Both the position numbers and the translations under genes were made by a program. Below, piece after piece: positions 1-64,000 of a stretch of DNA of 64,000 nucleotides; positions within the stretch are counted from its first letter, which is position 1; every line of letters begins with the position of its first letter. The notes under the pieces are model-generated. The model was not told the origin of the DNA and made no database searches. It saw nothing but the letters and a program-made list of their open reading frames with translations. Where the stretch lies: contig NZ_CP065997.1 of the NCBI RefSeq assembly GCF_016127315.1, positions 620,001 through 684,000 on the forward strand. Direction: 5' to 3'. The stretch is from Achromobacter deleyi (GTDB lineage: Bacteria; Pseudomonadota; Gammaproteobacteria; Burkholderiales; Burkholderiaceae_B).

Positions 1-121
1 GATGGTGCGGGCCCGTTTCGGCAAGGATCCGGCCATGGGATCCTCGGTCCTGCTGACCTTCGCGACGGACTCCCTGGGCTTTTTCATCTTCCTGGGCCTG
101 GCGACCATTTTCCTGCTGTAG
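1..121 (+). CDS. mgtE: Mg2+ transporter MgtE, C-terminal end (partial)
   Basis: The gene enters from the left edge; codons begin at base 2 and the TAG stop is at 119-121, leaving 39 residues. The visible peptide contains GKDPAMGSSV, then TDSLGFFIF and a short hydrophobic tail. This matches the last transmembrane helices of MgtE-type magnesium channels, where the conserved Asp of the TD motif lies in the pore. The CBS and N domains would be upstream, outside the window. The assignment rests on this short but characteristic stretch. Confidence 0.75.
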   Translation, partial: MVRARFGKDPAMGSSVLLTFATDSLGFFIFLGLATIFLL

Positions 122-176
122 CGCGTCCACAACGGACCCGCACGCGAATGTTTCACCAGATGTCCCGAGCGCTTAT

Positions 177-204
177 TTGACAGCGGTATGACAGTCAATA
201 TGAC
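177..204 (+). promoter_or_regulatory. Candidate sigma70 promoter of pagP
   Basis: TTGACA (177-182) and TATGAC (199-204) are separated by 16 bases, about 50 bases before the pagP start. The -35 is a perfect consensus and the -10 is fair. It is predicted from sequence only. Confidence 0.5.
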
Positions 205-211
205 GACCGCT

Positions 212-226
212 CCGTTACAGTAACGG
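212..226. promoter_or_regulatory. Perfect 15-bp palindrome in the pagP leader
   Basis: CCGTTAC, one central A, then GTAACGG. It sits just after the -10 box of the predicted pagP promoter, where a repressor operator would be expected. A second shorter palindrome (TGAC-A-GTCA, 189-197) lies inside the promoter spacer. The binding protein is unknown. Confidence 0.4.
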
Positions 227-252
227 GGTTGTCATCATTTTCTGTCCCTACA

Positions 253-807
253 ATGACCGCCAGATTCCGGGCAGCGCTTTTTTGCCTGCTGCTCTCCGCT
301 TTCAGCGCCACCGCGCACGCCTGCGACAACCTGCCATCGTGGGCCCAATCCGCCTGTCAACGCCTGGACCAGATCTGGACCGAGGGCGGCAACGACCTCT
401 ATTTCAGTGGCTACGCGTGGCACAACCGCGCCATGTACAGCCGTGAAAAGATCGACAGCTTCAACGAACTGGCCTGGGGCGGCGGCTACGGCCGCAGCAT
501 CTACGACGAGGACGGCGACTGGCAGGGCCTGTACGCCATGGCGTTCCTGGACTCGCACAGCAAGGTCGAGCCGATCGCCGGCTATGGTTTCCTGAAGATC
601 GGCCGGGTCGGCGAGAATTTCCGGCTGGGCGCCGGCTATACGGTCTTCCTGACCGCGCGCCACGACATCATGAGCTACGTGCCCTTCCCCGGCGTGCTGC
701 CGCTGGTCTCGGCCGGCTACAAGGACACCATGCTGTACGCCACCTACATCCCCGGTTCGCGCGGCGCGGGCAACGTGCTGTTCATGTTCGGCCGCTGGGC
801 CTTCTGA
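253..807 (+). CDS. pagP: Lipid A palmitoyltransferase PagP
   Basis: An outer-membrane eight-stranded beta-barrel enzyme that moves a palmitate chain from phospholipid to lipid A. The 184-residue product from ATG 253 begins with a signal peptide (basic MTARFR, hydrophobic core, likely cleavage after AHA). The mature part shows the family pattern: an N-terminal amphipathic helix (SWAQSACQRLDQIW), WHNR with the conserved His, and a barrel ending in an aromatic residue (RWAF). An in-frame TTG at 229 would add eight residues, but ATG 253 starts exactly at a normal signal peptide. Neither start has a clear Shine-Dalgarno. A promoter and palindrome precede it. PagP is known in Bordetella as a lipid A modifier that helps resist host peptides. 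Confidence 0.88.
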   Translation: MTARFRAALFCLLLSAFSATAHACDNLPSWAQSACQRLDQIWTEGGNDLYFSGYAWHNRAMYSREKIDSFNELAWGGGYGRSIYDEDGDWQGLYAMAFLDSHSKVEPIAGYGFLKIGRVGENFRLGAGYTVFLTARHDIMSYVPFPGVLPLVSAGYKDTMLYATYIPGSRGAGNVLFMFGRWAF

Positions 808-847
808 CGGCCCGCGCGCGGGCCGCCCTCGCGGCGGGCCGCGTTGC

Positions 848-1459
848 TCAGCAGGGCTGCATGCCCAGCCGGCGCACCAGCTCGCCCAGGCGCCAATCGT
901 CGATGCCGTGGGCGCGCAGCGCCTTTTCGGTTTCCACCACGTAGTCCAGGCACGGGCCCGAATGTCCGACCGCGTTGCGCACCGACGCCAGCAGGCGGTC
1001 GTCGCTCAGGTCGGCGGCGTATTCCTGGCAGGCGCGGTTCAACAGGAATACCAGCCCGCGCACCGGCGCCTGCTCGGTATGGCAGGCCAGCCAGCGCGGC
1101 GTGTAGGCGCCGGTGACCATCTCGCGGCGCCACAGCGCCTCGAATACCGCGGGGACATCACAGGCGGCGATCTGGAAGGCCACGCCGCGGCAGCAGCCGC
1201 CGCGGTCCAGGCCGAACACCAGCCCGGGATTGTCGGGCGAGCCGCGATGGTCGTGCGACCACAGGCACAGCGAGCGGTGATAGCCGCGCACCGTCGCCAG
1301 GCGCCGTTCGCGCCAGGCAAAGCCGGGATGCCAGATCAGGGAACCGTAGGCGAACACCCACAGGTCGTCGGCGCCGTTCCATCCAACCAAAAGCTCTTCC
1401 ACCGACGCGGGTTGCGTCTTCGCCAGTCCGGCACAGCCGGCGGGTACTGCCAACGACAT
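848..1459 (-). CDS. ChaC-type glutathione-specific gamma-glutamylcyclotransferase
   Basis: ChaC enzymes cleave glutathione to 5-oxoproline and Cys-Gly in the cytoplasm. The 203-residue protein contains the family nucleotide-like loop FAYGSLIWHPGF (about residues 36-47), the RGYHRSLCLWS block, GLVFGLDRGG, and the REM..GAY segment with the catalytic Glu of the REM motif. The length is usual for proteobacterial ChaC. The start ATG at 1459 has AGAGGA a few bases upstream. It converges on pagP with about 40 bases between stops, so it is a separate transcription unit. Confidence 0.85.
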   Translation of the reverse strand: MSLAVPAGCAGLAKTQPASVEELLVGWNGADDLWVFAYGSLIWHPGFAWRERRLATVRGYHRSLCLWSHDHRGSPDNPGLVFGLDRGGCCRGVAFQIAACDVPAVFEALWRREMVTGAYTPRWLACHTEQAPVRGLVFLLNRACQEYAADLSDDRLLASVRNAVGHSGPCLDYVVETEKALRAHGIDDWRLGELVRRLGMQPC

Positions 1460-1689
1460 AGGGTCCTCTGATATCCCGGGTTCATTCCCATGGCGGGAAT
1501 GAGGGATATGCTACGCCGCCTGCCGCGCAAAAGAATTGCGAGATGGGGCGCGCGCAACACGCCGAAAGAAATTTGTATTCGCCGGAGGGCGGCGCCAGGG
1601 AAAAAAATTGCGCTTTGCCGCGCGGGCCGGTTTCCGCCCGGCCTGGCGGCCGTTGGCGGCCCGCGTGGCGCGGGAGCCGGCCGCCGCGC

Positions 1690-2148
1690 CTAGAGCGCGT
1701 CCAGCGGCAGTTCGGTGGTGCTCTTGATGACTTCCATCGAGAAACTGGCGCTGACGTCCAGCAGGTCGACCGCGGCGATCAGGCGGCGGTAGAAGCGGTC
1801 ATAGGCCGCCATGTCCTCGACCACCACCTTGAGCAAGTAGTCGATGTCGCCGGCCATGCGGTGGAATTCGACCACGTTCGGCAGCGCCATGACCGCGTTG
1901 ATCAGGCTCTGGGTCCATTTCTCGTTGTGCTGGCTGGTCTTGATCGAGACGAACACGGTCAGGTTCAGCCCCAGCGCGCGCGGGTCCAGCAGGATCGCGT
2001 TGCGGGCGATGACGCCATCGTCCTTGAGCTTCTGGATGCGGCGCCAGCAGGGGGTGACGGACAGATTGACCTGCTCGGCGATCTCGGCGACCGAGCAGGT
2101 GGCGTCCTTCTGCAGCAACGCCAAGATCTTGATGTCCGTCTGGTCCAT
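1690..2148 (-). CDS. Lrp/AsnC-family transcriptional regulator
   Basis: A 152-residue DNA-binding regulator. The N-terminal winged helix-turn-helix (MDQTDIKILALLQKDAT... SVAEIAEQVNLSVTPCWRRI) is followed by a C-terminal RAM/ligand-binding domain with GxxD (MAGDIDYLLKVV) that in this family binds amino acids and forms octamers. The start ATG 2148 has GAGGA six bases upstream. The 230 bases between its stop side and the ChaC gene hold no gene that I can see. The neighbouring SDR gene on the same strand upstream could be a target, but nothing in the sequence shows which amino acid it senses. Confidence 0.9.
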   Translation of the reverse strand: MDQTDIKILALLQKDATCSVAEIAEQVNLSVTPCWRRIQKLKDDGVIARNAILLDPRALGLNLTVFVSIKTSQHNEKWTQSLINAVMALPNVVEFHRMAGDIDYLLKVVVEDMAAYDRFYRRLIAAVDLLDVSASFSMEVIKSTTELPLDAL

Positions 2149-2251
2149 GGGGATTCCTCAAGCGATATCGCCGCAATCTTGCCCTGACACCCCGCCCGCG
2201 TCCAGCCGCGGAACACCCTAAGCGGCCCGGGGAGCCGCCCCGGGCGCGGAT

Positions 2252-3031
2252 TCAGTACGTGCCGGGGTAGCCGCCGCCATCGAGCAGGATGTTCTGCGCC
2301 GTCATGTAGCCCGCGTGCGCCGAGCAGACATAGGCGCACAGCGCCCCCAGCTCCTCGGGCTGGCCGTAGCGGCCGGCCGGGCTGGCGCGGCCGCGCTCGT
2401 CCCACAGCTGTTCGAAGGTCTTGCCGCCTTCCTCCAGCATGCCGCGGATGTGGCGCGCCTGCGCGTCGGTGGCGAAGGCGCCCGGCAGCAGGTTGTTGAT
2501 GGTGACGTTGTGGCGCACGGTCTGGCGCGCCAGGCCGCTGACGAAGCCGATCAGCCCGGCGCGCGCGCCGTTGGACAGCCCCAGCTCGGCGTGCGGCGCC
2601 TTGACGCTGCGCGAGACGATGTTGACGATGCGCCCGAAGCGCCGCTCGATCATGCCGTCGACCACGCGGCGGATCATGTCGATGGGGCCCAGCATCATGG
2701 AATCGAGCGCCGCGATCCAGTCGTCATGGCTCCAGTCGCGGAAATCGCCGGGCATGGGGCCGTCGGCGTTGTTGATCAGGATATCGGGGTGCGGGCACGC
2801 GGCCAGCGCGGCGTCGCGCCCCTCGGGCAGCGTCAGGTCGGCCGAGACCCAGCCCACGCCGATGCCCGCCGTGCGCGCGATCTCGGTCGCGGCCTGCTCC
2901 AGTGTCTGCGGATTGCGCGCCGCGATAGTCACCGCCACGCCCTCGCGCGCCAATTGCAGGGCACAGGCCCGGCCCATGCCGCGGCTGCCGCCGAATACCA
3001 ATGCCGTCTTGCCGCTGATCCCCAGATCCAT
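2252..3031 (-). CDS. SDR-family NAD(P)-dependent oxidoreductase
   Basis: A 259-residue Rossmann-fold short-chain dehydrogenase. Visible motifs are the cofactor loop FGGSRGMGRACA near residue 13, the NNADG variant of the NNAG motif, and an Arg-rich IVSR catalytic Ser region. The usual YxxxK is replaced by a region reading LGLSNGARAGL: the catalytic Tyr and Lys are not visible. This is typical of the 7-alpha-HSDH-like or divergent SDR members annotated only as SDR family. Start ATG 3031 is chosen because it opens directly before the Rossmann strand; an upstream in-frame extension to 3181 has no homology-like features. It is divergent from the cysteine dioxygenase gene. Confidence 0.82.
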   Translation of the reverse strand: MDLGISGKTALVFGGSRGMGRACALQLAREGVAVTIAARNPQTLEQAATEIARTAGIGVGWVSADLTLPEGRDAALAACPHPDILINNADGPMPGDFRDWSHDDWIAALDSMMLGPIDMIRRVVDGMIERRFGRIVNIVSRSVKAPHAELGLSNGARAGLIGFVSGLARQTVRHNVTINNLLPGAFATDAQARHIRGMLEEGGKTFEQLWDERGRASPAGRYGQPEELGALCAYVCSAHAGYMTAQNILLDGGGYPGTY

Positions 3032-3195
3032 GCCTGACTCTCCAGAGTGGTGCCGTGAAGCGGACCAGTATAGGAGCGGCGGGCCGCCGCGGGGGTGGAA
3101 ATTTTTTCTAATGTTCGGGCCGGGACGGCCGAATTTGGCAAAGGCATTCCAGCGCAAATCCCTAAGATGAAACCTTGTCATCCAGGGGCCTGCCC

Positions 3196-3732
3196 ATGAC
3201 CTCCGTCCAACTTGCCACCGCAGACCTGCGCTCGCTGTGCGAATCGGTGCAGGCCGCCCAGATGAACGCGGCCCGCGCCCTGCTGCGCGAGCTGGCCAGC
3301 AGCGTCGCCAATGCCGGCGATATGCTGCGCGCCCTGCCCGAAGACCTGCGCGCCGGCCGCGCCGACACCTACACCCGCCACATCGCCTATGCCGATCCGC
3401 ATGGCGCCTTCACCATCGCCTACCTGATCTGGCGCCCGGGGCAGTTCAGCCCGGTGCATGGCCACAAGACCTGGTGCACCTACCAGGTCCTGCAGGGCGA
3501 GCTGGCCGAAACCCACTATCGCTGGGACCCGGCCGCCGCCGCGGCCATTGCCTGTGGCGAGGCTTGCCGCCGCCCGGGCGACGTCGTCACCGCCGCCCCC
3601 GGCCTGCGCCAGATCCACCGGCTCGGCAACGCCGGCCCCGGCGTCGCGGTGTCCCTGCACATCTATGGCGTGGATCAGGCCGACCTCTGCACCGGCGTCA
3701 ATCACCTGGTGCCGACGCCCGCCACGCACTAG
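3196..3732 (+). CDS. Cysteine dioxygenase family cupin
   Basis: A 178-residue non-heme iron thiol dioxygenase, oxidising cysteine or a related thiol (3-mercaptopropionate in some bacterial members) to the sulfinate. The cupin metal site is seen as HGHKTW (His88 and His90), with a third His in RQIHRLGN towards the C-terminus. ATG 3196 is preferred over an in-frame TTG at 3175. The upstream 160 bases are shared with the divergent SDR gene. The gene converges on the ThDP-enzyme operon. The exact thiol substrate cannot be decided from sequence reading. Confidence 0.83.
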   Translation: MTSVQLATADLRSLCESVQAAQMNAARALLRELASSVANAGDMLRALPEDLRAGRADTYTRHIAYADPHGAFTIAYLIWRPGQFSPVHGHKTWCTYQVLQGELAETHYRWDPAAAAAIACGEACRRPGDVVTAAPGLRQIHRLGNAGPGVAVSLHIYGVDQADLCTGVNHLVPTPATH

Positions 3733-3768
3733 TCGCAAGGCGACGATCATCGCAACCAAAGCCCCATG

Positions 3769-3797
3769 AAAAAAGGCGGAGCCCATGGCTCCGCCTT
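3769..3797 (-). terminator. Intrinsic terminator between convergent genes
   Basis: An 11-bp perfect stem (3773-3783 with 3787-3797) with loop CAT. Read on the minus strand it is followed by six T residues, a classic rho-independent terminator for the ThDP-enzyme gene ending at 3812. The same stem may also slow transcripts arriving from the plus-strand dioxygenase gene. Confidence 0.85.
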
Positions 3798-3811
3798 GTC
3801 CTGCCGGCCTG

Positions 3812-5506
3812 TCAGCCCATCCACTGGCTGACCGGCGCCGCCGCATCCTGCAGCGGCTGCGCCACCACGTCGATCAGCGCCGGGCCGTCGTGCTCCATGG
3901 CCGCCTTGATGGCCGCGTCCAGCTTGGCCGGATCCTCGACGCGCCAGGCCTTCACGCCATAGGCTTCGGCGATGCGGGCGTGGTCGGTGCGATCGAAGTC
4001 CACGCTGTAGTAACGCTTGTCGTAACCGGCCTTCTGGCTGGCCTTGATCCAGCCATAGACCGAGTTCGAAAACACGATCATCAGCAGCGGCGCCTTGTGG
4101 CGCACGATGGTTTCGAGTTCGCCGACCGTGAAGCCGAAGCTGCCGTCGCCCATCACCGACACGCACTTGGCGTTGGGCCGGCCGACCCACGCGCCCAGCG
4201 CCGCGGACATCGAGAAGCCCAACGCGCCATGGGCGCGGTTGGTGATGAAGTGGCGGCCGGGCCGCGACACATCGTAGTAGGCCGAGAAGTACGGGCACGG
4301 CGTGCCGGGGTCGGCGCACACCACCGCGTCGTCGGGCAGCAGGCGATTGAGCGACTGCACCACCCGTTCGGGACGGATCGGCGCGTCCATGCTGCTGGCC
4401 AGCGGTTCCAGCTGGGCGCGGCGCGCGGCCTTGGCGCGGCCCGCCAGCACCGCGCCATCGGCCGCGTCGGACGGCCGGTGCGCCAGGCGCGCCTGCACCT
4501 CGGCGCCCAGCGCCTGCAGGGCCAGCCTGGCGTCGCCCACCAGGCCGACTTCGGTCAGGTAGTTGGCGCCGATCACCATCGGGTCGATATCGATGTGCAG
4601 GATCGGCACGTCGCGGTTCGGGAAGCGCCAGTGCTCGGTCGAGGTCGAACCCGCGCGGCAGCCGACGAACAGCACCACGTCGGCCGCGGCCACCACGTCG
4701 CGCGTCGCCATCACGCCGCCGTTCGAGCCCACCACGCCCGCGTTCAGCGGATGCGTGTCGGCCAGGCTGCCCTGGCCGCTGACGGTCACGCAGACCGCGG
4801 CCTTCAGGCTCTCGGCCAGTTCCTGCAGCGCGCCGCTGGCGCCGGCGATCACCACGCCGCCGCCGCAGATGATGACCGGCGCGCGCGCGCCCACCAGGCG
4901 CTGCGCGGCGCGCGCCACGTCCGCCGGATCCGGCGCGTAGCGCAGCGAGGGGAATTGCGCGTGTTCCGGCTGGGCCCAGACGTCGGCGGCATCGACCTGC
5001 TGCTTCATCACGTCATACGGGAAGCACAGGTGCGCCGAACCGGGCTTGCCGGTGGTCATGGCGCGGAACGCCGCGCGCACCATGCCGGGAATCTGGTCGG
5101 CGCGGTCGATGGTGCGGTTCCACTTGGTCAGCGGCCGGTACAGCGCCTCCTGGTCCAGCTCGGTCAGCGGGTATTTGCCGCGCGAGCCCACCGCCACGTC
5201 GGAGGTGATGCCCAGCACCGGGATGGACGACTCGTTGGCCTCCACCAGCCCCGGCAGCAGATAGGTCGCGCCGCCGCCGCTCGGGCCTTCGCACACGCCG
5301 ACCTTGCCGGTCACGCGGGCATAGGCGTCGGCCATGTAGCCGGCGCTGCGCTCGTCCCGGGTCAGGATGTGCTGCATGCCGTGATCGAGCCGGTAGAGCG
5401 CGTCGTAGAACGGCAGGCTGGTATCGCCGCACAGGCCGAAAATATGTTTGACGCCGTTGTGTTGCAGCATCCGCACCATTGCTTCGGCGCCGGTCAAGGT
5501 ATCCAT
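3812..5506 (-). CDS. Thiamine-diphosphate enzyme, acetolactate-synthase-like
   Basis: A 564-residue three-domain ThDP enzyme. The N-terminal Pyr domain has the cofactor-activating Glu52 (in TRDERSAGYMADAYAR). The central domain follows. The C-terminal PP domain has the GDGSFGF...N metal/ThDP motif with SNSVYGW. Members carry out decarboxylation or carboligation of 2-oxo acids. The sequence is not IlvB of the valine pathway as far as I can judge: it has no adjacent small subunit and sits next to a Bug receptor and an FCD-GntR regulator, a catabolic setting. ATG 5506 is chosen; it lies 60 bases after the Bug gene stop. The substrate is unknown. Confidence 0.75.
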   Translation of the reverse strand: MDTLTGAEAMVRMLQHNGVKHIFGLCGDTSLPFYDALYRLDHGMQHILTRDERSAGYMADAYARVTGKVGVCEGPSGGGATYLLPGLVEANESSIPVLGITSDVAVGSRGKYPLTELDQEALYRPLTKWNRTIDRADQIPGMVRAAFRAMTTGKPGSAHLCFPYDVMKQQVDAADVWAQPEHAQFPSLRYAPDPADVARAAQRLVGARAPVIICGGGVVIAGASGALQELAESLKAAVCVTVSGQGSLADTHPLNAGVVGSNGGVMATRDVVAAADVVLFVGCRAGSTSTEHWRFPNRDVPILHIDIDPMVIGANYLTEVGLVGDARLALQALGAEVQARLAHRPSDAADGAVLAGRAKAARRAQLEPLASSMDAPIRPERVVQSLNRLLPDDAVVCADPGTPCPYFSAYYDVSRPGRHFITNRAHGALGFSMSAALGAWVGRPNAKCVSVMGDGSFGFTVGELETIVRHKAPLLMIVFSNSVYGWIKASQKAGYDKRYYSVDFDRTDHARIAEAYGVKAWRVEDPAKLDAAIKAAMEHDGPALIDVVAQPLQDAAAPVSQWMG

Positions 5507-5565
5507 GTCTTCTCCACGCGATGCGCGGACCGGGCGAGGCGCCATCGCGCCCCGCCGCCGGCCGC

Positions 5566-6555
5566 TCAGTTATCCAGATTGATGTTGCTGCTCTTGATGA
5601 ACTTGCTCCAGCGGTCGTATTCCGCCTTCACGTAGGCATCCAGCGCCGGACCGTTCGAGGCCACGATCTCGAAGCCCGCCTCTTCCAGCTTCTTCTTGAC
5701 GTCGGGATCGGCCAGCACGGTATTGAAGGCCTGTGTCAGCTTCTTCACGGTCGCCTCCGGCGTGCCCTTGGGCGCGAACATGCCGCTCCACGAATAAGCG
5801 ACGAACCCGGGGAAACCGGACTCTGCCACCGTCGGCACGTTGGGCAGGTCCGGCAGGCGCTTCTCGCCGGCCACCGCCAGCGGCTTGATCTTGCCGGCCT
5901 GGATCTGGCCGCGCAGCGCGGCAAAGCTCAGCCAGGTCATGTTGGCCTGCCCGCCCACCACCGCCTGGATGGCCGGCCCGCCGCCGCCATACGGCACGTG
6001 CAGCAGTTCCACCTTGGACAGGCGCTTGAGTTCCTCGGGCGCCAGGTGGTTCAGCGAACCCACGCCGGTGGAGGCGTAGTTGAACTTGTTGGGCGGCAGC
6101 TTGGCCGCGGCCGCCAGGAATTCCTTCAGGTTGTCGCCCGGCACGCCCGGGTTGGCGCCCAGCACCAGCGGAAAGCGCACGGTCTGGGTAATGGCGACGA
6201 AGTCCTTGAACGTGTCATAGGGCAGCTTGGGTTTCACCGCCGGATTGATGCCGTGGTTGTCGAAGCTGACCAGCAGCGTGCTGCCGTCGGGCTCGGCCCG
6301 CGCCACGAAAGCGGTGGCGATCTGGCTGGCGGCGCCCGGACGGTTTTCCACCACCACGGCGCGGCCGCCCAGTTCCTTGGACAGCCGCGGCTGCAGGATG
6401 CGGGCCAGGATGTCGGTGCTGCCGCCGGGCGGATACGGCACCACCAGGATCAGCGGCTTTTCTTCCGCCCGGGCGGGCGCGGCGGCCAATCCGCCCCCCA
6501 GCGCGGCAAGCGCGCAAACGGCCGCCAAGGCGCGCCGCATGGTTGTGTAGGTCAT
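5566..6555 (-). CDS. Bug-family periplasmic substrate-binding protein (TctC-like)
   Basis: A 329-residue extracytoplasmic receptor of the tripartite tricarboxylate transporter type, a family hugely expanded in Bordetella and relatives. It has a signal peptide (basic MRRALAAV..., cleavage likely after ARA), then KPLILVVPYPPGGSTDILAR, the typical first strand-loop that holds the carboxylate ligand, and the late FVAYSWSGMFAPKGTP block. Its start overlaps the stop of the upstream GntR gene by four bases, so regulator, receptor and ThDP enzyme are one operon. No membrane subunits are nearby, which is common for Bug genes. The ligand cannot be told. Confidence 0.88.
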   Translation of the reverse strand: MTYTTMRRALAAVCALAALGGGLAAAPARAEEKPLILVVPYPPGGSTDILARILQPRLSKELGGRAVVVENRPGAASQIATAFVARAEPDGSTLLVSFDNHGINPAVKPKLPYDTFKDFVAITQTVRFPLVLGANPGVPGDNLKEFLAAAAKLPPNKFNYASTGVGSLNHLAPEELKRLSKVELLHVPYGGGGPAIQAVVGGQANMTWLSFAALRGQIQAGKIKPLAVAGEKRLPDLPNVPTVAESGFPGFVAYSWSGMFAPKGTPEATVKKLTQAFNTVLADPDVKKKLEEAGFEIVASNGPALDAYVKAEYDRWSKFIKSSNINLDN

Positions 6556-7295
6556 GTGTTTTCCCCTGCTGTTGTGGTGTTGGCCGGCGCTGCCGTGGCG
6601 GGTTCGGCCTGGTCCCGCATGTAAATCGTGGAAAAACCGGTGCGGATGACATCGGTGATCTGGTCCAGCCGCCGGCCGATGTGGCTGCGCATCATGTCCG
6701 GCAAAGCCTCGATGTCGCGCCGCTCCAGCGCCTGGACGATGCGCATGTGCTCGCCCTGGGTATGGCTGCGACGGCCCTGCTGCATGTCGATCCAGCGCAC
6801 GAAATGGATGCGGGCGTTGACGCTTTCCAGCGCCCGCACGAATTCCTCGTTGCGCGAATAGCGCGCCAGCGTCAGGTGGAATGCTTCGTCCAGTTCCAGC
6901 AGGCGGGTCGCGTCGCTGTCCTCGGGTACGTCGCGCGAACGCTCGACGAAGGCGCGCAATGACGCCAGTTCCTCGTCGGTCGCGCGCTCGCAGGCGGCGC
7001 GCACGATGCCGGCCTCGAGAACCGCGCGGTATTCATAGAGGCTGTGGATCTGCTTGGCGTCCAGCAGCCGCGCGATGAAGCCGCGGTTCACCGAACGGGT
7101 CAGGAACCCTTCCACCATCAGCTGGTTGAGCACCTCGCGCAGGGGCGTGCGGCTCACGTTCAGGCGCCGGGCCAGCTCGACTTCGTTGATGCGTTCGCCC
7201 GGTTTGAACTCGAAACTCACCGCCATCGCCTTGACGGCGTTGTACAGCTCGGCCTGGCCGGCCATGGTGCGGGCTGCGGGTCGGGATGACGTCAT
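6552..7295 (-). CDS. GntR-family regulator, FCD subfamily
   Basis: A 247-residue repressor-type protein. The N-terminal winged helix (INEVELARRLNVSRTPLREVLNQLMVEGFL) is followed by an all-helical FCD ligand domain with conserved Asp/His metal positions (LDEAFHLTLA, DIEALPDMMRSHI). FCD regulators usually sense the organic acid handled by their own operon. The ATG at 7295 is chosen; extending to 7397 would run through the operator-like repeats. It is first in an operon with the Bug receptor and the ThDP enzyme and probably controls all three through the repeats at 7333-7359. Confidence 0.88.
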   Translation of the reverse strand: MTSSRPAARTMAGQAELYNAVKAMAVSFEFKPGERINEVELARRLNVSRTPLREVLNQLMVEGFLTRSVNRGFIARLLDAKQIHSLYEYRAVLEAGIVRAACERATDEELASLRAFVERSRDVPEDSDATRLLELDEAFHLTLARYSRNEEFVRALESVNARIHFVRWIDMQQGRRSHTQGEHMRIVQALERRDIEALPDMMRSHIGRRLDQITDVIRTGFSTIYMRDQAEPATAAPANTTTAGENT

Positions 7296-7332
7296 GAGAG
7301 TGTCGGCCGCCTGGGCGCTCCGGGTGGGATTG

Positions 7333-7359
7333 AAGTGCATACTAAAGTGCATACACTTT
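7333..7359. promoter_or_regulatory. Operator-like repeats before the GntR operon
   Basis: AAGTGCATAC occurs twice, at 7333-7342 and 7345-7354 (12-bp step). The second copy is the left half of the palindrome AAAGTG-CATA-CACTTT (7344-7359); the first contains AGT-GCAT-ACT. This fits a GntR/FCD site placed about 40-60 bases before the regulator start, suggesting autoregulation. Confidence 0.6.
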
Positions 7360-7440
7360 GGTCGACAACCCGGGTTTGCCCGCAAGATGCGCGACAAAGC
7401 TCCGTCCCTGAAAAAAAGGAAACGGTGAGGTCAAACAGGG

Positions 7441-7468
7441 AAAAGGCCCGCGCGGCGACCGCGCGCGG
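7441..7468 (-). terminator. Likely terminator after the VOC gene
   Basis: GC-rich stem of seven pairs (7449-7455 with 7459-7465, loop CGA). On the minus strand it is followed within a few bases by TTTT (7444-7441). It would end secA/VOC transcription before the GntR operon promoter. Confidence 0.5.
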
Positions 7469-7477
7469 AAGGCAGGA

Positions 7478-8197
7478 TCAGACGCCCGTATCGAGCGTGT
7501 AGTGGGCGCCGTCGCGGTTTTCCAGCGTCAGCGTGGACAGCACCGGCGTCAGCGCCGAGGCGTCTTCACGCACGTGGATGCGCAGGTTGGCCAGCGGCAC
7601 GTCCCAGCCGCCCGCGGCGGCTTCGGCCGTCACCCCGGCCACCAGGGCTAGGCGCTCGGCCACCTGGCGCGGCTGCGCCGCGCGGGCGTCGATCCGCAGC
7701 AGGCCGCGGGCGCCGTTGGGATGGGCCATCAGCTCGGGCGACCAGACGCACTCGGGCGTCAGGTGGCGACAGAAATACATGCGGATGCCGGGCAGCGGTT
7801 GCTCGGCGAAGCGCACGGTATGGAAACGGGCCTCGACTTCCCGGCCATCCAGCATCGCCGGACGGGACAGTTCCTGCATCGGATTGACGGCGAAGCCGGC
7901 GGCGAGCAGGCGCTCGCGGGTGGCCTCGGCGTCATAGGTGCGGAACACCAGCGCCTCGAGCCCGAAGGGCGAATCGGCGATTTCCTTGCGCGCCGGCGGC
8001 GCGCCGGGCGGCCAGCCCAGCAGTTCGACGTAGGTGCCTTCGAGCACGATCAGGCGGTTGCACGAACCGAGGTTGTGCACCGCCTTGTCGCTCAGGTGAA
8101 AGCCCTGGCGCTCGAAGTGCGGCGCCAGCGCATCCAGGCGGTCGCGCACCATGACCACGGCGTGGTCGAACTCGGTGTGGCCGACGGCATGCAGCAT
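7478..8197 (-). CDS. VOC/glyoxalase-like domain protein
   Basis: A 239-residue protein with a vicinal-oxygen-chelate fold: N-terminal FDHAVVMVRDRLDALAPHFERQGF, followed by GSCNRLIVLEGTYVELLGW, in which the Glu is a usual metal ligand of the fold. It resembles the Glyoxalase_3-type proteins that carry a first VOC module and a degenerate second half. It lies 12 bases after the secA stop on the same strand, so may be co-transcribed. No substrate is suggested by the context. Confidence 0.75.
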   Translation of the reverse strand: MLHAVGHTEFDHAVVMVRDRLDALAPHFERQGFHLSDKAVHNLGSCNRLIVLEGTYVELLGWPPGAPPARKEIADSPFGLEALVFRTYDAEATRERLLAAGFAVNPMQELSRPAMLDGREVEARFHTVRFAEQPLPGIRMYFCRHLTPECVWSPELMAHPNGARGLLRIDARAAQPRQVAERLALVAGVTAEAAAGGWDVPLANLRIHVREDASALTPVLSTLTLENRDGAHYTLDTGV

Positions 8198-8209
8198 GGC
8201 GTTATCCGC

Positions 8210-10945
<2,736 letters not shown>

Positions 10946-11119
10946 GCGTATGTCGGCCGCACGAGCCCCGCCGCGCCCCCGAAAGGCTGGGTCGGCGTGA
11001 CCCGTGACTTGATTTATTTGGTTGAGCGGGGGTCCGCTGGGAAACGAACCAGTTTAACGCACCTGGCGCGTAATAGCCTGGACCTATGGCCAGGGTGGCA
11101 CTGTAGCCCGGATCGGGCG

Positions 11120-12118
11120 TCAGCGCGCGGCGCTGCCGCCGCCGGCTTGCGCCACCGTCGGCGGGGCATTCTGCTGCGGCCCCAGGAACAGCCGCGGATC
11201 CAGCGGCTGTCCGGCGAGGCGGACCTCGAAATGCAGGTGCGGCCCGGTGGAGCGGCCGGACGAACCGACCCGCGCCACCTGCTGGCCCCGTTCGACCAGC
11301 TGCCCCTGCTTGACCATCAGGGACGAGGCGTGGGCATACCGTGTGATCAGGCCGTCGCCATGGTCGATCTCGACCATGTTGCCGTAGCCGGGATGGAACT
11401 TGGCTTCCAGCACCACCCCGCCCGAGGCCGCCAGGATCGGCGTGCCTGGCGGCGCGGCGAAGTCCAGCCCCTCGTGCATGGCCGAACGCCCGGTCACGGG
11501 GTTGCGGCGCCAGCCGTAGGAAGAACTGAGATAGGGGTAATCGGTGATCGGCATCGCCGTCGGCATGCGGGCCTGGTCGGCCGAGCGCCGGGTCAGCGCC
11601 GCGTCCAGCAGCTTGAGGTTGTCGGTCTGCAGGGCCAGCCGTTCCTGGATCTCGTCCAGCTGGCGGCCCAGGGCTTCGGCCGAGGCGGCGCTGGGCGGCG
11701 TGCCCTCGGTGAACAGGTCGTCCATCACCTGGGTGGCCTCGGGGGTATGCTGGCTGTCGGCGGGGGCCGAGACCAGTTGCTTGGCGACCTCGGGGTCGGT
11801 GTAGGCCACGCCCGCCACCTTGGCCACCCGCTGGCCCAGGCCGTCGATGCTGACCAGCTTGGCCTGCAGCGCGCCCACCTTGGCGGCCAGCAGGTTCATG
11901 TTGCCGCGCAGGAAGTCCGCGTCGCGTCCCGGCTGTTCGGACAGCGGCCAGCCCACCGTGTGTACCGCGGGCAGGATGGGTGTAATGTAGCGCTGAAGGG
12001 CGGCGCCGAAGATGGCGGCCGTCATCAGCGCGCCCCCCAGAAACAACGCCAAACGCGCGCCTCCCAGGGTGAAATGCCCGTCCCGCCCGTCGCGGGCGTG
12101 CATAATCACGATTTTCAA
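11120..12118 (-). CDS. M23 (LytM-type) peptidase, membrane anchored
   Basis: A 332-residue protein with one N-terminal membrane segment (LALFLGGALMTAAIFGAAL), a helical/coiled-coil periplasmic stalk, and a C-terminal LytM domain. The zinc ligands are visible: HEGLDF (first His and Asp) and GPHLHFEV (HxH). A glycyl-glycine-type endopeptidase acting on peptidoglycan cross-links is expected. The start is uncertain: TTG at 12118 has AGGAAG six bases upstream and gives MKIVIMHARDG; ATG at 12103 lacks such a site. The gene lies back to back with dciA, only 28 bases between the two starts, so both promoters must overlap the opposite gene. Confidence 0.85.
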   Translation of the reverse strand: MKIVIMHARDGRDGHFTLGGARLALFLGGALMTAAIFGAALQRYITPILPAVHTVGWPLSEQPGRDADFLRGNMNLLAAKVGALQAKLVSIDGLGQRVAKVAGVAYTDPEVAKQLVSAPADSQHTPEATQVMDDLFTEGTPPSAASAEALGRQLDEIQERLALQTDNLKLLDAALTRRSADQARMPTAMPITDYPYLSSSYGWRRNPVTGRSAMHEGLDFAAPPGTPILAASGGVVLEAKFHPGYGNMVEIDHGDGLITRYAHASSLMVKQGQLVERGQQVARVGSSGRSTGPHLHFEVRLAGQPLDPRLFLGPQQNAPPTVAQAGGGSAAR

Positions 12119-12146
12119 GGTTTGCTTCCTAATTCTCAGAGCCGGG

Positions 12147-12638
12147 ATGAATAGACCCACTTCATACCGTCAACGTTCCAGTTCCAGCCGGCGGAGGGAA
12201 AATACCGCCCTGGGATGGCTGGGTCATGACATGCGGGGCGCCGGGGTACTGGCGACCGCCCGCAAGCACTTGCAAATCCAATATGCGGTGGCGGCGATCC
12301 TGCCCGCCCCGTTGGGCTCCGTCTGCCAGGTCGGCAAGCTGGAAAACCAGCGCCTTCAACTGGTGGTGCCCAGTGCCGCGCACGCGGCGAAGATGCGTCA
12401 ATTGGCCCCGCGCATCGCGCAGGCCTTGGCGGACCAAGGCTGGAACCTTAACGAAATTGCGGTGAAGGTACAAGCCGGCCTGCCCAAGCCCGGGGCCCGC
12501 CAGCCGCTGCCGCCCAAGGAAGCCCAGCCGCTGGGAACAACCGCGCTGGGCGCCTTCGAGACGCTGCACGACAACCTGCGCCCCGGCCCGCTGGCCGACG
12601 CGGTCGCCAAGCTATTGAAGCACCACAAGGGTAGCTGA
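12147..12638 (+). CDS. dciA: DciA-like DUF721 protein
   Basis: A 163-residue protein of the DUF721 family. DciA is the ancestral loader or operator of the replicative helicase DnaB in bacteria without DnaC/DnaI. The DUF721 region begins around LQIQYAVAAILPAPLGSVCQVGKLENQRLQLVVPSAAHAAKMRQ, with a KH-like fold, and ends in a linker that in the family contacts DnaB. ATG 12147 is chosen as the first one after the divergent M23 start. It stands alone on the plus strand between M23 and lpxC, a position also seen for this gene in related bacteria. Confidence 0.75.
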   Translation: MNRPTSYRQRSSSSRRRENTALGWLGHDMRGAGVLATARKHLQIQYAVAAILPAPLGSVCQVGKLENQRLQLVVPSAAHAAKMRQLAPRIAQALADQGWNLNEIAVKVQAGLPKPGARQPLPPKEAQPLGTTALGAFETLHDNLRPGPLADAVAKLLKHHKGS

Positions 12639-12770
12639 GAAAACCGGACTTGTCCGGACGCCCGCCATCGGGATGGCGCCTTCGGACCGATGTCCGGGCT
12701 GGGCGCGCCCCGCGGATTGCACCTGGACGGCGCTGGCGGGCACAAGGATGGCGACCGGCGCCACCCAATG

Positions 12771-12817
12771 AAAATGGCCGGATGTCAGCCGGGGACGGTC
12801 CCCGGCGCACCGGCCAT
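12771..12817 (-). terminator. Nested hairpin terminator between dciA and lpxC
   Basis: Inner stem of 8 bp (12788-12795 with 12799-12806, loop 3) inside an outer stem of 8 bp (12774-12781 with 12810-12817). On the minus strand the outer stem runs into TTTT, so it should terminate lpxC; dciA converges on it from the other side. Confidence 0.65.
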
Positions 12818-12833
12818 CAAGGACAGACTGGCC

Positions 12834-13757
12834 TCAGGCCAGCTGCCATTCGTGCCGGAACGCCTGCGGCGCCTCGGCTTGCGATTCGTAGGTCACCATT
12901 TCCCAGGCGTCGCGCTGCGCCAGCAGCGCGCGCGCCAGCTGGTTGTTCAGCGCGTGGCCCGACTTGCATGCCACGTAGCGCGCCACCAGCGGCTTGCCCA
13001 GCAGATACAGGTCGCCGATGGCGTCCAGGATCTTGTGCTTCACGAATTCGTCGTCGTAGCGCAGGCCGTCGCTGTTCAACACGCGGTATTCGTCCATGAC
13101 GATGGCGTTGTCCAGGCTGCCGCCGCGGGCCAGGCCCATCGAGCGCAGCGCCTCGACTTCGTTGACGAAGCCGAAGGTGCGGGCGCGCGCGATCTCGCGC
13201 ACGTACGAATGGGTGGCGAAATCGATTTCAGCGAAATTCGCGGTCGAGTCGATGGCGGGGTGGCGAAAGTCGATCGAGAAGGCCAGCGCGTACCCTTCGT
13301 GGGGTTCGAGCCGGGCCCATTTCTCGTTGCGGCCTTCGCCCTCGCGCACTTCCACCGTCTTCAACACACGGATGAATTGCTTCGGCGCGTTCTGCTCGAC
13401 GATGCCCGCCGAGCGCAACAGGTACACGAAGGTTGCCGCACTGCCGTCCATGATGGGGACTTCTTCGGCAGTGAGGTCGATATGCAGGTTGTCAATGCCC
13501 AGGCCGGCCAGCGCCGACATGAGATGCTCCACCGTGGAGACGCGGACGTTGCCCTGCTGCAGGACGGACGCCATGCGCGTATCGCCCACGCCAGTGGCCT
13601 GCGCGGGCAGGTCGACGACTTCGGGCAGATCGACGCGGTGGAACACGATGCCCGTATTGGGCGCTGCCGGACGCAGGGTGAGCTCGACCCGCCGTCCGGA
13701 GTGGACGCCGACGCCTGTCGTGCGGACGAGATTCTGAATGCTGCGCTGTCGGAACAT
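12834..13757 (-). CDS. lpxC: UDP-3-O-acyl-N-acetylglucosamine deacetylase LpxC
   Basis: The zinc amidase that commits UDP-GlcNAc to lipid A synthesis. The 307-residue length is normal. The zinc ligands are seen in [17 protein letters not shown] (His) and [15 protein letters not shown] (His and Asp); [11 protein letters not shown] carries the catalytic-site His. ATG at 13757 gives [21 protein letters not shown], the standard N-terminus; the 14 extra in-frame residues upstream are not conserved in style. It lies downstream of ftsZ on the same strand, the usual end of the division cluster, after a strong hairpin. Confidence 0.97.
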
Positions 13758-13924
13758 GAGACTAAGGTATTTTGAGCCAGGAAGCCGACAAGATGACAAG
13801 AGATTGCCGGCGTAACTGACGTATTGTAACTCTGTCCGGTTCTCAACGCCATCAAGGCGTCAGGACCGACCGATAAAACCGTCCCCTATTCAAAGCCGTG
13901 CAAGGGAAACACGGGCCGCTCCGC

Positions 13925-13958
13925 CTCCGGCTTGCCTGCGGGGACAGGCAAGCCGGAG
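13925..13958. other. Perfect 14-bp hairpin between ftsZ and lpxC
   Basis: CTCCGGCTTGCCTG (13925-13938), loop CGGGGA, then its exact complement (13945-13958). No T-tract follows on either strand, so it may be an RNA stabiliser, an attenuator or a rho-dependent signal between ftsZ and lpxC rather than a classic terminator. Confidence 0.6.
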
Positions 13959-13998
13959 ATGAGGGAGTGCATGTAGAGCCTGAAACCAGGCTCCAGGT

Positions 13999-15183
13999 TC
14001 AATCCGCCTGCTTACGCAGGAAAGCCGGGATGTCGAAATGATCCATGCCCGAGCTTTCCAGCGCGCGCACCTGGGCCGACGCCTGGCTGCGCGGGTTGCG
14101 CATGACAGACGGCATGTCCAGATTGCGGTAATCACCCTGACCGGCGGCCGGCATCGTGCCCATGGGCATGTTGTCGGTGCCGGTGCGCAGCACTTCAGCG
14201 GTGGTCTGCACCAGTTGCGGACGCGCCTGCGCACGGCCCAGGCCGGTCGCAACCACGGTCACGCGCAGGTTTTCACCCATCGATTCGTCGTAGGCGGTGC
14301 CGAAGATCACGGTCGCGTCGTCCGAAGCGTAGCTGCGGATCGTTTCCATGATTTCGCGCGTTTCGCGCATCTTCAGCGAGCGGCTGGCGGTGATGTTGAC
14401 CAGCACGCCGCGCGCGCCGTTCAGGTCCACGCCTTCCAGCAGCGGGCAGGCAATCGCGTGCTCGGCGGCGACGCGGGCGCGGTCAGCGCCCGAAGCCGAT
14501 GCCGTGCCCATCATGGCCTGGCCCTGCTCGCCCATGATCGTCTTGACGTCTTCGAAGTCGACGTTGACGTTGCCTTCGACGTTGATGATTTCGGCGATAC
14601 CCGCGCAAGCGTTGTGCAGGATGTCGTCGGCCGAACGGAAGCAGTCTTCCTGCGTCGCGTCCTCGTCCATCAGTTCATACAGGTTCTCGTTGAGCACCAC
14701 GATGAGCGAATGCACGTGCTTGGCCAGTTCGGCGATGCCGTCCTCGGCCATCTTCAGGCGCTTGTTGCCTTCGAACGTGAAGGGCTTGGTGACCACGCCC
14801 ACCGTCAGAATGCCCAGCTCCTTGGCGACTTCGGCCACGACCGGGCCTGCGCCCGTGCCGGTGCCGCCGCCCATGCCCGCGGTGATGAAGACCATGTGCG
14901 CGCCGTTCAGGGCGGCACGGATCTCTTCACGCGCGGTTTCGGCCGATGCGCGGCCTTGTTCGGGCTTGGCGCCCGCGCCCAGGCCGGTGCGGCCCAGACG
15001 GATCTGCACCGGGGCGTTGGTCGCCGCCAGTGCCTGCGCATCGGTGTTGGCGCAGATGAAATCCACGCCGTGCACGCCGCTGCGAATCATGTGCGCGACG
15101 GCATTGCCGCCCGCACCGCCCACACCAACGACCTTGATTACGGTCCCTTTGGTGTTGTTCTCAAGCATCTCAAAGTTCATCAT
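13999..15183 (-). CDS. ftsZ: Cell division tubulin homologue FtsZ
   Basis: The GTPase that forms the Z ring. The 394-residue product has VVGVGGAGGNAVAHM, the tubulin signature GGGTGTG (residues 105-111), and the T7 loop region VDFEDVKTIM with catalytic Asp residues. A variable linker leads to the conserved C-terminal peptide DHFDIPAFLRKQAD that binds FtsA and ZipA. Two adjacent ATG codons (15183 and 15180) follow AGGGAG; the first is five bases from it, the second eight, so either may be used. About 190 gene-free bases separate it from ftsA, room for its own promoter. Confidence 0.98.
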   Translation of the reverse strand: MMNFEMLENNTKGTVIKVVGVGGAGGNAVAHMIRSGVHGVDFICANTDAQALAATNAPVQIRLGRTGLGAGAKPEQGRASAETAREEIRAALNGAHMVFITAGMGGGTGTGAGPVVAEVAKELGILTVGVVTKPFTFEGNKRLKMAEDGIAELAKHVHSLIVVLNENLYELMDEDATQEDCFRSADDILHNACAGIAEIINVEGNVNVDFEDVKTIMGEQGQAMMGTASASGADRARVAAEHAIACPLLEGVDLNGARGVLVNITASRSLKMRETREIMETIRSYASDDATVIFGTAYDESMGENLRVTVVATGLGRAQARPQLVQTTAEVLRTGTDNMPMGTMPAAGQGDYRNLDMPSVMRNPRSQASAQVRALESSGMDHFDIPAFLRKQAD

Positions 15184-15372
15184 GATGACTCCCTCACAAG
15201 TCCGATTTGCAAATCACAAAAATTCCCCAACAACCTATATTTTGTGAATCGCCTCAAAGCCGACGCCGACTGCTTTGGTCCGCAACGGGTTTGAGACGCC
15301 TCCCCTTTCTGGCCCGGCCCGCCCTACCGCTGCGGATCGTGCCAAGGAGCAGGCCCCAACCTGCCCCCCTCT

Positions 15373-16599
15373 TTAATTCATGAACCATTCCTTCATGCGC
15401 GCCAGCAGGCTCTTGAAATTGCCGGTCTGCGCGGCCACCTTGCGGCCACGCACGCGCTGCATGCGCGCTTCCTGCAGCAAGCCCATCACGGTCGAGAAGC
15501 GCGGATTGCGCATCACGTCGGCCAGGCTGCCTTCGTATTCGGGCACCGCCACGCGCACCGGCTTGAGGAACACGTCCTCGGCCAGTTCGATCATGCCGGG
15601 CAATTGCGCCGAGCCGCCGGTCAGCACCACGCCGGAAGCCAACAGGTCCTCGTAGCCGGAGTCGCGCACCACCTGCTGCACCAGCGTGAACAGTTCTTCG
15701 ACGCGCGGCTCGATCACGGCGCCCAGCGCCTGGCGCTTGACCTGGCGCGGGCCGCGGTCGCCCAGGCCCGGCACTTCCACGGACTCGTCCGGGCTGGCCA
15801 GCACCTGCTTGGCCACGCCGTAGCGCAGCTTGATTTCCTCGGCATCGGGCGTCGGCGTGCGCAGCATGGCCGCGATGTCGTTGGTGATCTGGTCGCCGGC
15901 GATCGGCAGCACGGCGGTGTGGCGGATCGCGCCGCCGGTGAAGATCGCGACATCGGTGGTGCCGCCGCCGATGTCCACCAGCACGACGCCCAGTTCCTTT
16001 TCGTCGGCGGTCAGCACGGCCAGGCTCGACGCCAGCGGCTGCAGGATCAGGTCCTGCACTTCCAGGCCGCAGCGGCGCACGCACTTGACGATGTTCTGCG
16101 CGGCGCTGACGGCGCCGGTCACGATGTGCACGCGCACTTCCAGGCGCAGGCCGCTCATGCCGATGGGCTCGCGGATGTCTTCCTGGCCGTCGACGATGAA
16201 CTCCTGCGTCAGCACGTGCAGCACCTGCTGGTCGGTCGGGATGTTCACCGCCTTGGCGGTCTCGATGACGCGGGCGACGTCGGTGGCGGTGACTTCCTTG
16301 TCCTTCACGGCGACCATGCCGCTGGAATTGAAGCTGCGGATATGGCTGCCGGCGATGCCGGTGTAGACGTCTCGGATCTTGCAATCTGCCATCAGCTCGG
16401 CTTCTTCAAGCGCGCGCTGAATCGAATTCACAGTGGTCTCGATATTGACGACCACGCCCTTGCGCATGCCGCGCGATTCATGCTGGCCGAGGCCGAGCAC
16501 TTCGAATCGCCCTTCGGGCAGGATTTCAGCCACCACAGCCACCACCTTGCTGGTGCCGATATCGAGGGCGACGATAAGGTCCTTGATGTCACGGGTCAT
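15373..16599 (-). CDS. ftsA: Cell division actin-like protein FtsA
   Basis: The membrane-bound actin homologue that tethers FtsZ. It has 408 residues: the actin-type phosphate-1 loop IVALDIGTSKVVAVV, the 1C domain, and the phosphate-2 motif VLVDIGGGTTDVAIF. The C-terminal amphipathic helix ends in LLARMKEWFMN, the membrane-targeting sequence. ATG 16599 is used; a longer in-frame opening to 16761 overlaps ftsQ and is not credible. It begins four bases after the ftsQ stop. Confidence 0.98.
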   Translation of the reverse strand: MTRDIKDLIVALDIGTSKVVAVVAEILPEGRFEVLGLGQHESRGMRKGVVVNIETTVNSIQRALEEAELMADCKIRDVYTGIAGSHIRSFNSSGMVAVKDKEVTATDVARVIETAKAVNIPTDQQVLHVLTQEFIVDGQEDIREPIGMSGLRLEVRVHIVTGAVSAAQNIVKCVRRCGLEVQDLILQPLASSLAVLTADEKELGVVLVDIGGGTTDVAIFTGGAIRHTAVLPIAGDQITNDIAAMLRTPTPDAEEIKLRYGVAKQVLASPDESVEVPGLGDRGPRQVKRQALGAVIEPRVEELFTLVQQVVRDSGYEDLLASGVVLTGGSAQLPGMIELAEDVFLKPVRVAVPEYEGSLADVMRNPRFSTVMGLLQEARMQRVRGRKVAAQTGNFKSLLARMKEWFMN

Positions 16600-16603
16600 G
16601 GCG

Positions 16604-17428
16604 TTAGCGTTTCTTGGGAGGTTTCGGTGTGGATTTGGGTTTGTTTGCCGACGCGGGCAACGGGGCCAGCGCCAGAGCGAAACCATTGGGATAGCGCAGG
16701 TCCGCCTGCGTGATGGTGCGCCCTTCCAGGCGCCCCGCCACGGCGGGCCAGGCCTGCACAAAACGTTGAATGCGCGCCGCGAACGGCAGCGCGCCGGGCA
16801 GGCCGTGCGGATCCGGCGCGTCGGCGCCAGGATCGCGACCCAGGTCCAGCAGCATGCCGTTGGACAGCACCACGCGCCAGGCGTAGCGCGGACTCAGCTC
16901 CAGCTGCTTGACATGCATATCGAGCGGCGCGAACCAGCGCGCCAGTTCGGCGTAGCGTTGCACCACCAGCGACTCGGTGCCCTCGGGCCCGGAGAACTGC
17001 GGCAACACCGTCTCGTCGTCCACCTCGCCCGTGTTGGCCGTGAACGCCTCGCCCCAGGTGTTGATCATCTGGTTCTCGTTCCACAGCGCCAGCGGCTGCT
17101 GCTCCTCGATGCGCACGCGCAGCACATTGGGCCAGATCCGCCGCACGGTGGCGTGGCGCACCCACGGCACCGACTCGAAGATCTCGCGCGCGTCGTCCAG
17201 GTCCACCGTGAAGAAGTTGCCCTTGAAACGCCCCGCGATCGCCGCGCGCACCGCGCCCGGCGATACATAGTGCAGCTCGGTGTCCGGCGTCGACTCCAGC
17301 TCGATCGCCGACAGCGTGAAGTACGGACGCTGCGCCACCCACACCACGCCCGCCAGAAGCATGGCGCAGACCGCCAGCACGGCTAGCGTGTTGGCGATCA
17401 GGTTGGTCGTGCGAGCGTCGTTCCACAC
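16604..17428 (-). CDS. ftsQ: Cell division protein FtsQ
   Basis: A bitopic division protein that links FtsL/FtsB and the septal synthase. The 274 residues comprise a short cytoplasmic N-terminus, one membrane segment (LAVLAVCAMLLAGVVWVA), the POTRA domain starting at FTLSAIELESTPD, then the FtsQ/DivIB beta domain (WVRHATVRRIWPNVLRVRIEEQQPLALWN). A proline- and lysine-rich tail closes it. It lies between ddl and ftsA with short gaps. Confidence 0.96.
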   Translation of the reverse strand: MWNDARTTNLIANTLAVLAVCAMLLAGVVWVAQRPYFTLSAIELESTPDTELHYVSPGAVRAAIAGRFKGNFFTVDLDDAREIFESVPWVRHATVRRIWPNVLRVRIEEQQPLALWNENQMINTWGEAFTANTGEVDDETVLPQFSGPEGTESLVVQRYAELARWFAPLDMHVKQLELSPRYAWRVVLSNGMLLDLGRDPGADAPDPHGLPGALPFAARIQRFVQAWPAVAGRLEGRTITQADLRYPNGFALALAPLPASANKPKSTPKPPKKR

Positions 17429-17440
17429 AGAATGTCCGGG

Positions 17441-18391
17441 TCAAGTATTGCGCGCGGCGCTGTGCAGCTTGCACGAAGCGTCGGCCAGGATCGCCACGCA
17501 CAGCTCGGCATAGCTCATGCCGGTGGCGCGGGCCGCCATCGGCACCAGGGAATGGCCGGTCATGCCGGGCGAGGTATTCATTTCGAGCAGCCAGGGGCGG
17601 TTGTCGGCGTCCAGCATAAAGTCGGCGCGGCCCCAGCCTTCGCAGCCCAGCGCGCGATAGGCGCGCACCGCGATGTCGGCGACTGCCTCGGCCACGGCCG
17701 GCGGCAGCGTCGCCGGGCAGAAGTACTGCGTGTCGTCGGAGAAGTACTTGTGCTCGTAGTCGTAGTTGCCACCCGGCGCGGCGATCTCGATCACCGGCAG
17801 CGCGCGCGCGGTCTTGCCGCCGCCCAGGATCGCCACGGTCAGTTCGCGGCCCTGGATGAACTGCTCGGCCAGCACCTCGGCGTCGAACTTGGCGGCCAGC
17901 GCGTAGGCGTCCTTCATGTCGGAATAGCCCACCACCTTGGTGATGCCCACGGTCGACCCTTCATGCGGCGGCTTGATGATGAGCGGCAGGCTCAAGCGGT
18001 CCGGCACCAGGCGCAGCTCGGTGTCGGCGTCCAGCAATTCGAATTCCGGCGTGGGCAGGCCGTGCTGCAGCCACACGCGCTTGGTCATGGTCTTGTCCAT
18101 GGCCAGCGCCGAGGCCAGCGGGCCGCTGCCGGTGTAGGGAATGCCCAGCAATTCCAGCGCGCCCTGGATCGAGCCGTCTTCGCCGAAGCGGCCATGCAGC
18201 GCGATGAACACGCGCTCGAAGCCCTCGGCGGCCAGCTCGGCCAGGCTGCGCTCGCCCGTGTCGAACAGGTGCGCGTCGACGCCGGCGCTCAACAGCGCCT
18301 GGTGCACGCCGGCCCCGGACATCAGGGACACTTCGCGCTCGGCGGAACGGCCGCCGTACAACACACCCACCTTGCCGAATTTCGCGCTCAT
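17441..18391 (-). CDS. ddl: D-alanine--D-alanine ligase
   Basis: ATP-grasp ligase making D-Ala-D-Ala for the cell wall. It has 316 residues: N-terminal [21 protein letters not shown], the flexible ATP-binding loop with [13 protein letters not shown], and the C-terminal magnesium site [23 protein letters not shown]. Its ATG overlaps the murC stop by four bases. This is the DdlB-type gene of the division cluster. Confidence 0.97.
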
Positions 18392-19794
18392 GCCAATTCT
18401 CCAACTTGGGCCGGGACCTTGCTGATCGAGCCCGCCCCCATGACGATCACCACATCGCCGTCACGGACGAAATCGACCACCGCCTGCGGCAGTTCGGCCA
18501 CGTCCTCGACGAACACCGGTTCGACCTTGCCGGCCACGCGCAGGGCGCGCGACAGGGCCCGGCCGTCGGCGGCCACCAGCGGCGGTTCGCCGGCGGAATA
18601 GACTTCGGTCAGCAACACCGCGTCGGCCGTGCCCAGCACGCGCACGAAATCCTCGAAACAGTCGCGGGTACGCGTGTAGCGGTGCGGCTGGAACGCCAGC
18701 ACGATGCGGCGGTCGGGCCAGGCGCCGCGGGCGGCGGCCAGCGTGGCGGCCATTTCCACCGGGTGGTGGCCGTAGTCGTCGATCACCGTGAAGGTGCCGC
18801 CGCCATGCGCGGCCGGCACCGGGAATTCGCCCGTCTGCGTGAAGCGGCGGCCCACGCCCTTGAACGAGGCCAGCGCATCGCAGATGGCTTCATCGGCCAC
18901 GCCCAGCTCGGTCGCCACGGCGATCGCCGCCAGCGCGTTGCGCACGTTGTGCAGGCCCGGCAGGTTCAGTTCCACCTGCAGCGGCGGCAGCAGCGTGTCG
19001 CGGTGGCTGCGTTGCACGTTGAAGCGCATGCGCGTGCCGTCCGCCCGCACCTCGTAGCCGCGCACCATCGCGTCTTCGTTCAGGCCGTAGGAGGTGATGG
19101 GACGCGACACGAACGGCATGATCTCGCGCACGTTGGCGTCGTCGGTACACAGCACCGCGCTGCCGTAGAACGGCAGGCGCTGGGTGAATTCAATGAACGC
19201 GCTCTTGAGGCGGGCCACGTCGTGGCCGTAGGTGTCCATGTGATCCGCGTCGATGTTGGTCACGATGGCCATCACCGGCAGCAGGTTCAGGAACGAGGCG
19301 TCGGATTCGTCGGCCTCGACCACGATGTAGTCGCCCTGCCCCAGGCGCGCATTGGCGCCGGCCGAATTCAGGCGGCCGCCAATCACGAAGGTCGGGTCCA
19401 GGTCGCCGGCGGCCAGGATGCTGGCCACCAGGCTGGTGGTGGTGGTCTTGCCATGCGTGCCGGCCACCGCGATGCCGCGCTTCAGGCGCATCAGCTCGGC
19501 CAGCATGATGGCGCGCGGCACCACCGGAATGCGCGCGGCGCGGGCCGCGATGACTTCGGGGTTGTCGCCCGCCACCGCGGTCGAGGTGACGATGGCGCCG
19601 GCGCCGGTGACGTTGCTGGCGACGTGGCCGATGGCGATGTTCACGCCCAGGCCGGCCAGGCGGCGCGTCACGGCCGACTCGTTCAGGTCGGAGCCGCTGA
19701 TGGTGTAGCCCAGGTTGAGCAGCACCTCGGCGATGCCGCTCATGCCGGAACCGCCGATGCCTACGAAATGGATATGCTGGATTCTGTGTTTCAT
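18388..19794 (-). CDS. murC: UDP-N-acetylmuramate--L-alanine ligase MurC
   Basis: The first amino-acid ligase of peptidoglycan precursor synthesis. Its 468 residues hold the N-terminal Rossmann-like [22 protein letters not shown], the ATP loop [10 protein letters not shown] (111-120), the central [10 protein letters not shown] block, and the C-terminal ligase domain ([14 protein letters not shown]) with the MurC-type His pair. Stop and start codons overlap with ddl and murG, so translation is coupled. Confidence 0.97.
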
Positions 19795-20870
19795 GATGAA
19801 CGCCCCGCTGCTTGTTCACAGACGTCGGCGATATGCGCCGCCGCTTCCGGGTGCGCGTGCGCGCGGGCCCGTTCTGCGACGGCTTGCAGTTCTTGGCGGG
19901 AACGCTGGCCCAGCCAGTCCGCCAGCCACTCGGGGCTGAAGGCGTTCTGCGGCTGCAGCCATGCGGCCTGCGCGTCGCTCAGGAAGCGCGCGTTGGCGGT
20001 TTGATGGTCATCGATGGCATGGGGCAGCGGCACGAACAGCGCCGCGACGCCGACGGCGGCCACTTCGGACACCGTCATGGCGCCCGCGCGGCAGACCAGC
20101 AGGTCGGCATCGCCCATGGCGCCGGCCATGTCGTCGATGAAGGCGCGGCAGTCGGCCGCCACGCCCGCCTGGGCGTAGGCCTGCTGCAGCGCCGGCAAAT
20201 GTTGTTCGCCGGCCTGGTGCACCACCACCGGACGGCTTTCCAGCGGCAGGCGCGCCAGCGCTTGCGGCACGGCGGTATTGAGCGCCTGGGCGCCCAGGCT
20301 GCCGCCCACCACCAGCAGCCGCAGCGGACCGCTGCGGGCGGCGTAGCGCTGCGCCGGGTCGGCCAGCGCGCACAGATCGGCGCGCACCGGGTTGCCCATG
20401 GCCTCGCCCTTGGGCAGCACGCCTGGGAACCCGCTCAGCACGCGGCGGGCCATCCTGGCCAGCCACTTGTTGGCGGTGCCGGCCACCGCATTCTGCTCGT
20501 GCACCACCAGCGGCGTGCCGCGCAGCGCGGCGATGACGCCGCCGGGGAAGGCGACATAGCCGCCCATGCCCAGCACCACGTCCGGACGCACCGACGACAG
20601 CCGCGCCCAGGCCTGGGCGAAAGCGCGCACCAGCAGGAACGGCAGTTTCAGCAGCGCGGCCGCGCCCTTGCCGCGCACGCCGGCGAAACGCAGCGGCACC
20701 AGTTCGATGCCGCGCGGCGGCACAAGCCGGCCTTCCATCTTGTCCGGATTGCCCAGCCACATCACGCGCCAGCCGCGCTGGCGCAGCACATCGGCCACGG
20801 CCAGGCCGGGCATGATGTGGCCGCCGGTGCCGCCGGCCATGATCAGGATGGTGCGCGACGACGCGGTCAT
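19791..20870 (-). CDS. murG: Lipid II-forming glycosyltransferase MurG
   Basis: The membrane-associated GT-B transferase that adds GlcNAc to lipid I. Its 359 residues start [29 protein letters not shown], the glycine-rich loop of the family, and the C-terminal domain has the UDP-GlcNAc site ([15 protein letters not shown]). ATG 20870 overlaps the ftsW stop by four bases; an upstream in-frame extension to 21050 lies inside ftsW and is rejected. Confidence 0.97.
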
Positions 20871-22060
20871 ACCCGTCCTCCGCGCATCATGATGCGGCTT
20901 TCCACATCCACCCGTATCAGCATGGCCAGGGCGCACAGGTTCATCACCACGCCCGAACCGCCATAGCTCATCAGCGGCAGCGTCAGGCCCTTGGTTGGCA
21001 GCAACCCCAGGCACACGCCCATGTTGATGAAGGCCTGCACGCCGAACCACATCGCCACGCCGTGCGCCACCAGGCCCGCGAACGTGCGTTCCATGGCGAT
21101 GGCCTGGCGGCCGATGTCGAAACCGCGGTAGACGATGATGGCGAACAGCGTGATCACCAGCATCACGCCGGCGAAACCGAGTTCCTCGCCCACCACCGCC
21201 ATCAGGAAGTCGGTATGCGCTTCGGGCAGGTAGTGCAATTTCTCGACGCTAGCGCCCAGGCCCACACCCAGCCACTCGCCGCGGCCCAGGGCGATCAGCG
21301 AATGCGACAGCTGGTAGGCGCTGCCGTAGGCGTTGTCTTCGTTCCAGGGATCCAGGTAGGCGAACAGGCGCGCGCGGCGCCACGGCGACAGCCAGATCAG
21401 CATCAGGAAGGTGCTGACCAGCACCGCCAGCAGGCTGCTGAAGTACTTGCCGTTGATGCCGCCCAGGAACAGGATGCCGATCGCGATCGCGACGATCACC
21501 ATGAACGCGCCCAGGTCGGGCTCGAGCAGCAGCAGCATGCCGACGCCGGCCAGCGCGAACGCCATCGGCAGGAAGCCGCGGGCAAAGGCCTGCATGTGCT
21601 CCTGCTTGCGCACCGTGTAGTCGGCGGCATACAGCAGCGCGGCCAGCTTCATCAGTTCGGACGGCTGGAAATTCAGCGGACCCAGCGGAATCCAGCGATG
21701 CGCGCCGTTGACCTCGCGGCCGATGCCGGGCACCAGCACCGCCACCAGCAGCACCATCGCCACCACGAACAGCGGCACCGCCAGGCGTTGCCACACGCGG
21801 ATCGGAATCGCCAGCACGACGGCGCCCGCCACCAGGCCGGCGGTGACGAACAGGCCGTGGCGGATCACGAAGTAATAGCGGCCATAGGAGGCATAGCGCG
21901 GGCCGTCGGCCAGCGCGATCGACGCCGAATACACCATCAGCAGGCCGAGCAGCAGCAAGGTCGACGCCGCAATCGCGAGCGGCATGTCGAAATTGCGCAT
22001 GCGGGTACGGCCGGGCCGTACGGCGTTGACGCTGGCGGTGAGATCGGCGATCAGGCTCAT
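20867..22060 (-). CDS. ftsW: Septal peptidoglycan polymerase FtsW
   Basis: A SEDS-family glycosyltransferase that works with PBP3. Its 397 residues have about ten membrane helices. Motifs include [10 protein letters not shown] (catalytic Asp) and the C-terminal [19 protein letters not shown] signature. It overlaps murG and murD by four bases at each end. Confidence 0.97.
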
Positions 22061-23589
22061 GCCACCTCTCCCCGGTCGCGGGCCAGGTCTTCGACCTCTT
22101 CCACGAACACTTGCCCGCGATGCGGGTAATTGCGGAACATGTCCAGGCTGGCGCAGGCGGGCGACAGCAGCACCACGTCGCCGGCCTGGGCCAGTTCGGC
22201 GGCGCGGCGCACGGCGTCGCGCAGCGATTCCACGGCGATGCAGTCGACGCCGGTGTCGGCCAGCACGCGGCCGATTTCCGGGCCGTCCTGGCCGATCAGC
22301 AGCACCGCGCGCGCATGGCGCGACACCACCGGGATCAACGGCGAGAAGTCCTGGCCCTTGCCCTGGCCGCCGGCGATCAGCACCACCGGCTGGCCCATGC
22401 CCTCGAGCGCGGCCACGGTGGCGCCGACGTTGGTGCCCTTGCTGTCATTGATGTAGTCGACGCCGCCGATATTGCGCACAAAGGCGGCGCGATGCGGTTC
22501 GCCCGCGTACTCGCGCAGGGCGCGCAGCATGGCGCCCCAGCCCAGGTCCAGGCAGCGCGCCAGTTGCAGCGCGGCCAGCGCGTTCAAGGCATTGTGGATG
22601 CCGCGGATGCGCAGCGCGTCGACCGGCATCAGGCGGCTCATGCGGCCCTTGGCGCGCACCGGCTCGGGCGCGTCCTTCTTGCGGCGCACGGGCGCCACCG
22701 GCTCGTCGAAATCGACCGGTTCGGCCGCGACCAGCCAGGCCACGCCCTGGCCCAGTTCCAGGCCCATGTCGCCGACCAGCGCCGGCACGTCACGGCCGAA
22801 ACTGCGCACGGGCATGGCATCCAGCGACGGCACCATGTCCACGGTATATGGATCGTCGCGATTGACGATGGCGATGCGCGCCATCTTCAGCAGGCGCGCC
22901 TTGGCGCGGGCATAGGCATCCATGCCGCCGTGCCAGTCCAGATGGTCCTGCGTCACGTTGAGCACGACGGCGGCATCGGCCATCAGCGTGTGCGTGGTCT
23001 CGAGCTGAAAGCTCGACAGCTCCAGCACCCACACCTGCGGCAGGTCGTCGGCGTCCAGCGCCCCCATCAGCGCGGTCAGCGCGGCCGGGCTGATGTTGCC
23101 CGCGGCCAGCACCGACAGGCCGCTAGCCTGCACCAGGTCGCGCGTCAGCGCGGTGACGGTGGTCTTGCCGTTGGTGCCGGTCACGGCCAGCACCCGCGGA
23201 CGGTATTCACGGGTCTCGGCCAGCTCGACCAGGGCCCGCGCAAACAACTCCATCTCGCCGATGACTTCGATGCCGCGGGCCTTGGCCTCGCGCAGCAGAT
23301 CGCCGGCCGGCGCGCCTTCGGGCGCCAGTCCCGGGCTGATGACGACCTGATCCACGCCGTCCAGCAGCGCGACATCGAAGGACGTCTCGCAGCCCAGGCG
23401 GTATTCCACCTCGGCCTGCGCCAGCGCATCGCGCAGCGCGGACAGGCCACCCGGCTCCGCGCGCGTGTCGGCCACACGCAGGCGGGCGCCCTGGCGGGCG
23501 CTCCAGCGTGCGGCGGCGACACCCGACTCGCCCAATCCGAGGATCAGGACGAGCGGCGCATCGGCGCGGGAGGTTTCCATCGTATTCAT
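22057..23589 (-). CDS. murD: UDP-N-acetylmuramoylalanine--D-glutamate ligase MurD
   Basis: Adds D-Glu to UDP-MurNAc-Ala. Residues 137-143 are the ATP loop [26 protein letters not shown] and [12 protein letters not shown] are family blocks. The protein has 510 residues, roughly 70 longer than E. coli MurD. A charged Pro/Arg/Lys stretch near residues 288-320 ([18 protein letters not shown]) accounts for part of this. The ATG at 23589 overlaps the mraY stop. Confidence 0.96.
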
Positions 23590-24755
23590 CGCAACTTCAG
23601 GGTTGAGAGGCCAATCAGCACCAGCATCATGCTGATGATCCAGAAACGCACGACCACCTGGGTTTCCTTCCAGCCGCCCACTTCGAAGTGATGATGCAGC
23701 GGAGCCATGCGGAATATGCGTCTACCTGTTCCATAACGTCGCTTGGTGTACTTGAACCACGTCACCTGGATCATCACCGACAGGGTCTCGACCACGAACA
23801 CGCCGCCCATGATGAACAGCACGATTTCCTGGCGCACGATGACCGCGATGGTGCCCAGCGCGCCGCCCAGCGCCAGCGCGCCGACGTCACCCATGAAGAC
23901 CTGCGCCGGATACGCGTTGAACCATAAAAATGCCAGCCCCGCGCCGCCGATCGCCGCGCACAACACCATCAATTCCGATGCGCCGGGGATGTACGGGAAC
24001 AGCAGGTACTTCGAATAGTCGACACGGCCGACCACGTAGGCGAAGATGCCGAGCGCGCTGCCGACCATCACGGTGGGCATGATCGCCAGGCCATCCAGGC
24101 CGTCGGTCAGGTTGACGGCGTTGCTGGTGCCGACGATCACGGCCCAGGTCAGCGCCACGAAGCCGAGCACGCCCAGCGGATAGCTGACGGTCTTGAAGAA
24201 CGGCACGATCAGGTCGGCGCGCGTCGGCAACGACATCGTGAAGCCGCTGCCCACCCAGGCCTTGAAGAGCGGCCACAGTTCGGTGTTGGCGGGCGCCGAC
24301 ACGGCGAACGCCAGATAGACCGCGGCCACCAGGCCGATGGTCGCCTGCCAGAAGAACTTCTGGCGCGCCGGCATGCCTTCCGGATCGCGATAGACCACCT
24401 TGCGGTAATCGTCCATCCAGCCGATCCAGCCGAAGCCGAACGTCACCAGCAGCACCACCCACACGAAACGGTTGGTCCAGTCGGCCCACAGCAGCGTGCT
24501 GATGGCGATGGAAATCAGGATCAGCACGCCGCCCATGGTCGGAGTGCCGGTCTTGACCAGGTGGGTTTCCGGACCGTACGAGCGCACGGCCTGGCCGATT
24601 TTCATCTCGGTCAGCTTGCGGATCACGCGCGGGCCGGCCACCAGGCCGATCAGCAGCGCCGTGGCGCACGCCAGCACCGCGCGCAGCGTGATGTACTCGA
24701 ACACGCCCAGCGCGCGCACATCATCGGAAAGCAGACGGGCGATCTCAAGCAGCAT
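23586..24755 (-). CDS. mraY: Phospho-MurNAc-pentapeptide translocase MraY
   Basis: The ten-helix membrane enzyme that makes lipid I. Its 389 residues carry [10 protein letters not shown], the catalytic DD pair in [24 protein letters not shown], and the C-terminal [15 protein letters not shown] histidine motif. ATG 24755 lies 11 bases inside the end of murEF; an upstream in-frame extension to 24791 is not needed. Confidence 0.97.
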
Positions 24756-27609
24756 GGTTGTCCCCCTGCCCCTTGGACGCTTGTCCGTCATTGGAAATAA
24801 AAGCCGTCACTACCCGCTCCATGCGCATAAAGCGCGATCCCTTTATCAATACGCAGGACGCGCGCAGGCCGCGCAATGCGGCAACGACTTCGTCTACCGA
24901 TGCGCAGGCGTGCGCGCCCGTGCCGTAGGCGGCCGCGGCCGCCCGGCTGGCATCGCCTAGCGTGATGAGCGCGTCGAGGCCAAGCTCGCGCGCGTAATTG
25001 CCCACCTCTTCATGCATGGCGGGGCCGTTGTCCCCGACCTCGCCCATGTCGCCCAGCACCAGGACACGCGTGCCGGCCATGCGGGCCAGCACATCGATGG
25101 CCACGCGAACCGAGTCGGGGTTGGCATTGTAGGTGTCATCGATGAGCAACGTCCCGTCACTCAATTTCTTGTACTGCATGCGGCCCGCGACCGGGCTGAA
25201 GCCGGCGAGCGCGCGCACGGCGACCTCCAGCGGCGCCCCCGCGGCGATGGCGCTGGCGATCGCCGCCAACGCATTGCGCAGGTTGTGCACGCCGGGCACC
25301 GGCAGCGTCAGGTCGGCGCTGCCCACCGGCGTCACCACGCGGCAGCGCGTCGAATCGACGTCCGCCAGGATCTGCTCGGCATAGACATCCAGACCGGGCT
25401 GCAGGCCAAAGCGCAGCGTGCGGCGCGGCGCGGCCAGCTTGTCCCAGATCGCCGCGTAGGGTTCGTCGCCGGGATAGACGGCCACGCCGTCCGCCGGCAG
25501 CGCCGTGATGGCGGCGCCGTTTTCCAGCGCCACCGCTTCCACGGTGTGCATGAATTCCTGGTGCTCGCGCTGGGCATTGGTCACCAGCGCCACGCTCGGC
25601 GCCGCGATGGCGGCCAGCTGGGCGATCTCGCCCGGATGGTTCATGCCGAGCTCGAACACGGCGGCGCGATGTTCCGGGCGCAGGCGCAGCAGCGTCAGCG
25701 GCACGCCGATGTCGTTGTTCAGGTTGCCCGCCGTCGCCAGGCGACCCGTCTCGCCGCGCCAACCCGCCAGCATGGCCGAGATCATTTCCTTGGTGGTGGT
25801 CTTGCCGTTGCTACCCGTCACCGCCACCACCGGCAGCGTGAAGCGGGCGCGCCAGGCGGCGCCGATGCGCATCAGCGCCACGCGGGTATCGCCCAGCACC
25901 AGTTGCGGCAGGCTCGAATCCGGCACGGGATGCGCGACCACCGCAGCGCAGGCGCCACGCTCGGCGGCCTGGTCCAGGTAGTTGTGGGCGTCGAAGTTGT
26001 CGCCCGCCAGCGCCACGAACAACTCGCCGGCGCCGATGCGCCGCGTGTCCGTCGAGATGCCCTTGACCAGCGGCAGCAGCAGCGCCAGCCGCGCCCATTC
26101 GCGGTCGTCGAACGGCAGTTTCTCGCCGCCGATGTCCTGGTAGGTTTCGTGGCCCTTGCCCGCCAGCAGCACCACGTCTTCAGGCGCGCTGGCCCAGACG
26201 GTCTGCATGATGGCGCGGGCGCGGTCGACCTGGACCTCGGCGCCGGCCCCGGCCGGGATGCCCGCCAGGATCTGCGCCACGATGGCTTCGGGCGATTCGC
26301 TGCGGGGGTTGTCGCTCGACACCACCACGTGGTCGGCCAGCTCGGCGGCAATACGGCCCATCTCCGGACGCTTGCCCGGATCGCGCTCGCCGCCGCAACC
26401 GAACACGCACACCAGGCGGCCGGCGCGCGCCTGCGCCACCGGGCGCAGCGCGGCCAGTGCGCGTGCCAGCGCATCGGGCGTGTGGGCATAGTCGACCACC
26501 ACCAGCGCGCCGCGGCCGGCGTTGGCCTGGGTGCTGGTGGCAACGGGTTCCACCGTCTGCAGGCGGCCATCGACCGGGTCGGTCGCGGCCAGCTCGCGCG
26601 CGATCTGCGCGAACGGCAGGCCCAGCTTGTACAGCACGCCGGCAACCAGCAGCAGGTTCGAGACGTTGTGCGCCCCCAGCAGACGCGTCACGATCTGCGC
26701 CTCGCCATGCGGCGACACCAGGGTGAAGATCTGGCCTTGGGCGGTGGCTTGCAGGTCACGCGCGCGCATCGCGGCGGGAATCGCGGGATCCGCGCTCAGG
26801 CTGTAGCCCATCACCGACAGGTCCGACGGCAGCGAGGCGATCAGGCGGCGGCCGGCCTCGTCGTCGGCGTTCACCACCGCGGCGCTCAGGCCCGGCCAAC
26901 GGAACAGGCGCGCCTTGGCGGCCTCGTAGCGTTCCATGGTGCCGTGATAGTCGAGATGATCGCGGGTCAGGTTGGTGTAGGCGGCCAGCGCCACCCGCAC
27001 GCCGTCCATGCGGCCCTGCTCGATACCGATCGACGACGCTTCCATCGCCACCGCCTTGGCGCCGGCGTCGCGCATGGCGGCCAGCAGGCGGTGCACGGTC
27101 AGCACGTCGGGGGTCGTGAGGCTGCCGCCCAGCGTCTGCCCGTCCGGCAGCACGGCGCCCAGGGTGCCGATGGTGCCGCAGGGCTTGTCGTTGCGGCCCA
27201 GCGCGTGGGCGATCCATTGCACCGACGAGGTCTTGCCGTTGGTGCCGGTCACGGCCACCACGGCCAGCGCCGACGACGGCCGGCCGTACCAGGTGTCGCC
27301 CAGTTCGCCCAGCAGGGCGCGCAGGCCGGTCACCGGCAGCATCGGCGTATCGCCAGCGGCGGCCGCGGCCTCGATGGCTTCGGTGGCGGGCGCTTCGAAC
27401 AATACCGCGCTGGCGCCCAGCGCCAACGCCTTCTCTATATATAGACGGCCATCGCTGGCCAGCCCGGGGCAGGCGACGAATACGTCGCCCGGCTCGATCT
27501 CGCGGGAGTCCAGCTTCAGGTGCGCGGTCAGCGACACGCGCGAATGCAACCACGCCACGGCTTGTTCGACCGTGGCGGCGGGGGATGAGAGGAAGCCTTT
27601 GGCGCTCAT
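24745..27609 (-). CDS. murEF: Bifunctional MurE-MurF ligase fusion
   Basis: One 954-residue chain carrying two successive peptidoglycan ligases. MurE (about 1-512) adds meso-diaminopimelate: ATP loop TGTNGKT at 121-127 and the DAP-selecting DNPR at 433-436. MurF (about 515-954) adds D-Ala-D-Ala: [21 protein letters not shown] loop [10 protein letters not shown] at 598-607, and [13 protein letters not shown]. There is no stop, start or frameshift between the halves; the MurE tail [18 protein letters not shown] flows straight into MurF, whose usual first residues are lost. Such a fusion is known in Bordetella and relatives. The ATG at 27609 overlaps the ftsI stop; the reading frame stays open further upstream but that part lies within ftsI. 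Confidence 0.97.
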
Positions 27610-29333
27610 CTGCCTGGCTCCTTGATACCGGCAACAATAGTGGATTCGAAGGGTGCGTCCGGTCGCACCCCCATCAGCCGCAGACTCCCGCCGACGATAT
27701 GGGAGAACACGGGTGCGGCGATCGCGCCGCCGTAATAGCCGCCGACCGTGGGCTCGTCGATCGAGACGGCCACCACGATCCTGGGATCGGACACCGGCGC
27801 AAAGCCCACGTACGAGCTGCGGTAGCGCTGCATGCTGTACTTGCCGTCGACGATCTTGCGCGCGGTGCCGCTCTTGCCGGCCACGCGGTAGCCCTGGACC
27901 TGGGCGGCCTTGGTGCCTTCCGGACCGGCGGCCGCTTCCAGCATGCCGCGCACCAGCGCGGTGGTCTTGGGCGTATAGATCTTGACGCTGGTCGGATCGC
28001 TGTCGCGCTTGACCAGGGTCAGCGACACCATGTCGCCGTTGCGGGCGAACACGGTGTAGGCGCGCGCCACCTGCAGCAGCGACACCGACAGGCCGTAGCC
28101 ATAGGCCATGGTGGCCTTCTCGATCAGGCGCCAGCGGTCCCACGGACGCAGGCGGCCGGGTGCCGCGCCGGGGAATCCCACCTGCGGCGCCTGGCCGAGG
28201 CCCAATTCGGTAAAGCGATCCCACATTTCACGGGATTCCAGCTTCTCGGAGATCATCGTCATGCCGATGTTGCTGGACTTGCGCAGCACGCCGGCCACGT
28301 CCAGCGTGCCGTTACGGCTGACGTCGCTGATCGTGCTGCCCTGGTAGGTGAAACGGCCGTTGCCGGTCTCGAACAGGGTCGAGGTCGTGATGCGGCCCAG
28401 GTCCAGCGCCAGCGCGGCGGTGAACGGCTTCATGATCGAGCCGGGCTCGAACGTGTCGGTGATGGCCTGGTTGCGCAGGTTGGCGCCGTGGAAGGTCTCG
28501 CGCTTGTTCGGATCGAAGGTCGGCACGTTGGCCAGCGCCAGGATCTCGCCGGTGTGGACGTCCACGACCACGGCGGTGGCGCCCTTGGCCTGGTGCTTGT
28601 CCATGGCGTCCTTCAGCTCCTTGAACACCAGGTACTGCAGGCGGGTATCGATCGACAGGCGCAGATCGCGGCCATCCACCGGCAGCGTCACGGCCTGCAC
28701 GTCCTCGATGACGCGGCCCAGCCGGTCCTTGATGACGCGGCGGCTGCCCGGGCGGCCCGACAACTGCTGGTTGAAAGTCAGCTCGACGCCTTCCTGGCCC
28801 TGGTCCTCGACGCTGTTGAAACCCACCACGTGGGCCATCACGTCGCCGTCCGGGTAGTAGCGGCGGGTCTCGGGCTGCTGGTGCACGCCGGGCAGGCCGA
28901 GCTGCTTGATCTTGTCGGCCACGTCCATCGAGACCTGACGCTTCAGGTAGACGAAATTCTTGTCTTCCTCGACCCGGCGGCGCAGGTCGGCGATCGGAGT
29001 CTCGAGCAGCTTGGCCAGCGAATCCAGCTGGCTGGCCGTGGCCTGCTTCAGGTCTTCGGGAATGGCCCAGATGGCGCGCGCCGGCACGCTGGATGCCAGC
29101 ACCGCGCCATTGCGGTCCATGATCTTGCCGCGCGTGGCGGACAGCGTCAGGGTGCGCTCGTAGCGGCGCTCGCCCTGCTGCTGCAGGAATTCGGTGGACA
29201 GCCCCTGCAGGAACAGCGCGCGGCCGGCCAGCACCGTGAAGCCGCCGAACAGCAGGATCAGCACCAGGCGCGCGCGCCAGGTGGGCAACTGGCCGCGCAG
29301 CACCGGATTGTCGAAGAACGGAACGCGCTTCAT
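27606..29333 (-). CDS. ftsI: Septal transpeptidase FtsI (PBP3)
   Basis: The class B penicillin-binding protein for septal cross-linking. It has 575 residues: one N-terminal membrane helix, the dimerisation/pedestal domain, then the transpeptidase with the active serine in GSIMK (Ser299, Lys302), the SSN triad (353-355), and GKSGTARK near 491. Its start overlaps the ftsL stop by four bases. Confidence 0.97.
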   Translation of the reverse strand: MKRVPFFDNPVLRGQLPTWRARLVLILLFGGFTVLAGRALFLQGLSTEFLQQQGERRYERTLTLSATRGKIMDRNGAVLASSVPARAIWAIPEDLKQATASQLDSLAKLLETPIADLRRRVEEDKNFVYLKRQVSMDVADKIKQLGLPGVHQQPETRRYYPDGDVMAHVVGFNSVEDQGQEGVELTFNQQLSGRPGSRRVIKDRLGRVIEDVQAVTLPVDGRDLRLSIDTRLQYLVFKELKDAMDKHQAKGATAVVVDVHTGEILALANVPTFDPNKRETFHGANLRNQAITDTFEPGSIMKPFTAALALDLGRITTSTLFETGNGRFTYQGSTISDVSRNGTLDVAGVLRKSSNIGMTMISEKLESREMWDRFTELGLGQAPQVGFPGAAPGRLRPWDRWRLIEKATMAYGYGLSVSLLQVARAYTVFARNGDMVSLTLVKRDSDPTSVKIYTPKTTALVRGMLEAAAGPEGTKAAQVQGYRVAGKSGTARKIVDGKYSMQRYRSSYVGFAPVSDPRIVVAVSIDEPTVGGYYGGAIAAPVFSHIVGGSLRLMGVRPDAPFESTIVAGIKEPGR

Positions 29334-29620
29334 TGGGCGCCTCCATTGGCCGGCACCGGCGCCTGGTTCAGGTAGAGCGTGCGGTCAGGCACGATGGGAA
29401 TCATCTTCAGGCTGTCGCGCGCGATCACGTCGACCCGCGCGTTGCGCGCCAGCTCGGCGCGTTCCAGCTGCAAACGCCGCCAGTTGGTTTCCAGGTCGCG
29501 CGCCTGCGCCTGATCGCGGCCCAGCTCGACGAAGAGCTGGCGCGACTGATACCGGCTGGTGACCAGGGAAATGGCCGACAGCATCAGCAAAGCCGCAACG
29601 ATCAGGTTGACGCGACCCAT
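29330..29620 (-). CDS. ftsL: Cell division protein FtsL
   Basis: A small bitopic protein of 96 residues: membrane segment LIVAALLMLSAISLVTS near the N-terminus, then a coiled coil (SRQLFVELGRDQAQARDLETNWRRLQLERAELA) that pairs with FtsB and binds FtsQ. Position between rsmH and ftsI confirms it. The ATG shares one base with the rsmH stop codon. Confidence 0.95.
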   Translation of the reverse strand: MGRVNLIVAALLMLSAISLVTSRYQSRQLFVELGRDQAQARDLETNWRRLQLERAELARNARVDVIARDSLKMIPIVPDRTLYLNQAPVPANGGAQ

Positions 29621-30717
29621 CAGCGGCGCCCTCCCTTGCCGCCGCGGCGAGGCGGCGGAGCCAGATCGCTGCCGGGCAGCGAACCGATTTTCACGAAGGC
29701 CATGCCGCCCTCGGCGGGCAAGGGCGTGACGGTACGCTCGGCGACGCGCAGCACCGCCGAACGGGCGCGCGCATTGGCCGAGACTTCATCGTCTTCGGCC
29801 AGCACGCGTCCCAGGGAACGCAGGACCGGCTGGGGCATTTCGCTTTCGCGCAGGGGCAGGCGCGCATGCGCGGCAGCCGGACGAGCCGCCGCCGCGATGC
29901 ACTGCTTGACCATGCGGTCTTCAAGCGAATGAAAGCTGATCACCGCCAACCTCCCCCCTGGGGCAAGCAGGTCTAGAGCTGACGCGAGGGTGCGCGCGAG
30001 CTCTTCGAGTTCCCGATTGATGTAAATCCGTAGAGCTTGAAAGGTGCGTGTGGCCGGATGCTGCCCCTTTTCGCGCGTGCGGACGGCGCTGGCGACGCAC
30101 TCGGCAAGTTCGAGCGTGGTGCGCAGCGGCCTTGTTGCGCGGCGAGCAGCAATCGCCTTTGCAACCTGAAAAGCAAACCGTTCTTCGCCATAATCCGCTA
30201 TGACCTCCCGCATCTCATCCACACTGGCTTGCGCCAGCCAATCCGCCACCGTGGGTCCACGAGTGGTGTCCATCCGCATGTCGAGCGGCCCGTCCCGCAT
30301 GAACGAGAAACCGCGCTCGGCATCATCGATCTGAGGCGACGACACGCCCAGATCCAGCATCACGCCATCGACCTTCTCGATGCCGAGCTGCCGCAATTCT
30401 TCGGCCATGGTGGCAAAGCCGCCATGCACCACCGTCACCCGGGCGTCCGCTGTCGCCAACGCATTGGCTACCGCGATCGCCTCGGGATCCTTGTCGAACA
30501 CCACCAGGCGCGCCGCCGGGCCCAGGCGACCAAGCAGCTCGCGGCTGTGACCGCCGCGACCAAAGGTGCCGTCCACGAAGACGCCGCGTTCCGCTCGCGT
30601 AGCCGCGGCTGGCTCGTCGCCGGGCTGCGACCGTGCCGCGCCCTTGCCGCCGAAATCGGCCAGCAACAGCGCGTCCACCGTCGGCTCCAGCAGGACGGGC
30701 CGATGTTCGAATTCCAT
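29620..30717 (-). CDS. rsmH: 16S rRNA (cytosine-1402-N4) methyltransferase RsmH
   Basis: Formerly MraW; methylates C1402 of 16S rRNA. It begins with [18 protein letters not shown], and the SAM loop is [17 protein letters not shown]. Between them is a short charged insert ([22 protein letters not shown]) not found in E. coli, making the protein 365 residues instead of about 313; a Gly/Arg-rich tail adds more. It starts seven bases after the mraZ stop. Confidence 0.96.
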
Positions 30718-30724
30718 AACTCTT

Positions 30725-31153
30725 TCAGAACGAAAACTGATTCAACACATCCGGCATACCCTTGGCCAGGTCTTCAGCCTCGCGGCTGGCCAGGGTAGCG
30801 GCATCCCACAGCTCGAAGTGGGCGCCCAGACCGAGCAGCATCACATCGCGCGTCATACCGGAAGCGTTGCGCAGTTCAGGCGCGATCAGGACGCGGCCGG
30901 AGCCGTCCAGTTCCACGTCCTGAGCGTTGCCCAGCAACAGCCGCTGCAACGCACGCGCCGTCATGGGAAAGGCGGCAATCTGCTCGCGCTTCTTTTCCCA
31001 CTCGGGCCGCGGGTACACCAGCAGGCAGCCGTCTGGGTGGCGGGTCAGGGTCAGGCGGCCTTCGGCCTGCGCCATCAGCGCGTCACGATGCCGGGTCGGA
31101 ATCGAGATCCGTCCCTTGGCATCCAGCGTGAGCGCGCTGCTTCCCTGAAACAC
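30725..31153 (-). CDS. mraZ: Transcriptional regulator MraZ
   Basis: The first gene of the cluster, encoding a dodecameric AbrB-like DNA-binding repressor of the dcw genes. With GTG 31153 the product has 142 residues and the standard start [23 protein letters not shown], followed by the second AbrB-like half ([14 protein letters not shown]). GTGGGG lies eight bases before that GTG. A GTG at 31177 is also in frame but would put the operator repeats inside the coding region. Confidence 0.94.
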
Positions 31154-31161
31154 CACTTTTA

Positions 31162-31196
31162 CCCCACTTAATTGCACAATTTCCTACTATTTCCCA
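31162..31196 (-). promoter_or_regulatory. MraZ operator: four 10-bp-spaced repeats
   Basis: On the minus strand TGGGA (31196-31192), TAGGA (31186-31182), TGCAA (31176-31172) and TGGGG (31166-31162) follow each other with exactly five bases between, a 10-bp step. MraZ proteins are known to bind direct TGGGN repeats with five-base spacers. The array begins at the -10 box of the mra promoter and reaches the mraZ start, so bound MraZ would block transcription of its own cluster. Confidence 0.8.
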
Positions 31197-31224
31197 CTCT
31201 ACGGTATGGCAATGGGGCGGTCAA
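31196..31224 (-). promoter_or_regulatory. mra (dcw cluster) promoter
   Basis: TTGACC (31224-31219), 17-base spacer, TAGAGT (31201-31196). Spacing is ideal and the position, about 45-70 bases before mraZ, is the expected one. It drives the whole mraZ-to-ftsZ cluster and overlaps the MraZ repeats. Confidence 0.7.
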
Positions 31225-31282
31225 GCGCACGGTTGCAATTTTTTCAATCACAACAAGGACTTAGAGCAACTTGTAAATGCGC

Positions 31283-31315
31283 AAAAAGAAAAACCTCCCA
31301 ATAAATCAGGAGGTT
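31283..31315 (-). terminator. Intrinsic terminator upstream of the mra promoter
   Basis: Stem AACCTCC / GGAGGTT (31309-31315 with 31292-31298), loop of ten. On the minus strand it is followed by a T-rich tract, TTTCTTTTT. It would stop RNA coming from rnpB and insulate the mra promoter. Confidence 0.75.
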
Positions 31316-31354
31316 GCGTCACTATCTAAAAGTGCTTCTTAAGAAGTGGCGGCT

Positions 31355-31462
31355 AACAATGCCTTTGCATTGTTTTACCCAGCCCGCTTGCCAAGGGTTG
31401 GCGGGCGTTCCGCGCCAGATGGCGGGAGGCCGGGCTTGAAAAAAGCCTGCGGCGGCCCCGCT
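31355..31462 (-). other. Hairpins downstream of rnpB
   Basis: This gene-free stretch holds AACAATGC-CTTT-GCATTGTT (31355-31374), a hairpin near 31382-31406 (GCCCGC / GCGGGC with inner GCCAA / TTGGC), and a short GC stem (31450-31462) followed on the minus strand by six T (31444-31439). The last may be the immediate rnpB terminator. Confidence 0.4.
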
Positions 31463-31484
31463 CCGATGAGAAATCCAATGCAAG

Positions 31485-31886
31485 ACGGGTCTATAGGCCG
31501 GATTCTGTACGCCAGGTTTCCCTGGCGGGCGATCATTCCTCTGCGCGGATCATTGCTGAGCCGCTGTAGCCACCTACCCGCATGCTTGGACGGAGCCGCC
31601 CTTCGCGACCCGAAAGCCGCACGCATGCCTATTTGATGTTGCTCCGGGTAGAGGTTGCCGCGTTTCACCCTGCGATGCCGCCGACCGTTACCGGCCGGCG
31701 CGATACGGAGATGGCCGTATCGGTGCGCGACTGGCGCGCCCGCCCCGCAGACTCGTCTCTGTGGCCCTATTCCTCGACCGCGCCCGAAGACGCGACCGGA
31801 CGGCCGTTAGCCGCTACCCTGCCCTGTGGAGTCCGGACCTTCCTCGATGGACTTGCATCCACCGCGACCGCCCGACCCGCCTTGCG
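31485..31886 (-). ncRNA. rnpB: RNase P RNA, bacterial class A
   Basis: On the minus strand the sequence shows the signature blocks of M1 RNA in order. These are GAGGAAGGTCCGGACTCCA followed by the CAGGGCAGGGT block near the 5' side, CAGGGTGAAACG in the middle, CTACCCGGAGCAACATCAAATAGG, and a 3' part ending GGCCTATAGACCCGTCTTGC. These correspond to the conserved catalytic-core regions P4/CR-I, CR-IV and CR-V. The length of about 400 nt is normal. The ends are estimated: the 5' end from a TAGAAT -10 box at 31898-31893, the 3' end from the last conserved block. No protein frame here is credible. Confidence 0.93.
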
Positions 31887-31992
31887 GTGCGTATTCTAGT
31901 ACAGGTCGCGGCTCCGTCCCCGAACAGCGGCGCGGGTTCCTGCGACAATACCGGTCTGATCCGCTTATCCGCCGCAAGAACGACCCCACTAC

Positions 31993-33828
<1,836 letters not shown>

Positions 33829-33841
33829 TGCGATAGCGGGA

Positions 33842-33908
33842 CCGCCGCAGCCGCGGCGGGTCCGTCACCGCGCCACCAGCTTCAGCGCCCTCTATATATA
33901 TAGAAGGC
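33842..33908. terminator. Two hairpins between convergent uup and pyrC
   Basis: CCGCCGC-AGCC-GCGGCGG (33842-33859), then TCTATA-TA-TATAGA flanked by GCC/GGC (33887-33908). Neither has a long T-tract, so their role as a bidirectional transcription stop is likely from position only. Confidence 0.4.
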
Positions 33909-33949
33909 GGCCGCCATGCACGATGTCCACATGGCGGCGGCTGACGCGC

Positions 33950-35014
33950 TCAGACGGTGGCGCGCCAGGCCAGCGTCTCGCCGGCGGCCAGCGGCACCAG
34001 CCCGGTGTCGCCGAACGGCACTTCGTCCGGAATCTGATAGCTCTCGCGCACCAGCGTCAGCTTGCCGGTGTTGCGCGGCAGGCCGTAGAAATCCGGACCG
34101 TGGAAGCTGGCGAAGCCTTCCAGCTTGTCCAGCTTGCCGACCGCATCGAACGCCGTCGCGTACAACTCCATCGCATGCAGCGCGGTATAACAGCCGGCAC
34201 AGCCGCAGGCGTGTTCTTTCAGGCCACGCGCATGCGGCGCGCTGTCGGTGCCAAGGAAGAACCGCGGGCTGCCGCTGGTCGCGGCTTCCACCAGCGCCAG
34301 CCGGTGGGTTTCGCGCTTGAGGATCGGCAGGCAGTACCAGTGCGGCCGCACGCCGCCCTGGAAGATCGCATTGCGGTTGTACAGCAGGTGCTGCGGCGTG
34401 ATCGTGGCCGCGATCGGACCTTCGGCATCGCGCACGTATTCAGCGCCTTCCTTGGTAGTGATGTGCTCGAACACCACCTTCAGCGCCGGGAACGCGCGGC
34501 GCAGCGGCTTCATCACGCGCTCCACGAAAATCGCTTCACGGTCGAACACGTCGATCGACGGATCCGTCACTTCGCCGTGCACCAGCAGCGGCATGCCGCA
34601 TTTCTCCAGCGCTTCCAGCGCCTTGGCGCACTTGCCCAGCAGGTCGGTCACGCCGGCGTCGGAGTTGGTGGTCGCGCCCGCGGGATACAGCTTGACCGCA
34701 TAGACCTGGCCCGACTCGTGCGCGCGGTAGATCTCCTCGGCCGAGGTGTTGTCGGTCAGGTACAGCGTCATCAGCGGCGTGAAGGCGTCGGCATCGCCGC
34801 CCGCCTTGGTCAGCGCGGCCAGGATGCGGCCGCGATAGGCCAGCGCCTGCTCGGTGGTGGTCACCGGCGGCTTCAGGTTGGGCATGATGATGGCGCGGGC
34901 GAACTGCCTGGCCGTATCGGCCACCACCGCTTCCAGCGCCGCGCCGTCGCGCAGGTGCAGGTGCCAATCGTCGGGGCGGGTGATGATCAGTTGATTCGTG
35001 TTTTGCGTGGACAT
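33950..35014 (-). CDS. pyrC: Dihydroorotase, PyrC (class II)
   Basis: The zinc amidohydrolase of pyrimidine synthesis, closing carbamoyl-aspartate to dihydroorotate. Its 354 residues start with [10 protein letters not shown] (HxH metal ligands). The carbamylated-lysine region is [33 protein letters not shown] and [10 protein letters not shown] (catalytic Asp) follow. This is the E. coli-type short class. ATG 35014 is used rather than an in-frame ATG at 35095. It follows the M20 amidohydrolase by ten bases on the same strand. Confidence 0.96.
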
Positions 35015-35024
35015 GGAGAGCTTC

Positions 35025-36218
35025 TTAATCTGCCAGCGGCATGCCCCGTTCGGCCAGCGCGCAGAACATCGCGCTGCCCAGGGGAATGACGGCATCGTTG
35101 AAATCGAAATGCGAGTTGTGCAGCACGCAGCCGGAGTCGGCTCCGCCCTGCCCCAACCGGAAATAGGCGCCAGGCTTGCTTTGCAGCATGAAGGAGAAAT
35201 CCTCCGACCCCATCGACGGTACCAGATCGCGCACCACGTTTTCCTTGCCGATCATCTCGGTGGCGATGTCGGCGACCAGGTTGGCGTGCTGCGGCGTGTT
35301 CAGGGTCGCGGGATAGATGCGTTCATAGGTGAGTTCGGCGGTGCCGCCAAAGGCGCTCGCAATCGCCGTGACCAGCTCGCGCATGCGCGTCTCGACCATT
35401 TCCTGCACCGACTTGCGGAACGTGCGCACCGTGCCCACCATCCGGGCCTCGCGCGGAATCACGCTCATCGCGCCGGGATGGCCCGCCTGCAGCGAGCCGA
35501 TGGAGACCACCGCGGAGTCCAGCGGATTGACGTTGCGCGACACGATGGTCTGCAACGCCGTGATGATCTGGCCGGCGATCGTGACCGGGTCGATCGTCTG
35601 ATAAGGATGCGCGCCATGGCCGCCTCGGCCGGTGATCAGGATCTCGAAGCGGTCGGCCGCCGCCATCATCGGCCCCGGATTGATGCCGATGGTGCCAGGC
35701 TTCAGGCCGGGCCAGTTGTGCAACGCATAGATGGCGTCACACGGAAAAGTGTCGAATAACCCGTCCTCCATCATGGCTTTGGCGCCGCCGCGTCCTTCCT
35801 CGGCCGGCTGGAAGATGAGCACGGCGGTGCCATCGAAATTGCGCGTCTGCGCCAGGTACTTCGCCGCCCCGATCAGCACCGCCGTATGGCCGTCATGGCC
35901 GCAACCGTGCATCAGGCCCGGCTTGGTCGACTTGTGGCCAAACGCGTTGTCCTCCGTCATCGGCAGCGCATCCATGTCGGCGCGCAGGCCGATCATGCGG
36001 CCGCTATCGCAGCGTTTGCCGCGGATGACGCCCACCACGCCGGTCTTGCCGATCCCCCGATGCACCTCGATTCCCAGCGCCTCGAGCGCGCCGGCAACGA
36101 TCCCGGACGTCCGGACTTCTTCGAAGCCAAGCTCGGGATGGGCATGCAAGTCGCGCCGCAGCGCCGTCAATTCGTCATGAAACAGCCGAATCGATTCCAA
36201 AGCAGAACGTGCGTACAT
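35025..36218 (-). CDS. M20-family amidohydrolase (hippurate hydrolase-like)
   Basis: A 397-residue metallo-amidohydrolase of the HipO/AbgB/IAA-amidase group. Motifs: [65 protein letters not shown] (catalytic Glu pair), and a dimerisation domain with [15 protein letters not shown]. Members remove acyl groups from amino acids. It is co-directional with and just upstream of pyrC, a conserved pairing in some betaproteobacteria, but the link to pyrimidines is not obvious. Confidence 0.9.
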
Positions 36219-36365
36219 AGGAGGTTACAGAATGACGTGAGAGGGGGGACAGTCGGGATATTTTAGTTGCTACAGAGGATAAATGCCTTTGTCTTTACCG
36301 GAGAGACACGTTATGCTCCGGCCGCAGGACAATTTTTCCAACAGCCAGAGAAGGAGCGCCGCATT

Positions 36366-36644
36366 ATGGCCACAACCTCCAAACCCGCGACCGCGCGCAA
36401 GCCGAACGCTGCATTCATGAAGCCCCTGACTCCCAGCGCCGAACTGGCTGCTGTGATCGGTTCGGAAGCCGTGCCGCGCACCGAGGTCACCAAGAAGATC
36501 TGGGAATACATCAAGAAGCACAACCTGCAAGATGCGAGCAACAAGCGCAACATCAACGCCGATGCCAAGCTGCGCCCGATCTTCGGCAAGGATCAGGTCA
36601 CGATGTTCGAACTGACCAAGCTGGTCAACGCACATCTGAAGTAA
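36366..36644 (+). CDS. SWIB/MDM2-domain protein
   Basis: A 92-residue protein whose main part is a SWIB domain: FMKPLTPSAELAAVIGSEAVPRTEV, then KKIWEYIKKHNLQDASNKRNINADAKLRPIFGKDQVTMFELTKLVNAHLK. The first 15 residues are a basic, Ala/Lys/Arg-rich tail (MATTSKPATARKPNA). SWIB domains belong to eukaryotic chromatin remodellers; small bacterial versions occur in Chlamydia and many betaproteobacteria, with unknown roles, possibly DNA-associated. Start ATG 36366 follows AGAAGGAG. It stands alone in its transcription unit. Confidence 0.9.
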   Translation: MATTSKPATARKPNAAFMKPLTPSAELAAVIGSEAVPRTEVTKKIWEYIKKHNLQDASNKRNINADAKLRPIFGKDQVTMFELTKLVNAHLK

Positions 36645-36844
36645 GCAGGCAAAGGGCGTACCCGGTACGTCCCTGCCTCGATACTGTCGCGACGCCCTGG
36701 CTTGAACGCCGGGCGGACCCGACTTCCGGCGATTCCCGCCAACGCAGGCTTTCCGCCTTGCCCAGCCAGTCCCATACCCGCGATGGGCACGGCTTCCTTC
36801 CCCGCCTTATCCGTCTTGCATGCGAACGCAGCCGCGTCGAATCG

Positions 36845-36941
36845 CATGGACAACGTCATCCCGGTCTTGGTCGATCTAGAGGCATGAACAGCGTCATCAC
36901 GATCGTGGCGGATCGAGATGCATGAACGGCATCTCCCCGGT
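36845..36941. repeat. Imperfect 38-bp tandem repeat
   Basis: Two adjacent 38-base units (36845-36882, 36883-36920) share CATGRACARCGTCATC and GTCGATC/GGATCGAG-type blocks; a third, partial unit starts at 36921 with CATGAAC. The repeat lies in a 559-base stretch (36645-37203) in which I see no gene. The rest of the stretch shows nothing recognisable. Confidence 0.6.
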
Positions 36942-37203
36942 AGTGACTGGTTGCGAAGGTGAGCAACATGCGCTTTGTTGCGACGGATCGCGAGCGTGAA
37001 ACATCACCGTTCACGACGCACGATGCGCGCGCGTACCGACCGGGTACAGCACAGCAAAGGTCCGCGATATCTCCCGGCACGCGATGTCTCGCGCGCGACG
37101 ACCTCCCCTCATCACCTTGCGCGGAACGCCTATCCGGCATCTCATGCGCAATGCCATCAATCACATTAGTCATTGCCCGCAAAGCCTTGCCAGGCTTGGC
37201 TCT

Positions 37204-37799
37204 TCAGCGTTTCGCCAACGCCGGCGAGAGGCGCGATCTGCGCGCTTCCTCGAGCAACCACGCGCGAAACGCCTGTGCGTCCGGTCGCTGCGCGGCCGTG
37301 CGCGAAGATACCAGCCAGTAGCTATAGTCGTTGGGCAGCACCTGGTCGAACAGGCGGACCAGCTTGCCGGCGCGCAGGTCATCGGCCGCCAACACCAAGC
37401 GTCCCAACGCCACGCCCGCGCCATCGGCCGCCGCTTGCAGGACCAGCGCGGCATCACTGAATTGCACGCCCCGCGTCAGGTCCAGCGACACCTGCGCCAG
37501 TTCGCACCACTGCCGCCATGCCGCACGCGGCTCATCGTGCAGCAGCATGACGCTTGCCAGATCGGCGGGTTCCGACAATGCCGGCGGGCCTTCCGCCAAG
37601 CGGGGATGGCATACCGGACTCAGGTACTCCCGCGCGATCAGGTCCGCCTTCATTCCGGCCAACGGTCCAGGCCGGAACGGATGCCAAGATCGAACTCGTC
37701 ATCGCCCGGCCACAAGCGCGCCGAGCTGTCGACACGGAACTCGATCTCGGGATGCCGTTGACGAAACGCCGGCAGGCGTCGCATCAGCTCGATTAGGCA
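37204..37799 (-). pseudogene. LysR-family regulator, broken (GcvA-like effector domain)
   Basis: Only the effector-binding part remains. On the minus strand the first segment reads LIELMRRLPAFRQRHPEIE then FDLGIRSGLDRWPE and meets TGA; shifting frame near 37655 continues as GMKADLIAREYLSPVCHPRL to the end ALAKR. One missing G in the RWPG-M codons explains the shift. Upstream, an in-frame TAA at 37805-37803 precedes the homologous part, and the whole helix-turn-helix domain (about 90-100 residues) is absent. It is divergent from the LysE-type exporter, so it was probably its regulator. Confidence 0.8.
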
Positions 37800-37919
37800 G
37801 GGTTATCGAAGGCATGAGAATAGATCGTTTTGCCAGCCCCGGTAAGCCCCGTCTATTGGCCGCTTCGCCGGCGTTCGGTCCGATACCCGAGCCGGCCCAC
37901 GGCAAGCCAAGGAGCGGCA

Positions 37920-38528
37920 ATGGCGGGATGGGAAGTCTGGACGGCGTTTCTCGGGTACGCGGTGCCCATGGTCATCAGCCCCGGACCGGGCAATACGCTG
38001 CTGGCCACCGCGGGCGGCCGCTACGGCGTGCGGGGATCGGTGCCATTCTGGGCAGGATTCGAAGCCGCCAACCTGGCGCTGTGCGCCCTCTACGGCCTGG
38101 GCCTGGGCGGCGCCCTGCATGAGCACCCGCAAATCCACGTCGTGCTGAAATGGGCGGGCGTCCTCTACCTGCTCTATCTCGCCTGGGGGTTCTTTCAGGC
38201 ATCGGCCAAGCCCGCGAGCCAGGCTGCCAACACCCGCCCGCTCGGCTTCGTCGACGGATTCATCTGCGTGATCCTGAATCCGAAGATCCACTCGATGATC
38301 TTGGTCATGTTCGCGCAGTTCCTCATGCCCGGCGTCAGCCTGTCGCTGCAGGTCGGACAACTCAGCGCCGCGTTCGTGATCCTGGGCCTGTTCTGCCATT
38401 TCCCGTGGATCTACGGCGGCAAGGTCATCCTGGGACGCTTCAATTCGCCGCGGGCGCTGCGCATCCAGGCGGCGGTATTCGGCGGCGCCATGTTGCTGGT
38501 CGCGCTGTACGTGGCACTGAACGGATAA
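37920..38528 (+). CDS. LysE/RhtB-family amino-acid exporter
   Basis: A 202-residue inner-membrane protein with six predicted helices. The N-terminal signature FLGYAVPMVISPGPGNTLLATAGGRYGVRGS is the LysE family GPG motif region; the second half holds FVDGFICVILNPKIH, the conserved NPK. Family members export lysine, threonine, homoserine or related molecules. ATG 37920 has AAGGAG at a good distance and is preferred over a longer frame from 37830. The divergent LysR pseudogene suggests the exporter has lost its regulator. The stop codon overlaps the proposed attachment site of the conjugative element. Confidence 0.9.
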   Translation: MAGWEVWTAFLGYAVPMVISPGPGNTLLATAGGRYGVRGSVPFWAGFEAANLALCALYGLGLGGALHEHPQIHVVLKWAGVLYLLYLAWGFFQASAKPASQAANTRPLGFVDGFICVILNPKIHSMILVMFAQFLMPGVSLSLQVGQLSAAFVILGLFCHFPWIYGGKVILGRFNSPRALRIQAAVFGGAMLLVALYVALNG

Positions 38529-38532
38529 AAAA
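38525..38532 (-). other. Candidate attachment site of the conjugative element
   Basis: On the minus strand this reads TTTTTTAT. Elements of the Tn4371 type are reported to insert at short T-rich sites such as TTTTTCAT. It sits exactly between the last chromosomal-type gene (lysE-like) and the conjugation genes. The other end of the element is outside the window, so the repeat pair cannot be checked here. Confidence 0.35.
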
Positions 38533-38754
38533 CTGCTCGTGTCAAGCCATTTGTGCAAATCGCACGAGGTCTAAAACTCTATATGGGACGCAAAGTTAGC
38601 TCTGTTTAGGGCCGCTTGAAGCGACTCGGGCATCGTGGGCTAGGTGCCACATAAGAGCGACAGGAGAGAAAGCCGGAGCGCGTTGCATCGGGCACGTTTT
38701 CCAACAGCAGACCGACTTGCGTTTCCATAATAGCCCAACTGACCGACTCCCAGA

Positions 38755-38792
38755 ACGATGAAAGCGCAGCCCGTAGGCTGCGCTTTCATCGT
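38755..38792 (-). terminator. Perfect 17-bp hairpin after the trb operon
   Basis: ACGATGAAAGCGCAGCC (38755-38771), loop CGTA, exact complement (38776-38792). It lies 28 bases after the DUF2274 stop (minus strand), the right place to terminate the traG-trb operon. The tail is only weakly T-rich. Confidence 0.65.
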
Positions 38793-38819
38793 GAGTGACT
38801 GGTGAGTGTGTCTGCATCG

Positions 38820-39065
38820 TCAGCCCGATTGAGGCGGTGCGGCCTTGCCCCTACCTCCCTTCCTGAATCCCCGATCCGCTGCCATGAACGCCTCCAGCAT
38901 GTGCGGAATCAACGTCGTCGCATCGACCGCTTCGCCGTATGCCTGCGCGTGCAACGCGGCGTAGCGGTCGAGGTCGGCTTTCAGGCTGGCCGGGCAAGCG
39001 AAGGTCAGCTTCACATTCTCGGTCTTGGGCAGCGGGCCGAGCCGCAGTTTCTTGGTCGTGCTCAT
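38820..39065 (-). CDS. DUF2274 protein, last gene of the trb operon
   Basis: A small basic protein of 81 residues (STTKKLRLGPLPKTENVKLTFACPASLKADLDRYAALHA...). The family DUF2274 typically follows trbI in Tn4371-like elements. The middle resembles a ribbon-helix-helix strand (VKLTFACPASLKADLDRYA), so DNA binding or autoregulation is a fair guess only. The ATG overlaps the trbI stop by four bases. Confidence 0.82.
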   Translation of the reverse strand: MSTTKKLRLGPLPKTENVKLTFACPASLKADLDRYAALHAQAYGEAVDATTLIPHMLEAFMAADRGFRKGGRGKAAPPQSG

Positions 39066-40330
39066 TGCATCGCTCCCCGCTGGAAGAACATCGGCTGGTA
39101 CGGACGCAACACCAGATCGCGGTTGACGATGATGCGAACCGGTAGGCCCGGCCGTTCGGTCAGCGTCGGCTGGATGTTCATGTTGCGCCGGGTCATCTCC
39201 TGTCCGACCTGATTGATGCTGTCCTGTGCGCTATCGCGCCCGGCGATCACGATGCGGTTGCCGTTCTGCCGGTTCTCCGGTGCGGCCAGCTCGGCGCCCA
39301 CGCCCAGCAGCGTCGTCAGCGCCGCGCCGGCAAAGACGCGATCCCAATGCCAATCGACGCCATCCTCCAGGCCGGCGTAGCCGGCCGGGTCGGTGCCCGC
39401 GAGGTTGTCGAGCTTCAGCGAAGACGTGTCCGGCAGGATGACGCGGTTCCACACCACCTGCACGCGGCTCTGCCCATAGCTCACCTGGCTGTTGTACTTG
39501 CCCAGGATGCGCGACCCTTGGGGGATCAGCAGGAACTTGCCCGTGGCCGTGTCGTAGACCGGCTCCGTCACCGTGGCGATCACGTCGCCCGGTAAGTCCG
39601 ACTTGATACCCGTCACCAACGCCCCGGCGATCACCGTTCCCGCCATGACCTGATACGGCGAGGACGGCATTTGCAGATTGCCGGAATTGCGGGTTTCCGT
39701 AGAGCCGCCTTTCAGGAACGCCTCTTTCTGGTCTTGCCGGTTCTGCATGGCGATGGGATCGGATGGCTGGGCCGCCGTCGAGGCCGGCCCAGCGGCCAGC
39801 GGGTCGAAGCCCGCCAAGGCACTGCCGGGCGCAGCCGCAGCGGCTTGCGCCGTGACCGGCGCGGTGGCCTTGCCTTGGTTGCCCGAGCGGAAGAACACCG
39901 ACGAACCCGCCGCCGCATCAGCCTCCTTGCGCCGCGCATCCTCCGGGTCGTGGCCCGGTGGCGCATACGTCGGCGTCGCCGGCTGCTGCGACTTCACGAT
40001 GGCCGGGCCGAGATCGCCCGGCAGCGGTGGCCCCAACTCGGGCACCTTCGGCGGCAGCTTCGAGTAGTCGGCCGGCAGGCCGTCCAACCCTTCGGACTTC
40101 GAGACACGATCCACGTTGTAAAGCTCGGTCTGCTCGCCCGCGCCGCGCCGGTGCGGCTGCAATGACCAGATCGTGGCCCCGAGCACGGCGACCGACAGGC
40201 CGCCCGTGAGCATGGCCAAGGTGCGCCGGTTCAGGCGCGTGACCGGGCGCGGTTGGGCGCGCAGCGCCACTGCCTCGGGTGCGACCTTGCCCGCCTGCGG
40301 TGCAAGATCAGGAGAATCGTCCTGGCTCAT
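39062..40330 (-). CDS. trbI: Conjugal transfer protein TrbI (VirB10-like)
   Basis: A 422-residue type IV secretion core protein that spans inner membrane and periplasm. One N-terminal membrane segment (LAMLTGGLSVAVLGATIWSL) is followed by a proline-rich periplasmic stretch (KLPPKVPELGPPLPGDLGPA). The VirB10 beta-barrel domain follows, with VMAGTVIAGALVTGIKSDLPGDVIATV and LLIPQGSRILGKYNSQVSYGQ. It energises opening of the outer-membrane pore. It starts three bases after the trbG stop. Confidence 0.95.
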   Translation of the reverse strand: MSQDDSPDLAPQAGKVAPEAVALRAQPRPVTRLNRRTLAMLTGGLSVAVLGATIWSLQPHRRGAGEQTELYNVDRVSKSEGLDGLPADYSKLPPKVPELGPPLPGDLGPAIVKSQQPATPTYAPPGHDPEDARRKEADAAAGSSVFFRSGNQGKATAPVTAQAAAAAPGSALAGFDPLAAGPASTAAQPSDPIAMQNRQDQKEAFLKGGSTETRNSGNLQMPSSPYQVMAGTVIAGALVTGIKSDLPGDVIATVTEPVYDTATGKFLLIPQGSRILGKYNSQVSYGQSRVQVVWNRVILPDTSSLKLDNLAGTDPAGYAGLEDGVDWHWDRVFAGAALTTLLGVGAELAAPENRQNGNRIVIAGRDSAQDSINQVGQEMTRRNMNIQPTLTERPGLPVRIIVNRDLVLRPYQPMFFQRGAMQ

Positions 40331-40332
40331 GG

Positions 40333-41337
40333 TCAGTTCCTCCGCGTGCCACCGGAAACGCCATCAGTGCGCTCGATCCGCACCACATCACCCTTGTCTC
40401 CGCCCAGGCGCAGCTCGGCGGCGCCGAACAGGCGATCCACGATGTAGTACGGGGAGCGGAAGCGGTAGTTCACCAGTTGCCCATCGCCCTGCGCGCCGAT
40501 CACGAACAGCGGCGGCAACTCGCCTTGGGCAATGCCCGGCGGGAACTGGATATAGACCTTCTCGCCGTCATCGAAGGCGCGCAGCGGCTTCCACGGCGGA
40601 TTGCTCCCGCTGACCGCGTAGCGGAATCGGATCTTCTCCAACGACAGGCCGCTATCGACCGGCGCGGCGGCGCTGGCCGCCTGCGCCTGGCGCTGCAAGG
40701 CCAGCATCTTGTCCTTGGGATATTCCCAGGACACCGACGCCATCCACGTCTTCTCGGTCGAGGTCAGTTCCAGCAGATAGGTACGCCTGCTGGTGGTGAT
40801 GACCAGATTGGTCTTGAGGCCCGAGCGGATGGGCTTGACCATGACATTCACGCGCAGCGCATCACCGCTGCTGCTCGATGTGTCGCCCACGATCCAGCGC
40901 ACCGTATCGCCCGCCGCCACCGTCACCAGCTCCTCGCCCGGCTGGAGCGCGATCACCGTCACGCGACCCACAGCCGCATAGACCTGATACAGCGCGCCGT
41001 CCGTGAAGGGCCAGACTTGAATCGCATTGACGTAGCCCTCGCGCGTAGGCGCAATGCGCGCCTCGGCGTTGGCGCGGGACACGCGCACGGTTTCATCGGC
41101 GGGTTCCGGCGTGGGCTTGGCATCCGGCACAGGTTTCATCTGCGCCGGCATCGGCAGCACTTGCGGAACGGCCACCACTTCCACAGGCGCAGGCGGCTCC
41201 GGCAGCGGCTGGGCCTGCACCGGCTCATCGAGCGAGATGGACGGCGGTGGCTTGCCTTGCGTGGCGCAGCCAGAGAACAGCACGGTCGAAGCCAGAAGCA
41301 TCACCGGCAAGGCGGATTTACGGAAAAGATCATTCAT
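40333..41337 (-). CDS. trbG: Conjugal transfer protein TrbG (VirB9-like)
   Basis: A 334-residue outer-membrane core-complex protein. The signal peptide has a lipobox-like LFSGCATQ, followed by a Pro-rich region and two VirB9 domains (VYAAVGRVTVIALQPGEELVTV; FRYAVSGSNPPWKPLRAFDDGEKVYIQFP). ATG 41337 (MNDLFRKSALPVML) is preferred over an in-frame start at 41376 inside trbF. It overlaps trbF by four bases. The lipobox Cys may replace the missing VirB7-type lipoprotein, as no trbH is seen. Confidence 0.94.
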   Translation of the reverse strand: MNDLFRKSALPVMLLASTVLFSGCATQGKPPPSISLDEPVQAQPLPEPPAPVEVVAVPQVLPMPAQMKPVPDAKPTPEPADETVRVSRANAEARIAPTREGYVNAIQVWPFTDGALYQVYAAVGRVTVIALQPGEELVTVAAGDTVRWIVGDTSSSSGDALRVNVMVKPIRSGLKTNLVITTSRRTYLLELTSTEKTWMASVSWEYPKDKMLALQRQAQAASAAAPVDSGLSLEKIRFRYAVSGSNPPWKPLRAFDDGEKVYIQFPPGIAQGELPPLFVIGAQGDGQLVNYRFRSPYYIVDRLFGAAELRLGGDKGDVVRIERTDGVSGGTRRN

Positions 41338-42038
41338 GGTTTTGCTCCTTCGTTCGCTTCCAGTTCGCGGCTCCAAGACAGCCCGTTGACGTAGATGCCC
41401 AAGGGGTTCTTGCGCAGACGCTGCTCGGTGCGCGGGGTTTGCAGCACCGTGGAAATCACCGCGTTCCAGCGTTCGGTGCGATCCAGCGCGCCGTTGACAA
41501 AGCGCGTCTCCGTCCAGCGCACGTTGAAAGACGTGTCGCTGGCGCGGGTCACGCTGGTGATCTGCACCGTCACCGACTCCTTGCCGATGCGCGCGAACGG
41601 GTCATTGGTGCGGGCGTATTCGTTGAGCGCGATGGCGCCCTTGTCCGTGGTGTAGTCGTAGGCGTCGAGCCAGTTCTGCCGCACCACGATGGGGTCGATG
41701 GACAGCGAGCGCACCAGGCCGATGAAGCGGCCCAGGTGGTAGGCGATCTGCGCATCGCTGGGCCGGTACGGCGCGGCGGCCTCGCCCACGGCGCGCACCT
41801 GGCCCGCGTTGTCCACCTCGATGACATAGGGCGTGACGATGGACTGCGCCGAACGCCACACCAGCCCGCCGGCCATCAGCACGGCCAAGGTGAGGCAGCC
41901 AAAGGCCATGAAGCGCCAGTTCTTCGCCTGCACGCGGGCCGAGCCGATGCGCTCGTCCCAGACCTGGGCGGCGGCTTGGTACGGAGTGGCAGGTTGCGGT
42001 GTGTCGGCGTAGCGCACCTGCGGTCGTTTGAATCGCAT
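41334..42038 (-). CDS. trbF: Conjugal transfer protein TrbF (VirB8-like)
   Basis: A 234-residue bitopic inner-membrane protein. It has an N-terminal cytoplasmic part, one membrane helix (FGCLTLAVLMAGGLVW), then the periplasmic VirB8 domain with an NTF2-like fold (DAQIAYHLGRFIGLVRSLSIDPIVV). It nucleates the T4SS assembly. It lies between trbL and trbG in the usual order. Confidence 0.94.
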   Translation of the reverse strand: MRFKRPQVRYADTPQPATPYQAAAQVWDERIGSARVQAKNWRFMAFGCLTLAVLMAGGLVWRSAQSIVTPYVIEVDNAGQVRAVGEAAAPYRPSDAQIAYHLGRFIGLVRSLSIDPIVVRQNWLDAYDYTTDKGAIALNEYARTNDPFARIGKESVTVQITSVTRASDTSFNVRWTETRFVNGALDRTERWNAVISTVLQTPRTEQRLRKNPLGIYVNGLSWSRELEANEGAKP

Positions 42039-42049
42039 GGGAGTTCTCC

Positions 42050-43402
42050 TTATGAATCGGAATCGCGAAGGCTTGGGCCCTGGCTGGAGCTACCGCCATC
42101 GCCGCCGCGCAGCGTGTGGGCGGCGGTGGTCGCGGCATGGGTGAGCTGCTGCCTGCGATGCAGGCGCTTGGCCCAGGCGGGTTGCGCAGTGGATGGGGGC
42201 GGCTCGGTTGCCGCCTGCGCGGCACCGGCACCCGACGCCGATCCGGCGTCATCGGGTCGGAAGGCAGCGGCGACACGCTCCTTCATTGAGCGTGCGCCTT
42301 CGGCCACCTTCTGCCCGGTCGCCTGCGCGCCAGTCTTGGCAACGTTGCCCACGCCGACGGCAGTGCCCTTGAGGCCACCGCCTGCCGAAGCAGAACCGGC
42401 CTGGAACGCCGACCGCGCGCTGCTGGCGGCTCCAGCAGCAGCCCGCGCACCGCTGCCGGCCAGCTTGGCGGCTGCGGGCGCCATGCGCGCCCCGGCGGCG
42501 ACTGCACCGCCAACGCCTGTGGCCGCAGCGCCCACGGCAACAGCAGCGCCAGCCCCACCCAGCGCGGCGCCCGCCATCGCACCTGCCCCGAGCTGCGGCC
42601 CGCCGGACACCAGCCCGGTCGCAATGCCCGGCCCGAAGATGCCCAAGGCCAGCAGCGTCAGCGAGGTCAGCATCACGACCACGGAGTGGTCGATGGATGA
42701 CTCGGTCGGCTGCACCTGAAACTCGGCGAACAACCCGGAGCCGATGCCCACGATGACCGCGAGCACCAGCACCTTGATGCCTGATGACACCACGTTGCCC
42801 AGCACCTTCTCTGCAAGGAACGCGGTCTTGTTCCAGAGCGCGAACGGCACCAGCACGAAGCCCGCGAGCGTGGTCAGCTTGAACTCGATCAGCGTGATGA
42901 AAAGCTGGATCGCCAGCACGAAGAAGCACAGCAGGACGATCAGCCACGCGAGGAACATCACGACGATGGGCGTGATGTTCACGAACACTTCGGGAAAGCC
43001 CGCCATGTCGCCGATCTGCTTGAGGATCGGCGCCCCGGCGTCGATGCCGACCTTCGCCAGCCGGCCCGGTTGCAGGAAGTTTTCCATGCTCAGGGCCGAG
43101 CCGCTGGCCGTCAGGCCCAGCCCGGCGAAGGAGCGGAACACGATGCCGGCCAACCAGTTGAAGTTGCCGATGATGTAGGCGAAGGCGCCGACGTACAGCA
43201 CCTTGCGGATCAGCTTGGCGATCACGTCCTCGCCCTGGCCGGTGGCATGGCTCATCGCCCAGAACAGCCCGGCGAGCGTTATGTCGATGACGATCAGCGT
43301 GGCGGTCAGAAACGCCACTTCGCCGTGCAACAGGCCAAAGCCCGAGTCGATGTAGCGCGAGAAGGTGTCGAGGAAGCGGTCGATGACCGTCACGTCGTTC
43401 AT
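42050..43402 (-). CDS. trbL: Conjugal transfer protein TrbL (VirB6-like)
   Basis: A polytopic inner-membrane protein of 450 residues with about six to eight helices in the first 270 residues (LTATLIVIDITLAGLFWAM; FLAWLIVLLCFFVLAIQLF). A long Ala/Gly-rich then charged C-terminal tail (residues about 280-450, AGARMAPAAAKLAGSGARAAAG) is low complexity. ATG 43402 overlaps the stop of the small trbK-like gene. VirB6 proteins form part of the substrate path. Confidence 0.93.
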   Translation of the reverse strand: MNDVTVIDRFLDTFSRYIDSGFGLLHGEVAFLTATLIVIDITLAGLFWAMSHATGQGEDVIAKLIRKVLYVGAFAYIIGNFNWLAGIVFRSFAGLGLTASGSALSMENFLQPGRLAKVGIDAGAPILKQIGDMAGFPEVFVNITPIVVMFLAWLIVLLCFFVLAIQLFITLIEFKLTTLAGFVLVPFALWNKTAFLAEKVLGNVVSSGIKVLVLAVIVGIGSGLFAEFQVQPTESSIDHSVVVMLTSLTLLALGIFGPGIATGLVSGGPQLGAGAMAGAALGGAGAAVAVGAAATGVGGAVAAGARMAPAAAKLAGSGARAAAGAASSARSAFQAGSASAGGGLKGTAVGVGNVAKTGAQATGQKVAEGARSMKERVAAAFRPDDAGSASGAGAAQAATEPPPSTAQPAWAKRLHRRQQLTHAATTAAHTLRGGDGGSSSQGPSLRDSDS

Positions 43403-43698
43403 GGCGAGTCCTCCTGCCCAGGCAGAGCGATTGCCGCACTGCAATCGGCGGGTTCATCGAAGCCGGGCGGAATCGGCGGCAGGTCGGCCAGCGTCTGGTA
43501 CTCGCCCGGCCCAGCCTGGCCGGAGAGAAAGCGCCCCAGGTCGGCCTGGGCCACCTGCGCGCAAAACGTGCCGCCCTGCGCGCGCAGCCGGGCCGGATCG
43601 GCGGCAAGTGCATTCACCGGCAACTGCTGCGGCCAGCCACAGCCGGCCAGCACAAGCGCATGAACGGCGAAGGCGAACACGACGGGCGTGTGTTGCAT
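43399..43698 (-). CDS. trbK: TrbK-like entry-exclusion lipoprotein
   Basis: A 99-residue protein with signal peptide MQHTPVVFAFAVHALVLAGC, Cys20 being the lipidation Cys, and a short periplasmic part with two more cysteines (GGTFCAQ, EPADCSAA). It sits between trbJ and trbL, the place of TrbK in RP4-type systems. In this family it excludes entry of sister elements; the sequence is not close to RP4 TrbK by eye, so the call rests on position and lipoprotein form. Confidence 0.7.
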   Translation of the reverse strand: MQHTPVVFAFAVHALVLAGCGWPQQLPVNALAADPARLRAQGGTFCAQVAQADLGRFLSGQAGPGEYQTLADLPPIPPGFDEPADCSAAIALPGQEDSP

Positions 43699-43709
43699 GG
43701 CAGCCTCCG

Positions 43710-44465
43710 TCAGCGGTTGTAGAAATTGACGGGCTGCGGCGTGTACGGCGTGCCTTCGCCCAGGAAACGGCGCGTCACCTCGCGCCCGCGCTCCGTGGCC
43801 GCCGCCTGCCGCGCCAGTTCCAGCGCGGCCGCGCGGTCTTGCGTGATCTGGAGCCGCTGCGTCTGGATCGACTGCTTGGCCTGCAAGGCCAGCAACTGGT
43901 TCATGGCCTGCATTGCTTGCAGCGCACCCTCGGCCGACTGGCTCTTGCCCACGAGGTCGGCCAGCACGCTTTCGTCGTCGCTCAGGTTCTGCGATGCCTG
44001 GGCCTGCATCTGCATGGTGGTTTGCAGGCCGTTGAGCGTGTTCTTCCAACGCTCCTGCGCATCGATGTACATCTGATTGCCGCTCACCGTGGCGGCGTAC
44101 TTCTCGGGATACAGGCGCGCGAACTCGCGGTCGATGCTCGTCACGTCGTAGGCCAAGCCCTTGGCCTGCGCGATCAACCGCTGGGTGGTCGCCAGGTTCG
44201 CGCGCAACTGGCCGACCACGCTGGACGGCAGGCTGGCCAGGTTGCGTGCCTGGTTGATGAGCATCTGCGCTTCGTTCTGGAGCTGGCGGATCTGGTTGTT
44301 GATCTGCTCCAGCGTGCGCGCAGCCGTCATCGTGTTCTGAATCAGATTGGTCGGGTCGAGCACGATGTCGCCGACGCCGAACAAGGCATGCGCGGGCTGC
44401 GCGATGCCGAAGGCGAGCACGCAGACAGCGGTCAGCGCGGCGAGTTTGGGGGTATGCAATTTCAT
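43710..44465 (-). CDS. trbJ: Conjugal transfer protein TrbJ (VirB5-like)
   Basis: A 251-residue secreted protein with a signal peptide (cleavage after AHA), then long helices and coiled coil (TLEQINNQIRQLQNEAQMLINQARNL; QMQAQASQNLSDDESVLADLV). It belongs to the minor pilus/VirB5 family. Located between trbE and trbK. Confidence 0.94.
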   Translation of the reverse strand: MKLHTPKLAALTAVCVLAFGIAQPAHALFGVGDIVLDPTNLIQNTMTAARTLEQINNQIRQLQNEAQMLINQARNLASLPSSVVGQLRANLATTQRLIAQAKGLAYDVTSIDREFARLYPEKYAATVSGNQMYIDAQERWKNTLNGLQTTMQMQAQASQNLSDDESVLADLVGKSQSAEGALQAMQAMNQLLALQAKQSIQTQRLQITQDRAAALELARQAAATERGREVTRRFLGEGTPYTPQPVNFYNR

Positions 44466-46921
44466 GGCTGGTTCTCCTGGGGGTGGTCAGCGGTACGGAG
44501 GGAACCCGGCGCGAGGCCGGGGAACGAGGGCAGCAGGTCAGCCGCCCAATCGAGGCCGCGATGGCGCAGCCAGGCGCCCGCGAAGCCGGGCACGCCGGCG
44601 TCGGCCAGCACGCGGTCTATGTCTCGCTGGTCTTGCGGCGTGGAAGCGCCCGCGAAGGCCAGCGTCGCCGGCCCCAGGTCGAGGTCGAACACGCGGTTGC
44701 CGAGGCGGGATTGGTAGTAGTAGTCGCGCTTGGGCTGCGCGGTGGCTACGATCTCGATCTGCCGGCTGTTGAGGCCGAAGCCCTCGTAGATCGTGCGAAT
44801 CTGCGGTTCGGTCGCTTGCGGGTTCGGCAAGAAAATCCGACTCGCGCAGCTTTCGATGATGGCCGGCGCGATGGCCGAGTCCTTCACGTCCGCGAGCGAC
44901 TGCGTTGCGAAGATCACGCTGACGTTCTTCTTGCGCAGCGTCTTGAGCCACTGGCGGATGCGCGCCGCAAACACCGGGTCGTCGAGGAACAGCCACGCTT
45001 CATCAAGGATCAGCAGCGTGGGCGCACCATCCAGCCGCTCCTCGAAGCGCGCGAACAGGTAGCGCAGCACCGCGAGCACAGCGGCCTTGCTGTGCATCAG
45101 CTCCTCCATCTCGAACGCCTGCACATCGGCCGTGCCGAGGCGGTCATGGTCGGCATCCAGCAGCCTGCCGTGCGCGCCGCCCAGGACGTAGGGCGCGAGT
45201 GCCTGGCGCAACGTGTTCGATTGCAGCAACGCCGTCAGGCCCGTGAGCGTGCGCTGCTCCACCGGCGCGCTGGCCAGGCTCCCCAGCGCAGACCAGATGG
45301 CCGCCTTCTCGTCCGGGCCGACGGCCGCGCCTTCGTGCAGCAGGCGGCCTTCCACCCATTCGCTGGCCCAGGTGCGGTAGCCCTCGCGGTCGATGCGTGC
45401 GAGCGGCTGGAAGGCGATCTCGTCATCCGCGCCCAGGTCGTAGTGCTCGCCGCCCATGCCCAGGATGGCCGCACGGATCGAACGCCCCATGTCGAAGGCG
45501 AAGATGCGCGAGCCGCGATAGCGGCGGAACTGAATCGCCATCGTCGCCAGCAACACCGACTTGCCCATGCCGATGGGGCCAACCACCAGCGTGTTGCCCA
45601 CGTCGCCGATGTGCGTCACCAGCCGGAACGGCGTCGCGCCGTCTGTGCGCGTGACGATCAGCGGCGGGCCATCGAGATGCGCATTGCGCTCCTGGCCGGC
45701 CCATACCGCCGACACCGGCATCATGTGCGCCAGGTTCAGCGTCGAGACGATGGGCTGGCGCACATTCGCATAGGCGTTGCCGGGGATCGAGGACAGCCAC
45801 GCATCCACGGCGTTCAAGGTTTCGGGGATCGTCACGAAACCCCGGCCCTGAATCACACGCTCCACCATCCGCAGCTTCTCGTCGGCCACAGTAGCGTCTG
45901 CATCCATGACAGTGACGGTCGCCGTCAGGTAGCCGAAGGCGACTTGATCGCTGCCCAGCTCCTGCAACGCAGCATCCGCATCGGCGGCCTTGTTGTTGGC
46001 GTCGGTATCGACCAGCGGGCTTTCCTGCTGGAAAATCGTTTCGCGCAGCAGCGCGATGATGTTCTTGCGCTTGGCGAACCACTGGCGGCGCAGGCGCCCC
46101 AACTCCCGTTCCGCCTCAGCTTTGTCCAGGCAGAGAAAGCGCGTACTCCAGCGATACGCAAAGCCCAGGCGGTTGAGGTCGTCCAGAATCCCCGGCCAGG
46201 TCGAAGTCGGAAAGCCTCGCACCGACACCACGCGCAGGTGCTGGTCGCCCAGCATGGGCGACAGGCCGCCGACCAGCGCGGAGTCCGTCAGCAGCGCGTC
46301 GATATGGAACGGCACTTCGGGCACGCCGACGCGGTAGCGTCGCGTCGAGACGGTCGCGTGCAGGTAGGTTAGCGTCTGGCTGTCGTCCAACCAGGCGATC
46401 TCCGGCATCACGCCGTCGAGCAGGTCAAAGACGCGATCCGTCTCTGCGACGAAGGCCGTCAGACGCTCGCGCCAATCCACGCCTTCGGTGGGCCGGTTCT
46501 CGTACAGCATCCCCGCCGCGCGGGCGCGCGATTCCTCTGGCGGCAGGTACACCAGCGTCAGGTGGTAGCAGCTCTCGAAGTGATTGCCCGAGTCCTCAAA
46601 CGTGGCGCGGCGTTCCTCATCGACCAGCCAGGACAACGGTTCGGGGAAATCAGAGTGCGGGTAGTGGGCGGCGGCGCGGCGCTCGGCTTCGATGAACAGC
46701 GCCCAGCCCGAACCCAGGCGGCGCAGCGCGTTGTTCAAGCGCGCCGACGTGGCGATCAGCTCGCCTTGCGTCGCGCTGTCAAGGTCGGGGCCACGAAAGC
46801 GCGCCGTGCGCTGGAAGCTGCCGTCCTTGTTCAAGACGACGCCCGGCGCCACCAGTCCGGCCCAGGGCAGCCAGTCGGCGAGCAAGGCCGGGCGCTGGCG
46901 GTATTCGGCGAGGTTCAGCAT
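44462..46921 (-). CDS. trbE: Conjugal transfer ATPase TrbE (VirB4-like)
   Basis: The largest T4SS ATPase. Its 819 residues have the CagE/VirB4 N-terminal domain, Walker A GPIGMGKS at 448-455 and a Walker B LLILDEAWLFLDD further on. ATG 46921 is used; a longer open frame towards 47281 overlaps trbD and trbC and is not real. The stop overlaps trbJ by four bases. Confidence 0.96.
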   Translation of the reverse strand: MLNLAEYRQRPALLADWLPWAGLVAPGVVLNKDGSFQRTARFRGPDLDSATQGELIATSARLNNALRRLGSGWALFIEAERRAAAHYPHSDFPEPLSWLVDEERRATFEDSGNHFESCYHLTLVYLPPEESRARAAGMLYENRPTEGVDWRERLTAFVAETDRVFDLLDGVMPEIAWLDDSQTLTYLHATVSTRRYRVGVPEVPFHIDALLTDSALVGGLSPMLGDQHLRVVSVRGFPTSTWPGILDDLNRLGFAYRWSTRFLCLDKAEAERELGRLRRQWFAKRKNIIALLRETIFQQESPLVDTDANNKAADADAALQELGSDQVAFGYLTATVTVMDADATVADEKLRMVERVIQGRGFVTIPETLNAVDAWLSSIPGNAYANVRQPIVSTLNLAHMMPVSAVWAGQERNAHLDGPPLIVTRTDGATPFRLVTHIGDVGNTLVVGPIGMGKSVLLATMAIQFRRYRGSRIFAFDMGRSIRAAILGMGGEHYDLGADDEIAFQPLARIDREGYRTWASEWVEGRLLHEGAAVGPDEKAAIWSALGSLASAPVEQRTLTGLTALLQSNTLRQALAPYVLGGAHGRLLDADHDRLGTADVQAFEMEELMHSKAAVLAVLRYLFARFEERLDGAPTLLILDEAWLFLDDPVFAARIRQWLKTLRKKNVSVIFATQSLADVKDSAIAPAIIESCASRIFLPNPQATEPQIRTIYEGFGLNSRQIEIVATAQPKRDYYYQSRLGNRVFDLDLGPATLAFAGASTPQDQRDIDRVLADAGVPGFAGAWLRHRGLDWAADLLPSFPGLAPGSLRTADHPQENQP

Positions 46922-46935
46922 CGCGGCGTCCTCCC

Positions 46936-47208
46936 CTACACGTCCAACAGCGGGCGGTGCTTGATGTGCCGGGCGAACACGGCCATGAACTGCGGATCGA
47001 CGCGCGCGCCCCACATCGCCAGCGAATGGCCGACGATCCAGAGCACGACACCGGGAATCCACAGTTGCAGGCCCAGCCCGACAGCGGCGGCCAACGTGCC
47101 GTTGGCAATCGCCACGGTGCGCGGCGCGCCGCCCAGCAGAATCGGCTCGGTCAGCGAGCGATGCAGCGGCACCTCGAACCCGGCCGCGAAGGTGTCCGGG
47201 GCACTCAT
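46936..47208 (-). CDS. trbD: Conjugal transfer protein TrbD (VirB3-like)
   Basis: A 90-residue membrane protein with the VirB3 domain: PLHRSLTEPILLGGAPRTVAI followed by a hydrophobic stretch (NGTLAAAVGLGLQLWIPGVVLWIVGH). It lies between trbC and trbE. It is usual for VirB3 to act with VirB4. Confidence 0.93.
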   Translation of the reverse strand: MSAPDTFAAGFEVPLHRSLTEPILLGGAPRTVAIANGTLAAAVGLGLQLWIPGVVLWIVGHSLAMWGARVDPQFMAVFARHIKHRPLLDV

Positions 47209-47582
47209 ACGACGGCCCCGCCCGAGAAGCTGAAGAACGACAGGAAGAAGCTCGAAGCCGCGAACGCGATGGACAGGCCAAACACGATCTGGATCAGCTT
47301 GCGAAAGCCGCCCGACGTGTCACCGAACGCGAGCGCGAGGCCCGTGGCGATGATGATGATGACCGCGACGATGCGCGCCACCGGCCCCTGGATGGATTCG
47401 AGGATGGATTGCAGCGGGCCTTCCCAGGGCATCGAGGAGCCGGCGGCCTGCGCAGTGCCCGCAAGCAGCAGCATGAAGGCAGCGAGCATCAAGCCTTGCA
47501 TGGCCGGGCGAGCCAGGCCATCCAGCCGTGCGGGCCGAGGAAGCGGATTTGCGGAAATACGGAAAGCATCAACGTGCGTCAT
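47205..47582 (-). CDS. trbC: Pilin TrbC (VirB2-like)
   Basis: A 125-residue precursor of the conjugative pilin. A long leader with a hydrophobic segment ends near AQAAGSSMPW, and the mature part has two membrane helices (GPVARIVAVIIIIATGLALAF; LIQIVFGLSIAFAASSFFLSFF). In RP4-type systems TrbC is processed to a small circular pilin. It overlaps trbB and trbD by four bases at both ends. Confidence 0.93.
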   Translation of the reverse strand: MTHVDAFRISANPLPRPARLDGLARPAMQGLMLAAFMLLLAGTAQAAGSSMPWEGPLQSILESIQGPVARIVAVIIIIATGLALAFGDTSGGFRKLIQIVFGLSIAFAASSFFLSFFSFSGGAVV

Positions 47583-48613
47583 GGCAGTTCTCCAGAGTGG
47601 TCAGGGGACAGGGAGGAAAAGTCGGACTGCGGCAGCAGCTCCGGGAATGGAGCCTCCAGCGCATCCGCCAGGTGGTAGCCCACGCCATCGAAGCCGACGA
47701 CGCGGGCGATGCTCTCGATGCGGCGCTTGCGCCCGCGCCCGGCGATGTGGATGACCACGTTGACCGCTTCCGCGATCAGCGCGCGGGGCGGGTTCACCGC
47801 CACTTCGAGAATCAGTTGCTCCAGGCGCAGCAGCGCGCCCAGCGCGGAGCCGGCATGGATCGTGGCAATGCCGCCCGGATGGCCGGTGCCCCACACCTTG
47901 ACGAGATCCAGCGCCTCGGCGCCGCGCACCTCGCCGACGACCACGCGATCCGGGCGCAGGCGCATGGACGAGCGCACCAGCTCGGTCATGGACACCACGC
48001 CCGCGCGCGTGCGTAGCGGCACGTGGTCGCGGGCCGCGCATTGCAGCTCCACCGTGTCTTCAAGCACCAGCACGCGGTCGCCCGTCGCGGCGATTTCGGC
48101 CAGCAGCGCATTGGCGAGCGTGGTCTTGCCGCTGCTGGTAGCCCCGGCGATCAACACGTTCTGTCGCTCGCGCACGGCGCGAACGAGAAAGCCCGCCTGC
48201 GCGCTGGTCATCATTCCGTCGATGACGTACCGCTCCAGCGGAATCACGCCGATGGCGCGCTTGCGCAGCGCGAAGGCCGGCCCCGGCGCAGCGGGCGGCA
48301 GGATGCCTTCGAAGCGTTCGCCCGTCTCGGGCAGCTCGGCGGACAGCAGCGGCTGGCCGCGATGCACTTCCGCGCCGACGTGGGCGGCGACGAGGCGAAT
48401 GATCCGCTCGCCATCGGCTTCGGACAGCTCCACCCCCATCGGTGCGCGGCCTGACGAAAGCCGGTCGACCCACAAGGTTCGATCCGGGTTGAGCATCACT
48501 TCCACCACGTCCGGGTCTTCGAGCGCGGCGGCGATCAGCGGCCCCATCGCCGTGCGCAGCATCTGAATGCGGCGGTCGAGCGAGGTGGCGAAGGACGAAG
48601 GCGCGGCGCTCAT
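47579..48613 (-). CDS. trbB: Conjugal transfer ATPase TrbB (VirB11-like)
   Basis: A hexameric secretion ATPase of 344 residues. It has Walker A GATSSGKT (157-164), the ASP/His boxes (LVLEDTVELQ; MRLRPDRVVVGEVRGAEALD), and GTGHPGGIATIHAGSA. Last residues are Ser-rich. It overlaps the RHH gene and trbC by four bases. Confidence 0.96.
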   Translation of the reverse strand: MSAAPSSFATSLDRRIQMLRTAMGPLIAAALEDPDVVEVMLNPDRTLWVDRLSSGRAPMGVELSEADGERIIRLVAAHVGAEVHRGQPLLSAELPETGERFEGILPPAAPGPAFALRKRAIGVIPLERYVIDGMMTSAQAGFLVRAVRERQNVLIAGATSSGKTTLANALLAEIAATGDRVLVLEDTVELQCAARDHVPLRTRAGVVSMTELVRSSMRLRPDRVVVGEVRGAEALDLVKVWGTGHPGGIATIHAGSALGALLRLEQLILEVAVNPPRALIAEAVNVVIHIAGRGRKRRIESIARVVGFDGVGYHLADALEAPFPELLPQSDFSSLSPDHSGELP

Positions 48614-49074
48614 GAGGCACGCTCCTGCGCTTCGGCAACTGCCGCCGCGTCATCCATCCGCATCGGGTCGGGGTGCAGTTCCTCTACCACGTCGCGCACC
48701 AGGCTGCGCCCGCGCAGCAGGTGACGGCCCAACTGCTCCACGAACTGCTCGAACCGCGCCTTGCCCTGGGCACGTGCCGCGTCTTGGTGCGCCTCGGGAA
48801 CTGGCGTGCTGACCGTGAGGAAGTAGCGGATGAACAGCGCCAGCGTTTCGATTTGGATGTTCTGGTCGCGCTCCAGCCGCTCGGCCTGGCGCGACAGGCG
48901 ATCCAGCCGCTTGGCGATGGCGGCCTCGCGCTGGTCTGCCGCGTCCGGCGACAGCCAGGACGCCAAGGCAGCGGCGACGATGGACGACTTGGACACGCCT
49001 TTCTTGGCGGCCAGTTCGTCCAGGCGCTTGGCGTGCTCCGGCTGGATGAACAGGTTAAGGCGGTAGTGGCTCAT
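48610..49074 (-). CDS. CopG/RHH-type DNA-binding protein
   Basis: A 154-residue protein with a ribbon-helix-helix in the first 45 residues (SHYRLNLFIQPEHAKRLDELAAKKGVSKSSIVAAALASWL) and a helical charged rest. It sits between traG and trbB in all Tn4371-like elements I know of. It may regulate the operon or help recognise the transfer origin. Overlaps both neighbours by four bases. Confidence 0.85.
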   Translation of the reverse strand: MSHYRLNLFIQPEHAKRLDELAAKKGVSKSSIVAAALASWLSPDAADQREAAIAKRLDRLSRQAERLERDQNIQIETLALFIRYFLTVSTPVPEAHQDAARAQGKARFEQFVEQLGRHLLRGRSLVRDVVEELHPDPMRMDDAAAVAEAQERAS

Positions 49075-51071
49075 AGCTCGATTCCGTCGTTGGGGTCGAG
49101 GGAAGCCAGCCGGGCCGTGCGCTGCATGGCCGGATCAAGCTGGCGTGGAAGGGGAAGCGGCAGGTCGTCGTCGTCATCGAACAGCGCGAGGTCGGCTGCG
49201 GACGCGGCCAGATCGGGGTCATAGGCGACGGCTTCGGAGAGTTCGGGCTGACGGCGCGGGCCGCCGTCGTCGGTACTGCCCAGCTCATCAGCAGGAGCGG
49301 GAGCCGGTGCGGCGGGCATGGCGGGAATCGCCAGCCCGCTCCAGTCGTCGGGCCGCGAGGGCGGCGCGTCGGCGTACTGCCCGTCCACCAGCACGGGTGG
49401 CGGCAGCACGCGGGGCTTGAAATTGGCGTCCGCGTAGTAGCGCAGCTTCTTCGCACGGATCGGCGCCACGCTGGACACCATCACCACAGCGTCACCGGGC
49501 GGAAGCTGCATCACTTCGCCCGGCGTCAGCAGCGGACGTGCGGTTTCCTGGCGCGACACCATCAGGTGGCCGAGCCACGGCGCGAGCCGGTGGCCCGCGT
49601 AGTTGCGCTGGGCGCGCAGCTCGGTGGCCGTACCCAGCGTCTCGGAAATCCGTTTGGCGGTGCGCTCGTCGTTCGTGGCGAACGTCACGCGCACATGGCA
49701 GTTGTCGAGGATCGAATGGTTCTGCCCATACGCCTTGTCGATCTGGTTCAGGCTTTGGGCGATGAGGAAGCTGCGGATGCCATAGCCCGCCATGAAGGCC
49801 AATGCCGTCTCGAAGAAGTCCAGGCGCCCAAGCGCCGGGAACTCGTCGAGCATCAGCAGCAGCTTGTGGCGGCGCGCGATGCCGTCGGAGCCATCGAGCG
49901 ATTCCGTCAGCCGCCGCCCGATCTGATTGAGGATCAGGCGGATCAGCGGCTTCGTCCGCGAAATATCCGAAGGCGGCACCACGAGGTACAGCGACACCGG
50001 ATGCTCGGCCGCGATCAGGTCGGCGATGCGCCAATCGCAACGCGACGTGACTTCGGCCACCGTGGGATCACGGTACAGGCCGAGGAACGACATGGCGGTG
50101 CTCAACACGCCGGAGCGTTCGTTGTCCGACTTGTTGAGCACTTCGCGCGCCGCCGAGGCCACGACCGAATGCGGGCCATCGCCGAGATGCGGCGTGGTCA
50201 TCATCCGGTGCAAGGTCAGCTCGAACGGGCAAGCCGGGTCGGAGAGGAAGTTGGCGACGCCGCGCAGCGTCTTGTCTTCGCCCGCGTAGAGCACATGCAG
50301 GATGGCGCCGACCAGCAGCGCGTGCGAGGTCTTTTCCCAATGGTTGCGCCGCTCCAGCGCGCCTTCGGGATCGACCAGAATGTCCGCGATGTTCTGCACG
50401 TCGCGCACTTCATGCGCGCCGCGCCGCACCTCCAGCAGCGGGTTGTAGGCCGCCGACTTCGCATCGGTCGGGTTGAACAGCAGGCAGTGGCTGAACCGAC
50501 TGCGCCAGCCTGCGGTGATCTGCCAGTTCTCGCCCTTGATGTCGTGGATGACGGCCGAGGCCGGCCAGGACAGCAGCGTCGGCACCACCAGGCCAACGCC
50601 TTTACCGCTGCGCGTGGGTGCGAAGGTCAGGACGTGTTCCGGCCCTTCATGCCGCAGGTACTGACGGTCGTGCTGGCCGAGGAACACGCCGGCCGGCTGC
50701 GTGAGTCCCGCCTTGCGAATGTCATCCGCGTTCGCCCAGCGGGCCGAGCCGTAAGTCGTGACCAGGCGCGATTGCCGCGAGCGCCAGATCGACATGCCAA
50801 TCGCCACCAGCACGGCGACGAGACCACTGCCGCCCGCAATAGCGCCGCCGATGTCGAACACGCGGGGCGCGTAGGCATCGAAGAAGAACCACCACTCGAA
50901 CAGTCGCCACGGGTGATAGACCGGCGTGCCTAGAAAATCGAACCACGGCGAGCCAAGGCGTAGTTGATAGCCCAGGGCCGCTGCCGTCCATTGTGTGGCG
51001 CTCCACACACCGGCGATCACGATGCCGAATACCACGGCGATCTGACCGAACAGCACGTTCGTCCCTTGCAT
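49071..51071 (-). CDS. traG: Type IV coupling protein TraG (VirD4-like)
   Basis: The coupling ATPase that brings the relaxosome to the secretion channel. Its 666 residues have two N-terminal membrane segments, Walker A FAPTRSGKG (150-158) and Walker B LLLMLDEFPALGRL. The conserved VRVTFATNDERTAKRISETLG block follows. ATG 51071 opens with MQGTNVLFGQIAVVFG; an upstream start at 51122 would add a non-conserved leader. First gene of the mating-pair operon; the relaxase partner is outside the window. Confidence 0.95.
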   Translation of the reverse strand: MQGTNVLFGQIAVVFGIVIAGVWSATQWTAAALGYQLRLGSPWFDFLGTPVYHPWRLFEWWFFFDAYAPRVFDIGGAIAGGSGLVAVLVAIGMSIWRSRQSRLVTTYGSARWANADDIRKAGLTQPAGVFLGQHDRQYLRHEGPEHVLTFAPTRSGKGVGLVVPTLLSWPASAVIHDIKGENWQITAGWRSRFSHCLLFNPTDAKSAAYNPLLEVRRGAHEVRDVQNIADILVDPEGALERRNHWEKTSHALLVGAILHVLYAGEDKTLRGVANFLSDPACPFELTLHRMMTTPHLGDGPHSVVASAAREVLNKSDNERSGVLSTAMSFLGLYRDPTVAEVTSRCDWRIADLIAAEHPVSLYLVVPPSDISRTKPLIRLILNQIGRRLTESLDGSDGIARRHKLLLMLDEFPALGRLDFFETALAFMAGYGIRSFLIAQSLNQIDKAYGQNHSILDNCHVRVTFATNDERTAKRISETLGTATELRAQRNYAGHRLAPWLGHLMVSRQETARPLLTPGEVMQLPPGDAVVMVSSVAPIRAKKLRYYADANFKPRVLPPPVLVDGQYADAPPSRPDDWSGLAIPAMPAAPAPAPADELGSTDDGGPRRQPELSEAVAYDPDLAASAADLALFDDDDDLPLPLPRQLDPAMQRTARLASLDPNDGIEL

Positions 51072-51216
51072 AACCTCGCCTCCGATCACGGCACACGGAG
51101 GTGCCGCAGCACTGAGGATCAAGGCGTGCGTACAGGCCGGTCAAAGGCCGTTATGGCTGTGATTTAGGCCGAAAAAGCCAGATTTCTTGCAGGGTCGAAA
51201 GCCATAAGAACGCAGC

Positions 51217-51278
51217 GTGCGCGAGCACGTTGCGGCGTGACGAGGTCACGGCGAGAACTTTGTCGCTACGAAGCGACT
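51217..51278. repeat. Three consecutive stem-loops between eexN and traG
   Basis: CGTGC-GCGA-GCACG (51217-51230), CGTGAC-GAG-GTCACG (51237-51251) and GTCGCT-ACGA-AGCGAC (51263-51278) follow within 62 bases. The region from 51072 to 51287 is otherwise gene-free. Reading on the minus strand it separates the eexN-like gene from traG and may be a leader or attenuator of the transfer operon. Confidence 0.5.
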
Positions 51279-51287
51279 ACAACAAGG

Positions 51288-51515
51288 TTATTTGGATTTC
51301 TGCTCAGGTCGATCACCGAAGAAGCGGCGATTGGCGGCTTCGGCCGCACGGCGGCAAAGTTCATCGCCGACCTTCGCACGATCCTCCTTGCATTGCCGTT
51401 GAATCTCCTTGATGCGCTCGGGATGCGCCGCGAGGAAATCCACGGTTTCCGAAGGTTGAGACGAGCCACATGCGGTCAGTGCGACGGTCAGCATCAGTAG
51501 CATCACTCTGTTCAT
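51288..51515 (-). CDS. EexN-like lipoprotein (entry exclusion)
   Basis: A 75-residue lipoprotein: signal peptide MNRVMLLMLTVALTACG with the lipobox Cys, then SSQPSETVDFLAAHPERIKEIQRQCKEDRA and CRRAAEAANRRFFG. The two later Cys and the VDFLAAHPERI motif agree with EexN-family proteins, which stop entry of related elements. The start ATG 51515 fits the signal peptide. With trbK-like this gives two potential exclusion lipoproteins on the element. Confidence 0.78.
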   Translation of the reverse strand: MNRVMLLMLTVALTACGSSQPSETVDFLAAHPERIKEIQRQCKEDRAKVGDELCRRAAEAANRRFFGDRPEQKSK

Positions 51516-51540
51516 GATTCCAGTCCTTTCGTCGGATGGT

Positions 51541-52455
51541 TCAGGCATCGTCGGCAGCGTCGATACCGTCTGCCGAATCAATGAAGGCCACACGCTCGAT
51601 GAACCGAGCCAGCATCTCGGACGGCTCCGCATCGCGGCGTAGCAGATAGGTCGTAAGCATGTATGGCTTGCCTGCCAAGCGGCGGGCCACGACACCCGGC
51701 TCGCGGCTGGAGGCGATATGCGCCTCGCCCGCTAGGCCCAAAGCCAGGCCAGCGGAAACCAGCGTCATCATCACGTCGAAGGTTGCCACGCGCTGCGCAA
51801 TCAGCGGCTCCTGATCGAGCTTGCGCAGAAAACGATCGATCTGCCGCGCGTGGCCTTCGCAGACCGCCGGGTCGCCCAGTGCCAACGGATAGCGCAGCAC
51901 TTCTTTCAGCGGAACCTGTTTGAAGGCGAGCACGGGATGGCGGGCTGGCACCGCTACCATCAGTTCATCTTCCCAAGCAGGTGTGACCAAGATACCATCG
52001 CCTCCATCCTCTGCCATCGAAAAACCTACGTCATACAGATCTTCATGCAAACCCTTGATCTGCAGCCCGAGCGGCACCTCAAACAGACGCATCTCAACTT
52101 CAGGGTCCTCTTCACGGCATCGCGCCAGCAAAGTTGACAATCGTGTGGGTGTTACACCATCAGACAAGGCAATGCGTAACTGGCCTAAAAATCCGTTGGT
52201 GGCCGACTTGACGCCATCACGGGCCTGATCCAATGCGGTAAAAATGCGCGGGACATGCTCCAAAAGCTGTCGCCCGGCACGGGTTAGTTGAGTGCTTCGG
52301 GTAGTACGAATGAATAAACGAGCACCAAGTTCCTCTTCTAATTCTTTGATAGTGCGTGAAAGTGGAGATTGGTCGATATGTAGTCGTTCAGCGGCGCGAG
52401 CGAAATGAAGTTCCTCCGCAACGATGAGAAAGCAGCGAAGATGTCGAAGCTCCAT
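51541..52455 (-). CDS. LysR-family regulator of the element
   Basis: A 304-residue LysR protein: helix-turn-helix MELRHLRCFLIVAEELHFARAAERLHIDQSPLSRTIKELEEEL, then the effector domain (LRIALSDGVTPTRLSTLLARCREEDPEVEMRLFEV). ATG 52455 has GGAG eight bases upstream and is preferred to the GTG at 52464. Tn4371-like elements carry a LysR-type regulator (called TraR) upstream of traG, so it may control transfer. It lies 42 bases after dgkA on the same strand. The base composition shifts within the gene: the 5' part is clearly more A+T-rich than the 3' part. Confidence 0.85.
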   Translation of the reverse strand: MELRHLRCFLIVAEELHFARAAERLHIDQSPLSRTIKELEEELGARLFIRTTRSTQLTRAGRQLLEHVPRIFTALDQARDGVKSATNGFLGQLRIALSDGVTPTRLSTLLARCREEDPEVEMRLFEVPLGLQIKGLHEDLYDVGFSMAEDGGDGILVTPAWEDELMVAVPARHPVLAFKQVPLKEVLRYPLALGDPAVCEGHARQIDRFLRKLDQEPLIAQRVATFDVMMTLVSAGLALGLAGEAHIASSREPGVVARRLAGKPYMLTTYLLRRDAEPSEMLARFIERVAFIDSADGIDAADDA

Positions 52456-52497
52456 TGTGCTCACTCCACTTTAATTCGTCTAATTTCATTTGCGCGG

Positions 52498-52920
52498 CTA
52501 ATTAATCAGCCTTTGCCAGAGTGCTGACAGCCAAACCCCCCCGGTCAGCAAAGTGGCTAACAGCACGGCAGCGCTTCCCATGTCCTTTGCACGCTTTGAT
52601 AGCTCATGCCATTGAGGGCCAATACGATCAATCGCCGATTCCACAGCAGTATTGAGTAGCTCCACAATCATCAAAATAAGGATACTTCCTGAGAGAAGAG
52701 CGACTTCGACCCATCCCTGCCCCAACCAGAAGGCCAATGGGACCAACACAAAGGAAAATACTGACTCAAGTCTAAAGGCCGGCTCATTCCATCCAGCGCG
52801 CAATCCCTGAATTGAGTAATGGGACGCATGCCAAATTCTCAATATTCCTCGGCGAGATTTTTGTTTATTTTCGAATGCGGACATGGAATCAGCTGCGATT
52901 GTGTGTTTTTTATCTTTCAT
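52498..52920 (-). CDS. dgkA: Diacylglycerol kinase DgkA
   Basis: Inner-membrane kinase that turns diacylglycerol into phosphatidic acid. The 140-residue product has an N-terminal extension of about 25 residues, then RGILRIWHASHYSIQGLRAGWNEPAFRLE and the signature IVELLNTAVESAIDRIGPQWHELSKRAKDMGSAAV with the catalytic Glu, over three helices. Located 11 bases after the phosphoethanolamine transferase. Transfer of phosphoethanolamine from phosphatidylethanolamine leaves diacylglycerol, so this gene probably recycles the product. Confidence 0.92.
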   Translation of the reverse strand: MKDKKHTIAADSMSAFENKQKSRRGILRIWHASHYSIQGLRAGWNEPAFRLESVFSFVLVPLAFWLGQGWVEVALLSGSILILMIVELLNTAVESAIDRIGPQWHELSKRAKDMGSAAVLLATLLTGGVWLSALWQRLIN

Positions 52921-52931
52921 GAGAACAACTC

Positions 52932-54605
52932 TTATATATTCTTATCATCACAGCCAAAGAAAAAATCGAAATTCCTATCGTACTCACTTGTTTTAACCTG
53001 CATTAGCCCCAAGACAGACGAAAACAATGCGTCGTGATCCGCATAAGAGCGGGCTCGCTCACTCAAACAGCCAATATTCAGCCCGCGACTTTGCGTAAAC
53101 GTTGAAGAGAACCACATAACCAAAGGAACACGAGTCTGCTCTTGTGGAGCAATCGCATAAGGCATGCCGTGCAGAAAAAGACCCTTCTCGCCCAGGGATT
53201 CGCCGTGATCCGAGACGAATATCATAGCTGTGTCGTAGTCGGAAAGCCCCTGCAATTGTTTGATGGCTCGGCTTAGGAAATGATCTGTGTAGAGAATAGC
53301 GTTGTCGTAGCTATTCACGATCTGTTCGCGGGTGCATTTCCCCATTTCCGGTGTGTCGCATGTTGGGATGAATTTGCGATACGCTGCTGGGTATCGTTGA
53401 AAGTAGCTGGGGCCATGATTTCCAATCTGGTGCAAAAAAATCACACGATCACCGGGAATTTTGCGAGCCTGAGCTGGTAAGTCTTCAAGCAAAATCTCAT
53501 CGAAACACCGACCATCAACGCATAAAGAGGGACTTTGTGCGTTCCCTAGACGTTGATTTTCGAGACCATCGCACACCCCTTTGCAACCTGACTGGTTATC
53601 CCTCCATAAGGTGGTAATACCAGCACGCTCCAGAACATGCAGTAAGGATTGGTGTGAACGAATCTTGTCCTCATCGTAGTTTCGGCGACCAAAGGACGAG
53701 AACATGCAAGGCACAGAAACCTCGGTGTTAGTTCCACAGGAGTGCATGTCGGAGAAATTGATCACACCTATCTGAGCCAATTGAGGCGTTGTTTCGCGTG
53801 CATAGCCGTTCAATCCCCAGTTTTGGGCGCGAGCCGTCTCGCCTACGACAAAGACTAATAAACGTGGCCGACTGCCTTCGGGCCTGACTGTTGCAACGGC
53901 ATCAGCTCCAATGGTTTTCTTTTCGGCGGACTGCGTGATAGAGGAACCTTTTAGTGCCTTCGGTAAGCCCACCAGATAGTTTCCCGGTGTAATCAAGTAT
54001 CGAACTTCGCGATGATTTCTCATCAGTGCGGACATGTCCTGAAATGACAGCATGACACCGACCGAAATCATCAGTGCCGAAAACAGCATTAATCCCATAC
54101 GCCACACGGTTGCTTTCAGCCAAGTACGCCCGACCAATCGGATTCGCCAAAGCAAAATAATCGGCACTACTGCCAGTTGGCTTAGTGGAGCAATCAATGC
54201 AGGCGTCAGTAGCTCGCGACTTTCCTTGAAGTCTGTGGCTAGAACATTGCGCAACATGCTCGAATCGAGGTAGATATGAAAGCTGCGCATGTAGTGTGTT
54301 GCGAGGGCAGAGGCAACAAACAGCACCGCAAGTAAAACCCTGGCATTCCAGCGCCATACAACCAAACTCAACAGCAGACTGTGTATTCCCACCAGAAACA
54401 GCAGTACGGATGTGCCCATGCGTAGACTGGACTGGACGCCTAAGGCGCTACTCCAAAATAGACCATTGCAGGCCAGTGCAAAGAAAATACTGGTCATCAA
54501 GATCAGCCACTCGACGCTGCATTGTGGTCGCCAATGGCTTAGGTTCTTGAGGTTTGCAGTTCTGAATCGCGGCACCAGACCGAGAGCCTGTTTGAAAGTT
54601 CTCAT
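52932..54605 (-). CDS. eptA: Lipid A phosphoethanolamine transferase (EptA/MCR family)
   Basis: A 557-residue inner-membrane enzyme of the YhjW/YjdB/YijP group that adds phosphoethanolamine to lipid A phosphates and lowers polymyxin binding. Five N-terminal helices (residues about 33-190) precede the periplasmic sulfatase-like domain. Visible catalytic residues are Glu256 (VVGETAR), Thr294 (CGTNTEVSVPC, nucleophile by position between Cys290 and Cys300), His397 (NHGPSY), and Asp466-His467 (SDHGES). The cysteine pairs match the MCR/EptA disulfides. ATG 54605 overlaps the PAP2 stop. Eye estimate of G+C is about half, well below neighbours. It is not identical to any MCR type I can recall, so the precise subclass is open. 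Confidence 0.92.
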   Translation of the reverse strand: MRTFKQALGLVPRFRTANLKNLSHWRPQCSVEWLILMTSIFFALACNGLFWSSALGVQSSLRMGTSVLLFLVGIHSLLLSLVVWRWNARVLLAVLFVASALATHYMRSFHIYLDSSMLRNVLATDFKESRELLTPALIAPLSQLAVVPIILLWRIRLVGRTWLKATVWRMGLMLFSALMISVGVMLSFQDMSALMRNHREVRYLITPGNYLVGLPKALKGSSITQSAEKKTIGADAVATVRPEGSRPRLLVFVVGETARAQNWGLNGYARETTPQLAQIGVINFSDMHSCGTNTEVSVPCMFSSFGRRNYDEDKIRSHQSLLHVLERAGITTLWRDNQSGCKGVCDGLENQRLGNAQSPSLCVDGRCFDEILLEDLPAQARKIPGDRVIFLHQIGNHGPSYFQRYPAAYRKFIPTCDTPEMGKCTREQIVNSYDNAILYTDHFLSRAIKQLQGLSDYDTAMIFVSDHGESLGEKGLFLHGMPYAIAPQEQTRVPLVMWFSSTFTQSRGLNIGCLSERARSYADHDALFSSVLGLMQVKTSEYDRNFDFFFGCDDKNI

Positions 54606-55384
54606 GCTTGGAACCCCGATGAATGGACATCGCCTGAGCCACCAACAAACCAGCGTTGCCAGACCATGAAAAGACCCAAGGCAACGACCCAACAAATCAG
54701 GAGTGTCCACAAGTCATGAGAAAGGAAATGGGCTCCGCGCACCTGCTGGGTCCATCCAAAGATGGCACCTATCATCAAACCTGCGGCCAAGGCCATCCAA
54801 CGCCAGGCAGGACGAACCATCAAGGTAAAGAAATAGAGGCTGACCCATGCATATCCGGCACTTGCATGCCCTGCGGGAAAGCACACACCGCGCGGCATAC
54901 CGGGCGGGCGTGTTTCAAACAGGCCCACAAACACTCGCGCTCCGCCATAGCGCACCAAGTTCCAGGGGCAATCCATGTTAGTGAACGATTTCAGCGCCGA
55001 AACCATCAGTGCCGCGATCACGTACGCACAAAAAAGATACAGTAGCGGCCAGCGTAGGTGTGCTGTGCAATTGTTGCTACGTTTTTTTCTCCAAGCCCAG
55101 ATGCACGTTGCTGCAACCACAATTGCCAGCAAGGTGGAAAGATTCTTCCCACCCCGATGCAGCAGGTTGTTGGTTAGCCAGGCATCCCGCAAAGCCCATC
55201 GGCTGCCCTGCAAGCGATAGAGATGATCGGCGACCCAGAAGTCCCCACCGCCATCCATCAATAGACTGCTGATGATCAGCGCCGCACCCGCTGGTAGCGC
55301 TAAATGAGTGATTAAGAATCGAGGTGCGAATAGTGCGTTGGATAGTGGGGCGTTGCCCAGTAGTCGGAATTCATTGGGGGGCAT
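54602..55384 (-). CDS. PAP2-family membrane lipid phosphatase
   Basis: A 260-residue protein with about five helices and the three phosphatase blocks: KSFTNMDCPWNLVRYGG, CFPAGHASAGYAWVSLYFF (catalytic His) and GAHFLSHDLWTLLICW. Such enzymes act on phosphatidic-acid-like or undecaprenyl/lipid A phosphates. PAP2 genes are repeatedly found beside mcr/eptA genes. AAGGAGG is nine bases before ATG 55384; the ATG at 55390 is too close to it. It overlaps the end of the outer-membrane factor gene and, by ATGA, the transferase. Confidence 0.88.
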   Translation of the reverse strand: MPPNEFRLLGNAPLSNALFAPRFLITHLALPAGAALIISSLLMDGGGDFWVADHLYRLQGSRWALRDAWLTNNLLHRGGKNLSTLLAIVVAATCIWAWRKKRSNNCTAHLRWPLLYLFCAYVIAALMVSALKSFTNMDCPWNLVRYGGARVFVGLFETRPPGMPRGVCFPAGHASAGYAWVSLYFFTLMVRPAWRWMALAAGLMIGAIFGWTQQVRGAHFLSHDLWTLLICWVVALGLFMVWQRWFVGGSGDVHSSGFQA

Positions 55385-56669
55385 CGGCATGTGCCTCCTT
55401 CGAATGCCACAGCGCATGCGCATCGATACGCACCAGTGCCGATGCTTGCAGCGCATCGACGCGAACCTGTGCCTCGGCTAGTCGTGTCTGGCGCAGGTTG
55501 CGCAGCGTCAAAAGGTATTCGGCCAAGGGGGCCTCTCCCAATTCCCAAGCCCGCCGCGTGCGGTTGCTGGCCGTGGTCTGCGCGGCCAGCGCCTGCGTGA
55601 ATGATTGCCACTGCGTGCGCTTACTATCCGCTGCTTGCACGGCGACCCACGCACCTTGCTCCACCGCGCGCCGCACGCCGAGCGCCTCGGCCTCTGCGGC
55701 CGCCGCGTTGGCGCTTTCCGTGGCGGCCATTGCACTGCGATAGTCCGTGCCAAATGGCACCGTCAAGACAACGCCAATGACACGTTCCGCCCCGCCGCGT
55801 TCAGACATCATGCGTACCCCGACGGTGGGGTCGGGCGTGCGGTTGGCGCGAGCGCGCTCGGCCACCTTGGCAAGGCGAGCCGCCTCTCCATCGGCAATGC
55901 CGATTTCGACGCTTTGTCGCACAATTCGCGCCAGCCACTCCTGTACCCCGCCCGGCAAGGGATCGGGATCTGGCAGGGTGGATGGCCGTGCGGGAATCTC
56001 AATGCCGGGGAACTCAATCACCAACGTCTGTCGTGCTTCCCGTTCTGCATCGCGCGCGGCGCTAACCTGGGCCGCAAGCAGTGCGCGTTCGGCTTGCAAA
56101 ACGTCGCTGTCCCGCCGCGCGGCATCGCCCAGGGCCACGCGCCGGGCCATTGCTTCCTGCTCACGAATAAGCAACTTTTCCTGCGCTTGCATCTCGTCAG
56201 CCACGATGAAACTGCGCAGCCATCCGGCCCAGACTTCCAGCAGTCGCCTTGCCATCTGGTGCTCGGCATCTTCAAGGCGCATACCGGCCACGCCGCGGGT
56301 GCGGCTGCCGATCTCCCGATCCAGACGCGCCTTGTTTGGCAAGCGAACAGCACGGCTGAGCTGGATTTCCCATTCGTTGTAGCGATGCGCTTCGTTGGTC
56401 ACGTTGCGACGTTGTAGGCCGCTACTGAGTTCAAACTCGTGGCTACCGGCTTCAAGGGCGCTTTGCGTGGCAGCAGCCGCGTCCAAGCGAGCGGCTGCGG
56501 CATTCACGACCGGCTGGGTTTTCATCGCTGCTTCGACTTGCACCTGCGCAGGTAGCCAGGAGAGATCATCGGCGCGCGCTTGCGCGGGATGAAATGTCAA
56601 AACCGCGATAGCCACCATGACGGCACCAGCCGGTAGTACCAGGCTGCATCCTTTGTTTTTACTCGTCAT
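55371..56669 (-). CDS. Outer-membrane efflux factor (TolC/CzcC-like)
   Basis: A 432-residue outer-membrane channel of the RND efflux complex. It has a signal peptide (cleavage after ARA), then two OEP repeats rich in Ala, Glu, Gln and Arg helices (AAAATQSALEAGSHEFELSSGLQRRN; LNPDPTVGVR-like TPDPTVGVRMM). ATG 56669 overlaps the DUF3240 stop by four bases. The order MFP-RND-DUF3240-OMF is unusual since czcC is often first. It is followed without a gap by the PAP2 gene. Confidence 0.85.
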   Translation of the reverse strand: MTSKNKGCSLVLPAGAVMVAIAVLTFHPAQARADDLSWLPAQVQVEAAMKTQPVVNAAAARLDAAAATQSALEAGSHEFELSSGLQRRNVTNEAHRYNEWEIQLSRAVRLPNKARLDREIGSRTRGVAGMRLEDAEHQMARRLLEVWAGWLRSFIVADEMQAQEKLLIREQEAMARRVALGDAARRDSDVLQAERALLAAQVSAARDAEREARQTLVIEFPGIEIPARPSTLPDPDPLPGGVQEWLARIVRQSVEIGIADGEAARLAKVAERARANRTPDPTVGVRMMSERGGAERVIGVVLTVPFGTDYRSAMAATESANAAAAEAEALGVRRAVEQGAWVAVQAADSKRTQWQSFTQALAAQTTASNRTRRAWELGEAPLAEYLLTLRNLRQTRLAEAQVRVDALQASALVRIDAHALWHSKEAHADAPQ

Positions 56670-56986
56670 ACCAGTCTTCCACTTGCCAACACCGACTCCA
56701 CCCACCAGCGGACATCGCTAGACGCGATGCGCTGGCGCAGATGCGCCAGGACCTGTTCCAGTTGTTCGTATTCGATCAACACCCAGATGACGCGCCGATC
56801 CACACGGCCGCGAACCTTCTCGCGAATGGACGCGCGCGCGAAGTCGCCGGTATGCCCTTCGGCGTGCAACAGGGTGAACCCTGGCAGCACCGGGTCGGCC
56901 ATCAGGGCATCGGTGACGGCGTCTTCGAGCGTGGGTGGAAACACCAGATTCAGGCGCACCAGTTGCGCTTCTTTCAATCCGTTCAT
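56666..56986 (-). CDS. DUF3240 (PII-like) small protein
   Basis: A 106-residue protein similar in form to the DUF3240 family, which resembles PII-type trimers: MNGLKEAQLVRLNLVFPPTLEDAVTDALMAD, then GFTLLHAEGHTGDFARASIREKVRGRVDRRVIWVLIEYEQLEQVLAHL. Genes of this family occur next to CzcA/CusA-type pumps and may sense metals or adjust the pump. Its start and stop overlap the two neighbours by four bases, so production is coupled with the pump. Confidence 0.78.
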   Translation of the reverse strand: MNGLKEAQLVRLNLVFPPTLEDAVTDALMADPVLPGFTLLHAEGHTGDFARASIREKVRGRVDRRVIWVLIEYEQLEQVLAHLRQRIASSDVRWWVESVLASGRLV

Positions 56987-59900
56987 GCGTGGACTCCTTG
57001 TTGTGAGGAGATGGCCTGGCCGAATCGCCGGTACAGCACCGGCAGCAGGACCAGGGTCAGCGCCGTGGAACTGACCAGTCCGCCAATCACCACGATGGCG
57101 AGTGGGCGCTGGATCTCAGAGCCAGGGCCACTGGCCAGCAGCAGGGGCACCAGGCCAAAGGCGGTGATGGAAGCCGTCATCAGCACGGGGCGCAGCCGTC
57201 GCAGCGAACCTTCGCGCACCACCTGTTCCATGGGCAGGCCTAGCGCGTGCAGGTGGTTGAAGTGCGTCACCAGCACCAATCCGTTGAGCACGGCGATGCC
57301 CAGCAGCGCGATGAAGCCGACCGAAGCAGGCACCGACAGGTACTGCCCCGACAGCCACAGCGCTGCCACGCCGCCGACCATGGCAAACGGCACGTTGCCG
57401 AGGATGAGCGCGGCCTGCCGCACCGAGCCGAAGGTCATGAACAGCACGAAGAAAATCAGCCCCAGGGCCACCGGCACCACCATGCCTAGGCGGGCCGCTG
57501 CACGTTGCTGGTTCTCAAACTGCCCGCCCCATTCGACGCGGTAGCCGGGCGGCAGCGGCACGTCGCGCGCCACGGCTTCGCGCGCTTCATCTACGAAGCC
57601 GACCAGATCGCGCCCGCTCACGCTGGACTGGATCAGCGCGAAGCGCGAACCGTTCTCGCGCCGCACCAGCACGGGGCCATCGGTGGTGGCGATGCGCGCC
57701 AGCGAGGCTAGGGGGATCTCGCCCTGATCGCCACGGGCGAGCTGCAAGTCCTTGAACCGCTCGGCCGATCCGCGCAGCCGGGCATCCCCGCGCACCACGA
57801 TGGGCGTGCGCCTGTCCGGCTCGATCACCAGCCCGGCCGGCACGCCTTCGAGCTGCGCACGCAGCTCGTCCTGAACCTGCGTCACGGCCAGTCCGGCGCG
57901 ACCGGCCGCCTGCGCATCCACCTTCACCTGCAGGTATTCCACGCTGTCGCTGGCCTGGGTGAGCACGTCGCGCGCACCGGGCACTTTCTCGATGCGAGCG
58001 GCCATGCGCTGCGCCAGATCGCCCAGCGTTTGCAGATCAGGGCCGAACAGCTTGACGGCCACGTCGCCCCGGCTGCCGGTGAGCATTTCCGAGATGCGCA
58101 TCTCGATGGGCTGGGTAAAGCCGAATTCCAGGCCGGGGAAGGCATCCATCACCTTGCGTATCTCGGCACTCAACGCGTCCTTGTCGGCTGCATGCCAATC
58201 CTTGCGCGGTGCGAGCTGCATGAACAGGTCGGTTTCGTTCAGGCCCATCGGGTCGAGCCCCAGCTCGTCCGAGCCCACCCGCCCGATGCTGTGCCGCACC
58301 TCGGGCACCGCCGCACCGATGGCCTTCTGCACCGCCAGGTCAATCTCCAGCGAGCGCTGCAACCCAATGGACGGCGGCTTTTGCAGTTGCAGCAGGATAT
58401 CGCCCTCATCCATCGTCGGCATGAACGCCTTGCCCGTGCCGAGGTAGGCCACCACACCCAATGCCAGGGCCGCGATAGCGACCGCCGATGCGCGTAGCGG
58501 GTGGTGAAGCGCAGCCTCCAGCAGCGGTTGGTACAGGCGCGTGGCCCAGCGCATCACCCACGGCTCGGTGTGCGCGTGTTCCTTGAGGAGCAGCGAGGCC
58601 AGCACCGGCACCAGCGTGAGCGACAGCAGCAGCGAGACGCCCAGGGCGAACACGATGGTCAGCGCCACCGGCACAAACAGTTTGCCTTCCAACCCTTGCA
58701 GCGTGAGCAGGGGCATGAAGGTCAGACAGATGATGAGGATGCCCGAGGCCACAGGCATGGCGACCTCGCGCGCCGCGGCGAATATGCGGTGCAGGCGCGG
58801 CTGGTGCGCACTGGGCGCGTGCGGGTCGAGCCGACTGACGGCGTTTTCCACCACCACCACGGCAGCATCCACCAGCATGCCGATGGCGATTGCGAGCCCA
58901 CCCAGGCTCATCAGGTTGGCGCTCATGCCGACAAGGCGCATCAGCAAGAAGGTACCCAGCGCCGCCAAAGGCACCATCACCGCCACCACCAGCGCGGCGC
59001 GAAGCTCGCCGAGGAACAGAAGCAGCAGGATGACGACCAGTACCGTCGCTTCCAGCAAGGCGCTTTCCACCGTGCCCACGGCGCGCTCGATCAGCGTGCT
59101 GCGGTCATAGAACGGCACCACCTTGACGCCGGGCGGCAGGCTGGGAGCCACCTCGTCCAGCCGGGCGCGAATGGCCTTCACGAGCGCCGAAGCATCGGCC
59201 CCGCGCAGCGCCACCACGATGCCTTCCACCGCTTCGCCCGCGCCGTCCCGGGTGACTGCGCCATAGCGAGTCACGCCTTCGATGCGCACCTGGGCCACGT
59301 CGCCCAGGCGAACTGGGGCCGTGCCATTGGCCCCCGCGCGCAGGATCAGACGGGATAAATCGTCCAAAGTGTGGATCGCGCCTTCGGCGCGCACGATCAG
59401 CGTGTCCTCGCCCGCATCCAGGCGGCCCGCGCCGTCGTTGCGGTTGTTGCGGCCGATCGCAGTGATGACGTCCGAGAAGCCGAGGCCCGCAGCGGAAAGC
59501 CGCGCGCGATCAGGCACCACGGCAAAGCTCTTGGCTTCGCCGCCCAGCACGTTGACATCGGCAACGCCGGGCAGCGTGCGCAGGGCCGGGCGCAGCGTCC
59601 AGTCCAGCAGGGCGCGCCGCTCGCTCAGCGTGAGGCTGCCGCCTTCGATGGTGAACATGAACACGTCTGACAGCGGCGTCGAAATCGGTGCCAGCCCGCC
59701 GCTGACGCCGTCGGGCAGACTGCCCGAAACACCGGCATAGCGTTCAGCCACCTGCTGACGCGCCCAGTAGATGTCGCTGCCTTCGGCGAAGTCCAGCGTG
59801 ATGTCGGCGATGGCGTACTTGGCCGTGGAGCGCAGCATCACGCCCCGCGGCACGCCGAGCAACTCCATCTCCAGCGGCGTGATCACGCGCGACTCCACCT

Positions 59901-60078
59901 CCTCGGGCGTCATGCCAGGGGCCTTGATAATCAGCTTGACCTGCGTTGGGGAAATGTCCGGATAGGCGTCGATCGGCAGTTGCAGGAAGGCCGCCAGGCC
60001 CGCACCCGCCAAAGCCAGCACGCCAAGCAGTACCAGCGCACGTTGGCGCAGGGAAAATTCAATCAGACGGGACAACAT
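56983..60078 (-). CDS. Heavy-metal RND efflux pump (CzcA/CusA family)
   Basis: A 1031-residue inner-membrane proton-driven pump with 12 predicted helices and two large periplasmic loops. The metal-RND start is seen in LIEFSLRQRALVLLGVLALAGAGLAAFLQLP and DISPTQVKLIIKAPGMTPEEVE. The helix-4 motif is AIGMLVDAAVVVVEN: the first Asp of the divalent-metal DFG...DGA pattern is Ala, closer to the AIG...DAA...EN pattern of Cu/Ag pumps. The metal is thus open. ATG 60078 is used; the upstream in-frame extension to 60288 lies in the previous gene. Thirteen bases separate it from the membrane fusion protein. Confidence 0.9.
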   Translation of the reverse strand: MLSRLIEFSLRQRALVLLGVLALAGAGLAAFLQLPIDAYPDISPTQVKLIIKAPGMTPEEVESRVITPLEMELLGVPRGVMLRSTAKYAIADITLDFAEGSDIYWARQQVAERYAGVSGSLPDGVSGGLAPISTPLSDVFMFTIEGGSLTLSERRALLDWTLRPALRTLPGVADVNVLGGEAKSFAVVPDRARLSAAGLGFSDVITAIGRNNRNDGAGRLDAGEDTLIVRAEGAIHTLDDLSRLILRAGANGTAPVRLGDVAQVRIEGVTRYGAVTRDGAGEAVEGIVVALRGADASALVKAIRARLDEVAPSLPPGVKVVPFYDRSTLIERAVGTVESALLEATVLVVILLLLFLGELRAALVVAVMVPLAALGTFLLMRLVGMSANLMSLGGLAIAIGMLVDAAVVVVENAVSRLDPHAPSAHQPRLHRIFAAAREVAMPVASGILIICLTFMPLLTLQGLEGKLFVPVALTIVFALGVSLLLSLTLVPVLASLLLKEHAHTEPWVMRWATRLYQPLLEAALHHPLRASAVAIAALALGVVAYLGTGKAFMPTMDEGDILLQLQKPPSIGLQRSLEIDLAVQKAIGAAVPEVRHSIGRVGSDELGLDPMGLNETDLFMQLAPRKDWHAADKDALSAEIRKVMDAFPGLEFGFTQPIEMRISEMLTGSRGDVAVKLFGPDLQTLGDLAQRMAARIEKVPGARDVLTQASDSVEYLQVKVDAQAAGRAGLAVTQVQDELRAQLEGVPAGLVIEPDRRTPIVVRGDARLRGSAERFKDLQLARGDQGEIPLASLARIATTDGPVLVRRENGSRFALIQSSVSGRDLVGFVDEAREAVARDVPLPPGYRVEWGGQFENQQRAAARLGMVVPVALGLIFFVLFMTFGSVRQAALILGNVPFAMVGGVAALWLSGQYLSVPASVGFIALLGIAVLNGLVLVTHFNHLHALGLPMEQVVREGSLRRLRPVLMTASITAFGLVPLLLASGPGSEIQRPLAIVVIGGLVSSTALTLVLLPVLYRRFGQAISSQQGVHA

Positions 60079-60091
60079 GCGTGGTCGCCCC

Positions 60092-61315
60092 TCATTGCAA
60101 TGGAATGATGGATTTGAGCAGTGCCGTACCGCGCACGACGACCTGCATGCCTGCCGCAAGCGGCGCAGTGTCTGGCGAGACGGCACGCACGGCGCTTGAC
60201 GCCTCTGATTCGTCTTGCCCCAGCAGTTGCACCGGAACAGCGCGGACGTGTAGGTCGCCTTGCTTGTCTTGCGATGACGGCTCAGCAACGTAGAGCACGT
60301 GGGCGCTGCCCGCTGGCAGCAGTGCGGACGATGGCACGCTCAAGGTGCCCTGCGGTGCTGGCAGCAACAGCGCGACACTGATCTGCTGCCCGGCCGCATA
60401 GCGGTCTGCCCCTGCCTGATCTGCATCGACGCGGGCACGTACCCGCAGGCTCTGACTACTGAGGTCAGTGTCGCCACCAACAGCCGTCACGCGAGCGATC
60501 GTGCCATCGGGAAGACGCACTTCCAAGCCTGGGTGGAGATCCGAGCGCCAGCGCAGCGGAACCGCGACGCTGACATCCAGCGGACCAGGCTGAGCCACTA
60601 TAAAGGCGATGTCGAGCGGCGCAACCGCCTGCCCGAGGCTCAGGTGACGACGCATCACTCGCCCGGACAAAGGCGCCAGCAATTCATACTCGCCGGCCTG
60701 CCCGCCGCTAACGGGTCGAAGCCGTGCGAGGGCGCCATTGGCCTCTTGCAACGTACTTTGCGCAGCCGCCGCGCGCGCCTGGGTTTGCTCGTTGCGCGTG
60801 GCTGGGATGATGCCCTCGGCCAATAGCGTGGCATCGCGCCGGGCCTGCGCCGCGGCCACCGCCGCTTCGGTGCGGGCACGCGCCAGATCAGCCTGCGAAG
60901 CCAGAACGTCCTTGCTCTGGATGCGCGCCAGCGCCTGTCCTTGGCGCACTGCGGTGCCTTCATCGACCAGAACGCGCGTCACCACACCGCCATAGGGCGC
61001 CACGACCTGCGCGCTGGCCGAGAGTGGTGCCACCGTCTGCGCGGGTAAGCCATCCAGCGGTATCACTGCGGCATCCTTGACGAGTGCGGTTTCCACACCC
61101 TGCGCGTGAAGCTGAGCGGCGTTGAGGTGAACGCCGCCAGCGTTCGGTTGGGCGACAGCCTCGCTCGCGTCTCTATCGGCCACGGTTGTCTGCTGCGTTG
61201 TCCAAGCCCACCAGCCGTACCCTACGGCAGCTAGAACTGCCACACTGACGGCGGACAGGGCCAAGGTCTTGGTTCGGCTGGCGGTGCCCGCCGCTTTCAA
61301 GGTCGGGAAGCTCAT
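60092..61315 (-). CDS. Membrane fusion protein of the RND pump (CzcB/CusB-like)
   Basis: A 407-residue periplasmic adaptor. It has an N-terminal membrane anchor (TLALSAVSVAVLAAVGYGWWAW), a lipoyl/barrel-sandwich half (VVAPYGGVVTRVLVDEGTAVRQGQALARI), a helical hairpin (ARARTEAAVAAAQARRDATLL), the second lipoyl half (ELLAPLSGRVMRRHLSLGQAV) and a beta-barrel. No His- or Met-rich metal-binding leader is seen. ATG 61315 is chosen (MSFPTLKAAG). It is the first gene of the seven-gene unit and is divergent from the cytochrome b561 gene. Confidence 0.88.
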   Translation of the reverse strand: MSFPTLKAAGTASRTKTLALSAVSVAVLAAVGYGWWAWTTQQTTVADRDASEAVAQPNAGGVHLNAAQLHAQGVETALVKDAAVIPLDGLPAQTVAPLSASAQVVAPYGGVVTRVLVDEGTAVRQGQALARIQSKDVLASQADLARARTEAAVAAAQARRDATLLAEGIIPATRNEQTQARAAAAQSTLQEANGALARLRPVSGGQAGEYELLAPLSGRVMRRHLSLGQAVAPLDIAFIVAQPGPLDVSVAVPLRWRSDLHPGLEVRLPDGTIARVTAVGGDTDLSSQSLRVRARVDADQAGADRYAAGQQISVALLLPAPQGTLSVPSSALLPAGSAHVLYVAEPSSQDKQGDLHVRAVPVQLLGQDESEASSAVRAVSPDTAPLAAGMQVVVRGTALLKSIIPLQ

Positions 61316-61463
61316 GCTTGTGCCGCCCCAAACGACGTAGAGCAGAGTAGAAAGCACACAGCGCGGATTGAAAATCCGTCGCATATGAAGCGGTGCGCGA
61401 GGTTAATGAGGCGAAACATGCGGTCGATCTCTTGTAAAAGATCGGCTCATGTTCTTCGGTGAA

Positions 61464-61487
61464 GCTTTGAGAAAGCTTTGGAGAAAG
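61464..61487 (-). promoter_or_regulatory. Direct repeats in the divergent promoter region
   Basis: On the minus strand CTTTCTC occurs at 61487-61481 and 61475-61469 (12-bp step), with a CTTC start 11 bases further at 61464. Short direct repeats with one-turn spacing are typical of response-regulator sites. They lie about 150 bases before both the pump operon and the b561 gene, in the 310-base gene-free interval 61316-61625. Confidence 0.45.
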
Positions 61488-61625
61488 CGAAATTTGCTCA
61501 GTACGATGTATTTCGGCGAAACGCCTGCTTTGAGCAGCAAGCAATCGATAAACTGACTTTTCAGTAACTTGCTCTGATATGCTAGCGGTGCGCCTTTGCT
61601 ACCTCAAACATCGGAGCTATACACC

Positions 61626-62177
61626 ATGAATGTCAGGAATTCCGAATACCGTTTCAGTCCTTTGGTCATAGGACTGCATTGGCTGACTGTGCTTCTCATC
61701 ATCGCGGTCTATGCGAGCATGGAGCTGCGCGGACTGGCACCCAAGGGCGCCTTGAGAGACGCCATGAAGTCCTTGCACTACCTGCTGGGCCTCAGCGTTC
61801 TGGTGATCGTCGTGATCCGTATCGGGGTGCGCATCCAGGCGGGCGTGAAGCCCGCGATCCAACCACCCATGCCACGCTGGCAGGCCACGCTCGCCGATGT
61901 CATGCACTATGCGCTCTACAGCTTCATGCTCGCCATGCCGCTGCTCGGATGGCTCACCTTGAGTGCGGCGGGCAAGCCGATTGTTCTGTTTGGCTTGCCC
62001 ATTCCCTCTCTGATCGGCACCGACGTTGCTTTGTCGCGCCAACTCAAGGATGTCCATGAGGCGCTGGCGACATTGGGCTATGTCTTGATCGGATCGCATG
62101 CGATGGCGGCGCTGTTGCACCACTACGTCATGCGTGACAACACACTGGTTCGCATGCTTCCCGGTCGTCGCCCCTGA
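61626..62177 (+). CDS. Cytochrome b561-family protein
   Basis: A 183-residue four-helix membrane cytochrome b. Heme-ligand candidate histidines are in GLHWLTVLLI, SLHYLLG, MHYALYSF and HAMAALLHHY at helix edges. Members pass electrons from quinol or scavenge superoxide in the inner membrane. ATG 61626 has GGAG nine bases upstream. It is divergent from the pump operon and next to the VIT gene; b561 genes are often beside polymyxin/metal resistance regulators, though the physiological link is not established. Confidence 0.9.
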   Translation: MNVRNSEYRFSPLVIGLHWLTVLLIIAVYASMELRGLAPKGALRDAMKSLHYLLGLSVLVIVVIRIGVRIQAGVKPAIQPPMPRWQATLADVMHYALYSFMLAMPLLGWLTLSAAGKPIVLFGLPIPSLIGTDVALSRQLKDVHEALATLGYVLIGSHAMAALLHHYVMRDNTLVRMLPGRRP

Positions 62178-62218
62178 CCTACTGGCCTCAGGCTGCTTTA
62201 TATGGATTCGAATCTCCA

Positions 62219-62926
62219 ATGACCAAATTTCACCACCGCGCCCACCCTGAAAGTCACCGCACTGAACATATCGGATGGCTGCGCGCCGCTGTTCTGGGTG
62301 CCAATGACGGCATCATTTCCACGGCCAGCCTGGTTGCAGGCGTGGCTGCTGCCCATGCAAGCCATGCCAGCATCATGACCACGGCCATCGCGGGGTTGGT
62401 AGCCGGTGCCATGTCCATGGCTGCAGGCGAGTTCGTGTCGGTCTATTCACAAGCTGATACGGAGAAGGCGGATTTGGCGCGGGAACGTGATGAACTGGAA
62501 AACAGTCCGGAAGCAGAGCATCGGGAACTAACGGCCATCTATGTCCGGCGTGGCCTGGATCATCGACTCGCGGATCAGGTCGCCACGCAATTGATGGCGC
62601 ATGATGCGCTGGGCGCGCACGCGCGCGATGAATTGGGCATTTCTGAAACCTTGAGCGCTCGCCCGCTGCAAGCCGCCATGGCGTCCGCTGGGAGCTTCGC
62701 GGTGGGTGCGGCCATGCCGCTGGCCGTGGTTCTGTTGGCGCCGGAGCAGAGCCTGCTCTATTGGATCGTCGCGACGGCGATTGTCTTCCTGGCCCTTCTC
62801 GGCGCTGCGGCCGCTGCCGTGGGTGGTACGCCGCTCTTCAAAAGTGCGCTGCGCGTCGCGTTCTGGGGCACATTTGCCATGGCGGTGACAGCGGGCGTGG
62901 GAGCCATGTTCGGCACTGCGGTGTAG
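62219..62926 (+). CDS. VIT1/CCC1-family metal transporter
   Basis: A 235-residue membrane protein with five predicted helices, similar to the vacuolar iron/manganese transporter family. Motifs: LGANDGIISTASLVAGVAAA, SMAAGEFVSVYSQADTEKADL (metal-binding region with Glu and Met), and the membrane-exterior helix rich in charged residues. Probably moves Fe2+ or Mn2+ out of the cytoplasm. It is 41 bases after the b561 stop, likely co-transcribed. Confidence 0.9.
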   Translation: MTKFHHRAHPESHRTEHIGWLRAAVLGANDGIISTASLVAGVAAAHASHASIMTTAIAGLVAGAMSMAAGEFVSVYSQADTEKADLARERDELENSPEAEHRELTAIYVRRGLDHRLADQVATQLMAHDALGAHARDELGISETLSARPLQAAMASAGSFAVGAAMPLAVVLLAPEQSLLYWIVATAIVFLALLGAAAAAVGGTPLFKSALRVAFWGTFAMAVTAGVGAMFGTAV

Positions 62927-62939
62927 ATCTGCGTCAATC

Positions 62940-64000
62940 TCAGAGCAGCGGTGGCCAAGGGCCAAGCCGCGCGGACAGCCGACCGTTGTCCAGTGAGAAC
63001 GCCAGCGGCAGGTCTATGGCATGCGCGAGCGCCAGGGCCAGTGCAAGTCCCAGCCCGGCGTGGTGCGCCGTGCCACCTTCGGAATCCTTGCGCCAGAAGC
63101 GAAGTCCGAATTGATCCAGATCGGATGCCTGCAAATTGGGAGCTGTGTTGACGATGGTCAACATCCAGCCGGAAGCCGCGCGCTCCAGCCTACATTGAAT
63201 GTCGTCGCCTTCGGGCGCGTATTCGATGGCATTGCGCAAGAGGTTGGAGACGATGCGTTCGATCACGCCCTGATCGCTTTGCACCCATGCCGATTCAGGC
63301 AAAGTCACACGGATAGGTGACTTGGGTGCCATTTGCTGGACGTTGAATCCCGCCAGCAACTCTTGCAGCAAAGCTGTTAGATCCAGAGGATCAAGCGCAA
63401 GTGTGTGTTGGCCGGATTCAAGCCGCGCCAACAACAGCAGAGTGTCCACACTGCGCTGCATGCGTGAACTGGCCTGGATCGTTGCATTCAGGGCGCGCTG
63501 GATTTGGGTCGGGTCGGCATCGATCAAAGCGCTTTCTGCGCTGATGCGGATTTCTGCCAAGGGCGTGCGCAACTCGTGGGCCACGTCGCGGGAGAAGCGG
63601 CGCTCGCGGGCAATGGCCGCATACAGGTGATGCAAGCCCTGATTGAAGGCTTCGGCAAACGGCCGCAGTTCGCGTGGAAAGTCCGCTCCGGTCCGCGCAA
63701 TCGGCCGATCCGAACGCAGGTCGGCCAGTTGCACGCCGACGCGCTCCAGCATGACCACGATGCGCCGAACCATGAGCAGCGCCAGGCCTGTGGCCAGGAG
63801 CGTCGCCAGCACGATACCGCCCAGGAGCGTGAAGTGGATGCGCCGTTCGGTTTGATCCCAATCCCGACGTTCTGTTGCCACAACCAGCAATCGAGATTCC
63901 TCACCTCTTACCGGCACGCGCGTCGCCAGCGCGCGGCCCGCGTGGCCGTCCGGGAGTATCACGTCGTAGTAGCGTGGGGTGCCTTGCTCCACCGGTCCAA
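62940..64000 (-). CDS. Sensor histidine kinase (partial, N-terminus off window)
   Basis: The last 350 residues or so of a membrane histidine kinase are visible. They include the end of a periplasmic sensor region, a membrane helix (FTLLGGIVLATLLATGLALLM), a HAMP-like linker, the H box FSRDVAHELRTPLAEIR, the N box LLRNAIEYAPEG, and a G box GLGLALALALAHA. It resembles QseC/PmrB/CzcS-type kinases. The N-terminus and the partner response regulator, expected immediately upstream on the same strand, lie outside the window. It converges on the VIT gene with 13 bases between stops and probably controls the cargo genes. Confidence 0.88.
   Translation of the reverse strand, partial: GPVEQGTPRYYDVILPDGHAGRALATRVPVRGEESRLLVVATERRDWDQTERRIHFTLLGGIVLATLLATGLALLMVRRIVVMLERVGVQLADLRSDRPIARTGADFPRELRPFAEAFNQGLHHLYAAIARERRFSRDVAHELRTPLAEIRISAESALIDADPTQIQRALNATIQASSRMQRSVDTLLLLARLESGQHTLALDPLDLTALLQELLAGFNVQQMAPKSPIRVTLPESAWVQSDQGVIERIVSNLLRNAIEYAPEGDDIQCRLERAASGWMLTIVNTAPNLQASDLDQFGLRFWRKDSEGGTAHHAGLGLALALALAHAIDLPLAFSLDNGRLSARLGPWPPLL

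What the first reader, a model, noticed from the sequence alone, without database searches (positions are those of the whole stretch)
52498..61315. Seven-gene cargo operon joining metal efflux to lipid A phosphoethanolamine modification
Seen: MFP, RND pump, DUF3240, outer-membrane factor, PAP2, EptA-type transferase and DgkA follow each other on one strand with gaps of at most 13 bases and mostly ATGA-type overlaps. Known: EptA transfers phosphoethanolamine to lipid A, leaving diacylglycerol; DgkA recycles this; PAP2 genes accompany mcr/eptA genes. Inference: one transcript delivers cation efflux together with reduced binding of cationic peptides, with the kinase at 62940 as likely controller. 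Metal exposure could then co-select for polymyxin tolerance on a conjugative element.
Basis: partly seen in the sequence, partly recalled or inferred. Interest (0 to 1): 0.85.

Follow-up and report, generated by a model that had tools for sequence, protein, structure and literature searches.

The report
Metal-pump and lipid-A operon on ICE
A conjugative element in an Achromobacter carries one tight gene row for a metal pump and for lipid A remodelling, and the row appears to run on into the element's own transfer activator, so that metal stress might switch on resistance and spread together.

Summary
In detail: seven minus-strand genes (mfp, rnd, DUF3240, omf, pap2, eptA, dgkA; 61315-52498), gaps -20 to +13 nt, all seven family names supported. 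The order recurs in 7 of 8 loci of one scan, on the same Tn4371-type ICE. None of 19 other eptA loci has the pump beside it, and none of 12 other pump loci has eptA. It is a composite: GC-rich pump genes joined to a lower-GC lipid-A block.

Corrections. (1) The row goes on: traR starts 42 nt after dgkA, no terminator-like site between, same spacer in 8 of 8 copies. In another Tn4371 ICE traR is co-transcribed with cargo and activates excision and transfer (PMC11448139); its palindrome precedes a xis-like gene here. (2) The pump lacks the CusA methionine triad; its pocket is acidic, pointing to a divalent metal. (3) Lipid-A genes are broken in 3 of 7 relatives, pump genes in none. Zinc-induced eptA gives P. 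aeruginosa no colistin resistance (PMC9952513), so polymyxin co-selection is unproven.

The parts
61454..61487 (-). tandem repeat CTTTCTCCAAAG-CTTTCTCAAAG-CTTCACCGAAG, candidate binding site of the response regulator (operator)
   Evidence: identical in 7 of 8 copies, 2 of 34 bases differ in the Burkholderiaceae MAG, while flanks vary more; both half sites occur only here in the window plus L026. Function inferred.
61312..61419 (-). 35-aa leader ORF, ATGA overlap with mfp
   Evidence: open in 8 of 8 copies; expression not tested
60092..61315 (-). mfp, periplasmic adaptor of metal RND pump (an upstream ATG at 61384 is also open)
   Evidence: TIGR01730 108.1 bits, cut-off 94.9; HlyD_D23
56983..60078 (-). 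rnd, heavy-metal RND permease
   Evidence: TIGR00914 984 bits, cut-off 701; best match by sequence among solved structures is ZneA 4k0e
56666..56986 (-). DUF3240 protein
   Evidence: PF11582 134.8 bits
55371..56669 (-). omf, outer-membrane factor
   Evidence: PF02321 34 bits, cut-off 22; no NCBIfam match
54602..55390 (-). pap2, LpxE-like PAP2 phosphatase
   Evidence: PF01569 44.4 bits, cut-off 27.2; 50-55% to PAP2 directly upstream of eptA in three genomes of the Stenotrophomonas copy's family
52932..54605 (-). eptA, lipid A phosphoethanolamine transferase
   Evidence: NF028537 562.5 bits, cut-off 500; active-site residues kept against 5fgn
52498..52920 (-). dgkA, diacylglycerol kinase
   Evidence: PF01219 106.6 bits; no NCBIfam match
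51541..52455 (-). traR, LysR-type regulator of the ICE, 42 nt after dgkA (GTG start at 52464 also possible)
   Evidence: LysR domains; same dgkA-traR spacer in 8 of 8 copies; no terminator-like site between dgkA and traR
49071..51122 (-). traG, IncP-type coupling protein of the ICE
   Evidence: NF010450 1220 bits, cut-off 674
61596..62177 (+). cytochrome b561-type protein, divergent
   Evidence: PF01292; kept in 8 of 8 copies
62219..62926 (+). VIT family transporter
   Evidence: PF01988; kept in 8 of 8 copies
62940..63998 (-). sensor histidine kinase (gene continues to 64352 outside the window; response regulator and ferric-reductase-like gene precede it)
   Evidence: HisKA/HATPase_c; full gene and regulator read from L001 and L026

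Best explanation
This is the cargo region of a Tn4371-family ICE in an Achromobacter. A metal-responsive two-component system (regulator and kinase beside the operon) most likely acts at the conserved repeat at 61487-61454 and starts one transcript. It makes (a) a tripartite RND pump that exports a divalent metal such as Zn, Co, Cd or Ni from the periplasm, (b) a lipid-A set: an LpxE-like PAP2 phosphatase clears the 1-phosphate or recycles lipid products, EptA adds phosphoethanolamine, and DgkA recycles the diacylglycerol, so that the surface binds fewer cations, and (c) by read-through, TraR, which activates xis, excision and transfer. Shown by sequence: gene content, order, overlaps, conservation, intact EptA active site, ICE scaffold, TraR palindrome. 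Inferred: co-transcription, the metal, the regulator's target, the lipid A product, metal-triggered transfer.
For: Gaps of -20 to +13 nt in the seven genes; order kept in 8 of 8 copies over Burkholderiales and a Stenotrophomonas; catalytic Glu, Thr, Asp and His of EptA kept (residue list in PMC8306577 passages); acidic pump pocket, no CusA Met triad; no terminator-like site between dgkA and traR and no minus-strand sigma-70-like site in 50900-63000; TraR palindrome CGTTTTG-N9-CAAAACG upstream of an HTH_17 xis-like gene, exact in 6 of 8 copies; traR co-transcription and function shown in ICEKKS102Tn4677 (PMC11448139: abstract, passages and two sections); dN/dS below 1 in all pairs with a value, rnd 0.04-0.06, eptA 0.19-0.23 in six of seven pairs.
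Against: No RNA or phenotype data. The consensus scan found no sigma-70-like promoter on the minus strand anywhere in 50900-63000, so it cannot say where transcription starts, and its counts do not exceed shuffles. Regulator and kinase miss the curated cut-offs of the metal models. Lipid-A genes are broken in 3 of 7 relatives. The candidate operator differs in one copy. The TraR palindrome has 3 of 14 arm bases changed in the Stenotrophomonas copy. No CAAAACG half site lies just upstream of traG here. KKS102 traR also has its own promoter pR (PMC11448139).
Confidence: 0.6

Rival explanations
1. The lipid-A block is a separate, fairly recent passenger: pap2-eptA-dgkA was inserted between omf and traR, is transcribed with the pump only by accident of place, and is decaying. 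It gives little benefit under metal stress.
For: GC steps from 0.675 (rnd) to 0.480 (dgkA) and GC3 from 0.84 to 0.49; pap2, eptA or dgkA broken in 3 of 7 relatives, pump genes in none; dN/dS higher in dgkA (0.36-0.41 in the four pairs with 18 or more changes) and pap2 (0.24-0.68); none of 12 related pump loci has the block.
Against: eptA dN/dS of about 0.2 is still purifying; block present in 8 of 8 ICE copies; overlaps omf-pap2 and pap2-eptA suggest translational coupling.
Confidence: 0.25
2. The lipid-A genes serve metal defence itself, not peptide defence: neutralising lipid A phosphates lowers cation binding at the cell surface, as proposed for PmrAB and ColRS regulons; polymyxin tolerance is a side effect or absent.
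For: ColRS regulon with LPS-modifying genes contributes to Zn and Fe tolerance (PMC4074579 passages); Zn induces eptA without colistin resistance in P. aeruginosa (PMC9952513 passages); Xanthomonas arnT-lpxE-eptA lies beside a ColRS orthologue (PMC8306577 passages).
Against: The kinase here has no ExxE motif, so it does not look like a ColS-type sensor; the effects of the LPS genes in P. putida were small.
Confidence: 0.45
3. traR is transcribed mainly from its own promoter inside dgkA, so cargo induction does not control transfer.
For: KKS102 traR has a promoter pR besides the operon promoter (PMC11448139).
Against: No minus-strand promoter-like site found, though the scan is insensitive; in KKS102 release or replacement of the operon promoter raised traR 13- and 30-fold across a longer 294-bp gap.
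Confidence: 0.3

Closest known systems
Tn4371-family ICEs (ICEKKS102Tn4677; ICEs with 'czc' cargo in Delftia, Comamonas, Diaphorobacter, PMC2789088)
   Same: relaxase, repA/parA, traR-traG-trb scaffold, cargo between relaxase and traR pointing to traR; czc-type pump cargo already reported in 2009
   Different: cargo operon also carries pap2-eptA-dgkA; the 2009 paper's main text holds none of six lipid-A terms searched. Whether those ICEs hold the same operon was not tested.
Xanthomonadaceae lpxE-eptA pair
   Same: PAP2 directly upstream of eptA; ATGA overlap in Xanthomonas (PMC8306577 passages) as here; EptA 63-66%, PAP2 50-55% in three genomes
   Different: in Xanthomonas with arnT and the ColRS-like raxRH (PMC8306577); no dgkA found in the 1.5-kb flanks of the three; GC 0.64-0.68 in those loci against 0.48-0.55 here
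mcr genes with pap2 or dgkA (mcr-1, -2, -3, -7, -8)
   Same: same accessory enzymes beside the transferase (PMC10285318 passages)
   Different: no metal pump named in the passages seen; EptA here is below every MCR family cut-off listed
mcr-9 cassette with rcnRA, pcoE, pcoS and qseBC (recalled, not looked up)
   Same: metal genes near a phosphoethanolamine transferase gene on a mobile element
   Different: neighbours rather than one RND-eptA operon (recalled)
CzcCBA / ZneCAB / CusCFBA pumps
   Same: heavy-metal RND tripartite pump
   Different: TM4 stretch reads like CusA but the pocket is acidic as in ZneA; DUF3240 in operon, as in 7 of 12 related loci

Membership tests
Tn4371-family ICE | TraI-type relaxase, repA, parA, xis-like gene | tested here: met
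   DUF3363 relaxase; RlxS 657.6 bits but below its cut-off of 850; RPA, ParA/MinD-type and HTH_17 hits
Tn4371-family ICE | traR between cargo and traG, cargo pointing to traR | tested here: met
Tn4371-family ICE | IncP-like TraG and Trb mating-pair genes | tested here: met
   TraG 1220/674, TrbB 399/305, TrbE 1485/1020 bits; TrbI by Pfam but below NCBIfam cut-off; the ORF 42249-43613 matched no family
Tn4371-family ICE | integrase and att ends | not tested
   ends not mapped; the 8-bp end repeats of PMC2789088 were only listed, without a conclusion
HME-RND pump | CusA/CzcA family permease | tested here: met
   TIGR00914 984/701
Cu/Ag (CusA-type) pump | three-methionine site (M573, M623, M672; names recalled) | tested here: not met
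   aligned residues Q, E, E, read by hand from the alignment
Zn (ZneA-type) pump | acidic pocket E136, D172, E610, D654, D658 (names recalled) | tested here: inconclusive
   aligned D, D, D, M, E, read by hand
EptA phosphoethanolamine--lipid A transferase | curated domain model and active site | tested here: met
   NF028537 562.5/500; aligned Glu, Thr, Asp, His. The narrower EptA equivalog NF008619 is below its cut-off (495/660).
MCR families | curated exception cut-off | tested here: not met
   best MCR-5 534/1250
LpxE / PAP2 lipid A phosphatase | curated equivalog cut-off | tested here: not met
   NF028538 76.9/275; PF01569 and synteny only
czc/sil/cop two-component system | curated subfamily cut-offs | tested here: not met
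   TIGR01386 160.1/292.6, TIGR01387 197.5/279.2; each the best-scoring family
ColRS | ExxE metal motif in sensor | tested here: not met
   no ExxE in the kinase
Single operon | one transcript | not testable with these tools
   anatomy only

The most novel reading that the evidence does not exclude
A metal-sensing operon that joins three responses in one transcript: metal export, lipid A remodelling, and, through read-through into traR, excision and transfer of the element. Metal exposure would then not only select for but directly trigger the spread of a phosphoethanolamine transferase gene between genera.
Probability: 0.4. Interest if true: 0.78.

Novelty: new variant of a known kind. Interest (0 to 1): 0.55.

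Why it matters
Each half is known: Tn4371 ICEs with metal pumps, and eptA with pap2 and dgkA. Their fusion in one operon, found in six named genera counting the host (Achromobacter, Pigmentiphaga, Delftia, Xenophilus, Variovorax, Stenotrophomonas), is a natural test of two questions: whether lipid A modification is part of metal defence, and whether a cargo inducer drives ICE spread generally, as proposed from one biphenyl ICE. If metal induces traR here, metal pollution would act on spread as well as on selection.

Tried and rejected
Plasmid origin: the plasmids collection gave only partial pump matches in 4 records, 70.6-73.3%. Recent acquisition from Stenotrophomonas: EptA of named Stenotrophomonas is at most 68% alike in the 120 listed hits and three family loci are GC-rich; the nearest hits outside the element's own cluster, 79% and 68%, are unnamed metagenome proteins, so the donor is unknown. 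ColRS-type control: no ExxE. Known RNA families: none at gathering score in 51000-64000. Cu/Ag pump: Met triad absent. Solved relatives of the PAP2 protein: one listed match at E 0.18, chance. Literature: no paper joining this pump to eptA in an operon was seen in the listings (held open-access library only; of the papers listed in all searches I opened six, as passages or sections). Searches on ZneA and DUF3240 listed nothing that I used. The second TraR site of PMC11448139 was found only in L142.
Full report
Observation. Pfam names all seven above cut-off. NCBIfam adds RND adaptor, CusA/CzcA-family permease (984 bits, cut-off 701) and phosphoethanolamine--lipid A transferase (562.5 bits, cut-off 500); dgkA, omf and DUF3240 have no NCBIfam match and PAP2 only sub-threshold ones. 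A 35-aa leader ORF overlaps the mfp start by ATGA and is open in 8 of 8 copies.

Place. The window is G000:C1:620001-684000 of a 7.0-Mb single-contig genome. In this genome only one EptA-type gene was found at E <= 0.001. Around the operon lie an IncP-type TraG, TrbB, TrbE and TrbI, the LysR gene traR, and beyond the window a DUF3363 relaxase, ParA-type and RepA genes and an HTH_17 xis-like gene: the scaffold of a Tn4371-family ICE. Integrase and ends were not mapped.

Recurrence. One genome-contig scan with EptA gave 8 loci (it may leave out the window's own record). Seven (Pigmentiphaga, a Burkholderiaceae MAG, a Delftia acidovorans MAG, D. tsuruhatensis, Xenophilus, Variovorax, Stenotrophomonas) keep the whole order kinase-VIT-cytb561-mfp-rnd-DUF3240-omf-pap2-eptA-dgkA-traR-traG-trb at 91.6-97.2% DNA identity over about 21.8 kb. 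The eighth (Xanthomonas, 58%) has PAP2 and EptA without the pump. Among 399 order genomes, 62 have an EptA at E <= 1e-110; only the own genome and G191 exceed 90%, and G191 has the same contig number, contig size and coordinates as the D. tsuruhatensis record. Among 198 genomes of the Stenotrophomonas copy's family, 4 reach E <= 1e-240 and only that copy is above 70%.

A joint of two modules. I fetched surroundings for 20 of the 63 EptA places, most of the best-scoring ones. One is the D. tsuruhatensis copy; of the other 19, none has the pump beside eptA, 13 have PAP2 and 3 have DgkA in the stretch. Two of these 19 are only 5.3 and 4 kb long, so absence there is weak, and one (L088) has a 65-residue RND match at its far edge. 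Conversely, 12 pump loci, chosen from the 82 of 101 genomes with a DNA match, were read as stretches of 19-20 kb: 0 of 12 has eptA, pap2 or dgkA at E <= 1e-4, and 7 of 12 have DUF3240. GC falls from 0.675 in rnd through 0.553 in pap2 to 0.480 in dgkA, and GC3 from 0.84 to 0.49. In three genomes of the Stenotrophomonas copy's family PAP2 (50-55%) sits directly before eptA (63-66%), and in Xanthomonas the lpxE-eptA pair has an ATGA overlap (PMC8306577, passages), as here. Those loci are GC-rich, so they are kin and not the likely donor.

Selection. In 7 of the 28 possible pairs of copies rnd has dN/dS 0.04-0.06, omf 0.14-0.15, DUF3240 0.16-0.34, mfp 0.23-0.31, eptA 0.19-0.23 in six pairs and 0.46 in a pair with 5 changes, dgkA 0.36-0.41 in the four pairs with 18 or more changes and 0 to 0.92 in the rest, pap2 0.24-0.68; pairs without synonymous changes have no value. 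The four pump genes are intact in 7 of 7 relatives. pap2 has a stop at codon 9 in the D. acidovorans MAG (a later start may still serve), dgkA a stop at codon 106 in D. tsuruhatensis, and eptA a stop at codon 200 plus a frameshift near the start of dgkA in Stenotrophomonas: 3 of 7 relatives. These are drafts or MAGs, so some may be assembly errors. The lipid-A arm is maintained on the whole but looks the more dispensable part.

Chemistry. EptA keeps the residues listed for N. meningitidis EptA (Glu-240, Thr-280, Asp-452, His-453 in PMC8306577) in the alignment. The permease aligned to CusA has Q, E, E in place of the three methionines, and against ZneA D, D, D, M, E at E136, D172, E610, D654, D658 (read by hand; residue roles recalled). 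I read this as a divalent-cation pump, although the TM4 stretch resembles CusA.

Control. Beyond the window lie the full kinase, an OmpR-type regulator and a ferric-reductase-like gene. Kinase and regulator score best on TIGR01386 and TIGR01387 but below the cut-offs; the kinase lacks the ExxE motif of ColS. A tandem repeat at 61487-61454 is identical in 7 of 8 copies and has 2 of 34 bases changed in the Burkholderiaceae MAG; it is my candidate operator. The promoter scan found no minus-strand sigma-70-like site in 50900-63000; promoter-like sites were 2 against 3.6 in shuffles and terminator-like sites 10 against 10.2, so that scan carries little weight.

Transfer. traR starts 42 nt after dgkA (33 nt if the GTG is used), with no terminator-like site between. 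The spacer is the same in 8 of 8 copies, although traR itself differs by 11-14% in DNA in three of them. In ICEKKS102Tn4677 traR is co-transcribed with cargo across 294 bp and raises xis, traG, excision and transfer; 30 of 32 family ICEs have this layout (PMC11448139: abstract, passages and sections 25 and 28). The palindrome that paper proposes for TraR, CGTTTTG-N9-CAAAACG, occurs exactly once in the 95 kb examined (about 1e-4 expected from base composition), at L026:9559, upstream of the xis-like gene. It is exact, with a varying spacer, in 6 of 8 copies; one contig ends before it; in Stenotrophomonas it has 3 mismatches. Against: no CAAAACG half site lies just upstream of traG here, and KKS102 traR has a second promoter.

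Judgement. Pump-bearing Tn4371 ICEs were described in 2009 (PMC2789088, passages), and eptA-type genes with pap2 and dgkA are known (PMC10285318, passages). The fusion in one operon upstream of traR is, so far as the listed searches show, not described. The polymyxin claim is weak: zinc-induced phosphoethanolamine addition gave no colistin resistance in P. aeruginosa (PMC9952513, passages).

Noticed in passing
61312-61419 (-): 35-aa ORF overlapping the mfp start by ATGA, open in 8 of 8 copies; possible leader or small exported protein (by eye).
   Followed up: partly
61596-62926 (+) and L026:2037-3380: Divergent cytochrome b561 and VIT transporter genes travel with the operon, and a ferric-reductase-like gene precedes the regulator; a redox or iron role of the module is unexplained.
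   Followed up: no
G000:C1:480823-481731 and 4613751-4614635: Two further traR homologues (87% and 72%) in the same genome suggest two more Tn4371-type elements.
   Followed up: no
L035 (Stenotrophomonas sp. PS02298), L032, L031: Lipid-A genes of the operon are broken in these copies while the pump genes are intact.
   Followed up: partly
dgkA-traR border in L030, L031, L035: The spacer is unchanged and dgkA is 95-99% alike, but traR right after it is only 86-89% alike in DNA: possibly a recombination joint at the cargo-traR border.
   Followed up: partly
L026:11591-19015: A SIR2-like 595-aa ORF and a set that looks like arsenic and chromate genes, further cargo of the element; names by eye only.
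   Followed up: no
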